DNA of 64,000 nucleotides from Oegoconia quadripuncta (lineage: Eukaryota > Arthropoda > Insecta > Lepidoptera > Autostichidae): NCBI GenBank assembly GCA_949316235.1, contig OX438741.1, forward strand, positions 17,857,124-17,921,123, read 5' to 3'. The notes under the pieces are model-generated. The model did not search any database and was not told the DNA's origin. It saw only the letters and a program-made list of their open reading frames with translations. The position numbers were made by a program, and so were the translations under genes. Each line of letters begins with the position of its first letter. Position 1 is the stretch's first letter. Positions 1 through 64,000 of this stretch are shown in pieces.

Positions 1-63
1 ATTATTTAAGGTAAGTAAAATATTTATCTATCTATTTTCTATTAATTTATTGTAAATATGTAA

Positions 64-195
64 GTGTTTGTGCGTGTGCGTGTGCGTGTGCGTGTGCGTG
101 TGTGTGTATGTGTATGTGTATGTGTGTGTATGTGTGTGTGTGTGTGTGTGTGTATGTGTGTATGTGTGTGTGGGTGTGTGTGTGGGTGTGTGGGT

Positions 196-280
<85 letters not shown>

Positions 281-297
281 TGTGTGTGTGTGTGTAA
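64..297. repeat. (GT)n microsatellite
   Basis: About 230 bp of almost pure GT/TG dinucleotide with interspersed GC, TA and GG variants. The long open frames through it (Val-Cys repeats) are an artefact of the repeat. Confidence 0.97.
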
Positions 298-640
298 AAT
301 TAGCTTAGCTAGATATAATTCAGAACCGACTTATAGAATTCCTATCAGAGGTATATTAGAGATGTAATTTTGAACAATTAAGCCTAAAAAAAACGAGCGC
401 TTAGCTTTAGCTTATTTAGTTACTTACTTGGTACTTACGTTTCTTACAAATGCTTAATTTTTATCAATTGTTACTACATTTACAATTGATACAAACATAC
501 ATTACATTGATACATACAATTTTCCGAGGTAAAACCGTATTTTCCCTGGGCACAAGCTCTATCCCCACGACTTTTGGTCTCAATTAACTAAGGAGTGGAG
601 TCTAGAATGGGATAATCAAAGGGAAACGCTATGGGGAAAT
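298..640. other. AT-rich stretch, nothing recognised
   Basis: No exon, tRNA-like box or repeat family could be identified between the microsatellite and the LINE fragment at 641. Confidence 0.5.
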
Positions 641-838
641 CCAACCAACCATTCCCATAAACCCATGGTTCTTCAAGTTTCCTAATATACTTAGACAAAA
701 AGACTTGTTTTGCCACGACTACGACTTCTACGACTCGGCCACTCCTGTACACTAGTCCATCTCCACACTCAGGGTCAGGGACAATTCCATCTGCGAATGC
801 GGTTTAGATGACGGTACCCTAAATCATATATTCTTTAT
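641..838 (+). mobile_element. Jockey-type LINE ORF2 C-terminal relic
   Basis: Translated fragments in two frames read RLGHS and then SICECGLDDGTLNHIFF. This is the arrangement expected at the C-terminal end of jockey-like reverse transcriptases: an RLRxGH motif followed by a C-x-C-G-H-type cysteine-histidine cluster. At least one frameshift lies between the two motifs and stops occur upstream, so it is dead. It is interrupted at its 3' side by the inverted LINE end at 835-945. Confidence 0.6.
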
Positions 839-945
839 TGCACCAAAATATTACAATAACAGAGTACAAACAATAGGTCACGTACAAAGGTGAACTTATC
901 TCTTTAAGAGATCTCTTCCAGCCAACCTGAGCATTGAAATAGGAA
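835..945 (-). mobile_element. LINE 3' end, inverted copy
   Basis: This ~105 bp segment is the reverse complement of 6508-6626 with only a few differences. It holds the motif agagatctcttaaagagat followed by an A-rich, gcaataaag-type end, like LINE 3' untranslated ends elsewhere in the window (7545-7678). Confidence 0.6.
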
Positions 946-2046
946 TCATATATTTTTAATATTCCTAAAAACAGATTCTCTATGTATGATGTCCTTTTCC
1001 CCACCGAATTCTCCCGCTCTATAACATTTAAATCCCTCCTAACAAATGCATATATTATTCCCACCTTATCTAATTTTATTTCAATTAATAATATAAAATT
1101 ATGACCTACTAACAAAATTGTGATCGTCTTTGTGTTGTTTCGTTTGTCCTAGATACGCAACGTGACTGAAAATACCGGCTCTTAGCTCAAACACTTGCCT
1201 CTTCAAACACCAGTTTTTTGGCAGAATTACTACAAAGCAGTAGTTGCCATTAAATAAAAAAGTGAAGTGTATAGTGTAAGAATACGTATTACTATCGTAA
1301 CGGACAGACAGACGGACAACAGTAGGATCTTATATGGGTTTACCTATTCAGATACGGAACTCTAACAATAGGTTCAACGACTGGCTTTCGAAATACGGAA
1401 GCATAGGAGCTCTGAATAGATAAACCCTGGATATATTATCAGTAATCAGGCGACCACGGTGGACACGACATGTCATATGTTATCTGATCGACAGATATTA
1501 ACCGACGTGTTTATAGTTACGGTGCTTGATTGGCTACTACCAAACATAGTTAGAATTTTCATGTCAATGCACCCTAATGTTTGTAAGTATTTTCATTATT
1601 AGTTGTAGCCAGGTGAATGGTCCGTGTATTTTGATAACCTAATCTGTATTAGTGTTATAGGTTTTGAAATTGCTTTGTTCACAGACAGTCGATATGGTGA
1701 AATTACAGGGGGGCATGGGCCAAGTGCTATTACCCCCCTGAACTAGCCTAACCCTCCCTAACCCCCGGAAAAACGATGTTGTACGTATTCCTTTGGTCTC
1801 ACCACGTTGCCTAGTGTTCAGACTGCACGAGAAGATATCAACATCGCTCAAGATCGCCATATGAAAGTATTTTTTAGCATAATTAGTTCAGCACCAAGAC
1901 CGCCTTTGTACACTCACAAGATATTCAGTCTGATGGTCTGAACTACCAGTCGCGAGATTTTGCGTTCTTTCGTTAACACCATGTATATGAAATGTACTCA
2001 AGTAACACTAAACGTGATTAGGCTTCCTAATACATGAATTTATGTC
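946..2046. other. Intergenic stretch, nothing recognised
   Basis: No coding exon, RNA gene or clear repeat could be assigned. A C/G-run-rich patch lies near 1708-1770 and has no obvious coding frame. Confidence 0.4.
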
Positions 2047-2477
2047 CTGTATATTAGTGGACTCAACGTAGAGCGAATCTTTATTAAACTTAGGTAGGCT
2101 TTCCTCTTTGCCGGAAAGCCTAACCGGCCTAGCAACCACCCCAGTATCCCTCTGCCGCTATGCATCAATGCTACTGCAACTCCTCCATGAAATTATATTA
2201 TATATCTCATAAGCAAAGCCCTAACAGGAGTATACAAGAATGTTAAGCTGTAGTAGATTTAGATTCCGATCTATTTTCAAGTACTGCGTACAACATTTTG
2301 ATATAAAAAACATTTTATAGCAAAAATTTTAAGTTTTGGTGGCCACCGTGATCTGTTTTTATGATTGCAATACAAAATTATAGCAGTACTTTAAAACATC
2401 GGAATAATTACCAAACTACAGCTTGACGTTCTTATTTCTCCCAGTTATGGGTTTGTTTATGAGATATATGTATATTA

Positions 2478-2888
2478 GGTCCTTACCTATGAAATTGGCG
2501 TTTTGTATGAAGAATTTCATTAACACTGTTTTCTCCATACAAACATTTTTTTTTTTGGAACGGCAAATCCAAATTTAGCTAAACTTTGTGTGTACCATCG
2601 GATAACATTAAGTTAAGTATAGGCAACGTTATTTTTTAAAAGTAACCGCTTTATAAAAGTTTCAGCGAATCTAAGAAATGATTATGGGAAGCACATGAAA
2701 AGAGCTCTGGTCAATTTTTTTTATTATGTGATTTAGCTCAGAAATTAAAAAATATTTCATGTGAAACCTTGAAATAATATTCCATTTTCCAAATAAAAAA
2801 CAAATTTGGATATAGCTTTGAAAATCGCAGGAATTGATACATATGATTAACGAAGAAAAAAAAACTCCAATTTCATAGGTAAAGACCC
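2478..2888. mobile_element. MITE family A, complete copy
   Basis: About 410 bp with terminal inverted repeats: left ggtccttacctatgaaattgg, right ccaatttcataggtaaagacc (mirror image, one mismatch). Other copies are at 43107-43446 (ends eroded, inverted) and 47694-48675 (split by an RTE insertion). No coding capacity. Confidence 0.8.
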
Positions 2889-2925
2889 AATATAATTATT
2901 TGGTAGCAGCACCGTCGAATATCAT

Positions 2926-3127
2926 TTCATAGGGTATCCCCTTAAGCCTGTAAGTTGCAGTAACCCTAGTGGGCTTTGATGCATCGGCTGAAGATACTGA
3001 CCCCAGTATCTTCAGCCGATGCATCAAAGCCCTGAAGCTGAAGATACTGACCCCAGTATCTTCAGCCGATGCATCAAAGCCCACTAGGGTTACTGCAACT
3101 TACAGGCTTAAGGGGATACCCTATGAA
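2926..3127. repeat. 202-bp nested palindrome
   Basis: The outer arms of ~70 bp pair 2926-2999 with 3054-3127. Inside are two further perfect hairpins: 2971-2999/3004-3032 (29-bp stem, loop accc) and 3037-3049/3054-3066 (13-bp stem, same loop accc). The core unit gcatcggctgaagatactg therefore occurs in alternating orientation. Confidence 0.93.
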
Positions 3128-3716
3128 CCACCCGGTCGCTAGGCCGGTTAGGCCTTCTAGCAAATGGACGGATGCCTACCTAAGGTTAATAAAGTTTCGC
3201 ACTACATCGAGTCCACTGTATGTATCGTATATGTATAATTCTTAACTATAAGGCTGCAATTTCATGTATTAGTTCTTACTGACTGGTGACAGCGCATCTG
3301 TGTCCACTGTGTTTAAGGTCGAAACATAATAAAAGAATCGATTTTACCTATGGCAGGTTACAGATGTGGGCAGTAGTAATCACTTGCGGTGATGTTATGG
3401 CACGTAATGAGATGTAATATGACCACAGTTATTGCTATTTGACTCCACCTACATTTATTATGGAGTGAACTAAATAATCATAAATTTAATTATAGGCTCA
3501 TTGTAAGTAATTTTTTTACTATTAAATTACACATATAATAACTACATAACTGACTCACGTTTGTACTCATAGAGAGGCTCATTTTATTTCATGGCACATT
3601 TAAGTTCAGAACCGCTATCAAATGCTAAGTCGGCGAAAGGAACTCAAACAGGTATCAATGTTTATATAATTTTTTTTTTTTAACTAGCTTGAGTAAATAT
3701 AAAATCTAACTTCTAA

Positions 3717-3930
3717 CTAATATTGTAAATGCGAAAGTTTGGATGTTTGTTTATTTGTTTGTTGCTCAATCACGGCGGAACAGATGAACGGATGTGGGTG
3801 AAATTTGGTGTATAGGTAGAATATACCCTGGATTATGACATAGGATACGTTTTATCCCGATAACAAATTAAATATATTGGAGATAAAACTATTCCACGTA
3901 GGCGAAGCCGCATGTCATCAAAATCCATAA
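3717..3930 (+). repeat. Interspersed repeat family R (gcgaaagtttggatgtttg type)
   Basis: Begins actaatattgtaaatgcgaaag and continues through cacgg..gaacggatg..gaaatttggtgtatag to gcgaagccgc. Related copies are at 49600-49805 and 48848-49010 (plus strand), and at 5881-6124, 6250-6445, 26045-26575, 28960-29545 and 32565-32722 (minus strand). The class is unassigned. It is a common lepidopteran repeat style. Confidence 0.7.
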
Positions 3931-4013
3931 ATAGCCGTGTCTTGTATATGATCGGTCATTTTATTTGCTGCTGTTGAACGGAGAGGATTAAAAGAAGTGT
4001 ACGGTCTAAGTCT

Positions 4014-4245
4014 ACGACCGATTGGTGTAGTGGATAGTGACCCTGTCAGTGAAATAGACGGTTGCGGGTTTGAATCCCGCGAAGGGTAAATGTTTGTATG
4101 ATGAAAACCAACATTTATTCCGGAGTCATGGATGTTTATTTTATAGAAATATTTATATATATTTATCCGTTATCTAGTATCCATAGTACAGCTTAGTTTG
4201 GGTATAGACGATTGGTATATCTGAAAAATAATATATATATATCTG
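4014..4245 (+). mobile_element. tRNA-derived SINE family S1
   Basis: The head acgaccgattggtgtagtgg holds the A box and ggttgcgggtttgaatcccg the B box of a pol III promoter. The body is gatgaaaacc..tggatgtttat..ttatctagtatccatag and the 3' end is AT-rich. Other copies: 8717, 14782, 33941, 34676, 39128, 44412 and 46093. Confidence 0.9.
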
Positions 4246-4561
4246 TCCCTGTCCCGCTGTACATTCACACTTATGTACGCGATATACATATTAGATATAC
4301 CTACCATATATACTCATGTATGAGGCATCAGATACATATTTCTGTACCATGAACCGATCGTACGGAAATTTGCTCAGTCCGACCAGCTGCCTCGGAACCC
4401 AGCGCTGGCAATCGTTATCTACGTGACCTACTCAAATTATTCATAAGCTACGTATCTACGAAAGGTTACTACTGATAATTATGTAAATAGATTTCTTTGA
4501 AATATGCCCCAGATAGAGTAAAGTTATTAACCTGGAGGCACGGAATATTGGCGTATTATTA

Positions 4562-5024
4562 TACAGGGTGTCCAGGAAATAATGGTCCAACCTATAACTA
4601 TCGATAGCCCACACCATGACCTCCCTAATCACCAATTTTAGCTTTAGTAAAAATATCATGGGTTTCGAGATATTCTACGTTTTTTTATTTTTGGAAATTT
4701 TACCACCTGTGATAGGTTTTTTCATACCATTTCTGCAAATGACGTCATTTATTGATGCAGTTTTTTTTCATATTCACAGAGTATAGTTAGGCTACCACAC
4801 ACAACAGTAAAAAATTGACGAACTAGCAAAAAAGATTTATTACAAGAAGGATAAACCCAAAAAAGGCAATGAAACTTATAAAAACCCATTTTCTACTAGT
4901 TGCGGTGTAAAAAAATCTCGAAACCCATGATATTTTTACTAAAGCTAAAATTGGTGATTAGGGAGGTCATGGTGTGGGCTATCGATAGTTATAGGTTGGA
5001 CCATTATTTCCTGGACACCCTGTA
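4562..5024. mobile_element. MITE with ~110-bp TIRs, TA target duplication
   Basis: The left terminus tacagggtgtccaggaaata and the right terminus tatttcctggacaccctgta are mirror images, and the inverted match extends ~110 bp into the element (through ctatcgatagcccacaccat). Flanking TA dinucleotides (4560-4561, 5025-5026) fit a Tc1/mariner-type target duplication. The interior (4680-4910) is non-coding and AT-rich. 463 bp in total. Confidence 0.9.
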
Positions 5025-5084
5025 TATCTTTGAGGAAGATTAGGACCCGAAATTTTATCGTAATCGATACCTTATAAGTATACC

Positions 5085-5440
5085 GGTGAGTTTTTTTACC
5101 GTAAGAAAAAAAAATAAGGCATATTAGGTAAATGAAATTGAAGTTATTGGCACAGGTAGTTTAATTTTTTTCAGAAATGCACGCGCCGTCCGTAGTCTAT
5201 ATGCGACAGGCGGAATTTGTAGGGTTCCTATAATCCGAAATTAATTTGGAATTCATGGAATTCTTTATTTAATTCATATAATGGTGTAATTATGTGGAAC
5301 AGGCTACAAACGCAACCGTCAAATGACACCGTTAACGCTTTATTCAAATATAGTTTAAAAAAAAAATAAATAAACTACCTATGCCATGCCAATACCTTCT
5401 ATTTCACTTAACTAATATGCCCTATTTTTTTTAAATAAAA
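5085..5440. repeat. Interspersed repeat family P fragments
   Basis: Two facing fragments (about 5085-5180 plus strand and 5290-5440 minus strand) share blocks such as gcatattaggtaa, ggtagttta and caaatgacac with 7440-7795, 23180-23300 and 60297-60535. The family appears to end with accgtaaggaaaaaa and a facing ttttttccatacggt. Its class is unassigned. Confidence 0.5.
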
Positions 5441-5509
5441 CATAGGAACGTACATAATTAAAAGAAATAAATAAAACTCAACTACTATTTACAAATAAAA
5501 AACTTGACC

Positions 5510-5712
5510 CAGATCCCTCGAAAACGGGAGCGTTCCCAGAAGGCTGGCAGAGTTACCCCGCTGTATGGCGAGGCTAATCCTTTGCGCGAAATACAGGCCA
5601 GCCTTCCGATCATAGGGCGCATTGATCAAGCGCTCAGAAATACAGGCCAGCCTTCCGATCATAGGACGCATTGACCAAGCGCTCAGAAATACAGGCCAGC
5701 CTTCCGATCATC
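5510..5712. repeat. 49-bp tandem repeat, ~2.5 units
   Basis: The unit beginning aaatacaggccagccttccg starts at 5589, 5638 and (truncated) 5687. The preceding 5510-5588 is related to 22840-22945 and 55028-55084, which share the ggcg/ttgcctcgttgaat-type block, so the tandem array arose inside an older dispersed repeat. Confidence 0.85.
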
Positions 5713-5880
5713 ATCATCCTATTTTTTTCCATACGGTTAAAAAACTCATTCGGTATGAAATGTCCCATACTATAGCAAATTATCCTGTATTAGCAAGCAC
5801 ACGATCACATACATTCTGATGATCTCTACGTCCCTCCACTCGACTCATTCGCATTCTTTCTGTAATTGTATTATACTAGT

Positions 5881-6124
5881 TGTTACCCGCGAATTCGTCC
5901 GCGTAGAATTCTTTCTACTACCAAATGCGTCACTCTACGACTCAAAAGCAATCCCACTAATAATACATATCCTACAGAACAGTTTTCCGGGATAAAAAGT
6001 AGCCTATATGCTAATCCAAGTCCTGATCTGTCTACCAACCATATTTCATCTAAATCTGTCCAACCGTTTAGGCGTGAGAAGGCATGCATACATATACACA
6101 TACACAAACTTTCGCATTTATAAG
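5881..6124 (-). repeat. Repeat family R, inverted copy
   Basis: Carries the family landmarks in minus orientation: cgcg..ttcgtccgcg, ccgggataaaaagtagccta, accaaccatatttcatctaa and cacaaactttcgcatttata. Confidence 0.65.
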
Positions 6125-6249
6125 TTGGGATTGCGATTAGTTGGGATGAGATGTAACATAAGCCCGAATCATCATCTTCAATATTACCGTCATCATCATC
6201 AGCATTACGAAACAAACTCGCTAAGTGATCCCACAACCATATGACTCGC

Positions 6250-6445
6250 TCTGACTCAAAAGCAATCCCACTAATAATACCTATCCTACAGGAACCAGTC
6301 ACTTTTCCGGGATAAATGTTTCCTATATGTTAATCCGGGTCTTAATATGTCTACCAACAAAATTTCAATCAAATCTGTCCCGCCGTTTAGGCATGAAGAG
6401 GTAACAAACTTACATACATACACACACACAAACTTTATGATATTA
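6250..6445 (-). repeat. Repeat family R, second inverted copy
   Basis: Same landmarks as 5881-6124 (ccgggataaatgtttcctat, ctaccaacaaaatttcaatc, acacacacaaacttt). The two copies share ctcaaaagcaatcccactaa and form a diverged tandem pair. Confidence 0.65.
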
Positions 6446-6507
6446 TTTGGGATGGGATTTGGGATTTTTTCTTTTGCACACAATTCACTGCTAAACCCCA
6501 CTAAGTT

Positions 6508-6630
6508 TCCTATTACAATGCTCAGGTTGGCTGGAAGAGATCTCTTAAAGAGATAAGTCCACCTTTGTACGTGACCTATTGTTTGTACTCTGTTATTGTA
6601 ATATTTTGGTGCAATAAAGAATAAATAATA
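6508..6630 (+). mobile_element. LINE 3' end
   Basis: Plus-strand partner of 835-945: ggctggaagagatctcttaa, then gtgcaataaagaataaataa at the 3' end. It is 5'-truncated and non-coding. Confidence 0.6.
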
Positions 6631-6689
6631 ATAGTTGGGATGATATTCCACCTACTTAATATTTCTAATAAGCAGTCATGTATCCTTGT

Positions 6690-6840
6690 AAGAAGTCCTC
6701 CTGTTTAAAAGAGCAACCCTAGTTTCCTGCTCGTTCTCTTTGTGAATGAGCAGTAAATTTTTTAAATGTAATATTAATAGTGACGTTTTCAAGTGATAAT
6801 TTTATCCTATGAAATAAAATATTTTGATTTGATTTGATTT
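6690..6840 (+). mobile_element. LINE 3' end with (TTTGA)n tail
   Basis: Ends in attttgatttgatttgattt. The preceding block ttaatagtgacgttttcaag recurs at 15440-15508 with the same tail. The pentanucleotide tail is typical of CR1/jockey-like LINE insertions. Confidence 0.6.
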
Positions 6841-6863
6841 AAGGATGAGCGGATAACCTGCCC

Positions 6864-6899
6864 AAGGCATATCTATTATAGGCATAATAGATATGCCTT
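6864..6899. repeat. Perfect 16-bp hairpin, 4-nt loop
   Basis: The arms aaggcatatctattat and ataatagatatgcctt are separated by aggc. Confidence 0.95.
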
Positions 6900-6969
6900 T
6901 TCAGGCACCGGTTAGCCCCACCCACTGTTTATAGTTTTTACCATATGTTACACTGAAAAAAGAAATTGT

Positions 6970-7080
6970 ATAGACCCTAGAATTTCACGTACTACTGCTG
7001 GGGATATTGCCCAGAGAAAAATTATAATTTTTCCCCGACCGGGAATCGAACTCGGGGTCTTTGCTTGGCATCAGAGGAAA
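6970..7080 (-). mobile_element. tRNA-derived SINE fragment (fifth family)
   Basis: On the minus strand a B-box-like segment, gagttcgattcccggtcggg, is followed by tttttctctgggcaatatcc and agcagtagtacgtg. The A-box end is not clear. Confidence 0.55.
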
Positions 7081-7439
7081 GCTTAAAAAGAAAATTGTAT
7101 TAAATTCATATACCATCTAAACAACGTCTTCTTCCAACTCTACATAGTCAAATATTTTGTAATAATTTCAAATATAATATGTAGGTAAATGAACGTTTTT
7201 ATTTTTAATTTTTATATTATACCTACCGATTTGTATTGCCTCTTGTAAATGCTCTCAAATAATATAGTCGAGCTGGAGTTTACCAAAAATCAGTTTCAAT
7301 TATGATATTTCTAGTTTGATTAATTCAATATTCGCGCAAAATGAACCAGTCGTCTGCCGTAGTTCAATTGGATGTCCCATTGACGGGACGATGGAAAAAA
7401 TAACCATCTGATTCTTAGAGTTCCTATCATGGGAAATTT

Positions 7440-7795
7440 ATCTGGAACTCATATTTTCTCCAAGTTTTCTTTATTTATTTAATTTAATGATGTATTTATG
7501 AGGAATAGGTCAAATGACACAAATTAACGCTTTATTCTACGATAGTTATCTTCCGAGGGTTCGATGGAAGAAATCTCTTACAGAGATAAGCTCGCCTTTT
7601 GTGTATTGTAATTTCTGTCCTATGTTTGTATAGTTATATGCAATAAAGTGTTAAATAAAATAAATAAATAAATAAAATAGTTTTGAAAAAAAAAACATTT
7701 AACTACCTATGCCAATACCTTCTATATCACTTACCTAATATGCCCTATTTTTTCCATACGGTTAAAAAACTCATCCATTATATATACACCACAGT
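7440..7795 (-). repeat. Repeat family P, split by a LINE end
   Basis: The outer parts (7440-7544 and 7679-7795) match the reverse of 60297-60535, including ctacctatgccaatacctt and tttttccatacggttaaaaa. They are separated by the foreign segment 7545-7678. Confidence 0.6.
7545..7678 (+). mobile_element. LINE 3' end nested in repeat P
   Basis: Contains gaagaaatctcttacagaga and tatgcaataaagtgttaaat, with an aataaataaataaataaa tail. It sits inside repeat P, so it is the younger insertion. Confidence 0.65.
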
Positions 7796-8159
7796 ATCTC
7801 AAGTGTCAACTTAAGTTCGTCTTAAACTTGCCTTTTTTTTATTAACACGTGTCTCAGAATTTATAGACATACGCACGATCATCTTCGCGCTATGGTCAAT
7901 CGGTATTCGCTATCTTTTAATCTCCTTAATACAACAAAACCGACAATATAATACCCTCCTTCTAACTTCAATCATAGTTTGAATTAAGTTGGTTAACTTA
8001 AATCCCGTCTCAGCCTTAAAAAAATCATCTCACAAAAACCTCGCCTCGTAATTCTGTATAGATAATCAAGAGACCTTATTTTAATCTATGCCTAATCAAC
8101 AGATTAAGAAAATGGACTTACCATTTTTGTGGAGTTTATCAAATAAGCGGCTTTAGGTG

Positions 8160-8320
8160 AGAGGTGGCGGCGTGGCGGGTTCGCTAGGCAACGCACCGGG
8201 CCGGACTGTGGGCGGCGCGGGTTCGGTGCCGGATATATACCGGGAGGCACGCGCGCACGCTGTATTCTGGAGTACTGATGCGATGTTGTTTCTATGTGGT
8301 TTTAGAGGAAGGTAGTTATG
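8160..8320 (+). promoter_or_regulatory. GC-rich TATA-containing promoter candidate
   Basis: A compact GC- and CpG-rich stretch (8160-8272) in otherwise AT-rich DNA contains ggatatatac (TATA-like at 8234-8239) about 30 bp upstream of a CpG-rich patch. Downstream, an ATG at 8279 (MRCCFYVVLEE) runs to a possible donor at 8311. No further exon of a plus-strand gene was found, so this is only suggestive. Confidence 0.3.
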
Positions 8321-8446
8321 GATTTTCTATTCGATATTTTCGGTGTACTTGCTCCACTGTTGTGCCAATCAATACGTGTAAAAAATGCAAATAATTGCCA
8401 TGTCCGTGATCCTAGAGCCCTCACTGCGGAATTCAGTTATTTTGAT

Positions 8447-8716
8447 AATAAATAAATAATAAATAAAAGATCCTTAGACATACATACAGCGCCATCTAGT
8501 TCCACAATAAGCAACTATAGCCTTCTGTTGTGGATACCAGATGGTTGATATACTACATAAATACATCTTTTTTTGTAAATAAATACTTGTTATGAAAACA
8601 TCCATAACTCGGGTACAAATGTCCGTATTCATCACACAAACATATGCCCCAAGTGGGATTCGAACCCGCAATCTTTTGATATAGTGGCCAGAGTTGCTAA
8701 CCACTACACCAAACAG
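8447..8716 (-). mobile_element. tRNA-derived SINE family S2
   Basis: Read on the minus strand: head ctgtttggtgtagtggttag (A box), a B-box region ending gcgggttcgaatcccacttg, body with atggatgtttt, and a 3' portion aactagatggcgctgtatgt ending in a (TTTAT)n-like tail. Copies are also at 22449, 34950, 40822, 44986, 47012 and 62650. Confidence 0.9.
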
Positions 8717-8885
8717 AACGAATCCCGCGAGGGGTAAATGTTTGTGTGATGAATACGAACATTTATTTATGCCATGGATCTTGGAAATATTTATGTATAA
8801 CGTGCTCTAGTATCCATAGCATAGTTTGCATAGTTTAGGACTAGATGATTCGTGTAAGTGTCCGAAATATTTATAATAGTTTATA
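8717..8885 (+). mobile_element. SINE S1 lacking its A-box head
   Basis: Starts abruptly at aacgaatcccgcgaggggta (B box onward), directly abutting the head of the oppositely oriented S2 at 8716. Continues to ctagatgattcgtgtaagtg. Confidence 0.8.
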
Positions 8886-9056
8886 TGAGTATTTCCTCCT
8901 CCTATAATCCTGACTGCTGCTTTACTTGTGGATTATAATTTATATTCGACCGAAATATACAAGCCCTATTAAAACTTAGATGTCTTTCTGAAAAGGAACA
9001 GCGTAGATGGCGGAGTTTTTAACCAAATCTGCATATTTTAAAGATTTAACTGCTGA

Positions 9057-9322
9057 ATAACGTATTTTATAGTCCTAAGAATTTTTATTCTAAAAGAGCA
9101 CTATTGACATAATTATTATCAATACTTTAACATTTTTATAGCAATGCAAATATTAGATTTAATAATATTATCTATAATTAATTTCAATTCTTAATTTAAA
9201 TTTTACATGCATGAAAATTTATAATGTACGCCTGTTAGAGGTCACGCAAGAAATAAAAATCAATGCAACAATATTGTAATATCACCTATGTACCACAGTT
9301 CTACAATAGATTGATTCTGATT
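9057..9322 (+). mobile_element. LINE 3' UTR-like repeat L9
   Basis: Closely matches 59576-59835 (taacgtattttatagtc, tgtacgcctgttagaggt, caacaatattgtaatatcac). It ends in a gattctgattc tail, which is longer in the second copy. No coding frame. Confidence 0.7.
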
Positions 9323-9324
9323 CG

Positions 9325-10295
9325 TACTTCCATACAAACTTTGTAAGTATTTTTATTTTCTTTGGTACAATAAAGCATTTACAAACAAACTTTCAGCCTC
9401 TATTTCACTTTGAAATACCTATTGTTTACGTCACCAATATCTTATTCATATTTCTAGCTTCAGCAGTTATGGTGAATCAGTCAGGAAGTAATTTGCTAAG
9501 TCACAACCATGAGACTGTTCACTTTGAGGTGTTTGTACCGGCGGCGGGTGCGGCGGGTTTTTGCGAGCGTGAAGCGAGGTATCGCAAGACGCTCTCGGAA
9601 TAACACCGTGTCGTGTCGTTCATATACGGCAGACAGTACCAAACGGGAGCTTATTTTTTTCAGTTCCATCTATTTTGATTTCAATATAGCTTTGTGAGTA
9701 ATGAATCCTTTTGTCCAGTAGAAATGGGGTATTTCGAATGGTTGTTTTGTAATTTAGAAAAGACATTTCTGTATCATATTTTGTACTGATGTACGAAATT
9801 ATTTTATTTATGCCAAGGTATGACAGATATGCAGACGAGTTGATATGCAAAATTCGTATTGACTATATTATCTATATGTTTTTAAGCCACGACGAAAAAC
9901 GAATGATGTGTGAAAAACGAATGCGTTTGTATGTCCGGACGTATCTCAGTCATGCGTTTGATTTGAGTGCGGTTTTTTAATTTCGAAGACTAATTGTGAT
10001 AGGTTCTTAGGTATGTTTGATAGAAGATATTTAGCTTTTAACATAGTTGGTTTCGTCTATCTAGATATAGGTAATTATTTGTTTGCTCGCGGGTTTTTTG
10101 TGACCAGCCCTACACAGTCCACTACAACATTCCTACACTTTGTATTATTTTGTTTCTCCAAACGCCTGTATGTTTTCTCACTATCGTATAAATTAAAATT
10201 GCCGCTATATTTGTAGCAGGCGGGCATAATGATAATTTAATACGCTTTGGGAAGCGAGACCGAATTCATACATAATATTATTATCCAGCTCATAT
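9325..10295. other. Intergenic, no recognised gene
   Basis: Short open frames (for example 9509-9697, Arg-rich at its start) show no recognisable domain. A segment near 10098-10127 (gaccagccctacacagtcca) is an inverted match to 36227-36256, so part of this stretch is dispersed repeat. Confidence 0.4.
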
Positions 10296-10490
10296 CCAGC
10301 TATATCATCATTATATTCAGCCACAGGACCTCCACTGCTGAACATAGGCCTCCCCCATAGATTTCCAGAGCGACCGGTAGGAAGCAGCCTGCATCAAGCA
10401 ACTTCGCGACCTTTACGTTACCTTGAGTGGACGTTCTATCGCATGCCGGTACGTGGTCTCCACGCGAGAACGTTAATTCCTTCCATTTCA
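10296..10490 (-). mobile_element. RTE-type LINE 3' end, degraded
   Basis: Contains ggacctccactgctgaacat, ggcctcccccatagatttcc and ggtacgtggtctccacgcga. These are the antisense of the RTE ORF2 C-terminus seen more completely at 30180-30558. No frame is open throughout. Confidence 0.65.
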
Positions 10491-10704
10491 ACTACTAATC
10501 CGCTGGGCAGTCAATGACTTCCATTCGTCTACGGATTTCTTCATTCATTCGCCGAACACCGAACCAGTCGGCATAAAGTGTCACTTACTGCACTCAAATT
10601 TTTATCATTATTTTTATAAACAATATTGTTATTCGGGACTAATGACCTGAAATAGCGAAATTAAAAGGCAAAATGTCACAGTTAGGTAGGCTTAAGTAGT
10701 TTAC

Positions 10705-10935
10705 GAGTAATGAAGTAGATAGACAGATAGATAAATCGTTTATTTGTATCTCCAGTCACACACATACCATAAGTTTCAAAGCAATTGAATAAACATATTT
10801 TATAACAATCCATAAAAGTAACATCAGGATACACCTGAGTATGTGTGTGCTACAGCCGTACAAATGGGTCATAGCTCAGTGTGTATAATTGCTCAGAGAG
10901 CAAAACACTGATTTTCAGCTATTACCCACGAGGAG
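10705..10935 (-). mobile_element. LINE 3' end with (TATC)n tail
   Basis: The plus strand reads gatagacagatagataaatc, then cgtttatttg and cagtcacacacatacc. The same unit occurs at 15566-15640 and 63198-63430, also in minus orientation. The shared distal block is ctacagc..tcagtgta. Confidence 0.6.
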
Positions 10936-11127
10936 ACACTGGTACAAAAGAGAACAACCAAACAAACATATTTTACTGTGCGCGTCAGTGAATAATGTCA
11001 CGTAGGTATATGTGTATTCAAATGCAGTATAGGTACTCAAATAGATACAGATACACTGTGGGTTACTGTAGATTGGAATAAATAAGTAAACTTGTAAATA
11101 AGTAAATAGATCAACTTGAGACATTTA

Positions 11128-11270
11128 GGCCCGTATTAATAAACCGTTCTCAAGATTGACATGACCTCAAGTTGACGCTTGAGAATCTATTGCATGTTAA
11201 AACAGCATGAAAAAATGGGCTTGAGACTGTGACGCGATCTCAATCTCAAGAACGATTTATTAATACGGGC
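11128..11270. mobile_element. Short MITE, family H (ggcccgtattaataaa TIR)
   Basis: TIRs ggcccgtattaataaaccgt and acgatttattaatacgggc flank a ~100 bp core. Longer relatives are at 43710-44322 and 47327-47668. The TAA duplication flanking the 43710 copy suggests PIF/Harbinger. Confidence 0.8.
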
Positions 11271-11889
11271 ATTAGTTGAGTTTGTAAACAGTATTTATGG
11301 AAAGTAGAGCACTTTGGCGTATTTTTGGGTCTGCTACTGTTTCCGCTGTAAAGTTATATAACAATTAACGTTGGGTAGTAAATGAACACCACACACTATT
11401 TTATTAAACATACCTTTTTATTTCCTATGCATAAAAGTTTGCTAAAATTATTTTTTATTATCACGCAGGTTTATTCGGCCCCCAAATTATATTAACCATT
11501 TAGTTACAATAACTAAATATCTATAACTAACTGTACATTTGCTAAATATTTACATGAATCACTTAAGTTATTACATAATTTACTTTGTCTATTTATTTGG
11601 TATTTTAAAAGTATTAATCGACAATGGCACGTCTACTTCAATTATTATAATCCACTTTAGGTCTTACTATATTTTGTAATATAGACAATAAAATAAGCCA
11701 CAATAAGTATATAATTGCTAAATAAGACAAAGACTGTAATGGACGCTCTATACAATAAGTATAGACCGAATACAGAACCGAGATTGGGAACCCGAATTGT
11801 AATTTGACGTTTTGCGACTTAGACCGTATTAATCAAACCTTTGCTACTTACTACTATTCTGGAACTACGAAGTTAGAAATATACATCAG
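11271..11889. other. AT-rich intergenic stretch, nothing recognised
   Basis: Lies between a MITE and a reverse-transcriptase relic. No exon or repeat identity was found. Confidence 0.4.
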
Positions 11890-12260
11890 GAATCAGTGTC
11901 CATAAGGTGCCTAATTAGACTAGTGTCATTAGCATAATCACGTAGCGACCACTTATAAACAGTTTCATAAATGTTATATGGAATAGTTAAAAAGAGCATT
12001 GGTCCTAAAAGGGAACCCTGAGGAGTACCGTAGGTTATATTTTTGGACTGCTTTGATGTTGTCCCATTTTTATTATTAGCAGGCGATCTGATAATAGAAA
12101 TTAAATATTTGTAGCGTATATATACATTATAAAACTGTGTTTTTTCCCACTGTTTTTTCTGTTAAATTGCGTGGCTTAGGGCGTCAAAGGCCTTTTCTAA
12201 GTCGATAAAGACTCCCAGCTTATACACTTCATACTTGTTTCCCTTAGTAATATAATTTGT
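11890..12260 (-). mobile_element. Non-LTR reverse transcriptase relic
   Basis: Minus-strand translation gives, in order, VFIDLEKAFDALSHAI (RT block with catalytic Asp), ITYGTPQGSLLGPMLF (template-grip PQGS block) and DYANDTSLI (the YADD-type box, with Asn in place of the first Asp). Order and spacing match a non-LTR RT palm domain. Stops and frameshifts between the blocks, plus the changed catalytic box, mark it as dead. The clade is uncertain; CR1/jockey-like is plausible. Confidence 0.8.
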
Positions 12261-13158
12261 TCAAAAGGATCGTATGACGCACCTAACTTATCAAACTTTG
12301 CATAAAAATATTAAAATTTTTACTGTTTTGTATATCTGAGTAGTTGTTATTAACTTACTGGGTGTGCTCGAGGTTTTTTGATAAGGATTCAGTGATTTTT
12401 AGGAATTCTTTTAATATATGTTTGATTCTCAGATGAGTTAATTACTCTTTTGGTTCAGTAAAGAGTTTTAGTTGGTTAGGTGTTCGGTCCAAATCAATTT
12501 TCATTTTTCTATTTTACCATTGTTTTGTGGCGTATGGTGTAGTTTGTAGAGGTAATGTAGCATAATGTGGAACGATTTGTTTATCATATTTTGTGATTGC
12601 GGGTATATTTATGATTTTTGAGTATTCCTTCTTATCATTATTCCGGCGATCTTTCGAATCTTTGGCCTAAGGTTCAGGAAGGTCTCGAAATTCTGCTTTT
12701 ACGTCTTCATGCAACAGTAATAGTTTGGATAGATGTCTTATGACATGACTTTTTGATCAGTGTTGATTATAGCGATTGCTAAATTATCTACTTCTATTTT
12801 TAACTTATTGTGATCTAAACCAATTTGATCAATAGTAAGTCTAATTGTTTGTTTGTTTTTTTTTCTCCGTATAGCTGTATCTCTACCGCTAGCAAGGCGG
12901 ACGTTGCCGCGCCTCAAAAAAATTAAATACTTAATCGTATTACCTTACGCTACGGACTCTTTCGTACCCCGCATCCCCCTCCACCCACATCTGTCTCTTG
13001 TGCCACAGAGTTCCTCCAAAAAACCTTTCAGTTACTCGGACTTTTCCTCAAAGGAGGACTGTATTTCCGAACTCCTGGCAGCTTCAAAGAGTGACTATTT
13101 TCCCGAAATTCATTTGTAAGACATCATCTCATTAGTGGGTTCCCCTGAGGGTGAGGCA
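12261..13158. other. Region 3' of PLB1, with possible 3' UTR and more LINE debris
   Basis: Lies immediately downstream (minus strand) of the PLB1 stop. No AATAAA is seen on the minus strand within the nearest ~250 bp, so the transcript end is not located. The part adjoining the RT relic is probably upstream sequence of the same LINE. Confidence 0.35.
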
Positions 13159-13325
13159 TCACAGCGGCTGGCGGCCGGTGCGCAGGAAGTGGCGCGAGTT
13201 GCGCGCCGTGAACAGGAAGGGCGCGCGCCGCGACGGGCAGCGCACGGCGCGGAGCAGCTCGGGCGGGGAGTTGTCCGTCTTGTTGCCCACCGGCTCCAGC
13301 AGGTTGTTCCACAGCAGGTTCGCGG
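13159..13325 (-). CDS. PLB1-like terminal coding exon
   Basis: 167 nt from acceptor caattccag to a TGA at 13161-13159. It encodes AANLLWNNLLEPVGNKTDN, then RCPSRRAPFLFTARNS, and ends RTGRQPL. The LWNNLLEPVG..K and CP...PFLFT.RNS signatures close the PLB1 catalytic unit. The exon is very GC-rich relative to its surroundings, with GC-ending codons. No hydrophobic C-terminal anchor is visible, so a soluble secreted product is possible. Confidence 0.95.
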
Positions 13326-16300
13326 CTGGAATTGTATTATACGATTTTGAAATGATCACCAGCTTACGCAATCCCCTTGGCAAGACACGGACCGTCCTCG
13401 AGCACGGGTCGTAGCCAAATTGGGGATTGGAAGACTCGGACTTGTCCGTGCCTCGGAAATCCTAATTTCTAGGTGGTTGAATATACACATAATGTCACAT
13501 AATGGGCAGAGACCACAGACTTCCACTTGCTACGATCCTGACACACCTCTTTTGTTTGGTGGTTGAATGGGACGATTTACCGAGATTTTTCAATTGAAGC
13601 CAGTCGAAAGTCCTTTTGGACAGAGCGCTCCGAAGACGACGAAAAACGGTTCAAGTTGCCGATACAAACTCATTCTTTGAAATCAACACATAGGTACTTG
13701 ACAGCGTTTATTTTTACATGCTCAATACTCCATTTAACCACCATGTACAATTACATCTCTTCAGCAAGTTTATTCTTTACTTGGTTCTTACCCAGCGCAT
13801 GCCCCTTCTGCGAGAAGTGGAAGCAGTCGTGCGTGATGTAGGACTGATGAATGACGAGCGGCAGCGGCTGCGTGGGCGGCAGCGGCGCGTTAAACAGCCT
13901 CATGAAGGGCTGCACCACCACCGTGAAGTCTTCGCGAGTGTCATAGCGACCGCTATCCACCTGAAATAAATTTTATTAGATTCCTCAAAATGACAGGCAA
14001 GAGATTCTTTAAGGATATTAGGTACATTAAAATTCTATTGCGTGTATCAGCACCATTTTTATCATAAAATATTAGATTTTTCTAGGAATTTCGTTGGTTA
14101 TTTTTTTTATGCACAACGGGTTAGCACTTGACTTCAATCACACCTGATGTAAAGTGAAGATGAGGCCGAAGGTGGAAGCGTGCTGACCCGGAAACCCAAA
14201 TATTTGGGGAAATGGTTAACTTATCTCTGACAACTGGAACACAACAATGCTATTAACATTGCTGTTTGGCGGTAGATTTAGATAAGATGGTGGTAGCTAG
14301 CCAGGCGAACATTTAAAATGCCCTACCACCAACCAAACCGAGTACTTAAACATGTACCCCGCTGGGGATCGAACCCGCGACCTCCGAATCGGAAGCCCAA
14401 TGTTGTTTACATTGAGCCACGGAGGCGGTTGTAGATAACACCGGCAGTACCTAGTTGAAACCTTCGGAATTATCTTGCCTAAACGTCCATTGATGTTAAG
14501 CTCAAAACCAGTAAGGAGGTATACCCACCAGCATAGACTCCGCCTTCTGGTACAGTCGCGACATCCGCACCAGCTCCTCCAGCTCTCCGCCGCCGCGGTG
14601 GAAGCAAGAGCAGAACAGCGAGTGCATCATCCGGCACATGAACGGCCTCAGAACGCGGACAGACACCGATACGTCTGGAACGAAGGGTAAGATTGCCAAC
14701 TTTTTAAGTAGAAATAAAGTAAATCTGTTTCAGAGAGGATAAATAAAGAGTATTATTTATTTAAAATACCGAGGACTTTAAGACGACCGATTGGTGTAGT
14801 GGATAGTGACCCTATCAGCGAAACCAACGGTTGCGGGTACGAATCTCGCGAGGGGTAAATGTTTGTGTGATGAATACGAACATTTATTCCCGAGTCTTGG
14901 ATGTTTATATAAATATTTATGTATGTTCATCCGTTATCTAGTATCCATAGCACAAGCTTTGCTTAGTTTGGGACTAGATGATTGCTGTGAGTGTCCGAAA
15001 TATTTATTTATTTATTATTATTGTTTTGAAAATATTGCCCTTTTGCGGTAATTTGTGGTTTATGCACAATGTTATGTCATCATCAGCCAGGAAACATCGC
15101 ATGCAGGGATATAGGCCTTCCTTGTATATGAGAGAGCATGAGCCATAGTCCACCACGCTGGCCCAATGCTGGTTGGAGACTTCACATGCCTTTGAATTTT
15201 TATATCTCAGGCATGCAGGTTTCCTCACGATGTTTTCCTTCACCGTTAAAGAGCAGTCGGATAAATGCACATAAGTAATTAATTTTCTGTTATGCAATAA
15301 GGGGTATTCTATTGTATTGTATTGTATTGTAATTACATTTAAAAAACTCATTGGTACATGGCCTGTCTGGGAATCGAACCCGGATCTCCTAAATTGAGAC
15401 AGCATCTGAACCATATTCTAATTTAAATCTAATATTAATATTAATAGTGACGTTTTCAAGTGATAATTTTATCGTATGAAATAAAATATTTTGATTTGAT
15501 TTGATTTAATTCTAAGTTCATAGAGATCGGGAGCTAAAGTCAGAGTTATTGTAAATGGAGTATTTCAGATAGATGATAGATAAATCGTTTATTTGTGACT
15601 CCAGTCACACACATACCATTATTCCATAAGAAATAACATACATCCCACCAAAAACATTCTGTAAAAAACTAGCCAAGTCTCGATGGAGCTGCTTGATTAT
15701 CTCTAAAAAGTAATGAAATCTATACAAAGTCGTGCCAAGTTCCTTACTGCGATTTCTTTATTATTATAGTTAATGTTGTGTGACTTGGCCGTTGAAGGGT
15801 ACACAGGGGTACAAAACCAGGTGCTCCATGACACCATTGCACCAATCTGTCGCCAGAACCGCTATTAATGTTATTAATTATGTTATTAAGAATGTTCAAC
15901 GGCAAACTATTAGCGAATAATCTGTGTGGCGTTTACATAACATTCTTTATACGTTAGTGGCTTTATCAAGCCTACAATTGACTGGTTATTGAATCAACGT
16001 TTTCCAAGTGGCAATTTTCCATCGTCACTGCGTAGCGGTTCTGGCGACAGATTGGTGCAATGGTGTCATGGAGCACCTGGTTTTGTACCCCTGTGTACCC
16101 TTCAACGGCCAAGTCACACAACATTAACTATAATACTAAAGAAATCGCAGTAAGGAACCTTACACTTGGCACGACTTTGTATAGATTTCATTACTTTTTA
16201 GAGATAATCAAGCAGCTCCATCGAGACTTGGCTAGTTTTTTACAGAATGTTTTTGGTGGGATTTCACTTCTTTTTGTAGAAACGTGGGCATATTATATAT

Positions 16301-19300
16301 ATGCCCACGTTTCTACAAATATACTTGATACTGCAAGTTGAGTCAGTTCTACCATACACCAAGAAAGATATTGAATGGAAGAGACAAGACCCGTCTTTGG
16401 GCATACCAACTACTTGTTAGCCACTAAGTTCATCGTCGTCTTTTAATATTATCGACATTTTTTACGATAATTATTATCTTGCGAAATCAAACACAATTAA
16501 ACTCAACGACCTTTAGTATATGGACAACAAATCAGAAATACCGATAATATTTAGACTAAAACCTACTTATATCTTTAAGACTTCTTTTGTCTTAATAAAA
16601 AAAACTTAAAGAAAATATTACTCTGCCTACTCAATCTATACAAACTATAAGCAAAACGTTAACTCTTAATTATTAGACAAGTGTCAATATAATTAATTAT
16701 CAATGAACTTTCTACCAAAGGTACTACCTACCTAGTACTGAAATACAGCTAAATTAATGATATTTTTAAACGAAACGAAGTAATATCTAACTAAATAAAC
16801 TAAACTAGAATACTAGAAAAGTACTTATAAACACGAACGCGATTCGAAGTACTGCCTAACTGTAAATTAAACCTAGAAAACTAAAAGTAGGTACTAAATA
16901 ATTAACAATTAAATAAAGTATTCAATTGAAACTTCTTTTAATTCTGATAATTAAGTAATAATCAGTAATCCGTCACTAACCATATAATTCCTAACCTGTT
17001 TAAATCTTTGAATTAATATAATAACAACCTGCCAATTAACCTTAGCAAACCTCACGAAATAATCAGCGAAATCAACGAAATGCAAATAATCCCTCCTAAT
17101 CCCTAGCAAACATTTTCAAGCGCAATAGGAGAATGTCGTAAACGACTGTAACGCGGCCGGTTGCCACTTTGCCATATAAGGTTATCGGAAAAACAAAACG
17201 TAAGCGCGTTTTAAAATACAGTCAACGCCATCTAGCGACGCCACTCTTAGCTAATGCATTATATTTTGACCAAATTTTCGTTTGTTTATTTAATTTGTGT
17301 AATGTTCGAGTAGAATAAAATTAATCGTTTGACTATTTCTTCTTGTAAACTTGTAATAAGTATAAGTAAGTATAAGTATAAAAGCCAGTCTAGTCTTATC
17401 CAGAGTTTTCCTTTAATTTTATTTATATTCGTATTAAAAGCAGAAGGGGAGGCATTCGCCCAGCAGTGGGACGCTATAGGCTAGATTAAATTAGAAGATG
17501 TGTCCCACTACGCTGGATTTTTGCAATGACAGTCGATTTTTCTATGTACCAATAGTAGAAGGGGGCATTACCATATCTCTAATACAGCTGAGACCAGCTG
17601 AGGGTTCTTCATCAGATACTTCAGACCTTCGATTTTTGACATCAAATGAAGCGGCCCACCAAGTTGAATATTTTTTGTAAAGGCGGTATATGTCGATCTC
17701 TAATAGTTTGGTTGGGCTCTTGTGTTTCCTAATCAGGGTCACCAGGTACTCCAGATCTTCGATTATCCTAGTTTTTATAGTTTTCCCTTTATGTGGCCAT
17801 TGAACCATAACTCTGTACCAAATTTCAGCTCTCTGAGTTTATGGGAAGTACTAGTTCTATTTTGATGATCATGAGTGAGTGAGTGAGTGAGTGAGTGTCA
17901 TAAATGCGAAACTTTGCTTTCGCTTAACTTCGGAACTAAATGACCTACAGACTTGAAATTTTGGATTTTAAGTATGTGATTATAGCTTACTGGATGACGA
18001 AAATTTCTGCGTTCTAGTCTTATCCAGAGGTTCTAAATAGGGGCCTGAAAATGCGGCGAAATGGTTCCAGTAAAGGATGGTACGGCAGTGTTTGCTTCGC
18101 GCTCGACTTGGCGGGGGCACTGCCGTGCCCCCAGATTAGAGTATGTCTGTGCTATCTCCGTACAAATTAGCGTACTTCTAGAAAGTCTCGTAGCTCTGAA
18201 TCTGTCTCAGAAATGCCTATGGGTGTGACGGTAAACCAGCGCTGAGCGCTTATCAGCTGATGGCGGAGTGTGAATTTTATTTCGACTTAACTTTACTACA
18301 GCGTAATATGTGTATGGTGAAATGGTGTCCATGTTTCACCTTAGGCTCCACTGAAAACCAGCGTTGTAGTCTAATTTCTAGACTGCAACTTATGCTGAAT
18401 AGGAGACCTTCTTTGACACCACTTTGCGACACCGAAAATTAATTTTTAAATACTTTAAGTCTACTAGTGAAACTTTACTTAGGTACCTAGCTGCCTATTT
18501 TTTACTTTTATTTTTGTAAACTGCTATGAGATAGGAGTACTCACTCATCCTATTGAAACTGTTTTGTGTACCTACTTTTGTCTCGGTCCCAATTCCATTA
18601 TGACAATTTGCAATTCACCGTTATACATGTATAATAATATGTGTGTCGTTAAATGGGTCAAATAAACGATTCTTATTCTTATTTTTAAATGTGCAGCGCC
18701 TCTAGCGGATAGTTTGCAATAGGGACTTGTTTCGTAAACGCGAACGCGATGGTAAAGTTAAAAACGAGACAAAACCCACACTTCGCACGCTGAGCATAAA
18801 GCTGAGTTGTTTCCCTTTCGTTGCTGCGCAGCGACACTTCACATAATGTTCTGTTATTTTTATTTGTTTAACAATGTTGTATACGTGTCGAAGTGGCGAA
18901 TAAACTTTCAATCGCTGGAGAAAGTGACTAGGCACATACAGTATGGGATGCAAAGCCGAAGATCTGGCTGCGGGGCTCCTCTTGGTCGCCTATGTCGAGC
19001 AATGGTCTAGGGTCTGATAACGATGATAAAGAATAGTTCATTGCTGTTGCTAGCTTAAAAGAATCTGTAATCGATTTTCCATTGTAACAGAAAAGTCGTA
19101 AAAAGCTTATCTTTGCAGATCAGAAGACTGATTTCCGTACTTAGTTGACCGTGTCCTACGTCCCGTCTGATAAACTAGCCTAAAATACTCACTAATATTA
19201 TAAATACATGCATTACCAACATAATATTAATAACTAACTCAACCCAGTACGCTTTTCAAACGAAATACATATTAGTACATATTATATAACAAATAACCAA

Positions 19301-22300
19301 TCTGCTACCATCCCACTAATTATTTATTTACTACCAAAGTTCTGTTTTAAGCTGAACGTCACTTTCCACTTGAGGCACTGGCAGAATTATCAGTGTTTTT
19401 TTTTTTTATGCATAACGGGTTGATACTTGATCTCAATCTGATCTATCAACCTGATATTAAGCGAAGATGAGGTCGAAGGTGGAAGCGTACTGACCCGGAA
19501 ACCCCAACACATTTGGGGGACTGGCTATCTTATCTCTGACAACCGGAACACAACAATGCTATCAACATTGCTGCTTGGCGGCAGATTTAGATAAGATGGT
19601 GGTAGCCAGCCAGGCGGACATCTAAAATGCCCTACCACCAACCAAACCGAGTACCTTAAACATGTACCCCGCTGGGGATCGAACCCGCGACCTCCGAAAC
19701 GTAAACCCAATGTTGTTTACATTGAGCCACGGAGGCGGTTGTAAGCGCGTTCAGCGTTTACAGCGTTAGCGGTGCCAGCAAGCCCTTTCACTGCTACAAT
19801 TATATTGTGCATTATTCTAAGATTTCCTGAGATTCTAAGAGTCCTGTATAATAATAAGTATATTTATGGTTCTATACAATGTATTTATGGTTCTGTACAA
19901 TGTATTTATGGTTCTGTACAATGTATTTATGGTTCTGTACAATGTATTTTTGCACTGAATGAAAAGTTTCTATGTCTATGTCTAATTTCGATTGACATAG
20001 CTTGGTACAAATACATAAAATATGACATGTAATGTAATGATCGACAGAATAAGTGAATGTAGCTATATTAAATCCCTCTGGTATGCATCTAGATTATTCA
20101 TGCTTTTATCCAACACACCGAAGGTCTACTAATCTAAACTCACCTAATACTGGCACTAAATTAATAATAGTCCTGGGCAGGTGTGTGTGGAAGTAATCCA
20201 ACGCTTTGGCTAGCTTCCTGGCGTGGGCGGCGGGAGACCACGACACTGGGGACAGGCACGATGCGGAGCACAGGTCGTTGGCGCCGATGAAAACTGTGAT
20301 CATCTTCCAGTGTTGAGCGATATCGATATCTGGGGATGCTTGCATGCGGGCCACCAGGATCTGAGAAAGTGGAAGAAGATTTCATTAGGACATAAGATCA
20401 TCAAACATTAGTCATAGTCTTGTGTATACCCATTGTAGGGGCATACTCGGGGGATACCATACCTAATTGTAACGAGACGCCATGCGACTTGTTGGTTCTC
20501 TTTTTGCAATATTCTCCATGTTTGTTTCTTTTTCGGTTAAGTCATAATATTTTAAATTCAAAATTTGAACTCTGCCTGTTCTCTCTCTCCGTCTTTCTGT
20601 ATAGCTTTTTGGTTAGTCAGTTCGTAATTTGCCCTTGAAAAGATTGGACGTGTACTTTTCTGTTATTTTTGTTTAAAATATGTAATAGGTCTTTGCCGTT
20701 CTGCAGTACTGGCCGTTTCAAATCAAAATAATTTTTGTTTGGCTAAGAATTCTAATTTCAAATTAATTTTATTTTAAAAACATGAAATTCTTTTTCCAAA
20801 AGTAGTCATTTGTTTATTGATTAGTGTTACATTTTCATCGCATTTCAATCTTTTTCGTCGTCATGGATACGTTAAAAATTCAAGTAATTATGGAATATGA
20901 GTACCGTCGTGGCAGCAACGCGGCACAAGCGGCGCGCAACATCAACGACGTTTACGGTGCTAACACTACAAACCAACGCACCACCTGTTATTGGTTTGCT
21001 CGCTTCCGTGCTGGGAATTTCGACCTGAAAAATGAACCTCGCGGTCGTCCGAAGACTTTGGTCGACAATGACGAATTAAAGGCGATTGTGGAAGATGATG
21101 ATACACAATCTACTGCTCAATTAGCAGCAACTTTCGACGTTAGCGTCAAAACAATATTGGTCCATTTGCGTCAAATTGGCAAGGTAAAAAAGCTTGACAA
21201 ATGGGTGCCTCACGAACTCAATGATCGCCAGCGCGAAGTACGCGTCGAGACGTGCCTTGCACTGCTCAACAGACACACAAATGAAGGAATTTTGAACCGC
21301 ATTGTTACCTGCGATGAAAAATGGATTCTGTTTGATAACCGCAAGTGCTCAGCAAGTTGGTTGGATCATGGTTCAGCACCTAAACAATGCCCTAAACGAA
21401 AACTTACCCATATTTAGCAGTAGGTAACATCTGCAGCTCTCTATAGCGATAAGTTGAAAATTTAGAAAACGCCCCGACAACATTTATCAAATAAATTATT
21501 GTATCAAATAAAGTAATGCTAGAAATAGTTCACTTTTCTATTTTTCATTTTATCTAAATCTAAATGACAACTATACAGGGTGAAAATTAATTAGTGTCAT
21601 TCCTGTCTACTAGTGACTTTCCCCAAAACCATAGCCCAATTCGATCAAATAAATTTCGTTTACCATACAAAGTTAAATAAAGAAAATACCTCTAGTATTG
21701 AAGTACATCAATTTTCGACTGAACTCGGCTATGGATCCTTTTACCACCAACCAAACCGAGTACTTAAACATGTACCCCGCTGAGGATCGAACCCGCGACC
21801 TCCGAATCGTAAACCCAATTGTTTACATTGAGCCACGGAGACGGAGAAATAGTATTTATTAAAAAAAAAATGTATTTGTGTAGTCTTTGCAACCATCTGG
21901 TATCCATTTTGGATATAGTAAAACAGCCCTGTATGAATCTTGAGATCGCGTGCTTCATCTTCGGCCACATCGTCACTTTCCATCAGGTGAGATTATGGTC
22001 AAACGCGTATCCAGTTAATCATAAAAAAAAATTACGAAACCAACTGTTCAGGGTCATTAATTTTGTTGTGACAGACAACGCGTAATTTGTCAATTACGAT
22101 GTTTTGACATATCACAATAACACGTAACTGTATACGAATATTGTTTCTATTGTAGAATGATGTCTTGTGGTTAGTAACATGTTACTACATAAATGGCCCA
22201 ATAAGAGTCAAAGGCTACCGCGGACGAGAGAAGGCTCGTATTGCGTTGTGGTCCGACCCACCGTCTGTGGACGACCTCACGTAATTTCCATAAAAAGCCA

Positions 22301-23715
22301 ATTTGGCTAATTTGGGTTTCTCGAAAGGTTTGTTTACTATGTATAATGGATTTTATTTATTTAATCACATAGTTGCAATAGAATATTCATTTATTTACCA
22401 CCACAAAACAAAAGTGCAATAATATTTTACATAAATCTAGATGTACCTAATAAATATAAATATCCTTAGACATACACACAGCGCCATCTAGATCCGCAGT
22501 AAGCAACTATATGCTTGTGTTGTGGATACCAGATGGTTGATATAATACATAAATACATTTTTTTTTTGTAAATCAATACTTATTATAAATGTAAACATCC
22601 ATAACTCGTCGGGTACACATGTCCGTATTCATCACACAAACATATGCCCCAAGCGGGATTCGAAACCGCAACCTTTTGGTATAGTGGTCAGAGTTGCTAA
22701 CCATTACACCAAACAGATACAAATATATTACAGAAACTATGCCAATAAAAATCTATAGCTAAAAACAAAAGATTATACCGAAATAAAATACTTATTATAT
22801 TATTTAAAACATTTATAAATAAAAAAAATTGCCCAGGATCTTGCACGGCCGGAGTAGGCTGGCGACATTGCCTCGTTGAATATCAGGGCTCACCCTTTGC
22901 GCTAAATGGAGACCAGCCCAAATAGAGACACCAACCTTCCGTTCATATTTTACATTGAGAATATTATCTTATAAAGTATTGTTTTGTGGGGGTCTGATGG
23001 GTAATAACCTGTGTTACAACTCATCAGGCCCCACTATCTTTCATATTGAATATATTTAGATAAAGTCTGGTAGTAAATTGATGAGAAGGTAATTTTTATC
23101 TGAGCGGTTTGTGTGAGTGTTCACGTGTGAAGGCGCGTGTGTGTGTAAAGGTGAAGGGGTGTGTCTGTGAGTGTATATGTATACTGGATGAGTTTTTTTG
23201 AGATTAAGTAAGTGAAATAGAAGGTATTGGCATAGGTAGTTTATTTTTTTTCTTCAAAACCATAAAATATAATAAAACGTTATGGCATTTGACGGTCGCG
23301 TATGTAGTCATGGCTGAATTCTGGGCGGACCAAATCTGATTGGACACATTGACACGAAGAAGAAGATTATAACTTCTAGTAGTAATACAAACACACATCC
23401 TCAGGGGTTCAAAATTACTCAAAATTCAAGTTGTCAATATTTTAATTTCTATTTTGTTGTAATTTTTTGTTTTGCTGATAATTGTTTACTAAATGGTCAA
23501 ATTTACTAATTGTAATGTATAAGCCCTCCCATTACTAATAAACCTATCCTCCCGCCCTTCACCTCGGGGAGAAGGGGGGGTGACTGAAAAACAGCGTTGA
23601 CCGTGACATCTGTCCCGGTACAGCAAAGCTGATGTCACTCCCTTTTGCCTTGACTATTCAAAATTGTTACTATGTCAATAGCTTTAAGTTAAATAGGAAC
23701 TAAGGCAATAAATAA

Positions 23716-23795
<80 letters not shown>

Positions 23796-25405
23796 ACAGT
23801 TTTTAAGTTTCATTAAAACCACGTTAAAATAAACAGAAGGTAGACCTAAATTCAATAATATAATAAAGTTTATTATATAATGTTGTAATTTGTAAGCTAA
23901 TGATGTGAACAAAAGAAATTACTTAATTTTATACACAAGGAATCGCCAATTATAAATTAACGGTCATTTTACAATTCGACAATGCACTAAATTGCATCAA
24001 TCGCACATGCGATTGTACATGCGAATACCTAAGTACAGCAACATACATATGTTGTTCTACTTAGGTACTTTTCAGGAAGGCAAGGTTGCTGACGGTCATG
24101 CCTGGTGAAATATTTGGATGACTGAATGGGCGATAAAATGCATTGACCGTAATTTGTAATAAATAATGCAGCGTAAGAAATGCGGTAAGTATGTCGGATG
24201 AGTTATTTGATGTTTATATACAGACGAGTGTTTCCGAAGCAGTTTAGTTCAGTTTATGTACAGCCTGACACAGAAAACCCTACGTAATACAAATTAAGTG
24301 TTTTCATAAAATCATGAACGTTTTGGTATAGTTTTTTATTTCTTACTCACAGCAATTACTGAGCTCAACGTGTGACCCACGAATGCCCCTGAAACTCGAG
24401 GGGAAATTTACAAGACCATCATAAGACCTGTCACCAAGATCTGAATGTTGGGCAATGAAAGAGACGGATGAAAGTAGAATGCATGTGGCAGAGATGGGAA
24501 TGCTAAGATGGATGTGTGGTGTGACTAGAATGGATAAGATCAGGAATTAGTATATCAGAGGAAATCTGAAAGTGGCACCAATAACGGAAGAGTTGAGGAG
24601 TAGGTTAGCATGGTTTGGGCAGATTATGAGGAGGGATGAAAGGCACGTAACGAGGCGAGTGCTAAGTATGAATGTGGAGGGATACAGAGGTAGTGGAAGA
24701 TCGAAGAAGGTGTGGGTAGACTGCGTGAGGAATGATATGTGTGTGAAAGGGGTGAGTACGGAGATGACGGCTGATAGAGGAGAGTGGAAGAGAAGACATG
24801 TGGTGCCGAGTGCCGACCCCACCAAGAGTGGGATAAGGGCAGGAGTATGATGATGAATTACTGAGTTGAACAATATACTAAAAGTACTGTTGATCAAAGT
24901 AAAATATTAATGATTATTATTATTTATTTTATTTTGTATTATAACGGGGTGTAAAGGCTGTTTCAGAGTGTACAACGGGTTAGTACTTGGACGTTAAGTG
25001 AAGATGGGGTCGCAGTTGGAAGGAACTGGATTACGGGATGTTGCACGGAGAGAAAGAGAATTTACATTATTACTTACATAGATTCCCCGAACGCATTCCA
25101 AGCCGAATTTATTTTAGTTTAGTTTTTTAGTTTAGTTTATTTATTTTTCAAAAAAATAATTACAAGTAACAGTCTAATACTAAAGTGCTTATAAATTCTA
25201 ATGCTTGGACTCTTATCCTCAAACTAGGTCAAACCTGTATCTTGAGGATCAGTTCCTTCCCTATGCACATAGGTAGCAAATATTTGAATTATACACTTAA
25301 AATTTATTCGTATTACCTATCATCCAAGCATATTAAACAGCAGCCGGAGTCAGATTATCTGACAAAAACTATGCCCGTTACCGTTGTACCGTATGACCCG
25401 TTATG

Positions 25406-25447
<42 letters not shown>

Positions 25448-28400
25448 AAAAAAACTATGTGCAGAGGTCTAATTAAAAAAAATGTGATATAAAAGCCCAG
25501 GAACGTTAAGTTTGTTTCCTTTGTATTAGCATGCATTCGAATTTTGAATATAATAGACGCATAATTTTCATTTGATTGGTAATAACTTTAAGATTTATAA
25601 ATATTTGCATTGCATGCCATTAAAAGTGACGGAAAATCAAAATCAAAAATATTTTATTCAATGTAGGATACAAAAATATCACTTATTGAAAGTCAGCATG
25701 TTATTTTTTTTTTAAACTACATCGCTTCACAAGGTGTTATGGTTAGGGAGAAGAAGCGACAAGAAACTCCGCACCGGAATAGGTGATGTAACCTTTTCAA
25801 TAGCAAATAAATCATTTTTATTTGCTATCAAAACACAGATATGCTCATTAAGACCCCTTACCCCTTAATAAATCGATCTTGAAACTGAGATCGCCTCTCA
25901 GTCGCCATACAATTTTTTTGATACTAGTTTAACTTGCAACAGATTCTTAAGCGTCAACTTGAGGTGATCTCAATCTTGAGAACGGTTTATTAATATGGAC
26001 CTTAGTGTAGTTCATACTAATGGTATACCTAATTTGTATGAATAATCGAAATTTTTTTGATCGAATTCCACTATGGTTCCTTTGAGAAAGTTGTTCATAA
26101 TCAAGAGTGGCGTGAGTTAATGGGAATTACACGAATTCAAATTCACTCTGAATACAAAATTTCATCCAAATATGTTCATCCGTTTCGCCATGATCGAGCA
26201 ACAAACAAACCGCCTCCGTGGCTCAATGTAAACAACATTGGGTTTACGATTCGGAGGGCGCGGGTTCGATCCCCAGCGGGGTACATGTTTAAGTACTCGG
26301 TTTGGTTGGTGGTAGGGCATTTTAAATGTCCGCCTGGCTAGCTACCACCATCTTATCTAAATCTGCCGCCAAGCAGCAATGTCGTGTTCCGGTTGTCAGA
26401 GATAAGATAGCCAGTCCCCCAAATGTGTTGGGGTTTCCGGGTCAGTACGCTTCCATCTTCGACCTCATCTTCACTTAACATCAGGTGTGATTGAGGTCAA
26501 GTACCAACCCGTTATGCATAAAAAAAACGTCCAAACTTTCGAATTTATAATAATAATATGTTAACTAATATTTTATTTCGGAACATTTCGATGATATAAA
26601 CAAGCATTGGTATGACCAGCTGGGCGATGTTCAATTTATCATACCTTAGCCTGTTTGAAGGCATCCTGATCAGAAGCCACAGGGAACGCCACGTTGAGCC
26701 TCGCGTTTTTGGTCAACCACTCCCCGGTGCCCGTGGAGTACCCTCGGAGGTTGGGATTGAACTCCTTGATGATATTCGGCAGAGTGAGGAAATCGCGCCA
26801 CGTGCCGTCGCCCCCTGCAATAAGTTGATGTGACTATTTTATTGGAAGAACACATTTTTATTGTTATTACGTAACATTGCGAACACAAAGTACAAATATT
26901 TTTTTTTTTAAACTATAGAAAATCGAATATGGGTTGAAGGAATGTATTGGTTGGTGGTAGGGCATTTTAAATGTCCGCCTGGCTAGCTACCACCATCTTA
27001 TCTAAATCTGCCGCCAAGCAACAATGTTAATAGCATTGTTGTGTTCCGGTTGTCAGAGATAAGATAGCTAGTCCCCCAAATGTGTTGCGGTTCCCGGTCA
27101 GTACGCTTCCACCTTCGACCTCATCTTCACTTAACATCAGGTGTGATTGAGGTCAAGTACGAACCCGTCGTGCATAAAAGAAATAAAAAAAATATGGTTG
27201 TAAATATCTATCTGAAAAGTCAAAAACAAGACGAAATAACTGTTTCAGGGCGGAATCGGAGGCCTCTGCGGTTCCTCGTACGTAACATTCTTTGAAGAAC
27301 TTGACCTGAGCTCTGCTCTGCGCTTCTATCTCAATCAATCAATCAATCAAGTACCCTTTATTGCAGAAAAATTCTACAATGCACTTCATAAATATAGCTT
27401 CAAAATAATAATAATTGTACAACCAGGCGGTCTTATTTCTACCAGACAACCTTTGGGTAGAGGAAAAAGTAGAACGGGATAAAAGCAAGTAGGTTGTGCA
27501 CCAATGACTTAAAAAAATATAAAATAATAGATAATAAACATACAATAAACGAGGTAATGCTGCCAGTCTTTTGGGTACACTTCCTTATGGTACGGACCTC
27601 GAGCACGTTTTCTACCTTTCTTAATTTTGAAAGGTAGAGAACGTGTTCTTGTCTGCTCCCGTGTTTTTCTTTTTCCCTTTTTTTTCTGTAGGTAGTTAGC
27701 TCCTTTTTTCTAAGTTATGCTCTTTATTATGTATGTTATAGTTAAATAAATTTCCTAGTGATAAACATACATTATGTTAGATATGAACATCAACTTACAT
27801 GCAATGATAGTGTAAAATATACATACATATATAGTGATAAATTATTATATATACATATACAATATATGTGACACCAAACAAAGAAAATATTGGATACTAT
27901 AATCAAGTCTCAGAACCACGAATATGGTAACAGTCAAGACGCTATCTATTCGTGATTGCTCTATATGGGGCCAGCATATTTAATTGATGTAGTTTTATAT
28001 GCAGCAATCCTCAATACAGCAAAATGTAGGTATGCTAAACGAAATCACTATGTCACAATGAATAAATAAATTCATCTAAATGAATAGTTTCACGTCCAAC
28101 AATTTTACTATAATATTATACATAAGCAGTTAGTAACACGCGAAAAAACTATTGTCCCGTATAATTAATAAGCTGGTACTCATCTCGTTAGATATTTAGG
28201 GTTCCTCACTTGTGAGGAATTCAAATTACCTACCCAGTCTTACATCGACTTTACTACAGCAACTACGTTTTTCTCAATTCAAAGAAATAAATAAAGAATA
28301 AAGTAACTCTATGTTTCTACTTTTTGGTGTAAAGTCCCTTTGTCGTCTTTTACGACATCCACGGGAATTGATTAGTTTTCAAATTATGACAAACTAAATG

Positions 28401-31095
28401 AAATTAAAAACGTATCATGCTCAAATCGGGGACGTCTTAAAGAAAGGCCAAGTCAAGAGTACCCTAAACCGACGAGCATGTATGAACAACCTTATGAGAG
28501 TGAAGGAAGCCGAAGAGCTGTGTGGATCGTAGCAAGTGGAAGTCTGTGGTCTCTGCCTACCCCTACGGGAAACAGGCGTGACATTATGTATGTATGTATG
28601 TAAATGAAATTGAGTAAATAATATGGAATGGTATACCCAAGGTGGAAGCAACAACCGCCTCCGTGGCTCAATGTAAACAACATAGGGTTTTCGAATCGGA
28701 GGTCGCGCGTTCGATCCCCAGCGGGGTACATGTTTATAACTCGGTTTGGTTGGTGGTAGCATTTTAAATGTCCGCCTGGCTAGCTACAACCATCTTATCT
28801 AAATCTGTCGCCAAACAGCAACGTTAATAGCATTGTTGTGTTCCGGTTGTCAGAGATAAGATAGCCAGTCCCCCAAATGTGTTGGGGTTTCCGGGCAAGT
28901 ACGCTTCCACCTTCATTTTCACTTAACATCAGGTATGATTGACAGGAACTATAGCCGAAGTCAGCTGATAATTGTTGGACTTCCGTACTAAAGGTGGTAT
29001 CGAATGGTTTACTTTGTATGGGTCGAAAATATTTTCATCGAATTCGGCTATGGTTCCTAGTGGAGTTGCCCTGGCGGCAGGCGCCGCGCTGGCGTGGCTG
29101 CGGACGATTACCGAGGGGTACCCGTGGCCACGCCGTTTCGGTGCGCGCGGAGGAACACCGAGGGGTTTTTAGTGGGTAGGACCGCTCCCGTCTGGAGCGG
29201 TGAGTCCCACATATCCTCGCCGCTGACCCCCGTCAGCGGCGCGTCGAAGGCATAAATGTGTTTTCCCCACGTCAAAAAAAAAAAAAAAATGGTTCCTAGT
29301 GAAAAGTTGTTCGTAATCAGGCGTACAAAAGACTAGCTTGCCGCCCGCGGCTACGCCTGCATGGAATAACTTTATCGCGGAAATTTATTTATCCCGCGGG
29401 AACTACTCACGTTATCGGGATAAAAAGTATCCTATGTCTTAACCCAGTGTATATTCTACCTGTATACCAAATTTCATCCAAATCCCTTCAGCCCTTTCGC
29501 CGTGATTGAACAACAAACAAACAAACATCCAAACTATCGCATTAATAATATTAGTTAGATGTGCAGAACCATCAAGGCGTAAGTCGTATCTTGATTAATA
29601 AAGACAGAAGAAATATCAAACGTAATATTTCCATTGTGGAGTTTTTAAAACAACCGTTTACTCTCTGAAAGTGGGGCGCGGGAGCTCCGTAGGCTTCATT
29701 GTTGCAATTTTGGCAACCTTCATGTGTATGTGAAGTGTGTTTTAAGCTCGCGTAAGTGTCAGCTAATGGATTTAACAAACGCAGCTTACGTGATTGTACT
29801 TAGAATTTGCTTTATTGCCTAAACATTATGTAGCTTAACCGCCTCCGTGGCTCAATGTTAACAACATTGGGTTTACGATTAGTAGGTCGCGGGTTCGATC
29901 CCCAGCGGGGTACATGTTTAAGTACTCGGTTGGTGGTAGGGCATTTTAAAATGTCCTCCTGGCTAGCTACCACCATTTTATCTAAATCTGCCGCTAAGTA
30001 GCAATGTTAATAGCATTGTTGTCTTCCGGTTGTCAGAGATAAGATAGCCAGTCCCCCAAATGTGTTGGGGTTTCCGGGTCAGTACGGTTCCACGTTCGAC
30101 CTCATCTTCACTTAACATCAGGTGTGATTGAGGTCAAGTACCAACCCGTCGTGCATAAAAAAAAACATTTAAAAGTTTCATCATCATCAGGCGAAACACG
30201 TCCACTGCTGGACAAAGGTCTCCTCCAAAGATCTCCACAACGATCGGCCCCGCGCTGCCCGCATCCAGCAGCTTCCCGCGATCTTTACTAAATCGTCGGT
30301 CCACCTCGTGGGAGGTCTACCCACCACTCGAGAACCTTTCTGCCCCAACGGCCGTCGGTCCCACCCACTCAATGTGTCCCGCCCACTGCCACTTAAGTTT
30401 GGCAATTCTTCGGGCTATATCGGTCACCTTGGCTCTCCTGGGGATGTCCTCATACCTGATCTGATCCCGCAGGGCGACAACGAGCATAGCTCTCTCCATT
30501 GCCTTTTGCGTGAGCTTGACCCTTCTTATGAGGCCCATAGTGAACGATCATGTTTCAGTTCCTTAAGTTACTGGCAACACACACTGATCAAAGACTTTCA
30601 TCTTGAGATATTGTGGTTTAGGACGAACCGTTCGCCATTGAAACGAGCAAATCTATAGTTATATTTTTATGGAAAGTTCCGTTCCAGAGACATGGAAAGT
30701 CGCTTTTTACGACACATACGGGACGGGATGGGTTGGTTCTGTCCTTTTGAAGTGTCGAAACCACCCAGCACTATGTAATAAGTTTGCTTATTCGTTATGT
30801 ACCTTAGTGTCCGAAATGTTTATTTGTATTCACACTAACCTGCGCACCAGGACACACCACGGTATTCCACAAAAGCTCCCAGCGCGAACTCCTCCAGCGC
30901 CCCACTGCCGGCCACCAAGGAGTCCCCGATAGCCGCCACCACCTCTATATCTCCTGGCCGGAGCTTGTGCACCGATGTGGGGGGCGAGGAGCTGCGGCCG
31001 AATGGTAGTGAGTCCTGGCAGAAGAATGGAGTGGTGGGGGCTATAGCGCGCTGCCGACGGATCTGTGATTTGCGATGAGGGTACCGGACTTGCCA
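13159..31095 (-). CDS. Phospholipase B1-like SGNH/GDSL lipase gene (six joined exons, 5' end missing)
   Basis: Predicted secreted or membrane-attached phospholipase B1-type esterase, cleaving acyl chains from glycerophospholipids. The joined exons (31095-30840, 26814-26645, 20360-20144, 14674-14529, 13960-13792, 13325-13159) total 1125 nt including the stop. All internal phases agree, so 374 residues read through without a break. Family landmarks in order: PTSVHKLRPGDI then AAIGDSLVAG (block I, nucleophile Ser), YRGVSW, LPNIIKEFNP, the glycine-rich GYSTGTG, ITVFIGANDLC (block III Asn), the cysteine pair region MHSLFCSCF, SGRYDTREDFTVVVQPF, HDCFHFS (block V Asp and His) and WNNLLEPVG. The C-terminus, GRQPL, is hydrophilic, with no obvious anchor. 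A Pro-rich insert (NAPLPPTQPLPL) precedes the catalytic His block. Upstream exon(s) encoding the signal peptide and start were not securely found. Introns carry SINEs, LINE ends and duplicated-element copy A. Confidence 0.93.
13478..13556 (-). mobile_element. RTE/LINE 3' end fragment in PLB1 intron
   Basis: On the minus strand it carries gtcaggatcgtagcaagtgg and tctgtggtctctgcc. This is the same unit as at 28404-28612, where the LINE C-terminus is longer. Confidence 0.65.
13792..13960 (-). CDS. PLB1-like exon with catalytic DxxH (block V)
   Basis: 169 nt from acceptor ttatttcag to donor gtaaga. It starts VDSGRYDTREDFTVVVQPF and ends HDCFHFSQKGHAL plus one base. The Asp and His of HDCFH are the remaining catalytic residues of the SGNH triad. 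Between them lies a Pro/Leu-rich loop (PLPPTQPLPLV) that differs in composition from the flanking conserved blocks. Confidence 0.95.
14101..14430 (-). mobile_element. tRNA-derived SINE family S3
   Basis: Minus-strand order: aaccgcctccgtggctcaat (A box), gcgggttcgatccccagcgg (B box), ggtggtagggcattttaaat, ccaccatcttatctaaatct, agagataagt, cctcatcttcacttt and an A-rich tail. It lies in a PLB1 intron, and at least ten relatives occur in the window. Confidence 0.93.
14529..14674 (-). CDS. PLB1-like exon, Cys-rich FCSCF segment
   Basis: 146 nt from acceptor cgttccag to donor gtgggt. It reads DVSVSVRVLRPFMCRMMHSL, FCSCFHRGGGELEELVRMSR and LYQKAESML. The donor choice CTG|GTGGGT (rather than one base later) is fixed by the next exon: only this phase gives ESML-VDSGRYDT without a stop. 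Confidence 0.92.
14782..15023 (+). mobile_element. SINE S1, near full length
   Basis: Head gacgaccgattggtgtagtg, B box ggttgcgggtacgaatctcg, body through gggactagatgattgctgtg, tail tatttatttatttatt. The preceding 51 bp (14731-14781) recurs inverted beside the S1 copy at 34676-34821. Confidence 0.93.
15073..15415 (-). mobile_element. tRNA-derived SINE family S4
   Basis: Contains the S4 landmarks in minus orientation: gccaggaaacatcgcatgca, cctttgaatttttatatctc, ggtttcctcacgatgttttc and a B-box-containing ggcctgtctgggaatcgaac. Other copies are at 37697, 51470 and 55765. Confidence 0.85.
15421..15508 (+). mobile_element. LINE 3' tail, (TTTGA)n
   Basis: Matches the end of 6690-6840: gtgacgttttcaagtgataa, then attttgatttgatttgattt. 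Confidence 0.6.
15566..15640 (-). mobile_element. LINE end with (TATC)n tail, abutting the duplicated element
   Basis: Has gatagatgatagataaatcg and cagtcacacacataccatta, as at 10705. It stops one base before duplicated-element copy A begins, so copy A may have inserted into or truncated this repeat. Confidence 0.55.
15642..16262. repeat. Long inverted repeat inside copy A
   Basis: The left arm (15642-15863) is the reverse complement of the right arm (16034-16262), apart from a short deletion near 15740. The 170-bp spacer holds the first half of the LANCL exon. The right arm continues from the exon's second half, so the arm sequence itself derives from the captured gene. Confidence 0.92.
15958..16090 (+). 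pseudogene. Captured LanC-like (LANCL) exon fragment, copy A
   Basis: The plus-strand frame reads GFIKPTIDWLLNQRFPSGNF, PSSLRSGSGDRLV and QWCHGAPGFVP. LanC-like proteins carry a W-C-H-G-(A/S)-P-G motif whose Cys and His belong to the zinc/glutathione site, preceded by a helix and a linker of this kind. The frame begins after a possible acceptor (acgttag) and is closed by a stop upstream, as expected for an exon bounded by intron remnant. It is opposite in strand to PLB1 and isolated, so it cannot make a LANCL protein here. Confidence 0.75.
16270..16458 (-). pseudogene. OTU-type protease N-terminal fragment, copy A (stop codon)
   Basis: The minus strand reads MSIILKDDDELSG, then TAA, then QVVGMPKDGSCLFHSISFL and VYGRTDS. 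The DG-x-C-LF(H/R) motif is the catalytic Asp/Cys segment of OTU cysteine proteases, several of which are encoded by transposons, including Helitrons/Helentrons. The frame runs into the palindrome and ends. Copy B has Tyr in place of the stop. Confidence 0.65.
16273..16319. repeat. Perfect 21-bp palindrome
   Basis: tttgtagaaacgtgggcata is followed five bases after the arm by its reverse complement, ending at tctacaaa. It joins the inverted arms to the OTU fragment. Repeated at 57214-57260 in copy B. Confidence 0.93.
17542..17808 (-). CDS. Unidentified ORF in duplicated element, copy A
   Basis: An 88-codon frame whose first 70 residues are identical in copy B (59004-58783). It begins MVQWPHKGKTIKTR, has a charged middle (LEYLVTLIRKHKSPTKLLEI) and KKYSTWWAASFDVKNRR, and ends SDEEPS before the copies diverge. 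No domain was recognised. It could be a captured exon or element-encoded, or a chance open frame. Confidence 0.3.
   Translation of the reverse strand: MVQWPHKGKTIKTRIIEDLEYLVTLIRKHKSPTKLLEIDIYRLYKKYSTWWAASFDVKNRRSEVSDEEPSAGLSCIRDMVMPPSTIGT
18113..18132. repeat. Terminal GC hairpin, 4-nt loop
   Basis: gggggcac-tgcc-gtgccccc, four bases from the end of copy A. An alternative stem pairs tacggcagtg (from 18081) with cactgccgtg. This is the only strongly GC-rich part of the element. Confidence 0.9.
18262..18795. mobile_element. MITE family C, expanded copy
   Basis: The left end gcggagtgtgaattttattt..cttaactttactac and right end cgaacgcgatggtaaagtta..acaaaacccacacttcgc are inverted to one another. 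The compact relative at 62032-62226 has the same ends, so ~340 bp of extra sequence (including an aataaacgattcttattctt tail-like end near 18661) sits inside this copy. Confidence 0.65.
18796..19395. other. PLB1 intron sequence, nothing recognised
   Basis: AT-rich, no additional exon between the PLB1 exons at 14674 and 20144. Confidence 0.4.
19396..19740 (-). mobile_element. SINE S3, full length
   Basis: All S3 landmarks from the A box (aaccgcctccgtggctcaat, ends 19740) to the tail (poly-T on the plus strand from 19396). Lies in a PLB1 intron. Confidence 0.93.
19862..19950. repeat. 21-bp tandem repeat, ~4 units
   Basis: The unit tatggttctgtacaatgtatt is repeated with a single G/A change in the first unit. 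It gives a 7-residue periodicity in any frame. Confidence 0.93.
20144..20360 (-). CDS. PLB1-like exon with GxND block III
   Basis: 217 nt after acceptor tttctcag, ending VPVL plus one base before gtgagt. It encodes ILVARMQ, HWKMITVFIGANDLCSASCL (GAND supplies the oxyanion-hole Asn) and the amphipathic ARKLAKALDYFHTHLPRTII. The two cysteines after GAND match the disulfide pair usual in this family. Strong consensus splice sites at both ends. Confidence 0.95.
20365..20862. other. PLB1 intron start and mariner 5' flank
   Basis: No exon seen. The 5' end of the mariner copy should lie here, but a terminal inverted repeat could not be assigned with confidence. Confidence 0.4.
20863..21417 (+). mobile_element. 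Mariner transposase, mori subfamily, C-terminally truncated
   Basis: An ORF of 184 codons from the ATG at 20863, chosen because family proteins begin M-D-x-(I/L)-Q-V-I-MEYE(F/Y)RRG. The first ~110 residues are the paired helix-turn-helix DNA-binding domain (AAQAARNIND; QLAATFDVSVKTILVHLRQI). LNRIVTCDEKW contains the first catalytic Asp. It continues ASWLDHGSAPKQCPKRKLTH and then stops at TAG. The segment with the second and third catalytic Asp (HxDNARPH and the downstream D) is absent, consistent with an internal deletion. The retained half could bind DNA but not transpose. It sits within a PLB1 intron, opposite in strand. Confidence 0.9.
21741..21843 (-). mobile_element. SINE S3, head half only
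   Basis: Runs from taccaccaaccaaaccgagt to ccacggagacgg and includes the B box. It interrupts a family R-like repeat (aactcggctatggatccttt at its left). Confidence 0.8.
21925..22033 (+). mobile_element. LINE 3' end (CR1-like family L54)
   Basis: Contains cttgagatcgcgtgcttcat, the same end as 53698-54324 (gatcgcgtgcttcatctccg), then ccatcaggtgagattatggt and an A-run. Confidence 0.75.
22034..22448. other. PLB1 intron sequence, nothing recognised
   Basis: No exon or repeat assigned. Confidence 0.35.
22449..22716 (-). mobile_element. SINE S2
   Basis: S2 landmarks: cagcgccatctagatccgca, gtggataccagatggttgat, ttcgaaaccgcaaccttttg (B box with one change) and the head ctaaccattacaccaaacag. Confidence 0.9.
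22840..22945. repeat. Dispersed repeat Q fragment
   Basis: ttgcccaggatcttgcacgg and gacattgcctcgttgaatat resemble 55028-55084 and the left part of 5510-5588. Too short to classify. Confidence 0.45.
22946..23719. other. PLB1 intron with a repeat P fragment
   Basis: About 23180-23300 carries repeat P landmarks (actggatgagtttttttgag, ggtattggcataggtagttt). The remainder is unassigned. Confidence 0.45.
23720..23793. repeat. (ATT)n microsatellite
   Basis: About 24 perfect trinucleotide units. Confidence 0.97.
24027..24066. repeat. 20-bp near-perfect inverted repeat
   Basis: acctaagtacagcaacatac faces atatgttgttctacttaggt (mirror image with few mismatches, no loop). Confidence 0.8.
24390..24853 (+). 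mobile_element. LINE (RTE-like) RT C-terminus, dead
   Basis: In-frame pieces read TIIRPVT, MHVAEMGMLRWMCGVTRMDK and then, in an open stretch from 24572, APITEELRSRLAWFGQIMRR followed by DERHVTRRVLSMNVEGYRG and GRSKKVWVDCVRNDM. This RLxWFGHxMRR..GRxKKxWxDC layout is the tail of ORF2 in several LINE clades. Stops in the upstream part and missing codons mark it as an inactive 5'-truncated insertion inside a PLB1 intron. Confidence 0.8.
25397..25442 (+). repeat. S3-like 3' end with long poly(A)
   Basis: gacccgttatgcataaaa leads into a ~35-base A run. This matches the terminal 20 bases of SINE S3. Confidence 0.6.
25637..25830 (-). mobile_element. CR1-like LINE 3' end
   Basis: The plus strand begins aaaatcaaaatcaaaaatat (reverse of an (ATTTTG)n tail) and includes agaagcgacaagaaactccg. 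The minus-strand version of that block, ggtttcttgcgccgcttctt, occurs after the CR1 ORF end at 37540. Confidence 0.65.
25860..26006. mobile_element. MITE family H, eroded copy
   Basis: The right end is ctcaatcttgagaacggttt then attaatatggacctta, like the H terminus. The left end is diverged. Confidence 0.6.
26045..26575 (-). repeat. Repeat R split by a SINE
   Basis: Family R parts at 26045-26207 (aaaatttcatccaaatatgt) and 26528-26575 (gtccaaactttcgaatttat) are separated by SINE S3. Confidence 0.6.
26208..26527 (+). mobile_element. SINE S3 nested in repeat R
   Basis: Complete from aaccgcctccgtggctcaat to gttatgcataaaaaaa. Confidence 0.93.
26645..26814 (-). CDS. PLB1-like exon, LPNIIKEFNP block
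   Basis: 170 nt between ttattgcag and gtatga. It opens with the last two bases of a Gly codon and reads GDGTWRDFLTLPNIIKEFNP, then GYSTGTGEW, ARLNVAFPVA and FKQAK, ending in phase 0. These match the conserved region between GDSL block I and the GxND block in PLB1 enzymes. SINE S3 copies sit in both flanking introns (26208-26527, 26946-27190). Confidence 0.93.
26946..27193 (+). mobile_element. SINE S3 lacking its tRNA head
   Basis: Starts at ttggtggtagggcattttaa and runs to cgtcgtgcataaaag. It is only ~130 bp from the PLB1 exon at 26645-26814. Confidence 0.9.
27328..27545 (-). mobile_element. LINE 3' end with (TTGA)n tail
   Basis: The plus strand starts tcaatcaatcaatcaatcaa then gtaccctttattgcag, the reverse of a LINE polyadenylation end. 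The internal ggcggtcttatttct resembles the 40634-40740 copy. Confidence 0.65.
27603..27647. repeat. 17-bp hairpin, 1 mismatch
   Basis: cacgttttctacctttc and gaaaggtagagaacgtg are separated by ttaatttt. Confidence 0.85.
27660..28403. other. PLB1 intron sequence, nothing recognised
   Basis: AT-rich. A short block near 28331-28375 (gtccctttgtcgtcttttac..ccacggg) is shared with 36163-36195 and is probably repeat-derived. Confidence 0.4.
28404..28612 (+). mobile_element. LINE ORF2 C-terminal end with (ATGT)n tail
   Basis: The translation DVLKKGQVKSTLNRRACMNN and VKEAEELC ends in a frame change before gcaagtggaagtctgtggtc. The 3' tail is tatgtatgtatgtatgt. A minus-strand piece of the same family lies at 13478. 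Confidence 0.75.
28653..28941 (+). mobile_element. SINE S3
   Basis: From aaccgcctccgtggctcaat to aacatcaggtatgattgac. Small internal deletions, no A-tail. Confidence 0.92.
28960..29545 (-). repeat. Repeat R copy hosting a LINE insertion
   Basis: Family R sequence at about 28960-29062 and 29302-29545 (accaaatttcatccaaatcc, acatccaaactatcgcatta), interrupted by 29063-29288. Confidence 0.7.
29063..29288 (+). mobile_element. 5'-truncated LINE (R1-like 3' end) with target duplication
   Basis: A GC-rich segment with an open frame ending TPRGF, a stem (gaccgctcccgtctggagcg), and a poly(A) tail (29273-29288). A 13-bp direct repeat atggttcctagtg flanks it (29050-29062 and 29289-29301). The base composition contrasts sharply with the AT-rich host. 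Confidence 0.88.
29837..30166 (+). mobile_element. SINE S3, full length
   Basis: All landmarks present, with an A-tail ending at 30166. The next element, the RTE 3' end, begins ~10 bp further on. Confidence 0.93.
30180..30558 (-). mobile_element. RTE-type LINE ORF2 C-terminus, frameshifted
   Basis: Minus-strand frames give MGLIRRVKLTQKAMERAMLV, RIAKLKWQWAGHIEWVG and, after a frame shift, GSRVVGRPPTRWTDDLVKIA then RSLWRSLEETFVQQW. This is the standard RTE ORF2 tail (LKWxWAGHI..GRPxxRWxDDLxK.A). It is the last TE before the PLB1 GDSL exon on this side. It is dead through the frameshift and 5' truncation. Confidence 0.88.
30840..31095 (-). CDS. PLB1-like exon with GDSL block I
   Basis: 256 nt, beginning TGGCAAGTCC after a pyrimidine-rich acceptor (tttctttttcag) and ending ..TGC GCA G before gttagt. 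It encodes a basic pre-region (VRYPHRKSQIRRQR), a cysteine (FFCQDSLPFG), then PTSVHKLRPGDI, AAIGDSLVAG with the nucleophilic Ser, and YRGVSWC. It starts in phase 0 and ends with one base of a Gly codon, which is completed by the next exon. The missing upstream exon must therefore end in phase 0. Confidence 0.93.
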
Positions 31096-31382
31096 CTGAA
31101 AAAGAAATTATTATTATTAGGACCCCATACTGTCCCACTGCTAAGGTAATTAAAAAGAAACTGCAATAGTGAAATCTCTTCCTTGGAACTTTTGTATGGG
31201 ACGTCAGAAATTATTTATATACATGTCGTAGATCGCGATAAATTAGAGATAGAATTCATTAGTCAAACGGTCAACTGACTATCATAATACGCGGTTAATG
31301 GGAAGTAAATCTGGTGGCGCTGGTATCGCCGGAAACGGTGCGGTGATGACGTTGACAGTAATATAAGGTCTGCACATCGAAA

Positions 31383-31467
31383 ATGGCGGGGACTTTGCTA
31401 CCAGCCTTCAAAGGAGTCGGTGCTCCACTGAACATTCAACATTATCACCGACGCTTGGAAGAATCCG
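31383..31467 (+). CDS. Possible 5' coding exon, unidentified
   Basis: A good start context (gaaaATGGCG) opens 28 codons, MAGTLLPAFKGVGAPL then NIQHYHRRLEES, ending at a near-ideal donor G|GTGAGT. It lies ~290 bp upstream of the first resolved PLB1 exon, on the opposite strand. No downstream partner exon was found and the sequence was not recognised. It may be a captured exon or chance. Confidence 0.25.
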
Positions 31468-32178
31468 GTGAGTCGATAGCTTATTAGAAGTTGATCATGG
31501 GATTTGAGCAAGGAGCAATTGAATACCAGGTCCGGTTGAAATCCACAGACTGCACGCGGGGGCCAAGTTGTATGGCATGAGGGGCGTGCAAATGTTTACT
31601 ATTCACCAGTAAGCATCTCAGGTTTCATGATCATAATCGAATGTGAATACGTTGTTCATTCGCCAATAGTAGGTTGCAATAGTGTCGCCATTGCCCGAGC
31701 AACCCTTTACCACGCGACTGGCACCGTCTCGGTCGCTAGCAACGCCCACCCACACGCCCATCTGCGACATACATTTTTTTAACTTTTTACATAGACAATT
31801 TTTTTTTTTGCACAACGGGTTAGCACATTCGGGGATTTATTTAGTAGCAGCGTTAAGCCCTTGAGCAATACGGCATTGAAAATTTTTTGAAAGACTAAAT
31901 ATCGGTGTTCCAACCGCTTTCAAACTCCGGCGGTGCCTTATTGTTTGACGGCCATCCTAATCTCGTCCAGGGTGATGACCGGGATATTTTTGGTATATCG
32001 TCGGGTTAGTTTAGTTCTAGGGTCTTTGGCGGAGCTGCTAACAGATTTATACAGCGATCGGTGTAGGAAATCTGTCCTTAAAATAACTCGATCTTTTGCT
32101 CTCGTCATCGCTACACTGCCATCCTCCATCTACAGCTAGGTCAACTGACTCTGTACAATAGACACGTGCCCTGCGAAG
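31468..32178. other. Intergenic or PLB1 intron, nothing secure
   Basis: Contains a short S3-like tail (ttttgcacaacgggttagca near 31805, minus strand). At 31680-31770 there is a GC-rich patch with an unrecognised minus-strand frame. Confidence 0.35.
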
Positions 32179-32487
32179 ACCGCCTCCGTGGCTCAACGTT
32201 GGGTTTACGATTCGGAGGTCGCGGGTTCGATCCCCAGCGGGGTACATGTGTGGTAGGGCATTTTAAATGTCCGCCTGGCTAGCTACCACCATCTTATCTA
32301 AATCTGCCGGCCAGCAGCAATATTAATAGCATTGTTGTGTTGGCGGTTGTCAGAGATAAGATAGCCAGTCCCCCAAATGTTGTGTGTTGGGGTTACCGGG
32401 TCAGTACGCTTCCACCTTCGACCTCTTCTTCACTTAACATCAGGTGTGATTGAGGTCAAGTACGAACCCGTCGCGCATAAAAAAAAA
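32179..32487 (+). mobile_element. SINE S3
   Basis: Head accgcctccgtggctcaacg with a shortened A-to-B-box spacing, B box gcgggttcgatccccagcgg, A-rich tail. Confidence 0.92.
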
Positions 32488-32564
32488 TGTTGTCAAATCT
32501 CAATGATTGCCTGAGGATCTGAGTTTCGGCGGATAAATGACAGGACACATATTCATCACTAGCT

Positions 32565-32722
32565 TGCCGCCCGTGATTTCGTCCGCATGGAAGATTTTAT
32601 CAAAATCGGTTCAGAAAAAAAAATAGCCTATATGCTAATCCAGGTCCTAATCCATCTGCCAACAAAATTTCATTCAAATCCATCCAGCCATATATGCGTG
32701 AAGAGGTATCAAACATTACACA
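32565..32722 (-). repeat. Repeat R, inverted copy
   Basis: tagcttgccgcccgtgattt, tatgctaatccaggtcctaa and caaaatttcattcaaatcca. It ends with a short S3-head remnant (gagccatggaggcggtt). Confidence 0.65.
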
Positions 32723-33069
32723 TCCTATTGAGCCATGGAGGCGGTTAAGCTTAGGACCCCTTTGCCAACTAACGTTGTACCTACTGATACATAACGTGAC
32801 GAAACAATAAAACTTTTGCTAAAATCAGCACACTTACATTACTCCTCTACGTTTCCGATCAGATTTGCGATAAACTCTTAACGCAAATCGTTGCGTAAAC
32901 AATTAACGCTATTATTCGGCAATTACTGCCATTCACTTTCTGTCTGCTTGTGTTTGTATGATCAATTAACAGGGGGATAAGGCTTAGTACATTTGACCAT
33001 AAAACACGTGTAAATAAGTACTTTAAGTTGTCGATGGAGCGATTACGAATGATTTACGTAGCATAATGT
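32723..33069. other. Nothing recognised
   Basis: AT-rich sequence between a repeat R copy and MITE D. Confidence 0.35.
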
Positions 33070-33363
33070 ACCCTGGCCAATCGCGCTGTTTTGCAACGGT
33101 ACCCGGTTCGAACGGAACAGTTTTGGTTTTGATTTTGCTGATGTAAAAAATGGTATCGCGCTATTTTTTGTGAGTGATTATATCGTTGACGCTACCAAAG
33201 TAAAACCAAACCTAAAACGTTTAGAGCTAACCACGAGTAATAAAAAAAAACTAATTCAATTTCCGTTGTAATGATTAGCGCGATACGAATTGCGCTTAAT
33301 GTAATTTTGGTTTTGGTTTAGCTTAGGTATTATCGTTCAAACTTAGCGCGATCGGCCCCCTGG
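33070..33363. mobile_element. MITE family D (gcgcgatcggccccctgg end)
   Basis: The right end ttagcgcgatcggccccctg is the mirror of the 61977 end (cagggggccgatcgcgctaa). The left end (accctggccaatcgcgctg) is diverged. The interior is rich in ttttggtttt/aaaaccaaa blocks that pair across the element. An extra terminus lies at 33563-33582. Confidence 0.7.
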
Positions 33364-33649
33364 CCGGTTTATCAAAGACTAAAACGAGGGGGCAGGTTAT
33401 TAGCCAGGTTTTATGAAAATCAGGCCATAACGGCGAGAGAGACGATGACTACGCTGACATGAGAGCCCATGGTGATCGAGCTCAGCGACTACGATTCCAC
33501 ACCTGCAGATGTATGATTGATTAATCCTTAAGCCCAATCTCAGATAGAGGGCCAAGTCAAAATTTAGCGCGATCGGCCCCCAGTAAGGATACACTTTTAA
33601 CTCTCTATAATTTTAAAAGTCGTGAAATTTTGCACATGGATAGAGTAGA

Positions 33650-33772
33650 GTTTAAGGCCGGCAACGCATCTGTGACCCTTTTGGTGTTGCGGGTGTCCAT
33701 GGGCGGCGGTGATTGCTTTCCATCAGGTGACACGCAAGCTCGTTTGCCGCCCTCTCATATAAAAAAAAAAAA
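33650..33772 (+). mobile_element. LINE/SINE 3' end
   Basis: ggccggcaacgcatctgtga, gtgtccatgggcggcggtga, ttgctttccatcaggtgaca and cgtttgccgccctctcatat, then poly(A). An inverted fragment is at 46965-47000. Confidence 0.7.
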
Positions 33773-34080
33773 AGTAGAGTACCTGTCAGTGATAGAATAA
33801 AAATGTTTTCTATTCTATTCTAATAAAACATATGGACCAATGATTAAAATTACCAACGTCATTACGGCGTTGAAAATACTTGGGAAGTCCTGTTTTCAAA
33901 AAAATCGACCTATAACTTCTTTACATTTGGATGATAATATGACGAACGATTGGTGTAGTGGATAGTGACCCTATCAGCGAAAACAACGGTTGCGGGTTCG
34001 AACCCGCGAAGGGTAAATTGTGTGATGAATACGTCCATTTATTCCCGAGTCTTGGATGTTTATATAAATATTTATGTATC

Positions 34081-34250
34081 AAAATCAAAATCAAATCAAA
34101 ATCAAAAAATGCTTTATTTTGTAGGTACACAGGGTACTTAGAATAGTCAGATTTTACATTTTTAAAGCTACTGCTTGTTCAAAAGGCAATTTTCCCCTGA
34201 GAAGAACAAGCAAGAAACTCGAGAGGTCGCTCTTTTAAAAAAAGGTTGTT
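34081..34250 (-). mobile_element. CR1-like LINE 3' end inside SINE S1
   Basis: aaaatcaaaatcaaatcaaa (reverse of the tail) then atgctttattttgtaggtac, with aacaagcaagaaactcgaga as the conserved block. Confidence 0.7.
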
Positions 34251-34353
34251 ATATTACAAAATTATTATTTTATATTATAATATTTCATTATTAATTGTGA
34301 AATGGCCTGGTTATGCGAACGGGCTGGTTATGTCCATGATTGTTTATCATCTA

Positions 34354-34385
34354 AATAATCTGATATTTTATAATATCAGATTATT
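34354..34385. repeat. Perfect 14-bp hairpin, 4-nt loop
   Basis: aataatctgatatt-ttat-aatatcagattatt, at the end of the segment interrupting SINE S1. Confidence 0.95.
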
Positions 34386-34675
34386 CAGTATGTTTGTCCG
34401 TTATCTAGTATCCATAGCACAAGTTTGAGACTAGATGATTGGTGTGAGTGTCCGAAATATTTATTATTATTATTATTTATTTATTAATTGCGTCGGAGAA
34501 TATGCTTAGAACTCCTATGGGATTCTAAAGTGGCAAAAGAGTTTATCTCCTGTGACACATGTCGTCTTTAACCCTCGACGAAAAACGACGGGTATGTATT
34601 TGACAGCGTTGTATGTATGTGCATGTCCAGTATTTGACCGGACTTATGCGTGGTCCAATGGCGGTTTCTTTTATA

Positions 34676-34821
34676 TTAATACATAAATATTTACATAAAC
34701 ATCCAAGACTCGGGAATAAATGGACGTATTCATCACACAAACATTTACCCCTCGCGGGATTCGAACCCGCAACCGTTGGTTTCGCTGATAGGGTCACTAT
34801 CCACTACACCAATCGGTCGTC
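34676..34821 (-). mobile_element. SINE S1, inverted, 3'-truncated
   Basis: Head and B box intact (ggattcgaacccgcaaccgt on the plus strand). The 3' part beyond atttatgtat is missing. The downstream 51 bp (34822-34871) is shared with the flank of the 14782 copy. Confidence 0.9.
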
Positions 34822-34871
34822 TTAAAGTCGTCGGTATTTTAAATAAATAATACTCTTTATTTGCCCTCTCT

Positions 34872-34909
34872 GACGACCGATTGGTGTAGTGGTACACCAA
34901 TCGGTCGTC
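34872..34909. repeat. Mirrored SINE S1 heads, 4-nt loop
   Basis: gacgaccgattggtgta-gtgg-tacaccaatcggtcgtc: a 17-bp perfect stem made of the S1 head facing itself. Confidence 0.97.
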
Positions 34910-34949
34910 GAAATTGAATTCACATTAGTAATTTTAATCTAATAGTCTT

Positions 34950-35135
34950 TGTTCCCGAGTTATGGATGTTTTTCATTTATATGTGTATTTATTTACAAAA
35001 AAAAAGTATTTGTGTAGTTTATCAACCATCTGCTATCCACAACACAAGCCTATAGTTGCTTACTGTGGAACTAGATGGCGCTGTGTGTATGTACAAAGAT
35101 ATTTATTTATTATTTATTTATTATTTATTTGTTTT
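34950..35135 (+). mobile_element. SINE S2 without its tRNA head
   Basis: From ttcccgagttatggatgttt to ctagatggcgctgtgtgtat and a (TTTAT)n tail. Confidence 0.88.
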
Positions 35136-36312
35136 ATTACTAAATTCCTACACTATATGTAAAGCAAGCTACCGATTTCTTAGAAAACATTTATTATTCT
35201 ATCACTTACAGGTACTATATCCATGTGCAAAAAATCAAGGCCGTTAAGATTGTAGCAAGTTAAAACTGTATCATTACTGGACTATACGTAAATTTTCAAT
35301 TTATAGTTACTTTGTTTGTGGTCAAAATTAGTCGTCTAACGTCCTTGCATAATAAAATACGTCGGTCACATTGACCATACTTGGGCAACAACATCATCTG
35401 TGTCGGAAATTGGAATCTCTGATGTGTCATGCGTATCACGTGTGAAACACGTTTTGTGAATAGGTTGGCAATACTCATCTGTGCCTACATATTGGTAATT
35501 ATTTGGAAACTAATGGTGTCACGAAAAAGAATGTTGCAATTAGCCTCACCGTTACCTACCTAGATAGGTACAGTCGAATCTCCCTAAAAGTATTATATGG
35601 ACCGTATGGAACGAAGCACTTTAGCACCATCAATTAGAAAGTATTCATACAATATGAACACTCAAACCAAATCAATAATAATATGTCACATATGAATGAG
35701 TAAGAAAATTTCGTCAGTTCTGCTGCAGCATCTACTGAGGTTTGAACTTGTCCAACTTTGTTTTAATGACTGATGCTACTGTCCACTATACTACAACGTC
35801 AATTAAGAATGTGGACGAAATTTTGCTACACATCTCAGTAGCGGATGCTTATGGATGGTATCTATACTCCTATATGTGTAAACACTTTGCTCTGTGAGTA
35901 GCTAGTGTAGTTGGTTTCGTGGTTGTTGTAATGTGAATATTTTCGTATAGATATCGATGCCGCGGCACTTTAGCCCATGTGATACTTTTAGGATGATTGG
36001 ATTGTACATCGATATCAGCCAATTAGGTGGTCGGAGATACCCCAAACATGTACATTCAAAATTTAATGCTTGAAACAACTTCAAAGGTTCATCTTACGAA
36101 ATATACAGAAATGCACATGTGACTGAGGATGAGTCCATCATAATCTATTGATGCTTTTTGATAGAAAGTCCCTTAGTCGCCTACGACAGCCACGGGAAGA
36201 GACAGGTTGGTGCTATTTGTAGGAATCTTGTAGTGGACTGTGTAGGGCTGGTCACAATAAACGTCCAAGTAGAATTTCTGTAAGTCCTTTATTTTGCACT
36301 TTAGTTGACATT
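35136..36312. other. Mostly unassigned; contains a dispersed repeat block
   Basis: 35575-35725 matches 49040-49185 (tctccctaaaagtattatat, aaatttcgtcag). 35973-36000 matches 49408-49435. 36163-36260 includes blocks shared with 28331 and 10098. Confidence 0.5.
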
Positions 36313-36463
36313 GGTGTCGATTCGGATGTACACCAACTAAACTAAACTAAACTAAAACCAGTTTTAAAGTAGTACTGTATGTTTCTCCCTGAAACAGTAG
36401 GATGCGACGGCACCACTCCAAAACTGGTTTTAGTTTAGTTGGTGCACATCCGATTCGACATCA
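36313..36463. mobile_element. Foldback element E, compact copy
   Basis: The left arm ggtgtcgattcggatgtaca, (actaa)n, accagtttt mirrors the right arm aaaactggttttagtttagt, ggtgcacatcc, gattcgac. The core is ~50 bp. A relative is at 49437-49588. Confidence 0.85.
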
Positions 36464-37284
36464 CTGTATAACGAAGCGCGTGTTCATACGCGAGAGAACA
36501 TAGAACCGAGAGCCCTCATTCTTGCCATATAAAAATAACATTTTAAATTGAATGTTGCCAGCAACACTATTCTTTTTACGTGCCGAAACCACCATCACTG
36601 TTTTTCAGGCCCCATGTTTGGTTTTTTACCATACAATGCATCCTATGACTCTCTAGGCATCAAGATAAATCTTTAACTTAAAAATCGGTCAAGACTAACT
36701 GTGTCATGTCTGATGAAAATCGGTTAAGTCTTTAAGTGGACGTCATACGCTGCACTTGCCAAAACGCCGGACATCAGTTCCTCGACATACATGTTGATTA
36801 CCTACGTATAATACTTACTTAATGCATTACGTTGTGCTCCATGCAAAGGGTGTTTACTTTATTTTGCACTTAAAAACGCGCGGATCAGAATACGCCATTA
36901 GATGTCACAGTGACATAACCTCATTGACATTCAAGTCAGCCGCGGTTGCGCGCGCGCACGTAACTTACTATGTACTTACGAGCCGCGGAAAAGCGCACTC
37001 TTGAGCCAATGAACCACTTGACCTTGTTTACTCACCCGTGTAAGATATGAGAATAATTCAACTCTCAATACTGGCTAAACATATCCAGTGTTATTAAAAC
37101 ATTCTCAAGACCGAGATCGAGTCTCGATTTTAAGGCAATTTTCTTTCTTCTGAGTACTTTGAACAGAGTGACAGGTTTGATCTACCAGAATTTTGATTAG
37201 GTATTTAGCTTGCTATATTCTTATATAAGTAAATTTGTACATTTTGAAACGGATAATATCTTTCAACCACTCTGGATTGAGATG
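36464..37284. other. Nothing recognised except a family H scrap
   Basis: 37080-37140 has attctcaagaccgagatcga, resembling MITE H. The rest is unassigned. Confidence 0.35.
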
Positions 37285-37690
37285 AAATTTTTTATTAATA
37301 CATCATTTGTGGGACACTGTATACGCTTTTATAACCTTATACCTGAGAATATCATTAATCTAACTGAGAAAAAATTTAAAGATTATGTCAAAATAACATT
37401 AGCAAAAAAGGGTTATTATAAAATTAGTGACTACCTGAATGACAAACACGCTTGGTGTACTTCGACCAGCTCCCCAAAATTATAAAATTGTATTAGTTAT
37501 ACACTTTATAAAAAAAAAAAGAACAACAATGATCCTGTGGGTTTCTTGCGCCGCTTCTTTTCCCACAGATGAATTAGCTTAGTAGGTAGTAGCTTGGACA
37601 TACCGACTGACAGATAAATGCAACAAACTTTTTTTATTTCCCAGTAGATTTGAAATAAATGCTTGAAGTTTGAAGTTTTGCATATATATT
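37285..37690 (+). mobile_element. CR1-like LINE ORF2 end plus 3' UTR
   Basis: The ORF ending at 37485 reads FVGHCIRFYNLIPENIINLT, KKFKDYVKITLAKKGYYKIS and DYLNDKHAW, the common CR1-type C-terminal tail (RFYNxIP..l..xxFK..vk..L..KaYY...DYL). It is followed by gggtttcttgcgccgcttct, the conserved 3' UTR block, and ends near a ttgaagtttgaagtttt tail. 5'-truncated. Confidence 0.85.
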
Positions 37691-37696
37691 TCTTTC

Positions 37697-37957
37697 TATC
37701 CCAATTTGGGAGGTCCAGGTTCAATCCCCAGGCAGGTCATGTACCAATGAGATTTTAAATTTATTTTTATTTACTTATCTGCATTTATCCGACTGCTCTT
37801 AAACGGCGAAGGAAAACATCGTGAGGAAACCTACGTGCCTGAGAAATTTAAAAAAAAACGATTGCATGCGAAATAACCCCCCAACCCTGGTGGACTGTGG
37901 CCCATACTCCCTCAATATGAGTTAAGGTATTCCCTGCAGTGGAATGTTGATAATGAT
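37697..37957 (+). mobile_element. SINE S4
   Basis: B box aggttcaatccccaggcagg, then catgtaccaatgagatttta, catttatccgactgctctta, catcgtgaggaaacctacgt and cccatactccctcaatatga. The head is eroded. Confidence 0.85.
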
Positions 37958-38279
37958 GTAAGTTCGGTGACAATGCAATGTTATGATGAAGCGAGTATGT
38001 AAGGACTGGAACTCCCTGATGACAAATGGCAAGCTAGTCGAATTTGGGCCAGTTTGTTTTATTACCATGAACACTTTCCATGACACATGATGACGAGGGT
38101 CTGAGGATGGAGCCAGAAGATTGCCGCTGGAACTCCTTCATGGACTTTATGTTACTCGTCTTTGTAATAGAATAGTATGTGATAATCATGATGGAGTATT
38201 AATTAAAAGCTTGTTTTTATTAGAAGTATTTTTAATGTATAACTCATTTTGTATAAGGACACAACAGTATCTCAAGTTT

Positions 38280-38614
38280 AACCGCCTCCGTGGCTCAATG
38301 TAAACAACATTGGGTTTACGATTCGGAGGTCGCGGGTTCGATCCCCAGCGGGGTACATGTTTAAGTACTCGGTTTGGTTGGTGGTAGGGCATTTTAAATG
38401 TCCGCCTGGCTAGCTACCACCATCTTATCAAAATCTGCCGCCAAGCAGCAATGTTAATAGCATTGTTGTGTTCCGGTTGTCATAGATAAGATAGCCATTC
38501 CCCTAATGCGTTGGGGTTTCCGGGTCAGTATTCGCTTCCAACTTCGACCTGATCTTCACTTAACATCAGGTGTGATTGAGGTCAAGTAAGAACCAGTCGT
38601 GCATAAAAAAAAAA
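38280..38614 (+). mobile_element. SINE S3, full length
   Basis: Complete from A box to A-tail with few changes. Confidence 0.93.
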
Positions 38615-39127
38615 GTATATTTTATAAATTTTTCTACTATTACCTACTTATTTACTTGTAAACACTTGGGATAGTTTTCCTTTGAACATCAATTTACTGC
38701 CGTGAATTTTTTCTCGTATCCAAAACCAATCGATTAGATTTTAGGGGGTGGGGGACACTTACTAACAAAAATTAGCACTTTGAAGCTTAATATTTCGCAA
38801 ACATATCCCTAATTCGAAAAGTTGTTCAAGATAACACGTAATAGTTTTGACCGACCTATCCAATGCCATCCCACACGATGGGGTTCAAAAAAAAAATTTA
38901 CCACTTTGTCGGCGTGATTAATATGTAGGTATGTACCCATGCCAAATTACAGCTTTGTAGTACTAAGAGCCTCGGAGCTAAGCCTCGGACAGACAGACGG
39001 ACGCACATGGCGAAACACGTCTGAGATACGTCCGGACAAAGACTAGACACACGTAAACAACTGCCGTCAAACACTGCGTCCGTGACACCCGTCGTTTTGC
39101 AGCGCGGTTAATAAAATTGAGTCAAAA
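38615..39127. other. Nothing recognised
   Basis: No exon, tRNA-like box or repeat assigned. Confidence 0.35.
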
Positions 39128-39364
39128 TAAATAAATAAATAAATATTTCGGACACTTACACCAATCATCTAATCCCAAACTAAGCAAAGCTTGTGCTATG
39201 GATACTAGATAACGGATAAACATACATAAATATTTATATAAACACCCAAGACTCGGGAATAAATGTTCGTATTCATCATACAAACATTTACCCCTCGCGG
39301 GATTCGAACCCGCAACCGTTGGTTTCGCTGATAGGGTCACTATCCACTACACCAATCGGTCGTC
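39128..39364 (-). mobile_element. SINE S1, full length
   Basis: Plus strand: aataaataaataaatatttc (tail), then the body and head to accaatcggtcgtc. Confidence 0.93.
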
Positions 39365-40633
39365 AAAATGATCTTTACTATCGTTACTAGATACTATTGT
39401 CACTATACACGCATTACTCGAGGCGCTTTCTCATTACGTTCCTAATGAATAATGAATCGCAATTAGATGGGGTTCACGTCACGCACGACCACGACGACGC
39501 TGACGGCGCGCAGGCGCGTGCAAAGAGTATAGTAACTATTTACCGAGAAAGAGTGGCAACTCCGTGGTTAAATTTGCATGTATAGACAGTGCTGCTGCCA
39601 GCGATTGGTTGAGGAATTAAATCTATCTATACATATTACATACCTACGTACACTGATTATATAGGTAGAAACTGGGTTTAGAAATAGGTATTGTTGTTTA
39701 TGAGGAAATTTTTATTTTTCATAACTAATTTCTTTAAATTAGCTATGAAAAACAAGTAAGTATAACAAAACCAAACAACAAATTAACAAAAATCTGAACT
39801 TTTACAAAAACTTTCAAACGGAAATAGACGTTGACTCGAGAGCTCGACATGACATCACCCACCTCTGAGTACTGAAACATATGGAGATGCCCTACCTACG
39901 AAAAAAGCGTGTATACCTAAATTTACTGAGAAACAAAAATGGCACCTTTTTGTAGTGGTGCCCCACGGTACATCGATATCTTTTTAGATACATAATTTGT
40001 GTCTCATCGAAAACGTAATTGTTAAAATGGGACTTGTTAGCATATAATATGTGATTGTCTATTTCACTGACAAAAGAATTGAGATCTAAATGGATGCCAA
40101 GTTCTGTAGATATTCTCAGTTTCATAGTTCGCGACTGTACATCGAAAAAGGAACTCTATATTTCTCTTCATTACACTTCACTCTTCACATTAATAATTTG
40201 AATCTATCTAAGTAACGAGTGTTTTGTGAAAAATATCGACAAATTGCTGGTCTAATCCAATTTTCGCTAGAACCTCTGGAGTTTTGGAAATATTAAAGTG
40301 GCCTGGCAGGATGAGCTCTCATCTTGGCACGGCCAGCAATACACCCCTGTATCTTATAAACGGCTGACCGACAAGTTCTGAAATCTTGTCACAATTATCG
40401 ACAAATTCCGCTCAGACTCTAACATGATCTCAACTACAAAATGGTATTGTACCTATTTCTATATTTTGTCACTATGTAAAAGGGTGTTAAAACAAAGAGT
40501 AATTTGCAAATATATATTTATTTATACAGCAAGGGATATCAAAGATAATATTGAACGTTTTAGAATTCCATAAATAAAATACCTACAATTTTACAAACAA
40601 TCCAATCAACAAAGATACAGAAAATGTTATCAA
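39365..40633. other. Nothing recognised
   Basis: Several short open frames (a GC-richer patch at 39470-39530, a minus frame at 40125-39892) with no identifiable domain or splice context. Confidence 0.35.
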
Positions 40634-40740
40634 TCAATCAATTACGCTTTATTGTTTAAATAAGGAAGGTACATTTAATGATCTTATAGATACTATAAAT
40701 TAGGCAGCCTTATCTCGGCGATCTCTTCCAGGCAACATAC
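40634..40740 (-). mobile_element. LINE 3' end with (TTGA)n tail
   Basis: tcaatcaatcaattacgctt at the tail side, and ggcagccttatctcggcgat then ctcttccaggcaa, the reverse of the ctggaagagatc..gataagg block. Confidence 0.65.
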
Positions 40741-40821
40741 CATCACGGAATGCAATACGAATAATTACTGTGGGTGACTGGCTGCATAAAATCAATTTTA
40801 AAATTAACATTATAATAATGA

Positions 40822-41095
40822 TAATAATAAATAAATAAATATCCTTAAACATACACACAGCGCCATCTAGTTCCACTTTAAGCAACTATAGGCTTGTGTT
40901 GTGGATACCAGATGGTTGATAAACTACAAAAATACATTTTTTTTGTAAATAAATACATACATAAATGAAAACCATCCATAACTCGGGAACACATGTCTGT
41001 ATTCATCATACAAACATATGCCCCTAGCGGGATTCGAACCCGCGATCTTTTGGTATAGTAGGAGAGTTTCTGACCACTATACCAAACAGGTCGTC
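40822..41095 (-). mobile_element. SINE S2
   Basis: Full S2 structure with tail (aataaataaata), B box ggattcgaacccgcgatctt and head accaaacaggtcgtc. Confidence 0.92.
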
Positions 41096-41129
41096 ATCAT
41101 TTATAATCTTCATCACATTAATAAAACTT

Positions 41130-41410
41130 ATATTATTTAGAACAATTAGAGGTACTGACATTCATCTTAATATAATGTATAATAAAGAGCAAATTAAAGA
41201 AGTAGAGTCAACGAAATATCTGGGACTACATAGTGACAAATTCTGCAATTTGCATTCTGTTATCTGCCATATTGAAAATATATGTGAAAGACTGGACAAA
41301 TGTGTAGTTGGTTTATGTAGATAAAGTAGTATAACATTGCAAGAAGTGGCACTGACGGTTTTCCATGGACGAGTATCATCCACCCTCAATTATGGACGTA
41401 TAATATATGG
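41130..41410 (+). mobile_element. Jockey-like RT thumb region relic
   Basis: Reads NKEQIKEVESTKYLGLHSDK, HIENICERLDKCVVGLCR, stop, then TLQEVALTVFHGRVSSTLNY and GRIIYG. This matches the post-YADD segment of jockey-type RTs (V..tKYLGl.lD....w..Hi..i...l......l; then the YHg...s.l.YGi.iWG stretch). One stop; both ends truncated. Confidence 0.75.
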
Positions 41411-42830
41411 GGTATTTTTTCTGTCTTCTATTTTCGTCATGTAAAATTTTAATTTTCTTCTTGTATTTTTCACATTTCATATTTAATTTTTTAATTGTTT
41501 TCAGTGTTGGGTCCTGAACCTGGAAATCAAAATGACACTTAAACAAATTAATTCATTAATGTATTTGTAGTGGACGTCTTTCGGCTGATTATGATATGAT
41601 GATGAATTTTATTTTCATGTTCTATAGATACAGAACATGATTTCAGATAAAACTGATACTTATAAAATTGATTGTCCTGACTGATTATGATTACCAACGC
41701 CCAGACAAAAATACTGTATTTAGAAAGCTGAAATTTGGTAAGAAAAAGAGGGTGGCAAAGTTTGTAAATCTAAGCGAGCAAAGCTACGAGGCTGTTTGCT
41801 AGTAATAACTAAAAATTAAATACTCACTATAAAGATTCGTGACGGTAGGGCAACATCCCGGAAGGCCGTGAAGAGCAATCGAATGAAAATTGACCTCACA
41901 TGTATCTTTAAATCTTCCATTCCTATTGCATCCAGCCACATTTTTCTTTTTCGATAATTTTTAGGCAACCTAGAACGAAAAAAAGCGGTATAGAAACATT
42001 ACACAACAATTCACACTGGAAAACATCGATATGAAAAATGGCTTGAAGGGCAACTCTATCGACAAAAAGCAACTGTTTTAGACTTCCTAAAATAACTATC
42101 AAAACCCACAAAAATACGTAGTTTAAGCTAAATTCGTTATGAATTATTCGTAAACTATTTATAAGAAAGCAAAAACATATGGCTTTTGATGTATTATTTG
42201 GTATTTTTGCTAAATACTAATACGTACCGGTGTAATTATATGTTTGGTCGATTTTCGCCTTTTTTGATGCCGTAACCAAAAACACTGCTATTAGACATGT
42301 TCCCTGTATTTTCTTTCACTTTATAATGAACTTTGGAACACGATAAAGTCACAAATTAAAACAATTCTGGCACAAAACACTGCAAAACAACTCTCGTTGA
42401 CAGCCTACGTACCTGTCACACTGAGAAACAAAAATGTCAAACCGGCCGCAGTTAGGTATTTCTATGACGTGACTTTTTGGTATTGCCGAAAATAGTTCAT
42501 ACAAATATATTGTTGTCTCTTTTTACGTGGACTATTGTAGGTTAGTGAAAATGAGATGGCTATATGTTCATGATTACAATGTCGATTTCCATCATATTTG
42601 TATAACTGATTGTTCATATAGAATAATAGACCATCTCCATATGTTTCAGTACTCAGAGTCACCCACCGGTAAGATGGCGGCTGCTGCCACAGAACACTAA
42701 TAACGGTTAGTTCGTCAACCGCAGTTCAGAGGTCGCAGTCTACTATGAAAATTGATGACATTTGAAGTGTGCCCCCCCTGGGCGCGTGCGCATCGTGACA
42801 TTTGGCCGCAAGTAGGGTTGCCACCGTACA
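41411..42830. other. Nothing recognised
   Basis: AT-rich with no exon. 42660-42700 (agatggcggctgctgccaca) is slightly GC-rich but has no coding pattern. Confidence 0.35.
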
Positions 42831-43054
42831 GTTCTCGAGGCGTAAGATCAACTTTGCATTTGTGTGAGTGCACACAGATAGAGATACGGCTTGTGGCGCA
42901 GCGCGTCCCGCGCATTGTTTAAACGCGGCCTGATGCGCGGCGTGTCCGCTGCGCGTCGCTTCCCTGCCGCGCACATGCCGCACTTCACCTCTTGTACCGC
43001 TAGCAGCTTGACGTCACTCACACAAATGCAAAGCTGAGCTTACGCCTCGAGAAC
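42831..43054. mobile_element. GC-rich element with ~40-bp TIRs
   Basis: The left gttctcgaggcgtaagatca..tttgcatttgtgtgagtg mirrors the right cactcacacaaatgcaaagc..tgagcttacgcctcgagaac. The interior is markedly GC/CpG-rich. No transposase. Confidence 0.88.
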
Positions 43055-43106
43055 TATACCACCTTAGTTTGTCTATCACAATCTTACTAATAAAAATATG
43101 GAAATT

Positions 43107-43446
43107 GGAGTTTTTTTTCTTCGTTAATCAAATGTACCAATTCCTGCGATTTTCAAAGATATATCCAAATTTGTTTTTTATTTGGAATATGGAATATTAT
43201 TTCAAGGTTTCACATGAAATATTTTTTAATTTCTGGGCTAAATCGCATAAAAAAAAAATTTGAACAGAGCTCTTTTCATGTGCTTCCCATAATCAATTCT
43301 TAGATTCACATAAACTTTTATAAAGCGGTTACTTTTAAAAATTTACGCTATAGGCAGCGTTAATTTTTAACTTACTTAACTTAATGTTATCCGATAATAC
43401 ACACAAAGTTTAGCTAAATTTGGATTTGCCGGTCCCAAAAAAAAAT
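43107..43446 (-). mobile_element. MITE family A, eroded inverted copy
   Basis: Shares cgttaatcaaatgtaccaat, catgaaatattttttaattt, tcatgtgcttcccataat and ataaagcggttacttttaaa with 2478-2888. The TIRs are incomplete. Confidence 0.75.
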
Positions 43447-43709
43447 GCCGATTGAGTGCCGAAACCACACAGCGCTAATTTTTATAAATTACTTTGGATA
43501 TCCCCCAAATTAGTCGGCAACCCTACTAATCAGTTATGTGAAGTGATGGATAGTGGTGTAACCGGACTGCATCGATTTGATCAAAGTGGACATGACATGT
43601 ATAGATAATAAACTACGCTCCGACCGCTTCCTACTGTTTTATTAGCTTGTCCAGTAACTGCCTATCATTGTAAGCAAAGAAATATAATGGTCTCTCTTTG
43701 GCACACTAA

Positions 43710-44322
43710 GGCCCGTATTAATAAACCCTTCCCAAGATTGTTGTGTTCCGGTTGTCAGAGATAAGATAGCCAGTCCCCGAAATGTGTTGGGGTTTCCGGG
43801 TCAGTACGCTTCCACCTTCGACCTCATCTCAAGAGACAAACCCTCTGAGTTTCTCGTAAGCTCTTCTCAGTAGTGGTCGCGTTCCGAACTAGTGGTAGTT
43901 TAAAAAACAAATGACGTTCATAAGTGCATATTGTATTGCCTACATGAATAAATGATTTTCATTTCATATCTCCACTTAACATCAGGTGTGATTGAGGTCA
44001 AGTACTAAGCCGTTTAGCATAAAAAAAAAAGAAAAGTCATGTGACCGGTCAAGTAACCGTGTTGATTAATAAACCTGAGTCCTGAAAAGCACGTCCATAC
44101 TCAAGCAGTACTCAATTGAGAGATGCGCGTATTAATAAACGTAACTCAAGACTGTCATTCATTCGTCGCTGTGGCGAATACTTTAGAAGTGATCTCAGCA
44201 GAGTTAACCTCAAGATTGGTTTATAAATTACCACGGAGCTTGAGATAGCGTCAACTTCTTAAGACGCATCTCGGGTAATACGGCTCAAGACTTGTATTGA
44301 AATTGGTCTATTAATACGGGCC
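43710..44322. mobile_element. MITE family H, long copy with nested insertions
   Basis: Termini ggcccgtattaataaaccct and ggtctattaatacgggcc, flanked by TAA on both sides (PIF/Harbinger-like). It is interrupted after ~30 bp by a SINE S3 3' half (43739-43828 and 43970-44029), itself split by a LINE end (43829-43969, tctgagtttctcgtaagctc..atgaataaatgattttcatt). Three nested insertion layers. Confidence 0.82.
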
Positions 44323-44411
44323 TAAGTATATATATATATATATCAGTAATGAGGTCAGCTATTCAAATATAGCTTTTTATTGGGGTCCAATAACGGGTCA
44401 AGAATAAATAA

Positions 44412-44650
44412 CTATGAATGAATATTTCGGACACTTACACCAATCATCTAGTCCCAAACTAAGCAAAGCTTGTACTATGGATACTAGATAACGGATAAAC
44501 ATACATAAATATTTATATAAACATCCACGACTCAGGATTAAATGTTCATATTTTATTCATTACATTACACAAACATTTACCCGTCGCGGGATTCGAACCC
44601 GCAACCGTTGGTTTCGCTGACAGGGTCACTATCCACTACACCAATCGGTT
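44412..44650 (-). mobile_element. SINE S1
   Basis: Full body (aatatttcggacacttacac to ggattcgaacccgcaaccgt) with head accaatcggttcg. Confidence 0.92.
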
Positions 44651-44985
44651 CGCAATAAAATGGTATATGTAATACTCAAGTAATGAGGTGATTCAATACT
44701 TGATACGGGCCTTTTATTGAATTTAATAGTAATAGAATTAGCAAAATGATGAATCACATCCCCACTGTTGGAGAAGAGCCTTTCGCTGGAACCACGAGGG
44801 CCCAGTGCAGATTGGTGGACATGTGTCAGACAAGAGTGGCCAGGTCACCCCCTTGGCTTAACGACTCCCTTCAATTTAATCCTGGGTGTATATTAAATCA
44901 GGCGGTCGACCACTTGATGCAATTCATTGACTCTCCCATTTGCCGATCTCTTTTCCTAGCACACCCGGATTCTTTCTTTCATTAC

Positions 44986-45265
44986 GACGATCTGTTTGGT
45001 GTAGTGATTAGCAACTATGACCAAAAGGTTGCGGGTTCGAATCCCGCTAGGGGCATATGTTTGTGTGATGATTACGGATATGTGTACCCGAGTTATGGAT
45101 GTTTTTATTTATAATAAATAAGTATTTATTTACAAAAAAAATATGTATTTATGTAGTATACCAACCATCTGGTATCCACAACACAAGCCTATAGTTGCTT
45201 AAAGTGGAACTAGATGGCGCTGTGTGTATGTCAAAGATATTTATTATTTATTATTATTATTTATT
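44986..45265 (+). mobile_element. SINE S2
   Basis: gacgatctgtttggtgtagt head, ggttcgaatcccgctagggg B box and a (TTATT)n tail. Confidence 0.93.
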
Positions 45266-45284
45266 ATTAGTCTGGGGTCCAAGG

Positions 45285-45623
45285 CTTTTTTTTTTTTTTA
45301 TGCATAACGGGTTGGCACTTGACCTCAATCACACCTGATGTTAAGTGAAGATGAGGTCGAAGATGGAAGCGTACTGACCCGGAAACCCCAACACATTTGG
45401 GGGACTGGCTATCTTATCTCTGACAACCGGAACACGACAATGCTATTAACATTGCTGCTTGGCGGCAGATTTAGATAAGATGGTGGTAGCTAGCCAGGCG
45501 GACATTTAAAATGCCCTACCACCAACCAAACCGAGTACTTAAACATGTACCCCGCTCGGGATCGAACCCGCGACCTCCGAATCGTAAACCCAATGTTGTT
45601 TACATTGTGCCACGGAGGCGGTT
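45285..45623 (-). mobile_element. SINE S3, full length
   Basis: Poly-T from 45285, then tgcataacgggttggcactt through to gccacggaggcggtt. Confidence 0.93.
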
Positions 45624-45712
45624 AAAAAAAAAAAGGTAGCTTTGACACTCCCATTTGCCGATCTCTTCTCCTAGCACACCCGGATTCTTTCTTTAATTAG
45701 TCTGGGGTCACG

Positions 45713-46067
45713 TAAAGCACCGTCTACCTTCAGTAAGCGCCGTATCGAGTACCACTGTTGATCCTAGCTTATAAGAGTATACAGTGGAATAGTACAAGCG
45801 GGATTGCCGTCAATTGAAAACAATCATAACGTTCCACAGTACGGAAACATTCCTTATTTTAAAATCATAAGTACGATGCACATCCGGGAAGTACATCTGG
45901 GGTACTGGTGACCTGAAACACAGGCTCACGCATTGATCAGGCACCAGTCTTTACACGTACTCACCAGCTCCATTACCACCTGTATACCTATATATTGAAG
46001 TATGGTTGTGAAGAAGAAAATAAAGTATTATTATTATTTTATTATTATTCGTGTTATTATTAATTTT
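45713..46067. other. Nothing recognised
   Basis: Ends in an ATT-rich microsatellite patch (46020-46065). Confidence 0.35.
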
Positions 46068-46461
46068 TTTTATGCACGACGGGTTCGTACTTATAAATAA
46101 AAAATAAAAATAAATAAATATTTCGGACACTTACACCAATCATCTAGTCCCAAACTAAGCAAAGCTTGTACTATGGATACTAGATAACGGATAAACATAC
46201 ATAAATATTTACATAAACAACCATGACTCAGGAATAAATGTTCGTATTCATCATATAAACATTTACCCGTCGCGGGATTCGAACCCGCAACCGTTGGTTT
46301 CGCTGATAGGGTCACTATCCACTACACCAATCGGTCGTCGAATTGACCTCAATCACACCGATGTTAAATGAAGATGAGGTCGAAGGTGGGAAGCGTACTG
46401 ACCCGGAAACCCCAACACATTTTAGATGGTGGTAGCTAGCCAGGCGGACATTTAAAATGCC
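46068..46461 (-). mobile_element. SINE S3 fragments flanking SINE S1
   Basis: S3 3' end at 46068-46092 (tttatgcacgacgggttcgt) and internal S3 at 46341-46461 (aattgacctcaatcacaccg, aaggtgggaagcgtactgac) enclose a full S1 (46093-46340, minus). S1 therefore inserted into an existing S3. Confidence 0.88.
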
Positions 46462-47011
46462 TTAAATGTTATGTGTCTAGAGAAACAAATAAATGCTTTA
46501 TTATTATTATTATTTATCATTATTCAAATTGGCCATGCCCATTGATCACCCATCCAAAAACTGACCGCGCCATTATTGCGGCGATCGCGACGAACAACGT
46601 CTGCTAAAATTTAGTAGCATAAAAGAATTTGCAAAAATATTACTTAATTAAAAGTCCTGTCCGATGAGAATATTCCACGATCATATAAAGATTAACAATA
46701 AAGTATGCAACTAGGTATTTCACACTACCTATTGTAATAAAGAAGGGAACCGTGTAGGTATGAGAAAATATTGAGAAAACCAAATTGATTGTGTGCTGAT
46801 AACGTATTAATTAACTAACGATTATAAAAACAATGCATATGGTGAGCAATTGTTTTGCATAATTCACGTGCCACTGCACAACAGACAGAACCTCTCTACC
46901 ACGAGAATTGTAAAGAAGAGATTGACAGTTGTTTTGAGCGGGACACGACAAATTCATGTTTTTTTTTTATATGAGAGGGCGGCAAACGAGCATTCGGTTT
47001 CACTCTATATA
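46462..47011. other. Mostly unassigned
   Basis: 46965-47000 (tatatgagagggcggcaaac) is an inverted end of the 33650 family. Confidence 0.4.
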
Positions 47012-47279
47012 ATAAAAAAATATCCTTAGACTACACACAGCGCCATCTAGTTCCACAGTAAGCAACTATAGGTTTGTGTTGTGGATACCAGATGGTTGAT
47101 ATACTACATAAATATTTTGTTTTTTTTGTAAATAAATACTTATTATAACCAAAAACATCCATAACTCGAGTACAAATGTCCGTATTCATCACACAAACAT
47201 ATGCCCCTAGCGGGATTCGAACCAGTAACCTTTTGGTATAGTGGCCAGAGTTGCTAACCACTACACCAAACAGGTCGTC
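47012..47279 (-). mobile_element. SINE S2
   Basis: cagcgccatctagttccaca, ataccagatggttgatatac, and head accactacaccaaacaggtc. Confidence 0.92.
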
Positions 47280-47326
47280 AAACTCTATGGATGGTTACAC
47301 ACTCGCGTTTAACTTTTTATCTTATA

Positions 47327-47668
47327 GGCCCGTATTAATAAACCGTTCTCAAGATTGAGAATAGTTTTGTGACCGGTCTCAAGTAAACGTGTTGATTAAT
47401 AAACCTTACTTGAGACGTGAAACGCACGTGCATACTCAAGCAGTACTCACTTGAGACGTGCGCCGAGCTTCACGTATTAATAAACGAAACTCAAGACTAT
47501 CATTCATTCGCCGCTGAGGCGAATTCTTGAGAAGTGATCTCAGCTGAATAGACCACAAGATTGGTTTATAAATTAGCATGTAGCTTGAGATAGCGTCAAC
47601 TGCTTAAGACGCATTTCGGGTGATACAGCCTCAAGACTTGTATTGAGATTGGTTTATTAACACGGGCC
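47327..47668. mobile_element. MITE family H, uninterrupted long copy
   Basis: ggcccgtattaataaaccgt..ttggtttattaacacgggcc, ~342 bp. The internal block caagtaaacgtgttgattaa is shared with 43710-44322. Confidence 0.85.
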
Positions 47669-47693
47669 CTAGACACTGTTCTAATTAATATTA

Positions 47694-48675
47694 GGTCCTT
47701 ACCTATGAAATTGGCGTTTTGTATGAAGAATTTCATTAAGACTGTTTTCTCCATACAAACATTTTTGATTTTTTATTTGGGAACGGCAAATCCAAATTAA
47801 GCTAAACTTTGTGTGTATTATCGGATAACATTAAGTTATGTATAAATAAAATAAAAATAAAAACAGCCTTTATTGCTAGGGTTACGTATTACAAGCTATT
47901 TGTATTAATTATATGTATATATATTTTTAATAAACTTATTTCTTAATAATTTTATTTCTTTTTGTTATCCTCCCTCGCTTGTCTTCCGACATAGGCCTCT
48001 CTCAAGTATTGCCATTCGCTTCTGTTATTTGTTTTTCTGGTCCATAGGGGACCAGCTGTTTCCTTTAGGTCGTCATCCCATCTCTTATATGGCCGTCCTC
48101 TTCTTCTCTTCCCGTCTCTTGGGTACCATTCTGTTACGATTTTGCTCCACTTATCTCTTTTTTCCCTCATAATATGTCCACTCCAATTCCATTTCATTTC
48201 CTTTGCAACTTTTTCAACGTTTTTGAACTTGGTGTCATTTTTGATGTCATGCAGTTTTATCCTATCCTTTAATTTCACTCCCTTTACACTGCGTTCAATT
48301 CCATTTTGACACACTCTTAATTTACCCAGTTGCTTTTCTGTAAGTGACCAAGTCTGGCAGCCGTAAGTTAGACAGGGTAGAATGCATTACAAGTTAAGTA
48401 TAGGCAGCGTTAATTTTTAAAAGTAACCGCTTTATAAAAGTTTCAGCAAATCTAAGAAATGATTTCATTATGGGAAGCACATGAAAAGAGCTCTGTTCAA
48501 TTTTTTTTTATTATATGATTTAGCCCAGAAATTAAAAAATATTTCACGTGAAACCTTGAAATAATATTCCATTTTCCAAATAAAAAATAAATTTAGATAT
48601 AGCTTTGAAAAGCGCAGGAATTGGTACATATGATTAACGAAGAAAAAAAAACTGCAATTTCATAGGTAAAGACCC
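47694..48675. mobile_element. MITE family A interrupted by an RTE LINE
   Basis: MITE A sequence 47694-47843 stops at taagttatgtata and resumes at 48391 (aagttaagtataggcagcgt). The repeated aagtta(a/t)gtata is the presumptive target-site duplication of the LINE. Confidence 0.85.
47844..48390 (-). mobile_element. RTE-type LINE ORF2 C-terminus and tail
   Basis: A minus-strand frame from about 48376 to the stop at 47952 stays open: LPCLTYGCQTWSLTEKQLGK, LKDRIKLHDI, VAKEMKWNWSGHIMREKRDK, GKRRRGRPYKRWDDDLKETA and NRSEWQYLREAYV. This is the RTE ORF2 end (YGCQTW, MKWxWxGHI, GRPxxRWxDD). Unlike most LINE relics here it has no stop over ~140 codons, suggesting a fairly recent insertion. The 3' tail is A/T-rich (tttatttttattttattta). 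5'-truncated. Confidence 0.9.
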
Positions 48676-48847
48676 AATACTTGTTGCTTGTGTTAAGATG
48701 GTGTGCAGGCATTGTTAAATAAATCGGCCAATGACAGCGCGAATTCTACATCGCTCTAACAAAGTTTTCTCAAGTTATTCGCAAGATTTTCTCAACGTAT
48801 GCAATGTCACCCCATATAGGATTATTGTTCTTTTTTTTTTAAACACA

Positions 48848-49010
48848 CTGACATTATAAATGCGAAAGTTTGTGTGTGAATGTATGTGTATGTGTGCGTG
48901 TGTGGATGTAGATTAGGACCTGGACAAACATGTAGGCAAAATTTTTTACTGAACCGTTTTTGATGAAACGTTCCACGCGAATGAAGTCGCGGGTAGGTAA
49001 CATAACAGCT
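48848..49010 (+). repeat. Repeat R, short copy
   Basis: acattataaatgcgaaagtt, then gtgtg-rich sequence, actgaaccgtttttgatgaa and ccacgcgaatgaagtcgcgg. Confidence 0.6.
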
Positions 49011-49013
49011 ATT

Positions 49014-49588
49014 GTTGTCGATTCCGATGTACACACGGATCTCCCTAAAAGTATTATATGGACCATATGGACCGAAGCACTCTAGCACCATCTATTAGAA
49101 AGTATTCATACAATATCAACACTCAAACCAAATCCATAATAATATGTCACATATAAATGAGTAAGAAAATTTCGTCAGCTCTGCCGAATTGATATCGTGG
49201 TCTAGTGGCAAGCGACACAAGTGCTTAGGTAACGTCTTTCGAAAAGACACGGTTTTCGAATCCGGCTAAGACAATTTTTATTCCATTTTTTTTCTATTTG
49301 GATAGTTTTTTTCTTTTTATATAGGAAAATAAACCGTAAACACTTCATTAAAATAATAAAAAGGTAAGGAAAATAAGAAAAGTAAAAATTTTTGGAGGTA
49401 ACATTTTAGCCCATGTGATACTTTTAGGATGATTCGTCTGTACACCAACTAAACTAAACTAAACTAAAACCAGTTTTGGAGTGGTGCCGTCGCATCGTAC
49501 TGTTCCAGGGAGAAAGAGACAGTACTACTTTAAAACTGGTTTAGTTTAGTTTAGTTTAGTTTAGTTGGTGTACATCCGAATCGACACC
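49014..49588. mobile_element. TIR element E, long copy
   Basis: The left end tgtcgattccgatgtacac mirrors the right end gtgtacatccgaatcgacac. Internal blocks 49040-49185 and 49408-49435 recur at 35575-35725 and 35973-36000. The 3' part (49437-49588) is a foldback with (actaa)n arms, like 36313-36463. Confidence 0.7.
49190..49275 (+). tRNA. tRNA-like sequence, probably pseudogene or SINE head
   Basis: tgatatcgtggtctagtggc has an A-box form. A long variable region (cgtctttcgaaaagacacg) is followed by ggttttcgaatccggcta, a B box with extra T residues. The long variable arm suggests a Ser/Leu-type origin. The acceptor stem is not convincing. Confidence 0.35.
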
Positions 49589-49599
49589 AATATCTAACT

Positions 49600-49805
49600 A
49601 ATATTATAAATGCGAAAGTTTGGATGTTTGTTTGTTTGTTGCTCCATCACGAAACGGATGAACGGATTTGGATGAAATTTGGTATATAGGTAGACCATAC
49701 CATGGATTAAAACATAGGATACTTTCATCCCGATAAAGTGAATAATTCCCGCGGGATTAACAAATTTCCGCGATAAAGCTGTTCAACGCAAGCGAAGCCG
49801 CGAGC
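49600..49805 (+). repeat. Repeat R, full-style copy
   Basis: ctaatattataaatgcgaaa, gcgggattaacaaatttccg, gcaagcgaagccgcgagcgg. Confidence 0.7.
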
Positions 49806-51149
49806 GGAGAAATTGTGCTTAAAGTTTAAGTATGAAAAGAACTAAATTCGCCCTTGAAATAGGACTCCACATATGATATAATAACTGTTTGTAACACTTA
49901 GAGATTAGTAGCGCCATAATGTGTTTCAATTGGGCAATTTATTTCTTGGTAACACCGCATACAGTTAATTTGTTGCGTTGAGAACTTGAGATGTAACATT
50001 TTGTCGTAGCAGGAATAAGGCTTTATTCACATGTGGCGCTTTTTGCCGGAGTTCATTTAATTAATAGAATAATAAATAACCAATTTTGGTTTATAACGCT
50101 TTTAAACATGCCATTCCCACAATATTTAATGAAACTAAATGGTACTTAACTTTTGTACCAACTAACCACTTTATCACCCCGCGTAATTAATTAAAATTTC
50201 ACGATTTATAATATACCCTGTAATGTTAGAAATAATATTTCTAACCTCTGTTACTACTTTCCATCTGAATTCTGAGAGTAACTATTAGTGATATTTACTA
50301 CATTTTTCTAATTTATTGATTGATCTTTCTGTATATTTAGGTTAATTCGTTATAAAACTTGCAATATTATCAACTTCGTCGCGTACTTAGATATTGGGAA
50401 CTCCTGAAACCATCACTCATCAGTAACTCATTCCGTGTGCAAAAAATCAGGAACCTTAAAATAAAAAGAAGCTATAAATATGGATATCCTTACCTGGACT
50501 AATAGACGTCATAGCATTATTTACGAATAAACAAGTAAACATAAAACCTTTTGCATTTATAAAATTAGTGGGTAAAGTAGAATTTTTTGTAGGTATTGTT
50601 GACGATTTTCTTTAAAAATGGGATTGTCGGCCATCCTACTACGACTTTTGACTACGACAAACTCAATCCTTTATATTTATAGTAGAACCGATATCACCTG
50701 ATGACGTGAATTACACTAAACCAAACAAAAATATGATAACGTTAAATATGCAAACAAAATAAATACGACAATGATATAGACACACAATTTTAGGCAATTT
50801 TCGTTGATATTCATTCGAGAAAAAACGTCCCATGTGAATGTAGCCTAAGGTCATCGGTCACTCAGCAAAGCGATAACTTATCCACGAACGGTATTCATAA
50901 TATAAATTCTTATGAAAATGTAATTATGTTTCACACTTAATATATTTATGTAAATGTATAATTAAAGTAGCTATATTTTTTACTAACTGTGTAATAACTA
51001 GCTCAGCGTGGCAATAGGAATTTCTTCCATGAATAATTCAATTCTTCAAATGAATAATAAATTTAAAATAATCGTCTGTATCTGTGTAAAATTAAGTTAT
51101 TTTCTTTTTGGACAATAAAGCGTTAAACAATAATTTTATGTATAAATAT
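49806..51149. other. AT-rich stretch, nothing recognised
   Basis: No exon, RNA gene or known family from this window. Confidence 0.4.
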
Positions 51150-51394
51150 TAATTGATGTTTTTTTTATTATTAGAATTTAATTTAATCTTATTACATTGA
51201 GTCAAAAACTCAAGAAAAAAAATGTAAATTAATGTCTCTCTAATTTCCGCCCTCGTTTTAACCTCTTGGTACGACACGACATTCACCTTTTCTTTCACTT
51301 GGTCAAAGTAATTACGCCTAGCTCTTCCCCTTCCTCTCTTTCTTTCAATCTTTCCCTCAATTATGTTCTTCAAAAAAATATCATGTCGTATCAA
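51150..51394 (-). mobile_element. LINE ORF2 C-terminal fragment
   Basis: The minus frame reads MIRHDIFLKNIIEGKIERKR, GRGRARRNYFDQVKEKVNVV and SYQEVKTRAEIRE. The GKxExKRGRGRxR.xY..Q..E pattern is common at LINE ORF2 ends. Clade uncertain. Confidence 0.65.
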
Positions 51395-51469
51395 TACATT
51401 TAACTACCTACTATGTATAAATTCTCCCACAACCAAATATGCTAATTTAGCATGCATATTATGTTTATC

Positions 51470-51752
51470 GTCGAGAGCGTCGGTGGCTCAGCGGAGGGTT
51501 CGACCGCCAGGCAGGTCATATGCCAATGAGTTTTTAGATTTAATTTAAGTACTTGCATTTATACGACTGTTAAACGGTGAAGGAATAACATCGTGAGGAA
51601 ACCTGCATGCATGAGAAATAAAAATTCTAAGCCATGTGAACTCCCCAATCCTCATTGGACCAGCGTGGTGGACTACGGCCCATACTCCCTCATTATACTA
51701 GGGAAGGCCTATATCCATGCAGTACGGGCTGAGGTGTTGATGATGATTGTGT
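51470..51752 (+). mobile_element. SINE S4, complete
   Basis: Head gagcgtcggtggctcagcgg (A box), compressed B box gggttcgaccgccaggcagg, body tatgccaatgagtttttaga, acatcgtgaggaaacctgca, and 3' gaggtgttgatgatgatt. Confidence 0.9.
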
Positions 51753-53387
51753 TTTTCTGTAAATTGTTGTGCATCTGTAATCAGACTGTAAGCTTGAAAA
51801 TAGTTTAAGAAATGGTGTAACAACTGTACATGAACAGTTTTGAATAAAATAAAGCTATTTCATGGGGAAACTAATATATGTATAATAGCATTCCGTCACA
51901 TCTCAAGGATCAACCATTCAATAGCTCTAAAAGGTACTTACAAATGTGGCTTCTGCAATACTCGTTCTGTTCCATTAAAGAGTTCTTGGATCACAAGGAC
52001 AATTGAATGAATGCTTGCATGTATTTCTTGATTTCTTGATTGGATTGGATTATTGGGTATTGCCAAATATTTGCATCTCATAATAAGTGATGAATTAGGA
52101 GGATCTTATTGTAATAACACCTAATGTAATATACCCTATTCAAGAGCAAATAAATCATAATCTATTCTATTCTAAATATATTTTTTTTTAAATCGGTAGG
52201 CATGCTGAATGTGGGTAATTCACTGAGGGTAGAGGGCCAAGGTAAATCTTATTGCTAAAGCGCCTGTCAAGATGGAACGACTACCGAAGAAATGATCGGT
52301 CAATCTATTGTTATTATGATTGGAGGTCTTCGGTCGTGACTTCTGACTTTGTTACAAACGACTTCACCGCGGCGGAGTATAGTGGGGACTTAGGGTTAGG
52401 TAGTACAAGGGCGGATCCAGGCTTCGAGTTACAAACTGTGAACCAGCTATCATACTTTACTATATTTTATTGTAAATGCAATATATATGTGGGGATTGGA
52501 GTGAGAATAAAAAACGAATATTCACAACACGTAGTTTTATTGCATAAAACCTCAATGTTTTTTCTTTAATTTAAAGGTCCAGCACTTGCACACCATCACG
52601 CACCATTTTCACGAAGGAAGTTCCTCCATTTTTTCGTTCCCCCGGTCACATTCACTCGTTCTCACATCACTCTATCGTCCATTCATACATTCTCACATGC
52701 TACATGGTAAATGGTTTTTGCTGCCCCGAAGGCTACACTGCGGCCCAAATAACCCTTTCATGATCATCATCTACACATCCACTTCTAAACATAAGCCGCC
52801 TCCAATGAACCCTTAATCTAGAAAATTAAAAAATGGAACTAAAGTATATACACATTTTGATTAAGCTGAAATGTTAGAAAAGTTATCAGTGGTTAATTCT
52901 AGGCCCAGACGGACCATGACATGAGGATGATAATGTGCTATTAAGTATTTAATGGAACAGCTTGGAAGTCAGAAAATAGTGTCCTTGTTATTGTTCCATA
53001 AATCTTCTGATTCCACAAAGATCACAATACGGGCTGTAGTGTCTGACGGAAAAAATAATTAAATATAACTGAGTAATTTCATATAATTTCATAAATACTA
53101 GGACTCGATTTTACTAGTATACAGCGGTAATTTGGATGCTTGATAATTCACAAGTGCTTTACGCATAGGGTTATCAATACAAAGATTTTCCATACAAAAT
53201 TTGGGACAAATGTTGAAATCTCCAGACATTTTCACCTTTTCAAATTACTTATAATTCGATTTTTGGGGTGTTACCTTATGGGAGACTTAATAGTAAAAAG
53301 AATGGCTTAGACTTTCAGTGGAATCTGTAGGGTCGCTTCTCTAAAATTTAAGTGTGATATTTTCTACAAAGTACAAACTCCCTTCCG
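51753..53387. other. Nothing securely recognised
   Basis: Several short open frames (52252-52569, 52586-52816) without recognisable domains. The end at 52100-52180 has a LINE-tail look (cataatctattctattcta). Confidence 0.35.
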
Positions 53388-53546
53388 GTGTCAGTCTTTC
53401 CTGAATCCTACAACCTTGGGATCCTCAAGAGCAGGGTGAATAGGCATGTACTGAGATCGTTTGCTTCATCTTCAGCCACATCGACAGTTTCCATCAGGTG
53501 AGATTGCGGTCAAACACGTAACCAGTTAATCAATAAAAAAAATTGA
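53388..53546 (+). mobile_element. CR1-like LINE 3' end, short copy
   Basis: ggtgtcagtctttcctgaat, agagcagggtgaataggcat and ccatcaggtgagattgcggt then an A-run. It is the same end as the next copy, ~150 bp downstream. Confidence 0.82.
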
Positions 53547-53697
53547 AAGACAGCAACTGGGTGTTTCTGGAAATTATAAATATCTAATTACTAAATGCAT
53601 AACAACATCTATTATTTCGTTGATTACACATTGATTTTAATTATACATTTTATTATTAAAATTACTTGCTTCTAATATCTTTTTTCATTTAGTTTCT

Positions 53698-54324
53698 TCA
53701 AAATCGAACGCAAAAACAGCGGCTAAAAAGCTTGGCATTCTCCTTAAGGTCAGGCGATATTTCACACCAAAACAACTTTTGGTGCTTTACCAGGCTCAGG
53801 TCCGCTCGTGCATGGAATATTGCTGTCACCTCTGGGATGGTTCAGCCAAGTACCAACTAGCTGCACTCGATTCTGTGGAACGACGTGCCATGAGACTTAT
53901 AGGTGATAGTTCGATGACTGCTAAATTGCAGAGCCTTGAACACCGTCGCAAAGTCGCCTGTCTCTCAGTTTTTTACAGGATACATTTCGGGGAGTGTGCG
54001 TTGGAATTACATAATCTTATTCCACCGTCACCCTTCCATCTTCGGACCACTAGGCGTGGGGAGGGATTCCACCCGTATATAGTTAATATACCGAACATTC
54101 GCACTAAGAAGTTCGATTCTTCATTCATCATCCGAACAGCCAAGGCATGGAACTCCCTTCCGGCGTCAGTCTTTCCTGAATCCTACAACCTTGGGATCTT
54201 CAAGAGCAGTGTGAATAGGCATTTACTGAGATCGCGTGCTTCATCTCCGACCACATCGTCACGTTCCATCAGGTGAGATTGTGGTCAAACGCGTATCCAG
54301 TCAATCATAAAAAAAAAAAAAAAT
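53698..54324 (+). mobile_element. CR1-like LINE RT C-terminus, open for ~190 codons
   Basis: The frame is open from about 53701 (KSNAKTAAKKLGILLKVRRY) through LYQAQVRSCMEYCCHLWDGS, RLIGDSSMTAKLQSLEHRRK, VACLSVFYRIHFGECALELH, AKAWNSLPASVFPESYNLGI and FKSSVNRHLL to a stop at 54276. The YQAQVRxxMEYCxHLW and FKxxVNRxLL landmarks are typical of the C-terminal half of a common lepidopteran CR1/jockey-like LINE. A short 3' UTR and poly(A) follow. It is 5'-truncated but otherwise undamaged, so it is probably young. Confidence 0.9.
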
Positions 54325-55084
54325 TCGAGATTCCCTTGAATTCCCCCCGTATTCAGACACGTCTGGAGTTTTCCAGACATATGGCAACCCTATTTACACA
54401 GCAATTTTCGAAACCACAACCATTCTATTACGCATACGTGAAGCACTTGTGCCAGATCCATGGCCCTAGATAGCGATTCCGTGGTTTCCGTCGGGCTATA
54501 GCTGTGGGTGCTGCGTTCGTCACGAACCATGATGTTTCTGAATATAAAGTAATAGTTTGATTGTACAGTTAGTTGCCTGCATATACGGGATGTGTTTCTG
54601 TACAGGCGAAGAGAAGCCAAAGTGAAGTGAGGGTCCATCTTTGTTTTCGTCTTTTTTACAGTACAGTACCTCTAACGGTAAACAGGAATCCTTATGCATT
54701 TTGTTGTCTGATGGAGATCAAGTTGAAATTGGTGTCAAATACTATCTCATTGAATTCTAAATATGCCAACATTTAGTGCTCAAATAGTGCTATTTAATGC
54801 CCGAAATGCCACAGTATTTTCAGAGATATTCGATAAAGTTGTTGGTATTCTGGAGGAACATCTCCCCAGCATGTTCAATCGGAAGCAGTTTAGGTTAGAG
54901 ATTCCGTTTTTTATTCCAAACAGATTTTGTTTCTAGTATGTGTATAGGCTTAACTTAGGTACTGTCAAAAAAGAACAATGTCACACATTAATTTACATTA
55001 AATTATTATATAATAATTATATGTAAAAAATTGGGGCTCCGGGCCATGATTGCCAGAACACTGGCATCATTTCCTCGTTGAATG
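54325..55084. other. Nothing recognised except a repeat Q scrap
   Basis: 55028-55084 resembles 22840-22945. Confidence 0.35.
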
Positions 55085-55403
55085 TTTTTTATGCATAACG
55101 GGTTAGCACTTGACCTCAATCACACCTGATAAGTGAAGATGAGGCCGAAGGTGGAAACGTGACCTGACCCGGAAACCACATGTTATTTGGAAGACTGGCT
55201 ATCTTATCTCTGACAACCGGAACACAACAATGCTATTAACGTCGCTGCTTGTTGGCAGCTTTAGATATGATGGTGGTAGCTATCCAGGCGGACATTTAAA
55301 ATAACCAACCAAACCGAGTACTAAACATGTACCCTGCTGGGCTGGAACCCGCGACCTCCGATTCCTAGAGCCTACGTTGTTTACAATGAGCCACGGAGGC
55401 GGT
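55085..55403 (-). mobile_element. SINE S3, diverged copy
   Basis: Complete extent, but with more substitutions than other copies (gctggaacccgcgacctccg in the B-box region). Probably an older insertion. Confidence 0.9.
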
Positions 55404-55764
55404 AAAATGTAGATACTACGAAAACTGCCAGCTCTCGTGACGGCGACTAGAGACTTCGAAATATGTGTTAAAAAAATTGAAAAGTGCGTCGACCCCTTGG
55501 ATCTTATTTCATTTATAATCTTTATTTAAATTATTCAATTTCGTATTAATATTATGACAAATGATAATTATGATGATTTTGAGTTTAGATTTTTTAATAA
55601 TCGTATATTATGGACGATAATTATATAACTTATTTTTTATAATGATGCTGTTGATTCTGTATTATCATCAATAAAATAAAAATAAATAAACTTAGATTTA
55701 GTAATTGTATACGCCTGGAGAGGTAGAATTACGGAACTAAGTTGAACTAGCAATTTAATCTGGA
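55404..55764. other. AT-rich, nothing recognised
   Basis: No exon or repeat assigned. Confidence 0.35.
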
Positions 55765-56278
55765 ATTATCATCATCATCAGACCGTAAACATCCCACTGC
55801 AGGGATATAGGCCTTCCCTAGTATATGAGGGAGTATAGTCCACAACGCTGGCACAATGAGGGCTGGGGACTTCACATGCCTTTGAATTATTATTTCTCAG
55901 GCATGCAAGTTGGGTTATTTAAAATTGTTTAATTAATTAATAATAGGTAATTATAATTAGATATAATTAAATATTCATTAAATTTTGTATGCTCAAAAGG
56001 CAGAATGTAATGGGCTTTATTTTTAATATTAGAACACCCTTGTGTACTTATATTCTGGCAAAATAAATAATTTGAATTTGAATGCAGGTTTCCTCACGAT
56101 GTTTTCCTTCATCATTTAAGAGGAGTCGGATAAATGCACATAAGTAATTAAATTAAAATTTAACCTGGTACATGACCTGGTACATGACCTGGCTGGGAGT
56201 TGAACCCGGACTTCCCAAATTGGGAGACCGCGTCTTAACCGCTTTGCCACCGACGCTCCCCCTGAGCCACTGACGCCC
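55765..56278 (-). mobile_element. SINE S4 split by a LINE end
   Basis: S4 parts at 55765-55909 (ccctagtatatgagggagta) and 56084-56278 (ggtttcctcacgatgttttc, gttgaacccggacttcccaa) flank 55910-56080, an AT-rich LINE 3' end with aataatttgaatttgaat. atgcaagt/atgcaggt at the junctions is a likely target duplication. Confidence 0.85.
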
Positions 56279-56576
56279 CCCATAATCTGGAATATGTGCC
56301 TGTAATTCATGCAATAAATGAATTCTGATTTCTAGAGTTTCGATATCGAATACTAGAAAAATGTATTCGGAGACGAAATCTATAGTGACTAATACAACAC
56401 CATGATTTCACCCCGTACGCAGAATTAAAATGCAACACTCCAACATCTATGAAACACACAAAGTTTTCTAGTACACCATAAAAACATTTGCTCAGTCAAC
56501 ATGTTTGGTAATACGACATAAAACAGTAAACAGCAAACAGTTTGGCCGTAAACCGGCAGTTAAGCGTTTAACTGAC

Positions 56577-57205
56577 ATCCCACCAAAAACATTCTGTAAA
56601 AAACTAGCCAAGTCTCGATGGAGCTGCTTGATTATCTCTAAAAAGTAATGAAATCTATACAAAGTCGTGCCAAGTGTAAGGTTCCTTACTGCGATTTCTT
56701 TATTATTATAGTTAATGTTGTGTTGACTTGGCCGTTGAAGGGTACACAGGGGTACAAAACCAGGTGCTCCATGACACCATTGCACCAATCTGTCGCCAGA
56801 ACCGCTATTAATGTTATTAATTATGTTATTAAGAATGTTCAACGGCAAACTATTAGCGAATAATCTGTGTGGCGTTTACATAACATTCTTTATACGTTAG
56901 TGGCTTTATCAAGCCTACAATTGACTGGTTATTGAATCAACGTTTTCCAAGTGGCAATTTTCCATCGTCAATGCGTAGCGGTTCTGGCGACAGATTGGTG
57001 CAATGGTGTCATGGAGCACCTGGTTTTGTACCCCTGTGTACCCTTCAACGGCCAAGTCACACAACATTAACTATAATAATAAAGAAATCGCAGTAAGGAA
57101 CCTTACACTTGGCACGACTTTGTATAGATTTCATTACTTTTTAGAGATAATCAAGCAGCTCCATCGAGACTTGGCTAGTTTTTTACAGAATGTTTTTGGT
57201 GGGAT
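56577..57205. repeat. Long inverted repeat inside copy B
   Basis: Left arm 56577-56806, right arm 56977-57205, ~229 bp each and almost perfect. The spacer holds the first half of the LANCL exon. Confidence 0.94.
56901..57033 (+). pseudogene. Captured LANCL exon fragment, copy B
   Basis: As in copy A but with Met for Leu (PSSMRSGSGDRLVQWCHGAP). The frame is intact between a possible acceptor (acgttag) and a possible donor near 57028. Part of it (from agcggttctggcgacag) is duplicated in inverse orientation in the left arm. Confidence 0.75.
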
Positions 57206-57206
57206 T

Positions 57207-57401
57207 TCACTTCTTTTTGTAGAAACGTGGGCATATTATATATATGCCCACGTTTCTACAAATATACTTGATACTGAAAGTTGAGTCAGTTCTACCATAC
57301 ACCAAGAAAGATATTGAATGGAAGAGACAAGACCCGTCTTTGGGCATACCAACTACTTGGTAGCCACTAAGTTCATCGTCGTCTTTTAATATTATTGACA
57401 T
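57207..57401 (-). CDS. OTU-type protease N-terminal fragment, copy B (open)
   Basis: A 64-codon frame: MSIILKDDDELSGYQVVGMP, KDGSCLFHSISFLVYGRTDS, then TFSIKYICRNVGIYI before it reads across the palindrome and ends PRFYKKK. The Asp-Gly-x-Cys-Leu-Phe core is the OTU catalytic segment. The His-containing C-terminal half is missing, so it is not a functional protease. OTU domains occur in some Helitron/Helentron-encoded proteins. Confidence 0.6.
   Translation of the reverse strand: MSIILKDDDELSGYQVVGMPKDGSCLFHSISFLVYGRTDSTFSIKYICRNVGIYIICPRFYKKK
57214..57260. repeat. Perfect palindrome, copy B
   Basis: Same 21-bp-arm palindrome as 16273-16319. Confidence 0.92.
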
Positions 57402-58782
57402 TTTTTACGATAATTATTATCTTGCGAAATCAAACACAATTAAACTCAACGACCTTTAGTATATGGACAACAAATCAGAAATATCGATAATATTTAGACT
57501 AAAACCTACTTATATCTTTAAGACTTCTTTTGTCTTAATAAAAAAAACTTTAAGAAAATATTACTCTGCCTACTCAATCTATACAAACTATAAGCAAAAC
57601 GTTAACTCTTAATTATTAGACAAGTGTCAATATAATTAATTATCAATGAACTTTCTACCAAAGGCACTACCTACCTAGTACTGAAATACAGCTAAATTAA
57701 TGATATTTTTAAACGAAACGAAGTAATATCTAACTAAATAAACTAAACTAGAATACTAGAGAAGTACTTGTAAACACGAACGCGATTCGAAGTACTGCCT
57801 AACTGTAAATTAAACCTAGAAAACTAAAAGTAGGTACTAAATAATTAACAATTAAATAAAGTATTCAATTGAAACTTCTTTTAATTCTGATAATTAAGTA
57901 ATAATCAGTAATCCGTCACTAACCATATAATTCCTAACCTGTTTAAATCTTTGAATTAATATAATAACAACCTGCCAATTAACCTTAACAAACCTCACGA
58001 AATAATCAGCGAAATCAACGAAATGCAAATAATCCCTCCTAATCCTTAGCAAACATTTTCAAGCGCAATAGAAGAATGTCGTAAACGACTGTAACGCGGC
58101 CGGTTGCCACTTTGCCATATAAGATTATCAGAAAAACAAAACGTAAGCGCGTTTTAAAATACAGTCAACGCCATCTAGCGACGCGTGCGGGTATCACCGC
58201 CACTCTTAGCCAATGCATTATATTTTGACCAAATTTTCGTTTGTTTATTTAATTTGTGTAATGTTCGAGTAGAATAAAATTAATCGTTTGACTATTTCTT
58301 CTTGTAAACTTGTAATAAGTATAAGTAAGTATAAGTATAAAAGCCAGTCTAGTCTTATCCAGAGTTTTCCTTTAATTTTATTTATATTCGTATTAAAAGC
58401 AGAAGGGGAGGCATTCGCCCAGCAGTGGGACGCTATAGGCTAGATTAAATTAGAAGATGTGTCCCACTACGCTGGACAGTCGATTTTTGTATGTACCAAT
58501 AGTAGAAGGGGGCATTACCATATCTCTAATACAGCTGGGACCAGCTGAGGGTTCTTCGTCAGATATAAAGTTAATCGTTCGACTATTTCTTCTTGTAAAC
58601 TTGTATGTAAGTATAAGTATAAAAGCCAGTGTAGTCTTATCCTGAGTTTTCCTTTAATTTTATTTATATGCGTATTATAAGCAGAAGGGGAAGCATGCGC
58701 CCAGCAGTGGGATGCTATAGGCTAGATTAAATTAGAAGATGTGTCCCACTACGCTGGATTTTTGCAATGACAGTCGATTTTT

Positions 58783-59004
58783 CTATGTACCAATTGAGGG
58801 TTCTTCATCAGATACTTCAGACCTTCGATTTTTGACATCAAATGAAGCGGCCCACCAAGTTGAATATTTTTTGTAAAGGCGGTATATGTCGATCTCTAAT
58901 AGTTTGGTTGGGCTCTTGTGTTTCCTAATCAGGGTCACCAGGTACTCCAGATCTTCGATTATCCTAGTTTTTATAGTTTTCCCTTTATGTGGCCATTGAA
59001 CCAT
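58783..59004 (-). CDS. Unidentified ORF in duplicated element, copy B
   Basis: Residues 1-70 are identical to 17808-17542. The C-terminus differs (SIGT) because the internal tandem duplication changes the sequence after SDEEPS. Confidence 0.3.
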   Translation of the reverse strand: MVQWPHKGKTIKTRIIEDLEYLVTLIRKHKSPTKLLEIDIYRLYKKYSTWWAASFDVKNRRSEVSDEEPSIGT

Positions 59005-59309
59005 AACTCTGTACCAAATTTCAGCTCTCTGAGTTTATGGGAAGTACTAGTTCTATTTTGATGATCATGAGTGAGTGAGTGAGTGAGTGAGTGTCATAAA
59101 TGCGAAACTTTGCTTTCGCTTAACTTCGGAACTAAATGACCTACAGACTTGAAATTTTGGATTTTAAGTATGTGATTATAGCTTACTGGATGACGAAAAT
59201 TTCTGCGTTCTAGTCTTATCCAGAGGTTCTAAAATAGGGGCCTGAAAATGCGGCGAAATGGTTCCAGTAAAGGATGGTACGGCAGTGTTTGCTTCGCGCT
59301 CGACTTGGC

Positions 59310-59329
59310 GGGGGCACTGCCGTGCCCCC
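59310..59329. repeat. Terminal GC hairpin, copy B
   Basis: gggggcac-tgcc-gtgccccc, identical to copy A. Confidence 0.9.
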
Positions 59330-59575
59330 AGATAACTCTCGTAGAGATCTCAGTACACGTGATAGGCGCTAACTGTTGAGTAAAGCGCAAGATGCGAATA
59401 TTTAAACAAGGTGAGACATTGATAGGGAACGTAACATCCGTTTATGACTAAACTACAGATTAACTAATAGGTAGTGTCAGTACACAATATTGCAAGGAAA
59501 ACACCGTGAGATGAAATTTCGAACGCTTGCAATCTACGCACTAGTCTCGGGAAGTCCATAGGTAGAGAGTTCGAG

Positions 59576-59835
59576 TGTAACGTATTTTATAGTCTTACGG
59601 AATTTTATTCTAGAAGAGCACCATTGACATAATTATTACTTTGACATTCTTAAGGAATGTTAGATTTAATAATATTATAATTAATTTCAGTTCTTAATTT
59701 AAATTATAATATATGCATGAAAATTAATATTGTACGCCTGTTAGAGGTAAGGACTGTCGAACCAATGCAACAATATTGTAATATCACCCATATACCACAG
59801 TTCTACAATAAATTGATTCTGATTCTGATTCTGAG
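59576..59835 (+). mobile_element. LINE 3' UTR-like repeat L9
   Basis: Second copy of the 9057 repeat, with a longer (ATTCTG)n tail. Confidence 0.72.
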
Positions 59836-60296
59836 AGGTTACAAATCACACCCCACAACATGTAATCGCCATGTGTAACAAAGTTGCGTTGGTATTCAAT
59901 GTATCATTCATTATATTAGAGAATATAAATTGGATAATTAGCGAGAGATCAACAAACCATTACGCATCAATGTCCCGCGTGATCTGAGTGACACTCGACA
60001 TAATGCCTAAGGCTGTATGTACACAAAGACTTCCTATGATGTACATCTGTCATTTGGCCTTGTACAGCAAGAGCTTTATTGGAAACTATTATAAAATTAT
60101 GACTAAGATATATATTTATGTCAAAGTGTTACTGTCAAGCAATCTGCAGGTGAAAAATTATTCTATCGTCCGTGACATCTGTAATCTCGCAGAGGTCGTT
60201 ACGTCAGACCTTGTAGACATTGTAGCTCTTTAATTTAAGCCTTGTACAAATTGTTTAAAGTTCTAAATAAATAATCTAATGTATGTAAGTATATAT
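59836..60296. other. Nothing recognised
   Basis: A plus-strand open frame at 59988-60233 has no identifiable features. Confidence 0.35.
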
Positions 60297-60535
60297 GTAT
60301 ATACTGGATAAGTTTTTTTACCGTAAGGAAAAAAGTAGGGCATATTAGGTAAGTGAAATAGATGATTTTGGCATATAGATATAGGTAGTTTAATTTTTTT
60401 TTTTTTTTCGAAACTATCATAGAATAAAGCGTTAATTGTGTCATTTGACGGTCGCGTTTATAGCCTATTCCACATTATTACATCATTAAATTAAATAAAT
60501 AAAGAAAACTTGAAGAATATGAGTTCCAAATAAAT
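60297..60535 (+). repeat. Repeat family P, best copy
   Basis: tatactggataagttttttt, ggcatattaggtaagtgaaa, gcgttaattgtgtcatttga, aaagaaaacttgaagaatat. Confidence 0.6.
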
Positions 60536-60759
60536 TTCGCACGCCTTTCTGCCTATATGAAAGGCACGCCACTGGGCCGTACCGTCTCCTAGTGAAAGGA
60601 GCTGTGCCCCAGCAGTGGGGAAGTGTAACTGTTCACCCGATGTGACAAGCTACCAACACGTTTCTTGCATCGCATTATGTTACGTAAATGCGTTTAGTTA
60701 TGGGTCCTACAGACACGTGCGTGATGGTAGAATACGTGAAGTTGAATTCTACTATTTTA

Positions 60760-61217
60760 ACACAGTCAAAAAATTGGGCGAAAATAGTGCCAAATGGGAC
60801 TCCTCGGTCTGCGAGTGTGGACTGGATGAAGGAACTTTCTTTGAATGTCCGATTTTACATTATTCACTATATGATTCCTTACCCTCTGATATCCCCCGTC
60901 CCACTAATTTGAAGTGTTTACTCACCTTTGTACCGTCCGCTTTTGTCCAAATTTTGTCTAACTTTATTAGTAATAATAACATTAAACTATAATAGTGTAA
61001 CTATCTGTGTATACTTGTGGCGTTGCTTTATGTGTGTTTCGTTGTTTTGTTTTAGATTGGATCAACTTCAACTGGTGTATGTAAATAAATTAATAACCAC
61101 ATTATAAATCTGCCAACCGGTTATCTGCAATGTTGTCACTCCCATGACTGACTTGATGCTGGCAGAATCCTAAACAGGAAAGCAATTACTTAAAAGAATT
61201 GAATTGAATTGAAGTAT
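60760..61217 (+). mobile_element. Jockey-like LINE ORF2 end with (GAATT)n tail
   Basis: The frame ending at 60992 reads KKLGENSAKWDSSVCECGLD, EGTFFECPILHYSLYDSLPS, DIPRPTNLKCLLTFVPSAFV and LSNFISNNNIKL. CECGLDxGT is the same cluster as at 641-838, so both belong to one family. The H of the expected TxNHIFFECP is missing, through a short deletion. The 3' UTR ends gaattgaattgaattgaag. Confidence 0.82.
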
Positions 61218-61976
61218 TTAAAAATCAAAAAACCCGACACCATATTTTTTATTTGGCGGGCGCCATGTTGGATTTTTTATCATACAATGTATCCTATGAC
61301 ACTTCGGGTACCAAGACTAATCTAACGACACCATGCACTTCGAAATTGGTCATTCCGTTTAGGCTACATCATCCGCCAAAGGACCGACATACAACATTCA
61401 CTCGAAAAACATTAGCAGCGCAGACGGAAGTTTTGTCTGTCTGAATGTCTGTTGAATTTATTTTTCTTATTTTTTTTTTTTTTGGTTTCATTCTCTCCTT
61501 TAGGAGAAGGCAAAGGGATCTAGCCCATAACAGCCATGTCTTATTTATCTTATTTCCTCAGTTTGTAAGTCAGTCTCATTCAAAACAAGTAATTCGTCGT
61601 ATACTTGGCGTATACAGAGTCTAGTCACGGTCAAGTCATTCTTCAGTAAAGAGGCAGAATGCTTTACAAAAGATTTTGGCGGCTTCTTGTGGGAACCCGA
61701 AAGCTCCGTTACGCACTTTAATTTACACTTCCCTTCACTTGTACACCATCACTAACGTTTGCTGCACAATATTCTGCCATTATTAAGCTTCAAAAGTTAG
61801 AATGCACAAATTATAAGAATTATAAAGAAAAATGCTACTTCACTCGCCGAGTTCCCGCCAAAAAGCCTATTTTTCTTATGTTTGTTATTGTTGTACAATA
61901 AAGAATATTTTGTTGTTGTTGTTGTTGAATGAGCAGGACAAATACTCTAGTTTCTAGCGCCTGTCATGGTCCTAGT
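61218..61976. other. Nothing recognised
   Basis: Poly-T at 61470 and a (TTG)n run near 61910 suggest further LINE tails. No exon. Confidence 0.35.
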
Positions 61977-62425
61977 CCAGGGGGCCGATCGCGCTAAATT
62001 TCAGCGGTATTACCAAAGCTAAACCAGAGGGCGGAGTGTGAGTTTTGTTTCAACTTAACTTTACTACCGCGTTCACGTTTACGTTTACGTCACGCTTTGT
62101 ATGGAGAAATTTGCAGCGCCTCCAGCGGATAGTTTGCAAAGCAATTTTTTTCATAGGGACTTTTTTCGTAAACGCGAACGCGATGGTGAATTTAAAAACG
62201 ATACAAAACTCACACTACGCACACAGAAGCAATCGCGCTAATTATTTGAACGGAAATTAGCCTAGTATTTTATTATGCTCGTAGTTAGCTCTAAACGTAA
62301 CGTCAACGATACAATATCGTTCACAAAAAAAAGCACGAGACCATTTTTTACATTGGCTAAGCTAAACCAAAACCAAAAACGTTCCATTCGAACGGTAAAA
62401 CCGTTGTAAAATATTGAGGCCAAGT
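61977..62425. mobile_element. MITE family D with a nested MITE C
   Basis: The left end cagggggccgatcgcgctaa matches the 33346-33363 end. The right side (gctaagctaaaccaaaacca, gttccattcgaacggtaaaa) matches the other half of 33070-33363. MITE C (62032-62226) interrupts it after ~55 bp. Confidence 0.7.
62032..62226. mobile_element. MITE family C, compact copy
   Basis: Ends gcggagtgtgagttttgttt and cgatacaaaactcacactac face each other. The core includes gcagcgcctccagcggatag, shared with 18688-18710. Confidence 0.75.
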
Positions 62426-62649
62426 ATCCTTTGTGCATAAAAAAAAAAATTTTTTTTTGACAGTGATAGCTACAATCCATTTTGTGTATTCCAGTGTCGC
62501 ACCTTGGACTCGGAAATGAAGCACTAAAACACTTTATTTCGTGGTTTACTTATATTTTAATAATAAAATATACACCGTGGTGGAAACACAGGTTAAGCCG
62601 GAAGGGCCGGGTACAAGAGGGAGAGACCCAGAGTAAGCGAGATGGAAGT

Positions 62650-62955
62650 ATAATAATAATAAATAATGAAATAAATAAATATCCTTAGACATACACACAG
62701 CGCCATCTAGTTCCACAGTAAGCAACTATATGCTTGTGTTGTGGATACCAGATGGTATACTACATAAATACATTATTTTTTTGTAAATAAATACTTATTA
62801 TAAATGAAAACATCCTTATACTCCTTATACACATGTCCGTATTCATCACACAGACATGTGCCCCTAGCGGGATTCGAACCCTCAACCTTTTGATATAGTG
62901 ATCAGAGTTGCTAACCACTGTGTAGTGGTTAGCAACTATATCAAAAGAGGTCGTC
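62650..62955 (-). mobile_element. SINE S2 with a mirrored head
   Basis: Normal S2 up to gagttgctaaccact, after which the head is continued by its own reverse (agtggttagcaactatatca) before aggtcgtc. Confidence 0.9.
62907..62936. repeat. Perfect 13-bp hairpin, 4-nt loop, in a SINE head
   Basis: gttgctaaccact-gtgt-agtggttagcaac. Confidence 0.95.
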
Positions 62956-62979
62956 AGGAAGTATAAATAGTCACAGGCC

Positions 62980-63120
62980 TTTGCGACATCTGATGGACTG
63001 CGAACTAAACACACCGGAAACTCGCCCTCCGCTAGAGCTATTGATATAATTAATAACTTTACGAAAGAGATCCAAAATGTTGACATATTTGCGGATGATC
63101 TGACGGTGATCGTGAAATAT
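62980..63120 (+). mobile_element. Non-LTR RT relic around the FADD box
   Basis: The frame reads ARAIDIINNFTKEIQNVDIF and ADDLTVIVK. The (Y/F)ADDL box preceded by a short linker is the catalytic motif C of non-LTR reverse transcriptases. Only ~45 codons survive. Confidence 0.5.
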
Positions 63121-63197
63121 TTGTATTCGTTCTTGTGCCAATATTATGAATATCGTTAATCTTTGTGTGTCTCTTGTCGAATAACTTATAAGTGTTT

Positions 63198-63430
63198 TAT
63201 AGATAGATAGATAGATGGATAAGCATTTATTTGCATCCATGTACACACACATAACAAATTTTACATATGAAAAATACAACTAAAACAATAAAACACAAGT
63301 ACAGAAACAAACAAATATTATGTGTGTGCCGCAGTATACAAAAAGGCTACAGCTCAGTGTATGGATTTGCCTGAGGCGGGCATAACACTGGTATTCTGCT
63401 GAAACCTGAGGGTTGGTCGTGGGACAAATG
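63198..63430 (-). mobile_element. LINE 3' end with (TATC)n tail
   Basis: atagatagatagatagatgg, gcatttatttgcatccatgt and ctacagctcagtgtatggat, as at 10705-10935. Confidence 0.6.
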
Positions 63431-63932
63431 GAATGTTGAAATGTGTTTGGTGTTATCAAATTAAAACTAACGTTATTGGTAAAAGAATATTGTGTAAGAT
63501 TATTCCCGTAACATATTGGATTCAATTAATAAAATATATGTACCTAATTAAGTTATTGAACCAAATTTATTATTATTATAGAATAAATTGATAATTAATG
63601 AAAAATTAAGAAATTATTGCAATTTTCGATTTCATATTCTATAGACGTTAAAATTGTATAGACGTTAAAACGTTCTATAGACGTTTTATTGTAAAACTGT
63701 AAACTTATAATTGTAAATAAATTTATAACATCCAGCATCACGTCCGTCTACAGACTACTATCAAAACTGTGATACCTTGACAATAAACATACGGAACAAT
63801 CTACGTTTACCGTAGTAAATACACGAGTGACCAACGGCCCACTTAATCTAAGGACCCACATTCACTAGTGACCATAAAATGTTCGTTACTTAATAACATT
63901 AGCGTTAAACTCTGCAACATTGTAAATCTTAC
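63431..63932. other. AT-rich, nothing recognised
   Basis: Would be intron if the exon at 63933-63975 is real. A short tandem of tatagacgtt occurs at 63640-63690. Confidence 0.4.
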
Positions 63933-63975
63933 CTGCTACAAGTCCGAGCTTAACCAGAAGTAATAAACGGTACAT
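63933..63975 (-). CDS. Putative signal-peptide exon (first exon of PLB1 or another gene)
   Basis: A minus-strand ATG at 63975 encodes MYRLLLLVKLGLVA and one further base, directly followed by a consensus donor G|GTAAG. A basic residue then a run of Leu/Val is what a secretory signal looks like, which fits a secreted PLB1. However, it ends after the first base of a codon, while the first resolved PLB1 exon starts in phase 0. At least one unseen exon would have to lie in the ~33 kb between, or this belongs to a different gene. Upstream sequence is cut by the window edge. Confidence 0.35.
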
Positions 63976-64000
63976 ACCAACAAACTTTTGCCCACCTCCG

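Follow-up and report, generated by a model that had tools for sequence, protein, structure and literature searches.

Recognition of the 3' end and capture of host genes are two unsolved aspects of Helitron biology. In the part of its description used here, Helraiser carries a 19-bp palindrome located 11 nt from its CTAG end (PMC4778049), and the portion of the FoHeli report drawn upon describes several 5' termini per element, with self-insertion modelled in either orientation (PMC5148889). In the genome of the moth Oegoconia quadripuncta, we report a family of shortened and full-length Helitron copies with an unusual, very long 3' hairpin that carries a piece of a host gene, a family for which the open papers searched gave no description.

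The window, i.e., the whole stretch of 64,000 nucleotides analysed here, holds two copies lying 41 kb apart and 97% identical, whose common ends in unrelated flanks the first-pass annotation had recognised. Both are probably non-autonomous, having lost internal sequence, and belong to a rolling-circle family of the Helitron superfamily that amplified recently and whose 3'-terminal foldback carries a captured LANCL piece. Their features are the following:

15643..18135, minus (sense) strand: copy 1 of the element, between host A at 15642 and host T at 18136
56578..59332, minus strand: copy 2 of the element, between host A at 56577 and host T at 59333
18113..18132, minus strand: 5'-terminal hairpin of copy 1, GGGGGCAC, 4 nt, GTGCCCCC; the element 5' end is TCTGGGGGC
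59310..59329, minus strand: 5'-terminal hairpin of copy 2
18081..18127, minus strand: 5'-subterminal inverted repeat ACGGCAGTG / CACTGCCGT, an alternative to the terminal hairpin (sequence and plus-strand centroid fold)
17872..17897, no strand: tetranucleotide array (TGAG)6.5
58565..58794, no strand: extra diverged unit of copy 2, 86.6% to 58274-58500
16326..16458, minus strand: RepHel ORF remnant of copy 1, ATG at 16458, first ~44 codons with OTU motif, one stop
57269..57401, minus strand: RepHel ORF remnant of copy 2
16273..16319, no strand: 47-bp palindrome at the junction of a ~6-kb internal deletion, copy 1
57216..57262, no strand: same deletion-junction palindrome, copy 2
16033..16263, minus strand: copy 1, inner foldback arm at the 3' end
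15642..15872, minus strand: copy 1, outer foldback arm at the 3' end, ending in TTTTTGGTGGGA before T
56976..57206, minus strand: inner foldback arm, copy 2
56577..56815, minus strand: outer foldback arm, copy 2
15962..16086, plus strand: LANCL exon piece of copy 1, running against the RepHel ORF, last ~54 bp within the arm
56905..57029, plus strand: LANCL exon piece, copy 2, same frame, offset 40943
15811..15857, minus strand: inverted partial second LANCL copy in the copy-1 outer arm

At both copies TCTGGGGGC reads inward and adjoins an A, as first noted. The proposed terminal hairpin does exist, as an 8-bp hairpin at the right end which, taken as a 30-mer, is equalled by 1/200 shuffles, but it is unremarkable in a 105-base context, where the three stretches folded are equalled by 16/200, 8/200 and 22/200 shuffles. 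A candidate for the asymmetric terminal inverted repeat of Helitron2, the 8-bp inverted pair GCCAAGTC, lies 29 nt from one end and 23 nt from the other and is not significant by itself, 220/3000 random 60-bp pairs reaching 8 bp. The unit at 58565-58794 is missing from copy 1, whose single unit is a mosaic of both copy-2 units. Rfam returned 0 matches over the whole window, and a 67-aa minus-strand frame at 17545-17745 gave sub-threshold matches only (BBS2 platform, E=0.22; Midasin, E=0.71) and no homologue.

A search of the insect's own 622.6 Mb genome identified at least 40 closely related loci of the copy-1 family, a strong match being obtained for 40/40 scored candidates (out of 1242 at first look), and the genome counts for the family are lower bounds. 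Among the 40, 25 match over nearly their full length at 97-100% identity, the one at 100% being copy 1 itself, and for the other 15 the match is split in two, its longer stretch reaching 96-98%. Altogether 57 sequences were examined, namely 30 loci cut out first (copy 1 included), 26 retrieved by the LANCL piece, and copy 2. The exact ATCCCACC start is found in 28/30 cut-out loci, copy 1 among them, the exceptions being L131, with a small deletion there, and L147, without the first 14 bases; 26/30 end exactly as copy 1 does, which exceeds chance agreement. Among exact motif matches within the 57 sequences, AT precedes the terminal arm in 52/52 and T follows the 5' end in 35/36. Family loci and both full-length copies described below are inserted between A and T with no target duplication seen, a pattern that is here indistinguishable from a 2-bp AT duplication. 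The 5' TC is present, as TCTGGGGGC or TCGGTGGGC adjoining A, and copies with an intact terminus end in GGGA before T, which bears out the earlier remark that a clear CTRR end is lacking. Internal deletions of other kinds occur in L158/L160/L168/L177, L167, L172 and L174, with the same kind of foldback. Many genome copies with constant ends at A/T sites, rather than two copies with variable ends, support the initial proposal that the family is Helitron-like and non-autonomous and has captured a LANCL piece.

An apparently intact, full-length relative with the ends of the deleted copies was found on two contigs of the same genome. Its single ORF of 2069 codons, with no internal stop, encodes OTU, DUF6570, Helitron_like_N and PIF1 domains; Pfam searches run on three ORF pieces gave OTU at 36.7 bits (7.3e-9), Helitron_like_N at 71.1 bits (1.8e-19) and PIF1 at 48.4 and 37.5 bits (1.1e-12). 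HxH, YxxxY and Walker A motifs are present, which we take to be marks of Rep (HUH) and of a PIF1-type helicase, the combination that characterises the Helitron superfamily. As for Helitron1, insertion between A and T and the 5' TC are found, and the 3' CTRR and short 3' palindrome are not. The OTU protease, a Helentron accessory, is present, but the three ORF pieces gave no Pfam match to a Helentron endonuclease domain at E<=0.1 and the sites are A/T, not TT, so that of the original wording "Helitron/Helentron-like" only the first half stands.

The window copies do contain an OTU-like stretch (16.3 bits alone, under the cut-off, minus strand). Rather than being captured, it opens the RepHel ORF of the element itself, in whose full-length form the OTU match exceeds the cut-off; the sense strand is therefore minus, and the orientation of the full-length ORF argues against the plus strand. 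Against the full-length relative, copy-1 positions 1-223 match at 96.5%, 350-653 at 98.7% and 685-2495 at 95%, whereas positions 224-349 are absent from both full-length copies, which are therefore not direct parents of copy 1. A SINE-like repeat provides the empty site of the full-length relative (filled AACA[TCGG...GGGA]TTGGG, empty AACATTGGG), seen in 6/6 aligned window copies of that repeat, and the second full-length copy has a different flank, again between A and T.

The foldback ends the element and is ~500-630 bp long, with arms of about 225-231 bp. Those of copy 1 measure 231/230 bp (15642-15872 and 16033-16262), are near-identical within and between copies and both contain LANCL sequence, in agreement with the first description of inverted arms partly derived from the exon. 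Two arms are present in 56/57 sequences (L175 has one, and one arm of L159 is just 56 bp), the outer arm reaches the element terminus in 28/30 cut-out loci, and the loop is inverted in L164. Folded as RNA, the foldback reaches -452 kcal/mol, whereas 20 shuffles average -146.5. In copies with an intact terminus, a 3' CTRR and a short (16-20 bp) palindrome near the 3' end are absent, and the foldback stands there instead. Exchange between arms is suggested by minority states common to the two arms of one copy, which fill 52 cells whereas 61 re-pairings average 11.3 and never exceed 20, a count that ignores kinship of copies and in which one site accounts for 21/52 cells and one 7-bp deletion in two copies for 14/52; base variants found in <=2 copies occur in both arms in 8 cases versus one arm in 48. 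Seven family loci were read through the ORF C-terminus (L189-L193, L197, L202). Matching stops inside the foldback in four of them (L189, L190, L191 and L197, with A/T only at L190), which means that a constant terminus is seen chiefly in copies that had been ranked by their similarity to copy 1; L192 has an outer-arm deletion with the terminus kept, and L193 and L202 are whole.

The LANCL exon fragment seen at first pass is a real match, its frame hitting Pfam LANC_like (E=2e-7, 30.4 bits for a cut-off of 23.2) and LanC-like protein 2 (E=8.9e-12). The captured piece is 125 bp in the window copies, inside the foldback with its ~230-bp arms, and occurs in 57/57 sequences, 26 of which were retrieved through it and thus provide no test of its presence. 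It is part of one exon, without splice site; a reading as exon plus intron was rejected because the exon of the insect's own gene continues upstream where the element match stops. Exact identity to the LANCL exon locus of the host itself (L157) extends over 18 nt at most, and the piece may derive from the gene of another species, by horizontal transfer, or from a lost paralogue.

Foldback ends were also found in loci of two sister lineages, for which the data are 3' ends only. Five loci were read to their end, with arms of 36-326 bp: one of lineage B (arms of 326 bp, 99.7%) and four of lineage C (36-214 bp). Reading of L194, L198 and L195 stopped short of an end, with no end motif in 1500 bp of L195, and L206 has neither motif. 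The terminus is similar, G(G/A)TGGGA before T in 4/5, and the interiors are unrelated, lineages A (the copy-1 family) and C having only the outer 26-28 bp in common, at 89%. The foldbacks of B and C begin directly after the ORF, at the same place as in the family, and their ORF pieces, which are pieces only and many of them decayed, are 56-67% identical to those of the family, for which the decayed member L202 scores 72%. Given these foldback ends and their similar terminus, this looks like a candidate Helitron-superfamily clade with a 3'-terminal foldback able to carry captured DNA. More tentatively, and with somewhat less than even confidence, we propose that a whole insect Helitron clade swapped the short hairpin and CTRR for a giant 3' stem-loop with a conserved base of ~26 bp and exchangeable contents, in which the loop takes foreign DNA, snap-back lengthens the arms, and the cargo was spread to many loci, perhaps between species.

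The inverted arms form the 3' terminus of the element, and the foldback would be its terminator. In this model, which is built from sequence rather than from observed transposition, the RepHel protein would mobilise deleted copies in trans, and the large stem would act as a 3' stop signal replacing the short hairpin and CTRR. Foreign DNA would enter the loop by read-through or template switching, and the arms would lengthen as the displaced strand snaps back, copying itself. Alternatively, the foldback could have arisen when a second copy inserted into the element the other way round, a self-insertion like that proposed for the multiple 5' termini of fungal FoHeli elements (PMC5148889). Two start motifs in the lineage C loci L203 and L205 agree with this precedent, but the arm duplicates the 3' tail with captured DNA, not the 5' end with its hairpin, and we regard self-insertion as rather unlikely, although it is the strongest competitor of snap-back copying. 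A separate foldback or TIR transposon, inserted at or near the Helitron 3' end and now co-travelling, might be suspected from the long inverted arms and loop, from a fold that is very stable as RNA and from the four family loci that stop inside the foldback. This is improbable, since the foldbacks of B and C start at the same place after ORFs whose matched pieces are 56-67% identical to those of the family, nothing beyond the outer 26-28 bp is common to A and C, and the outer arm ends at the element terminus in 28/30 loci.

Retention of the LANCL-bearing hairpin as a source of small RNAs silencing the host LANCL gene would suit its 230-bp arms and its predicted fold. It appears very improbable, as the 18-nt run is the longest exact match to the host exon locus, just ~54 bp of the exon piece lie inside the arms, and the foldbacks of B and C do not match the LANCL-bearing interior. 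We give equally little credit to a canonical Helitron in the plus direction, with TCCCACC as 5' end and the hairpin at 18113-18132 as 3' hairpin: despite a TC at the left end and, 3 nt in from the right end, a hairpin, the full-length ORF lies on the other strand and the last bases are CAGA, not CTRR. Segmental duplication of one locus, to which the proximity and identity of the two window copies might point, can practically be dismissed, being refuted by the spread of 40 loci over many contigs, whose ends are constant and whose flanks differ; common flanks and variable ends were not found.

Pattern searches of viral contigs returned at least 120 stretches for one 15-base pattern and 1 for another, which are taken as chance since neither copy 1 (E 1e-3) nor the window (E 1e-5) had a BLAST match in the loci retrieved; two further patterns gave 0 and 0 in viral contigs, and two patterns 0 and 0 in bacterial/archaeal contigs. 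Within the open literature, the exact terminal strings were not found, Helitron and LANCL together returned one paper, unrelated as far as its title and opening abstract lines show, and, judged likewise from titles and abstract openings, nothing matching emerged on Helitrons of Lepidoptera or with foldback, OTU or long palindrome in the parts covered of papers including PMC3789558, PMC6544945 and PMC5714489, Repbase and subscription papers being outside this scope. One genome thus offers full-length ORF-bearing copies, similar deleted copies, an empty site and 3' ends of sister lineages. With the usual 3' signals missing and captured DNA inside the terminal stem, both the terminator and the capture step become directly testable, and the structure suggests that elements of this kind would escape Helitron finders that rely on CTRR.

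The following comparisons draw on parts of each cited source. Like canonical Helitrons (Helitron1, e.g., bat Helraiser), the family has a Rep/PIF1-helicase protein, a 5' TC, A/T insertion and capture of flanking DNA on the 3' side (PMC4778049), but unlike Helraiser it has no CTRR and its 3' foldback of hundreds of bases is flush with the terminus. With the lepidopteran Hel-2 and Lep1, compared by description and not by sequence, it shares the 5' TC, a 5' inverted repeat, a subterminal inverted repeat and A/T flanks, as well as a tetranucleotide array as in Hel-2 and acquired sequence on the 3' side as in Lep1 (PMC4344730, PMC4038834), whereas both of these end in a hairpin and CTRR, with no long foldback in the portions of their descriptions considered. 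Helentrons and DINE-1 have in common with the family an OTU protease domain, subterminal inverted repeats and captured genes (PMC4067079), but the family has no endonuclease domain, inserts at A/T rather than TT and has its OTU domain encoded where the RepHel ORF itself begins. Finally, although Helitron2 and FoHeli differ by their target, and the family by a far longer 3' foldback and no convincing asymmetric terminal inverted repeat, they resemble it in their 5'-terminal hairpin, their non-CTRR 3' end and their several termini per element (PMC5148889).

Two copies of the element lie in the window, together with the other features listed here:

15643 to 18135, sense strand minus: copy 1 of the element
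56578 to 59332, sense strand minus: copy 2 of the element
26208 to 26527: SINE-like repeat of about 330 bp, with parts or the whole again at 14098, 19396, 28653, 29835, 32179, 38277, 45289 and 55085; it contains GGTTCGATCCCCAGCGGGGT, tRNA-like by eye, and has many copies
20821 to 21414: 198-codon open frame, mariner-type transposase-like by eye
53641 to 54273 and 47955 to 48386: frames like parts of a non-LTR reverse transcriptase/endonuclease, by eye
2987 to 3082 and 5588 to 5711: tandem repeats, perfect or nearly so, of 50-bp and 49-bp units

The first-pass annotation described two copies with common ends in unrelated flanks, which is borne out by aligning both copies to one another and to the window: the match spans ATCCCACC to CCCCCAGAT, beyond which the flanking sequences are unrelated. 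Copy 2 carries an additional diverged unit of about 230 bp, and the single unit present there in copy 1 is a mosaic of both copy 2 units. Substitutions amount to 17 per 1344 bp in the middle part, to 2 per 621 bp in the arms and loop of the foldback (3'-terminal inverted arms around a loop with a LANCL exon piece) and, as read from the alignment, to 0 over the last ~540 bp. This uneven divergence suggests a mosaic ancestry of the two copies rather than a single simple duplication.

In the genome of the same species, all 40 loci scored with copy 1 as query (of 1242 first-look candidates) were strong matches, 25 of them, including copy 1 itself, near full length (97-100%) and 15 in two stretches, as in copy 2. 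The last 237 bp matched at ~100% in 40 of 40 scored loci (of 1102 first-look candidates), all on contigs C1-C3, so that the true number lies above 40; copy numbers are thus lower bounds, the latter matches being counted by that segment alone. Among 30 loci cut out from the copy 1 search, 28 start exactly at A/TCCCACC, the slash marking the boundary (the exceptions being L131, with a small deletion, and L147, which begins at position 15), and 26 have the other end GCCCCCAGA/T of copy 1 (L125, L126 and L146 are off by one or two bases, and the end of L151 was not located). The anticipated presence of many copies genome-wide, at no fewer than 40 loci, therefore held, with ends that are largely constant in the 30 loci cut out. 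An exact-motif scan of 57 sequences found AT before each of 52 terminal arms, a count in which an inner arm with an altered lead-in would pass as terminal, and T following 35 of the 36 5' ends seen. Insertion at A/T sites is confirmed by these counts, and no common target duplication beyond AT was present at the 27 loci tested, six of which had chance repeats of 2-3 bases and one of which (L149) sits in a TA repeat. At L180, a copy restarts inside another at position ~904, a nested or tandem insertion with two consecutive foldbacks.

A Helitron_like_N profile search of the genome returned three matches, namely two with a 2069-codon open frame, identical to each other across 3543 bp, and a decayed Helitron, apparently of a different lineage, with the genome's best score of 155.9 bits (L152, C12:20530061). 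The locus C1:26073501-26085500 shows in order the 5' hairpin end as in the copies, reading TCGGTGGGCACGG where they have TCTGGGGGCACGG, the ORF and the foldback. Pfam identified OTU, DUF6570, Helitron_like_N, PIF1 and Pif1_2B in the full-length ORF, and no endonuclease domain. The OTU fragment noticed in the window is indeed present but is not captured, since its residues begin the element's own ORF. Among the proteins closest to the ORF middle are a Parnassius mnemosyne protein, at 95% across 32% of the query, and an unnamed 1994-aa protein at 69%; by these relatives, a lepidopteran host is likely. The C1 copy is inserted inside the SINE-like repeat, uninterrupted copies of which lie in the window: the empty site reads AACATTGGG in 6/6 aligned repeat copies and the filled one AACA[TCGG...GGGA]TTGGG. 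On C11, the second full-length copy occupies a different A/T site and shares these ends. Copy-1 positions 224-349, and hence part of the LANCL piece, are missing from the foldback on C1, and the C11 copy reads likewise at this gap.

Copy 1 is the full-length element minus ~6 kb, namely positions 2684-8767 in the 12-kb stretch, and a 47-bp palindrome sits where the deletion is joined. Other loci retain an additional 231-232 bp of the ORF region (L158, L160, L168, L177), two pieces of it (L167) or pieces of its end (L174 and L172). As at least four distinct internal deletions all occur with the LANCL foldback, this structure was, most simply, already in the ORF-bearing parent. Many short, closely similar ORF remnants, ~55% identical to residues 380-457, are found on many contigs (e.g., C8:17745151, L199); they may represent another deleted, amplified family, the single one read belonging to the sister lineage B.

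The LANCL exon fragment proved genuine, as Pfam LANC_like matches the plus frame 15941-16120 with a score over its cut-off and the same frame matches LanC-like proteins of known structure. When 116 of 812 LANC_like candidates in the genome were scored, the 41 matches comprised a gene in pieces (C11), an uninterrupted 449-codon frame (C16) and element copies. The captured piece lies within one exon, aligning with the C11 exon over 125 bp at 80.8% identity, and this comparison revealed no intron or splice site carried along. The 24 differences fall 3/3/18 at codon positions 1/2/3; of the codons affected, 14 carry silent changes and 6 non-silent ones. Because this bias is unexpected for a neutral relic taken from the C11 gene, the greater part of the divergence probably arose before capture; judging from 41 codons, the donor was thus probably either a lost paralogue or the LANCL of a different species. 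The nearest database relative, an unnamed protein of 75 aa, contains this exon too. No sign of use of the piece was seen in exact runs shared with the host exon (the longest with the genome's own LANCL exon locus being 18 nt) or in the foldbacks of the sister lineages B and C, which do not match the LANCL-bearing interior.

In four family sequences (C1 full-length, copy 1, L193, L202), the arms align over 223-230 bp at 98.7-99.6% identity and are spaced by 47-167 bp. Two arms were present in 56 of 57 sequences examined, and the LANCL piece in all 57, of which 26 were fetched via that piece. The loop has the usual order in 50/57, is inverted relative to the body in L164, and was unscored in six. 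Sequence seems to be exchanged between the arms. Of the cells with a minority state, 125 have it in one arm only and 52 in both arms of one copy, the latter number comparing with an average of 11.3 and at most 20 in 61 re-pairings among 54 copies. A single site accounts for 21 of the 52 shared cells and a single 7-bp deletion for 14. Rare base variants were shared by both arms in 8 cases and confined to one arm in 48. The 7-bp deletion affects a single arm in copy 1 (L122) and L133, and both in L164 and L178.

A search with the last 465 ORF residues yielded 91 scored matches out of 930 first-look candidates, and the 3' side was read at 16 of these loci, with extensions of 2. Seven belong to the family, or lineage A (L189-L193, L197, L202): the foldback is complete with its terminus in L193 and L202, L192 has an outer-arm deletion with the terminus kept, and L189, L190, L191 and L197 keep the ORF end, their match stopping inside the foldback, at A/T in L190 and elsewhere in the other three; in these four, either truncation or a premature 3' end may be the cause. 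In lineage B (L194, L198, L199), whose matched pieces show 66, 67 and 56% identity, GATCCCATCAAAAACA comes immediately 3' of the ORF; the single locus followed to its end, L199+L200, terminates in TTTTTGATGGGA/T, and its 326-bp arms are 99.7% identical. Lineage C (L196, L203, L204, L205; 56-62% identity) shows CCCACCAAAAACATTTCATG, arms of 36, 80, 39 and 214 bp, respectively, and ends in GGTGGGA/T, or GGGGGGA/T in L203. Lineages A and C have only the first 26-28 bp in common (89%), and lineage B matched neither at E 1e-4, the outermost bases being alike by eye. L203 and L205 have two start motifs each, as if a short foldback like that of L204 had been extended by an inverted copy. L195 (64%) has the start motif and no end within 1500 bp, and L206 (56%) neither motif.

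Most likely, the element works like a Helitron. RepHel, the Rep-helicase protein of the full-length element, would nick at A/TC and displace the strand, then stop at the element's 3' end. The study on the bat Helitron Helraiser concluded that the 3' hairpin acts as a stop signal and that read-through and new ends result when it is lost (PMC4778049); here, the large stem would take this role. The short-stem state has a 36-40 bp stem and ~190 bp interior (L196, L204), and growth to arms of 200-330 bp would occur when the displaced single strand folds back and copies itself. The main rival is that a self-insertion in opposite orientation lengthened the foldback, self-insertion having been modelled for the fungal Helitron2 elements FoHeli (PMC5148889). 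Fold-back self-copying appears the best explanation of arm lengthening, and foldback priming is a proposed origin of inverted duplications at broken yeast chromosome ends (PMC10622511). As judged from its protein, 5' end and target, the element is a member of the Helitron superfamily, so that the original Helitron/Helentron-like placement stands in its first half and, on the features examined, falls in its second: the element differs from Helentrons in endonuclease and target, and from canonical Helitrons in its 3' end.
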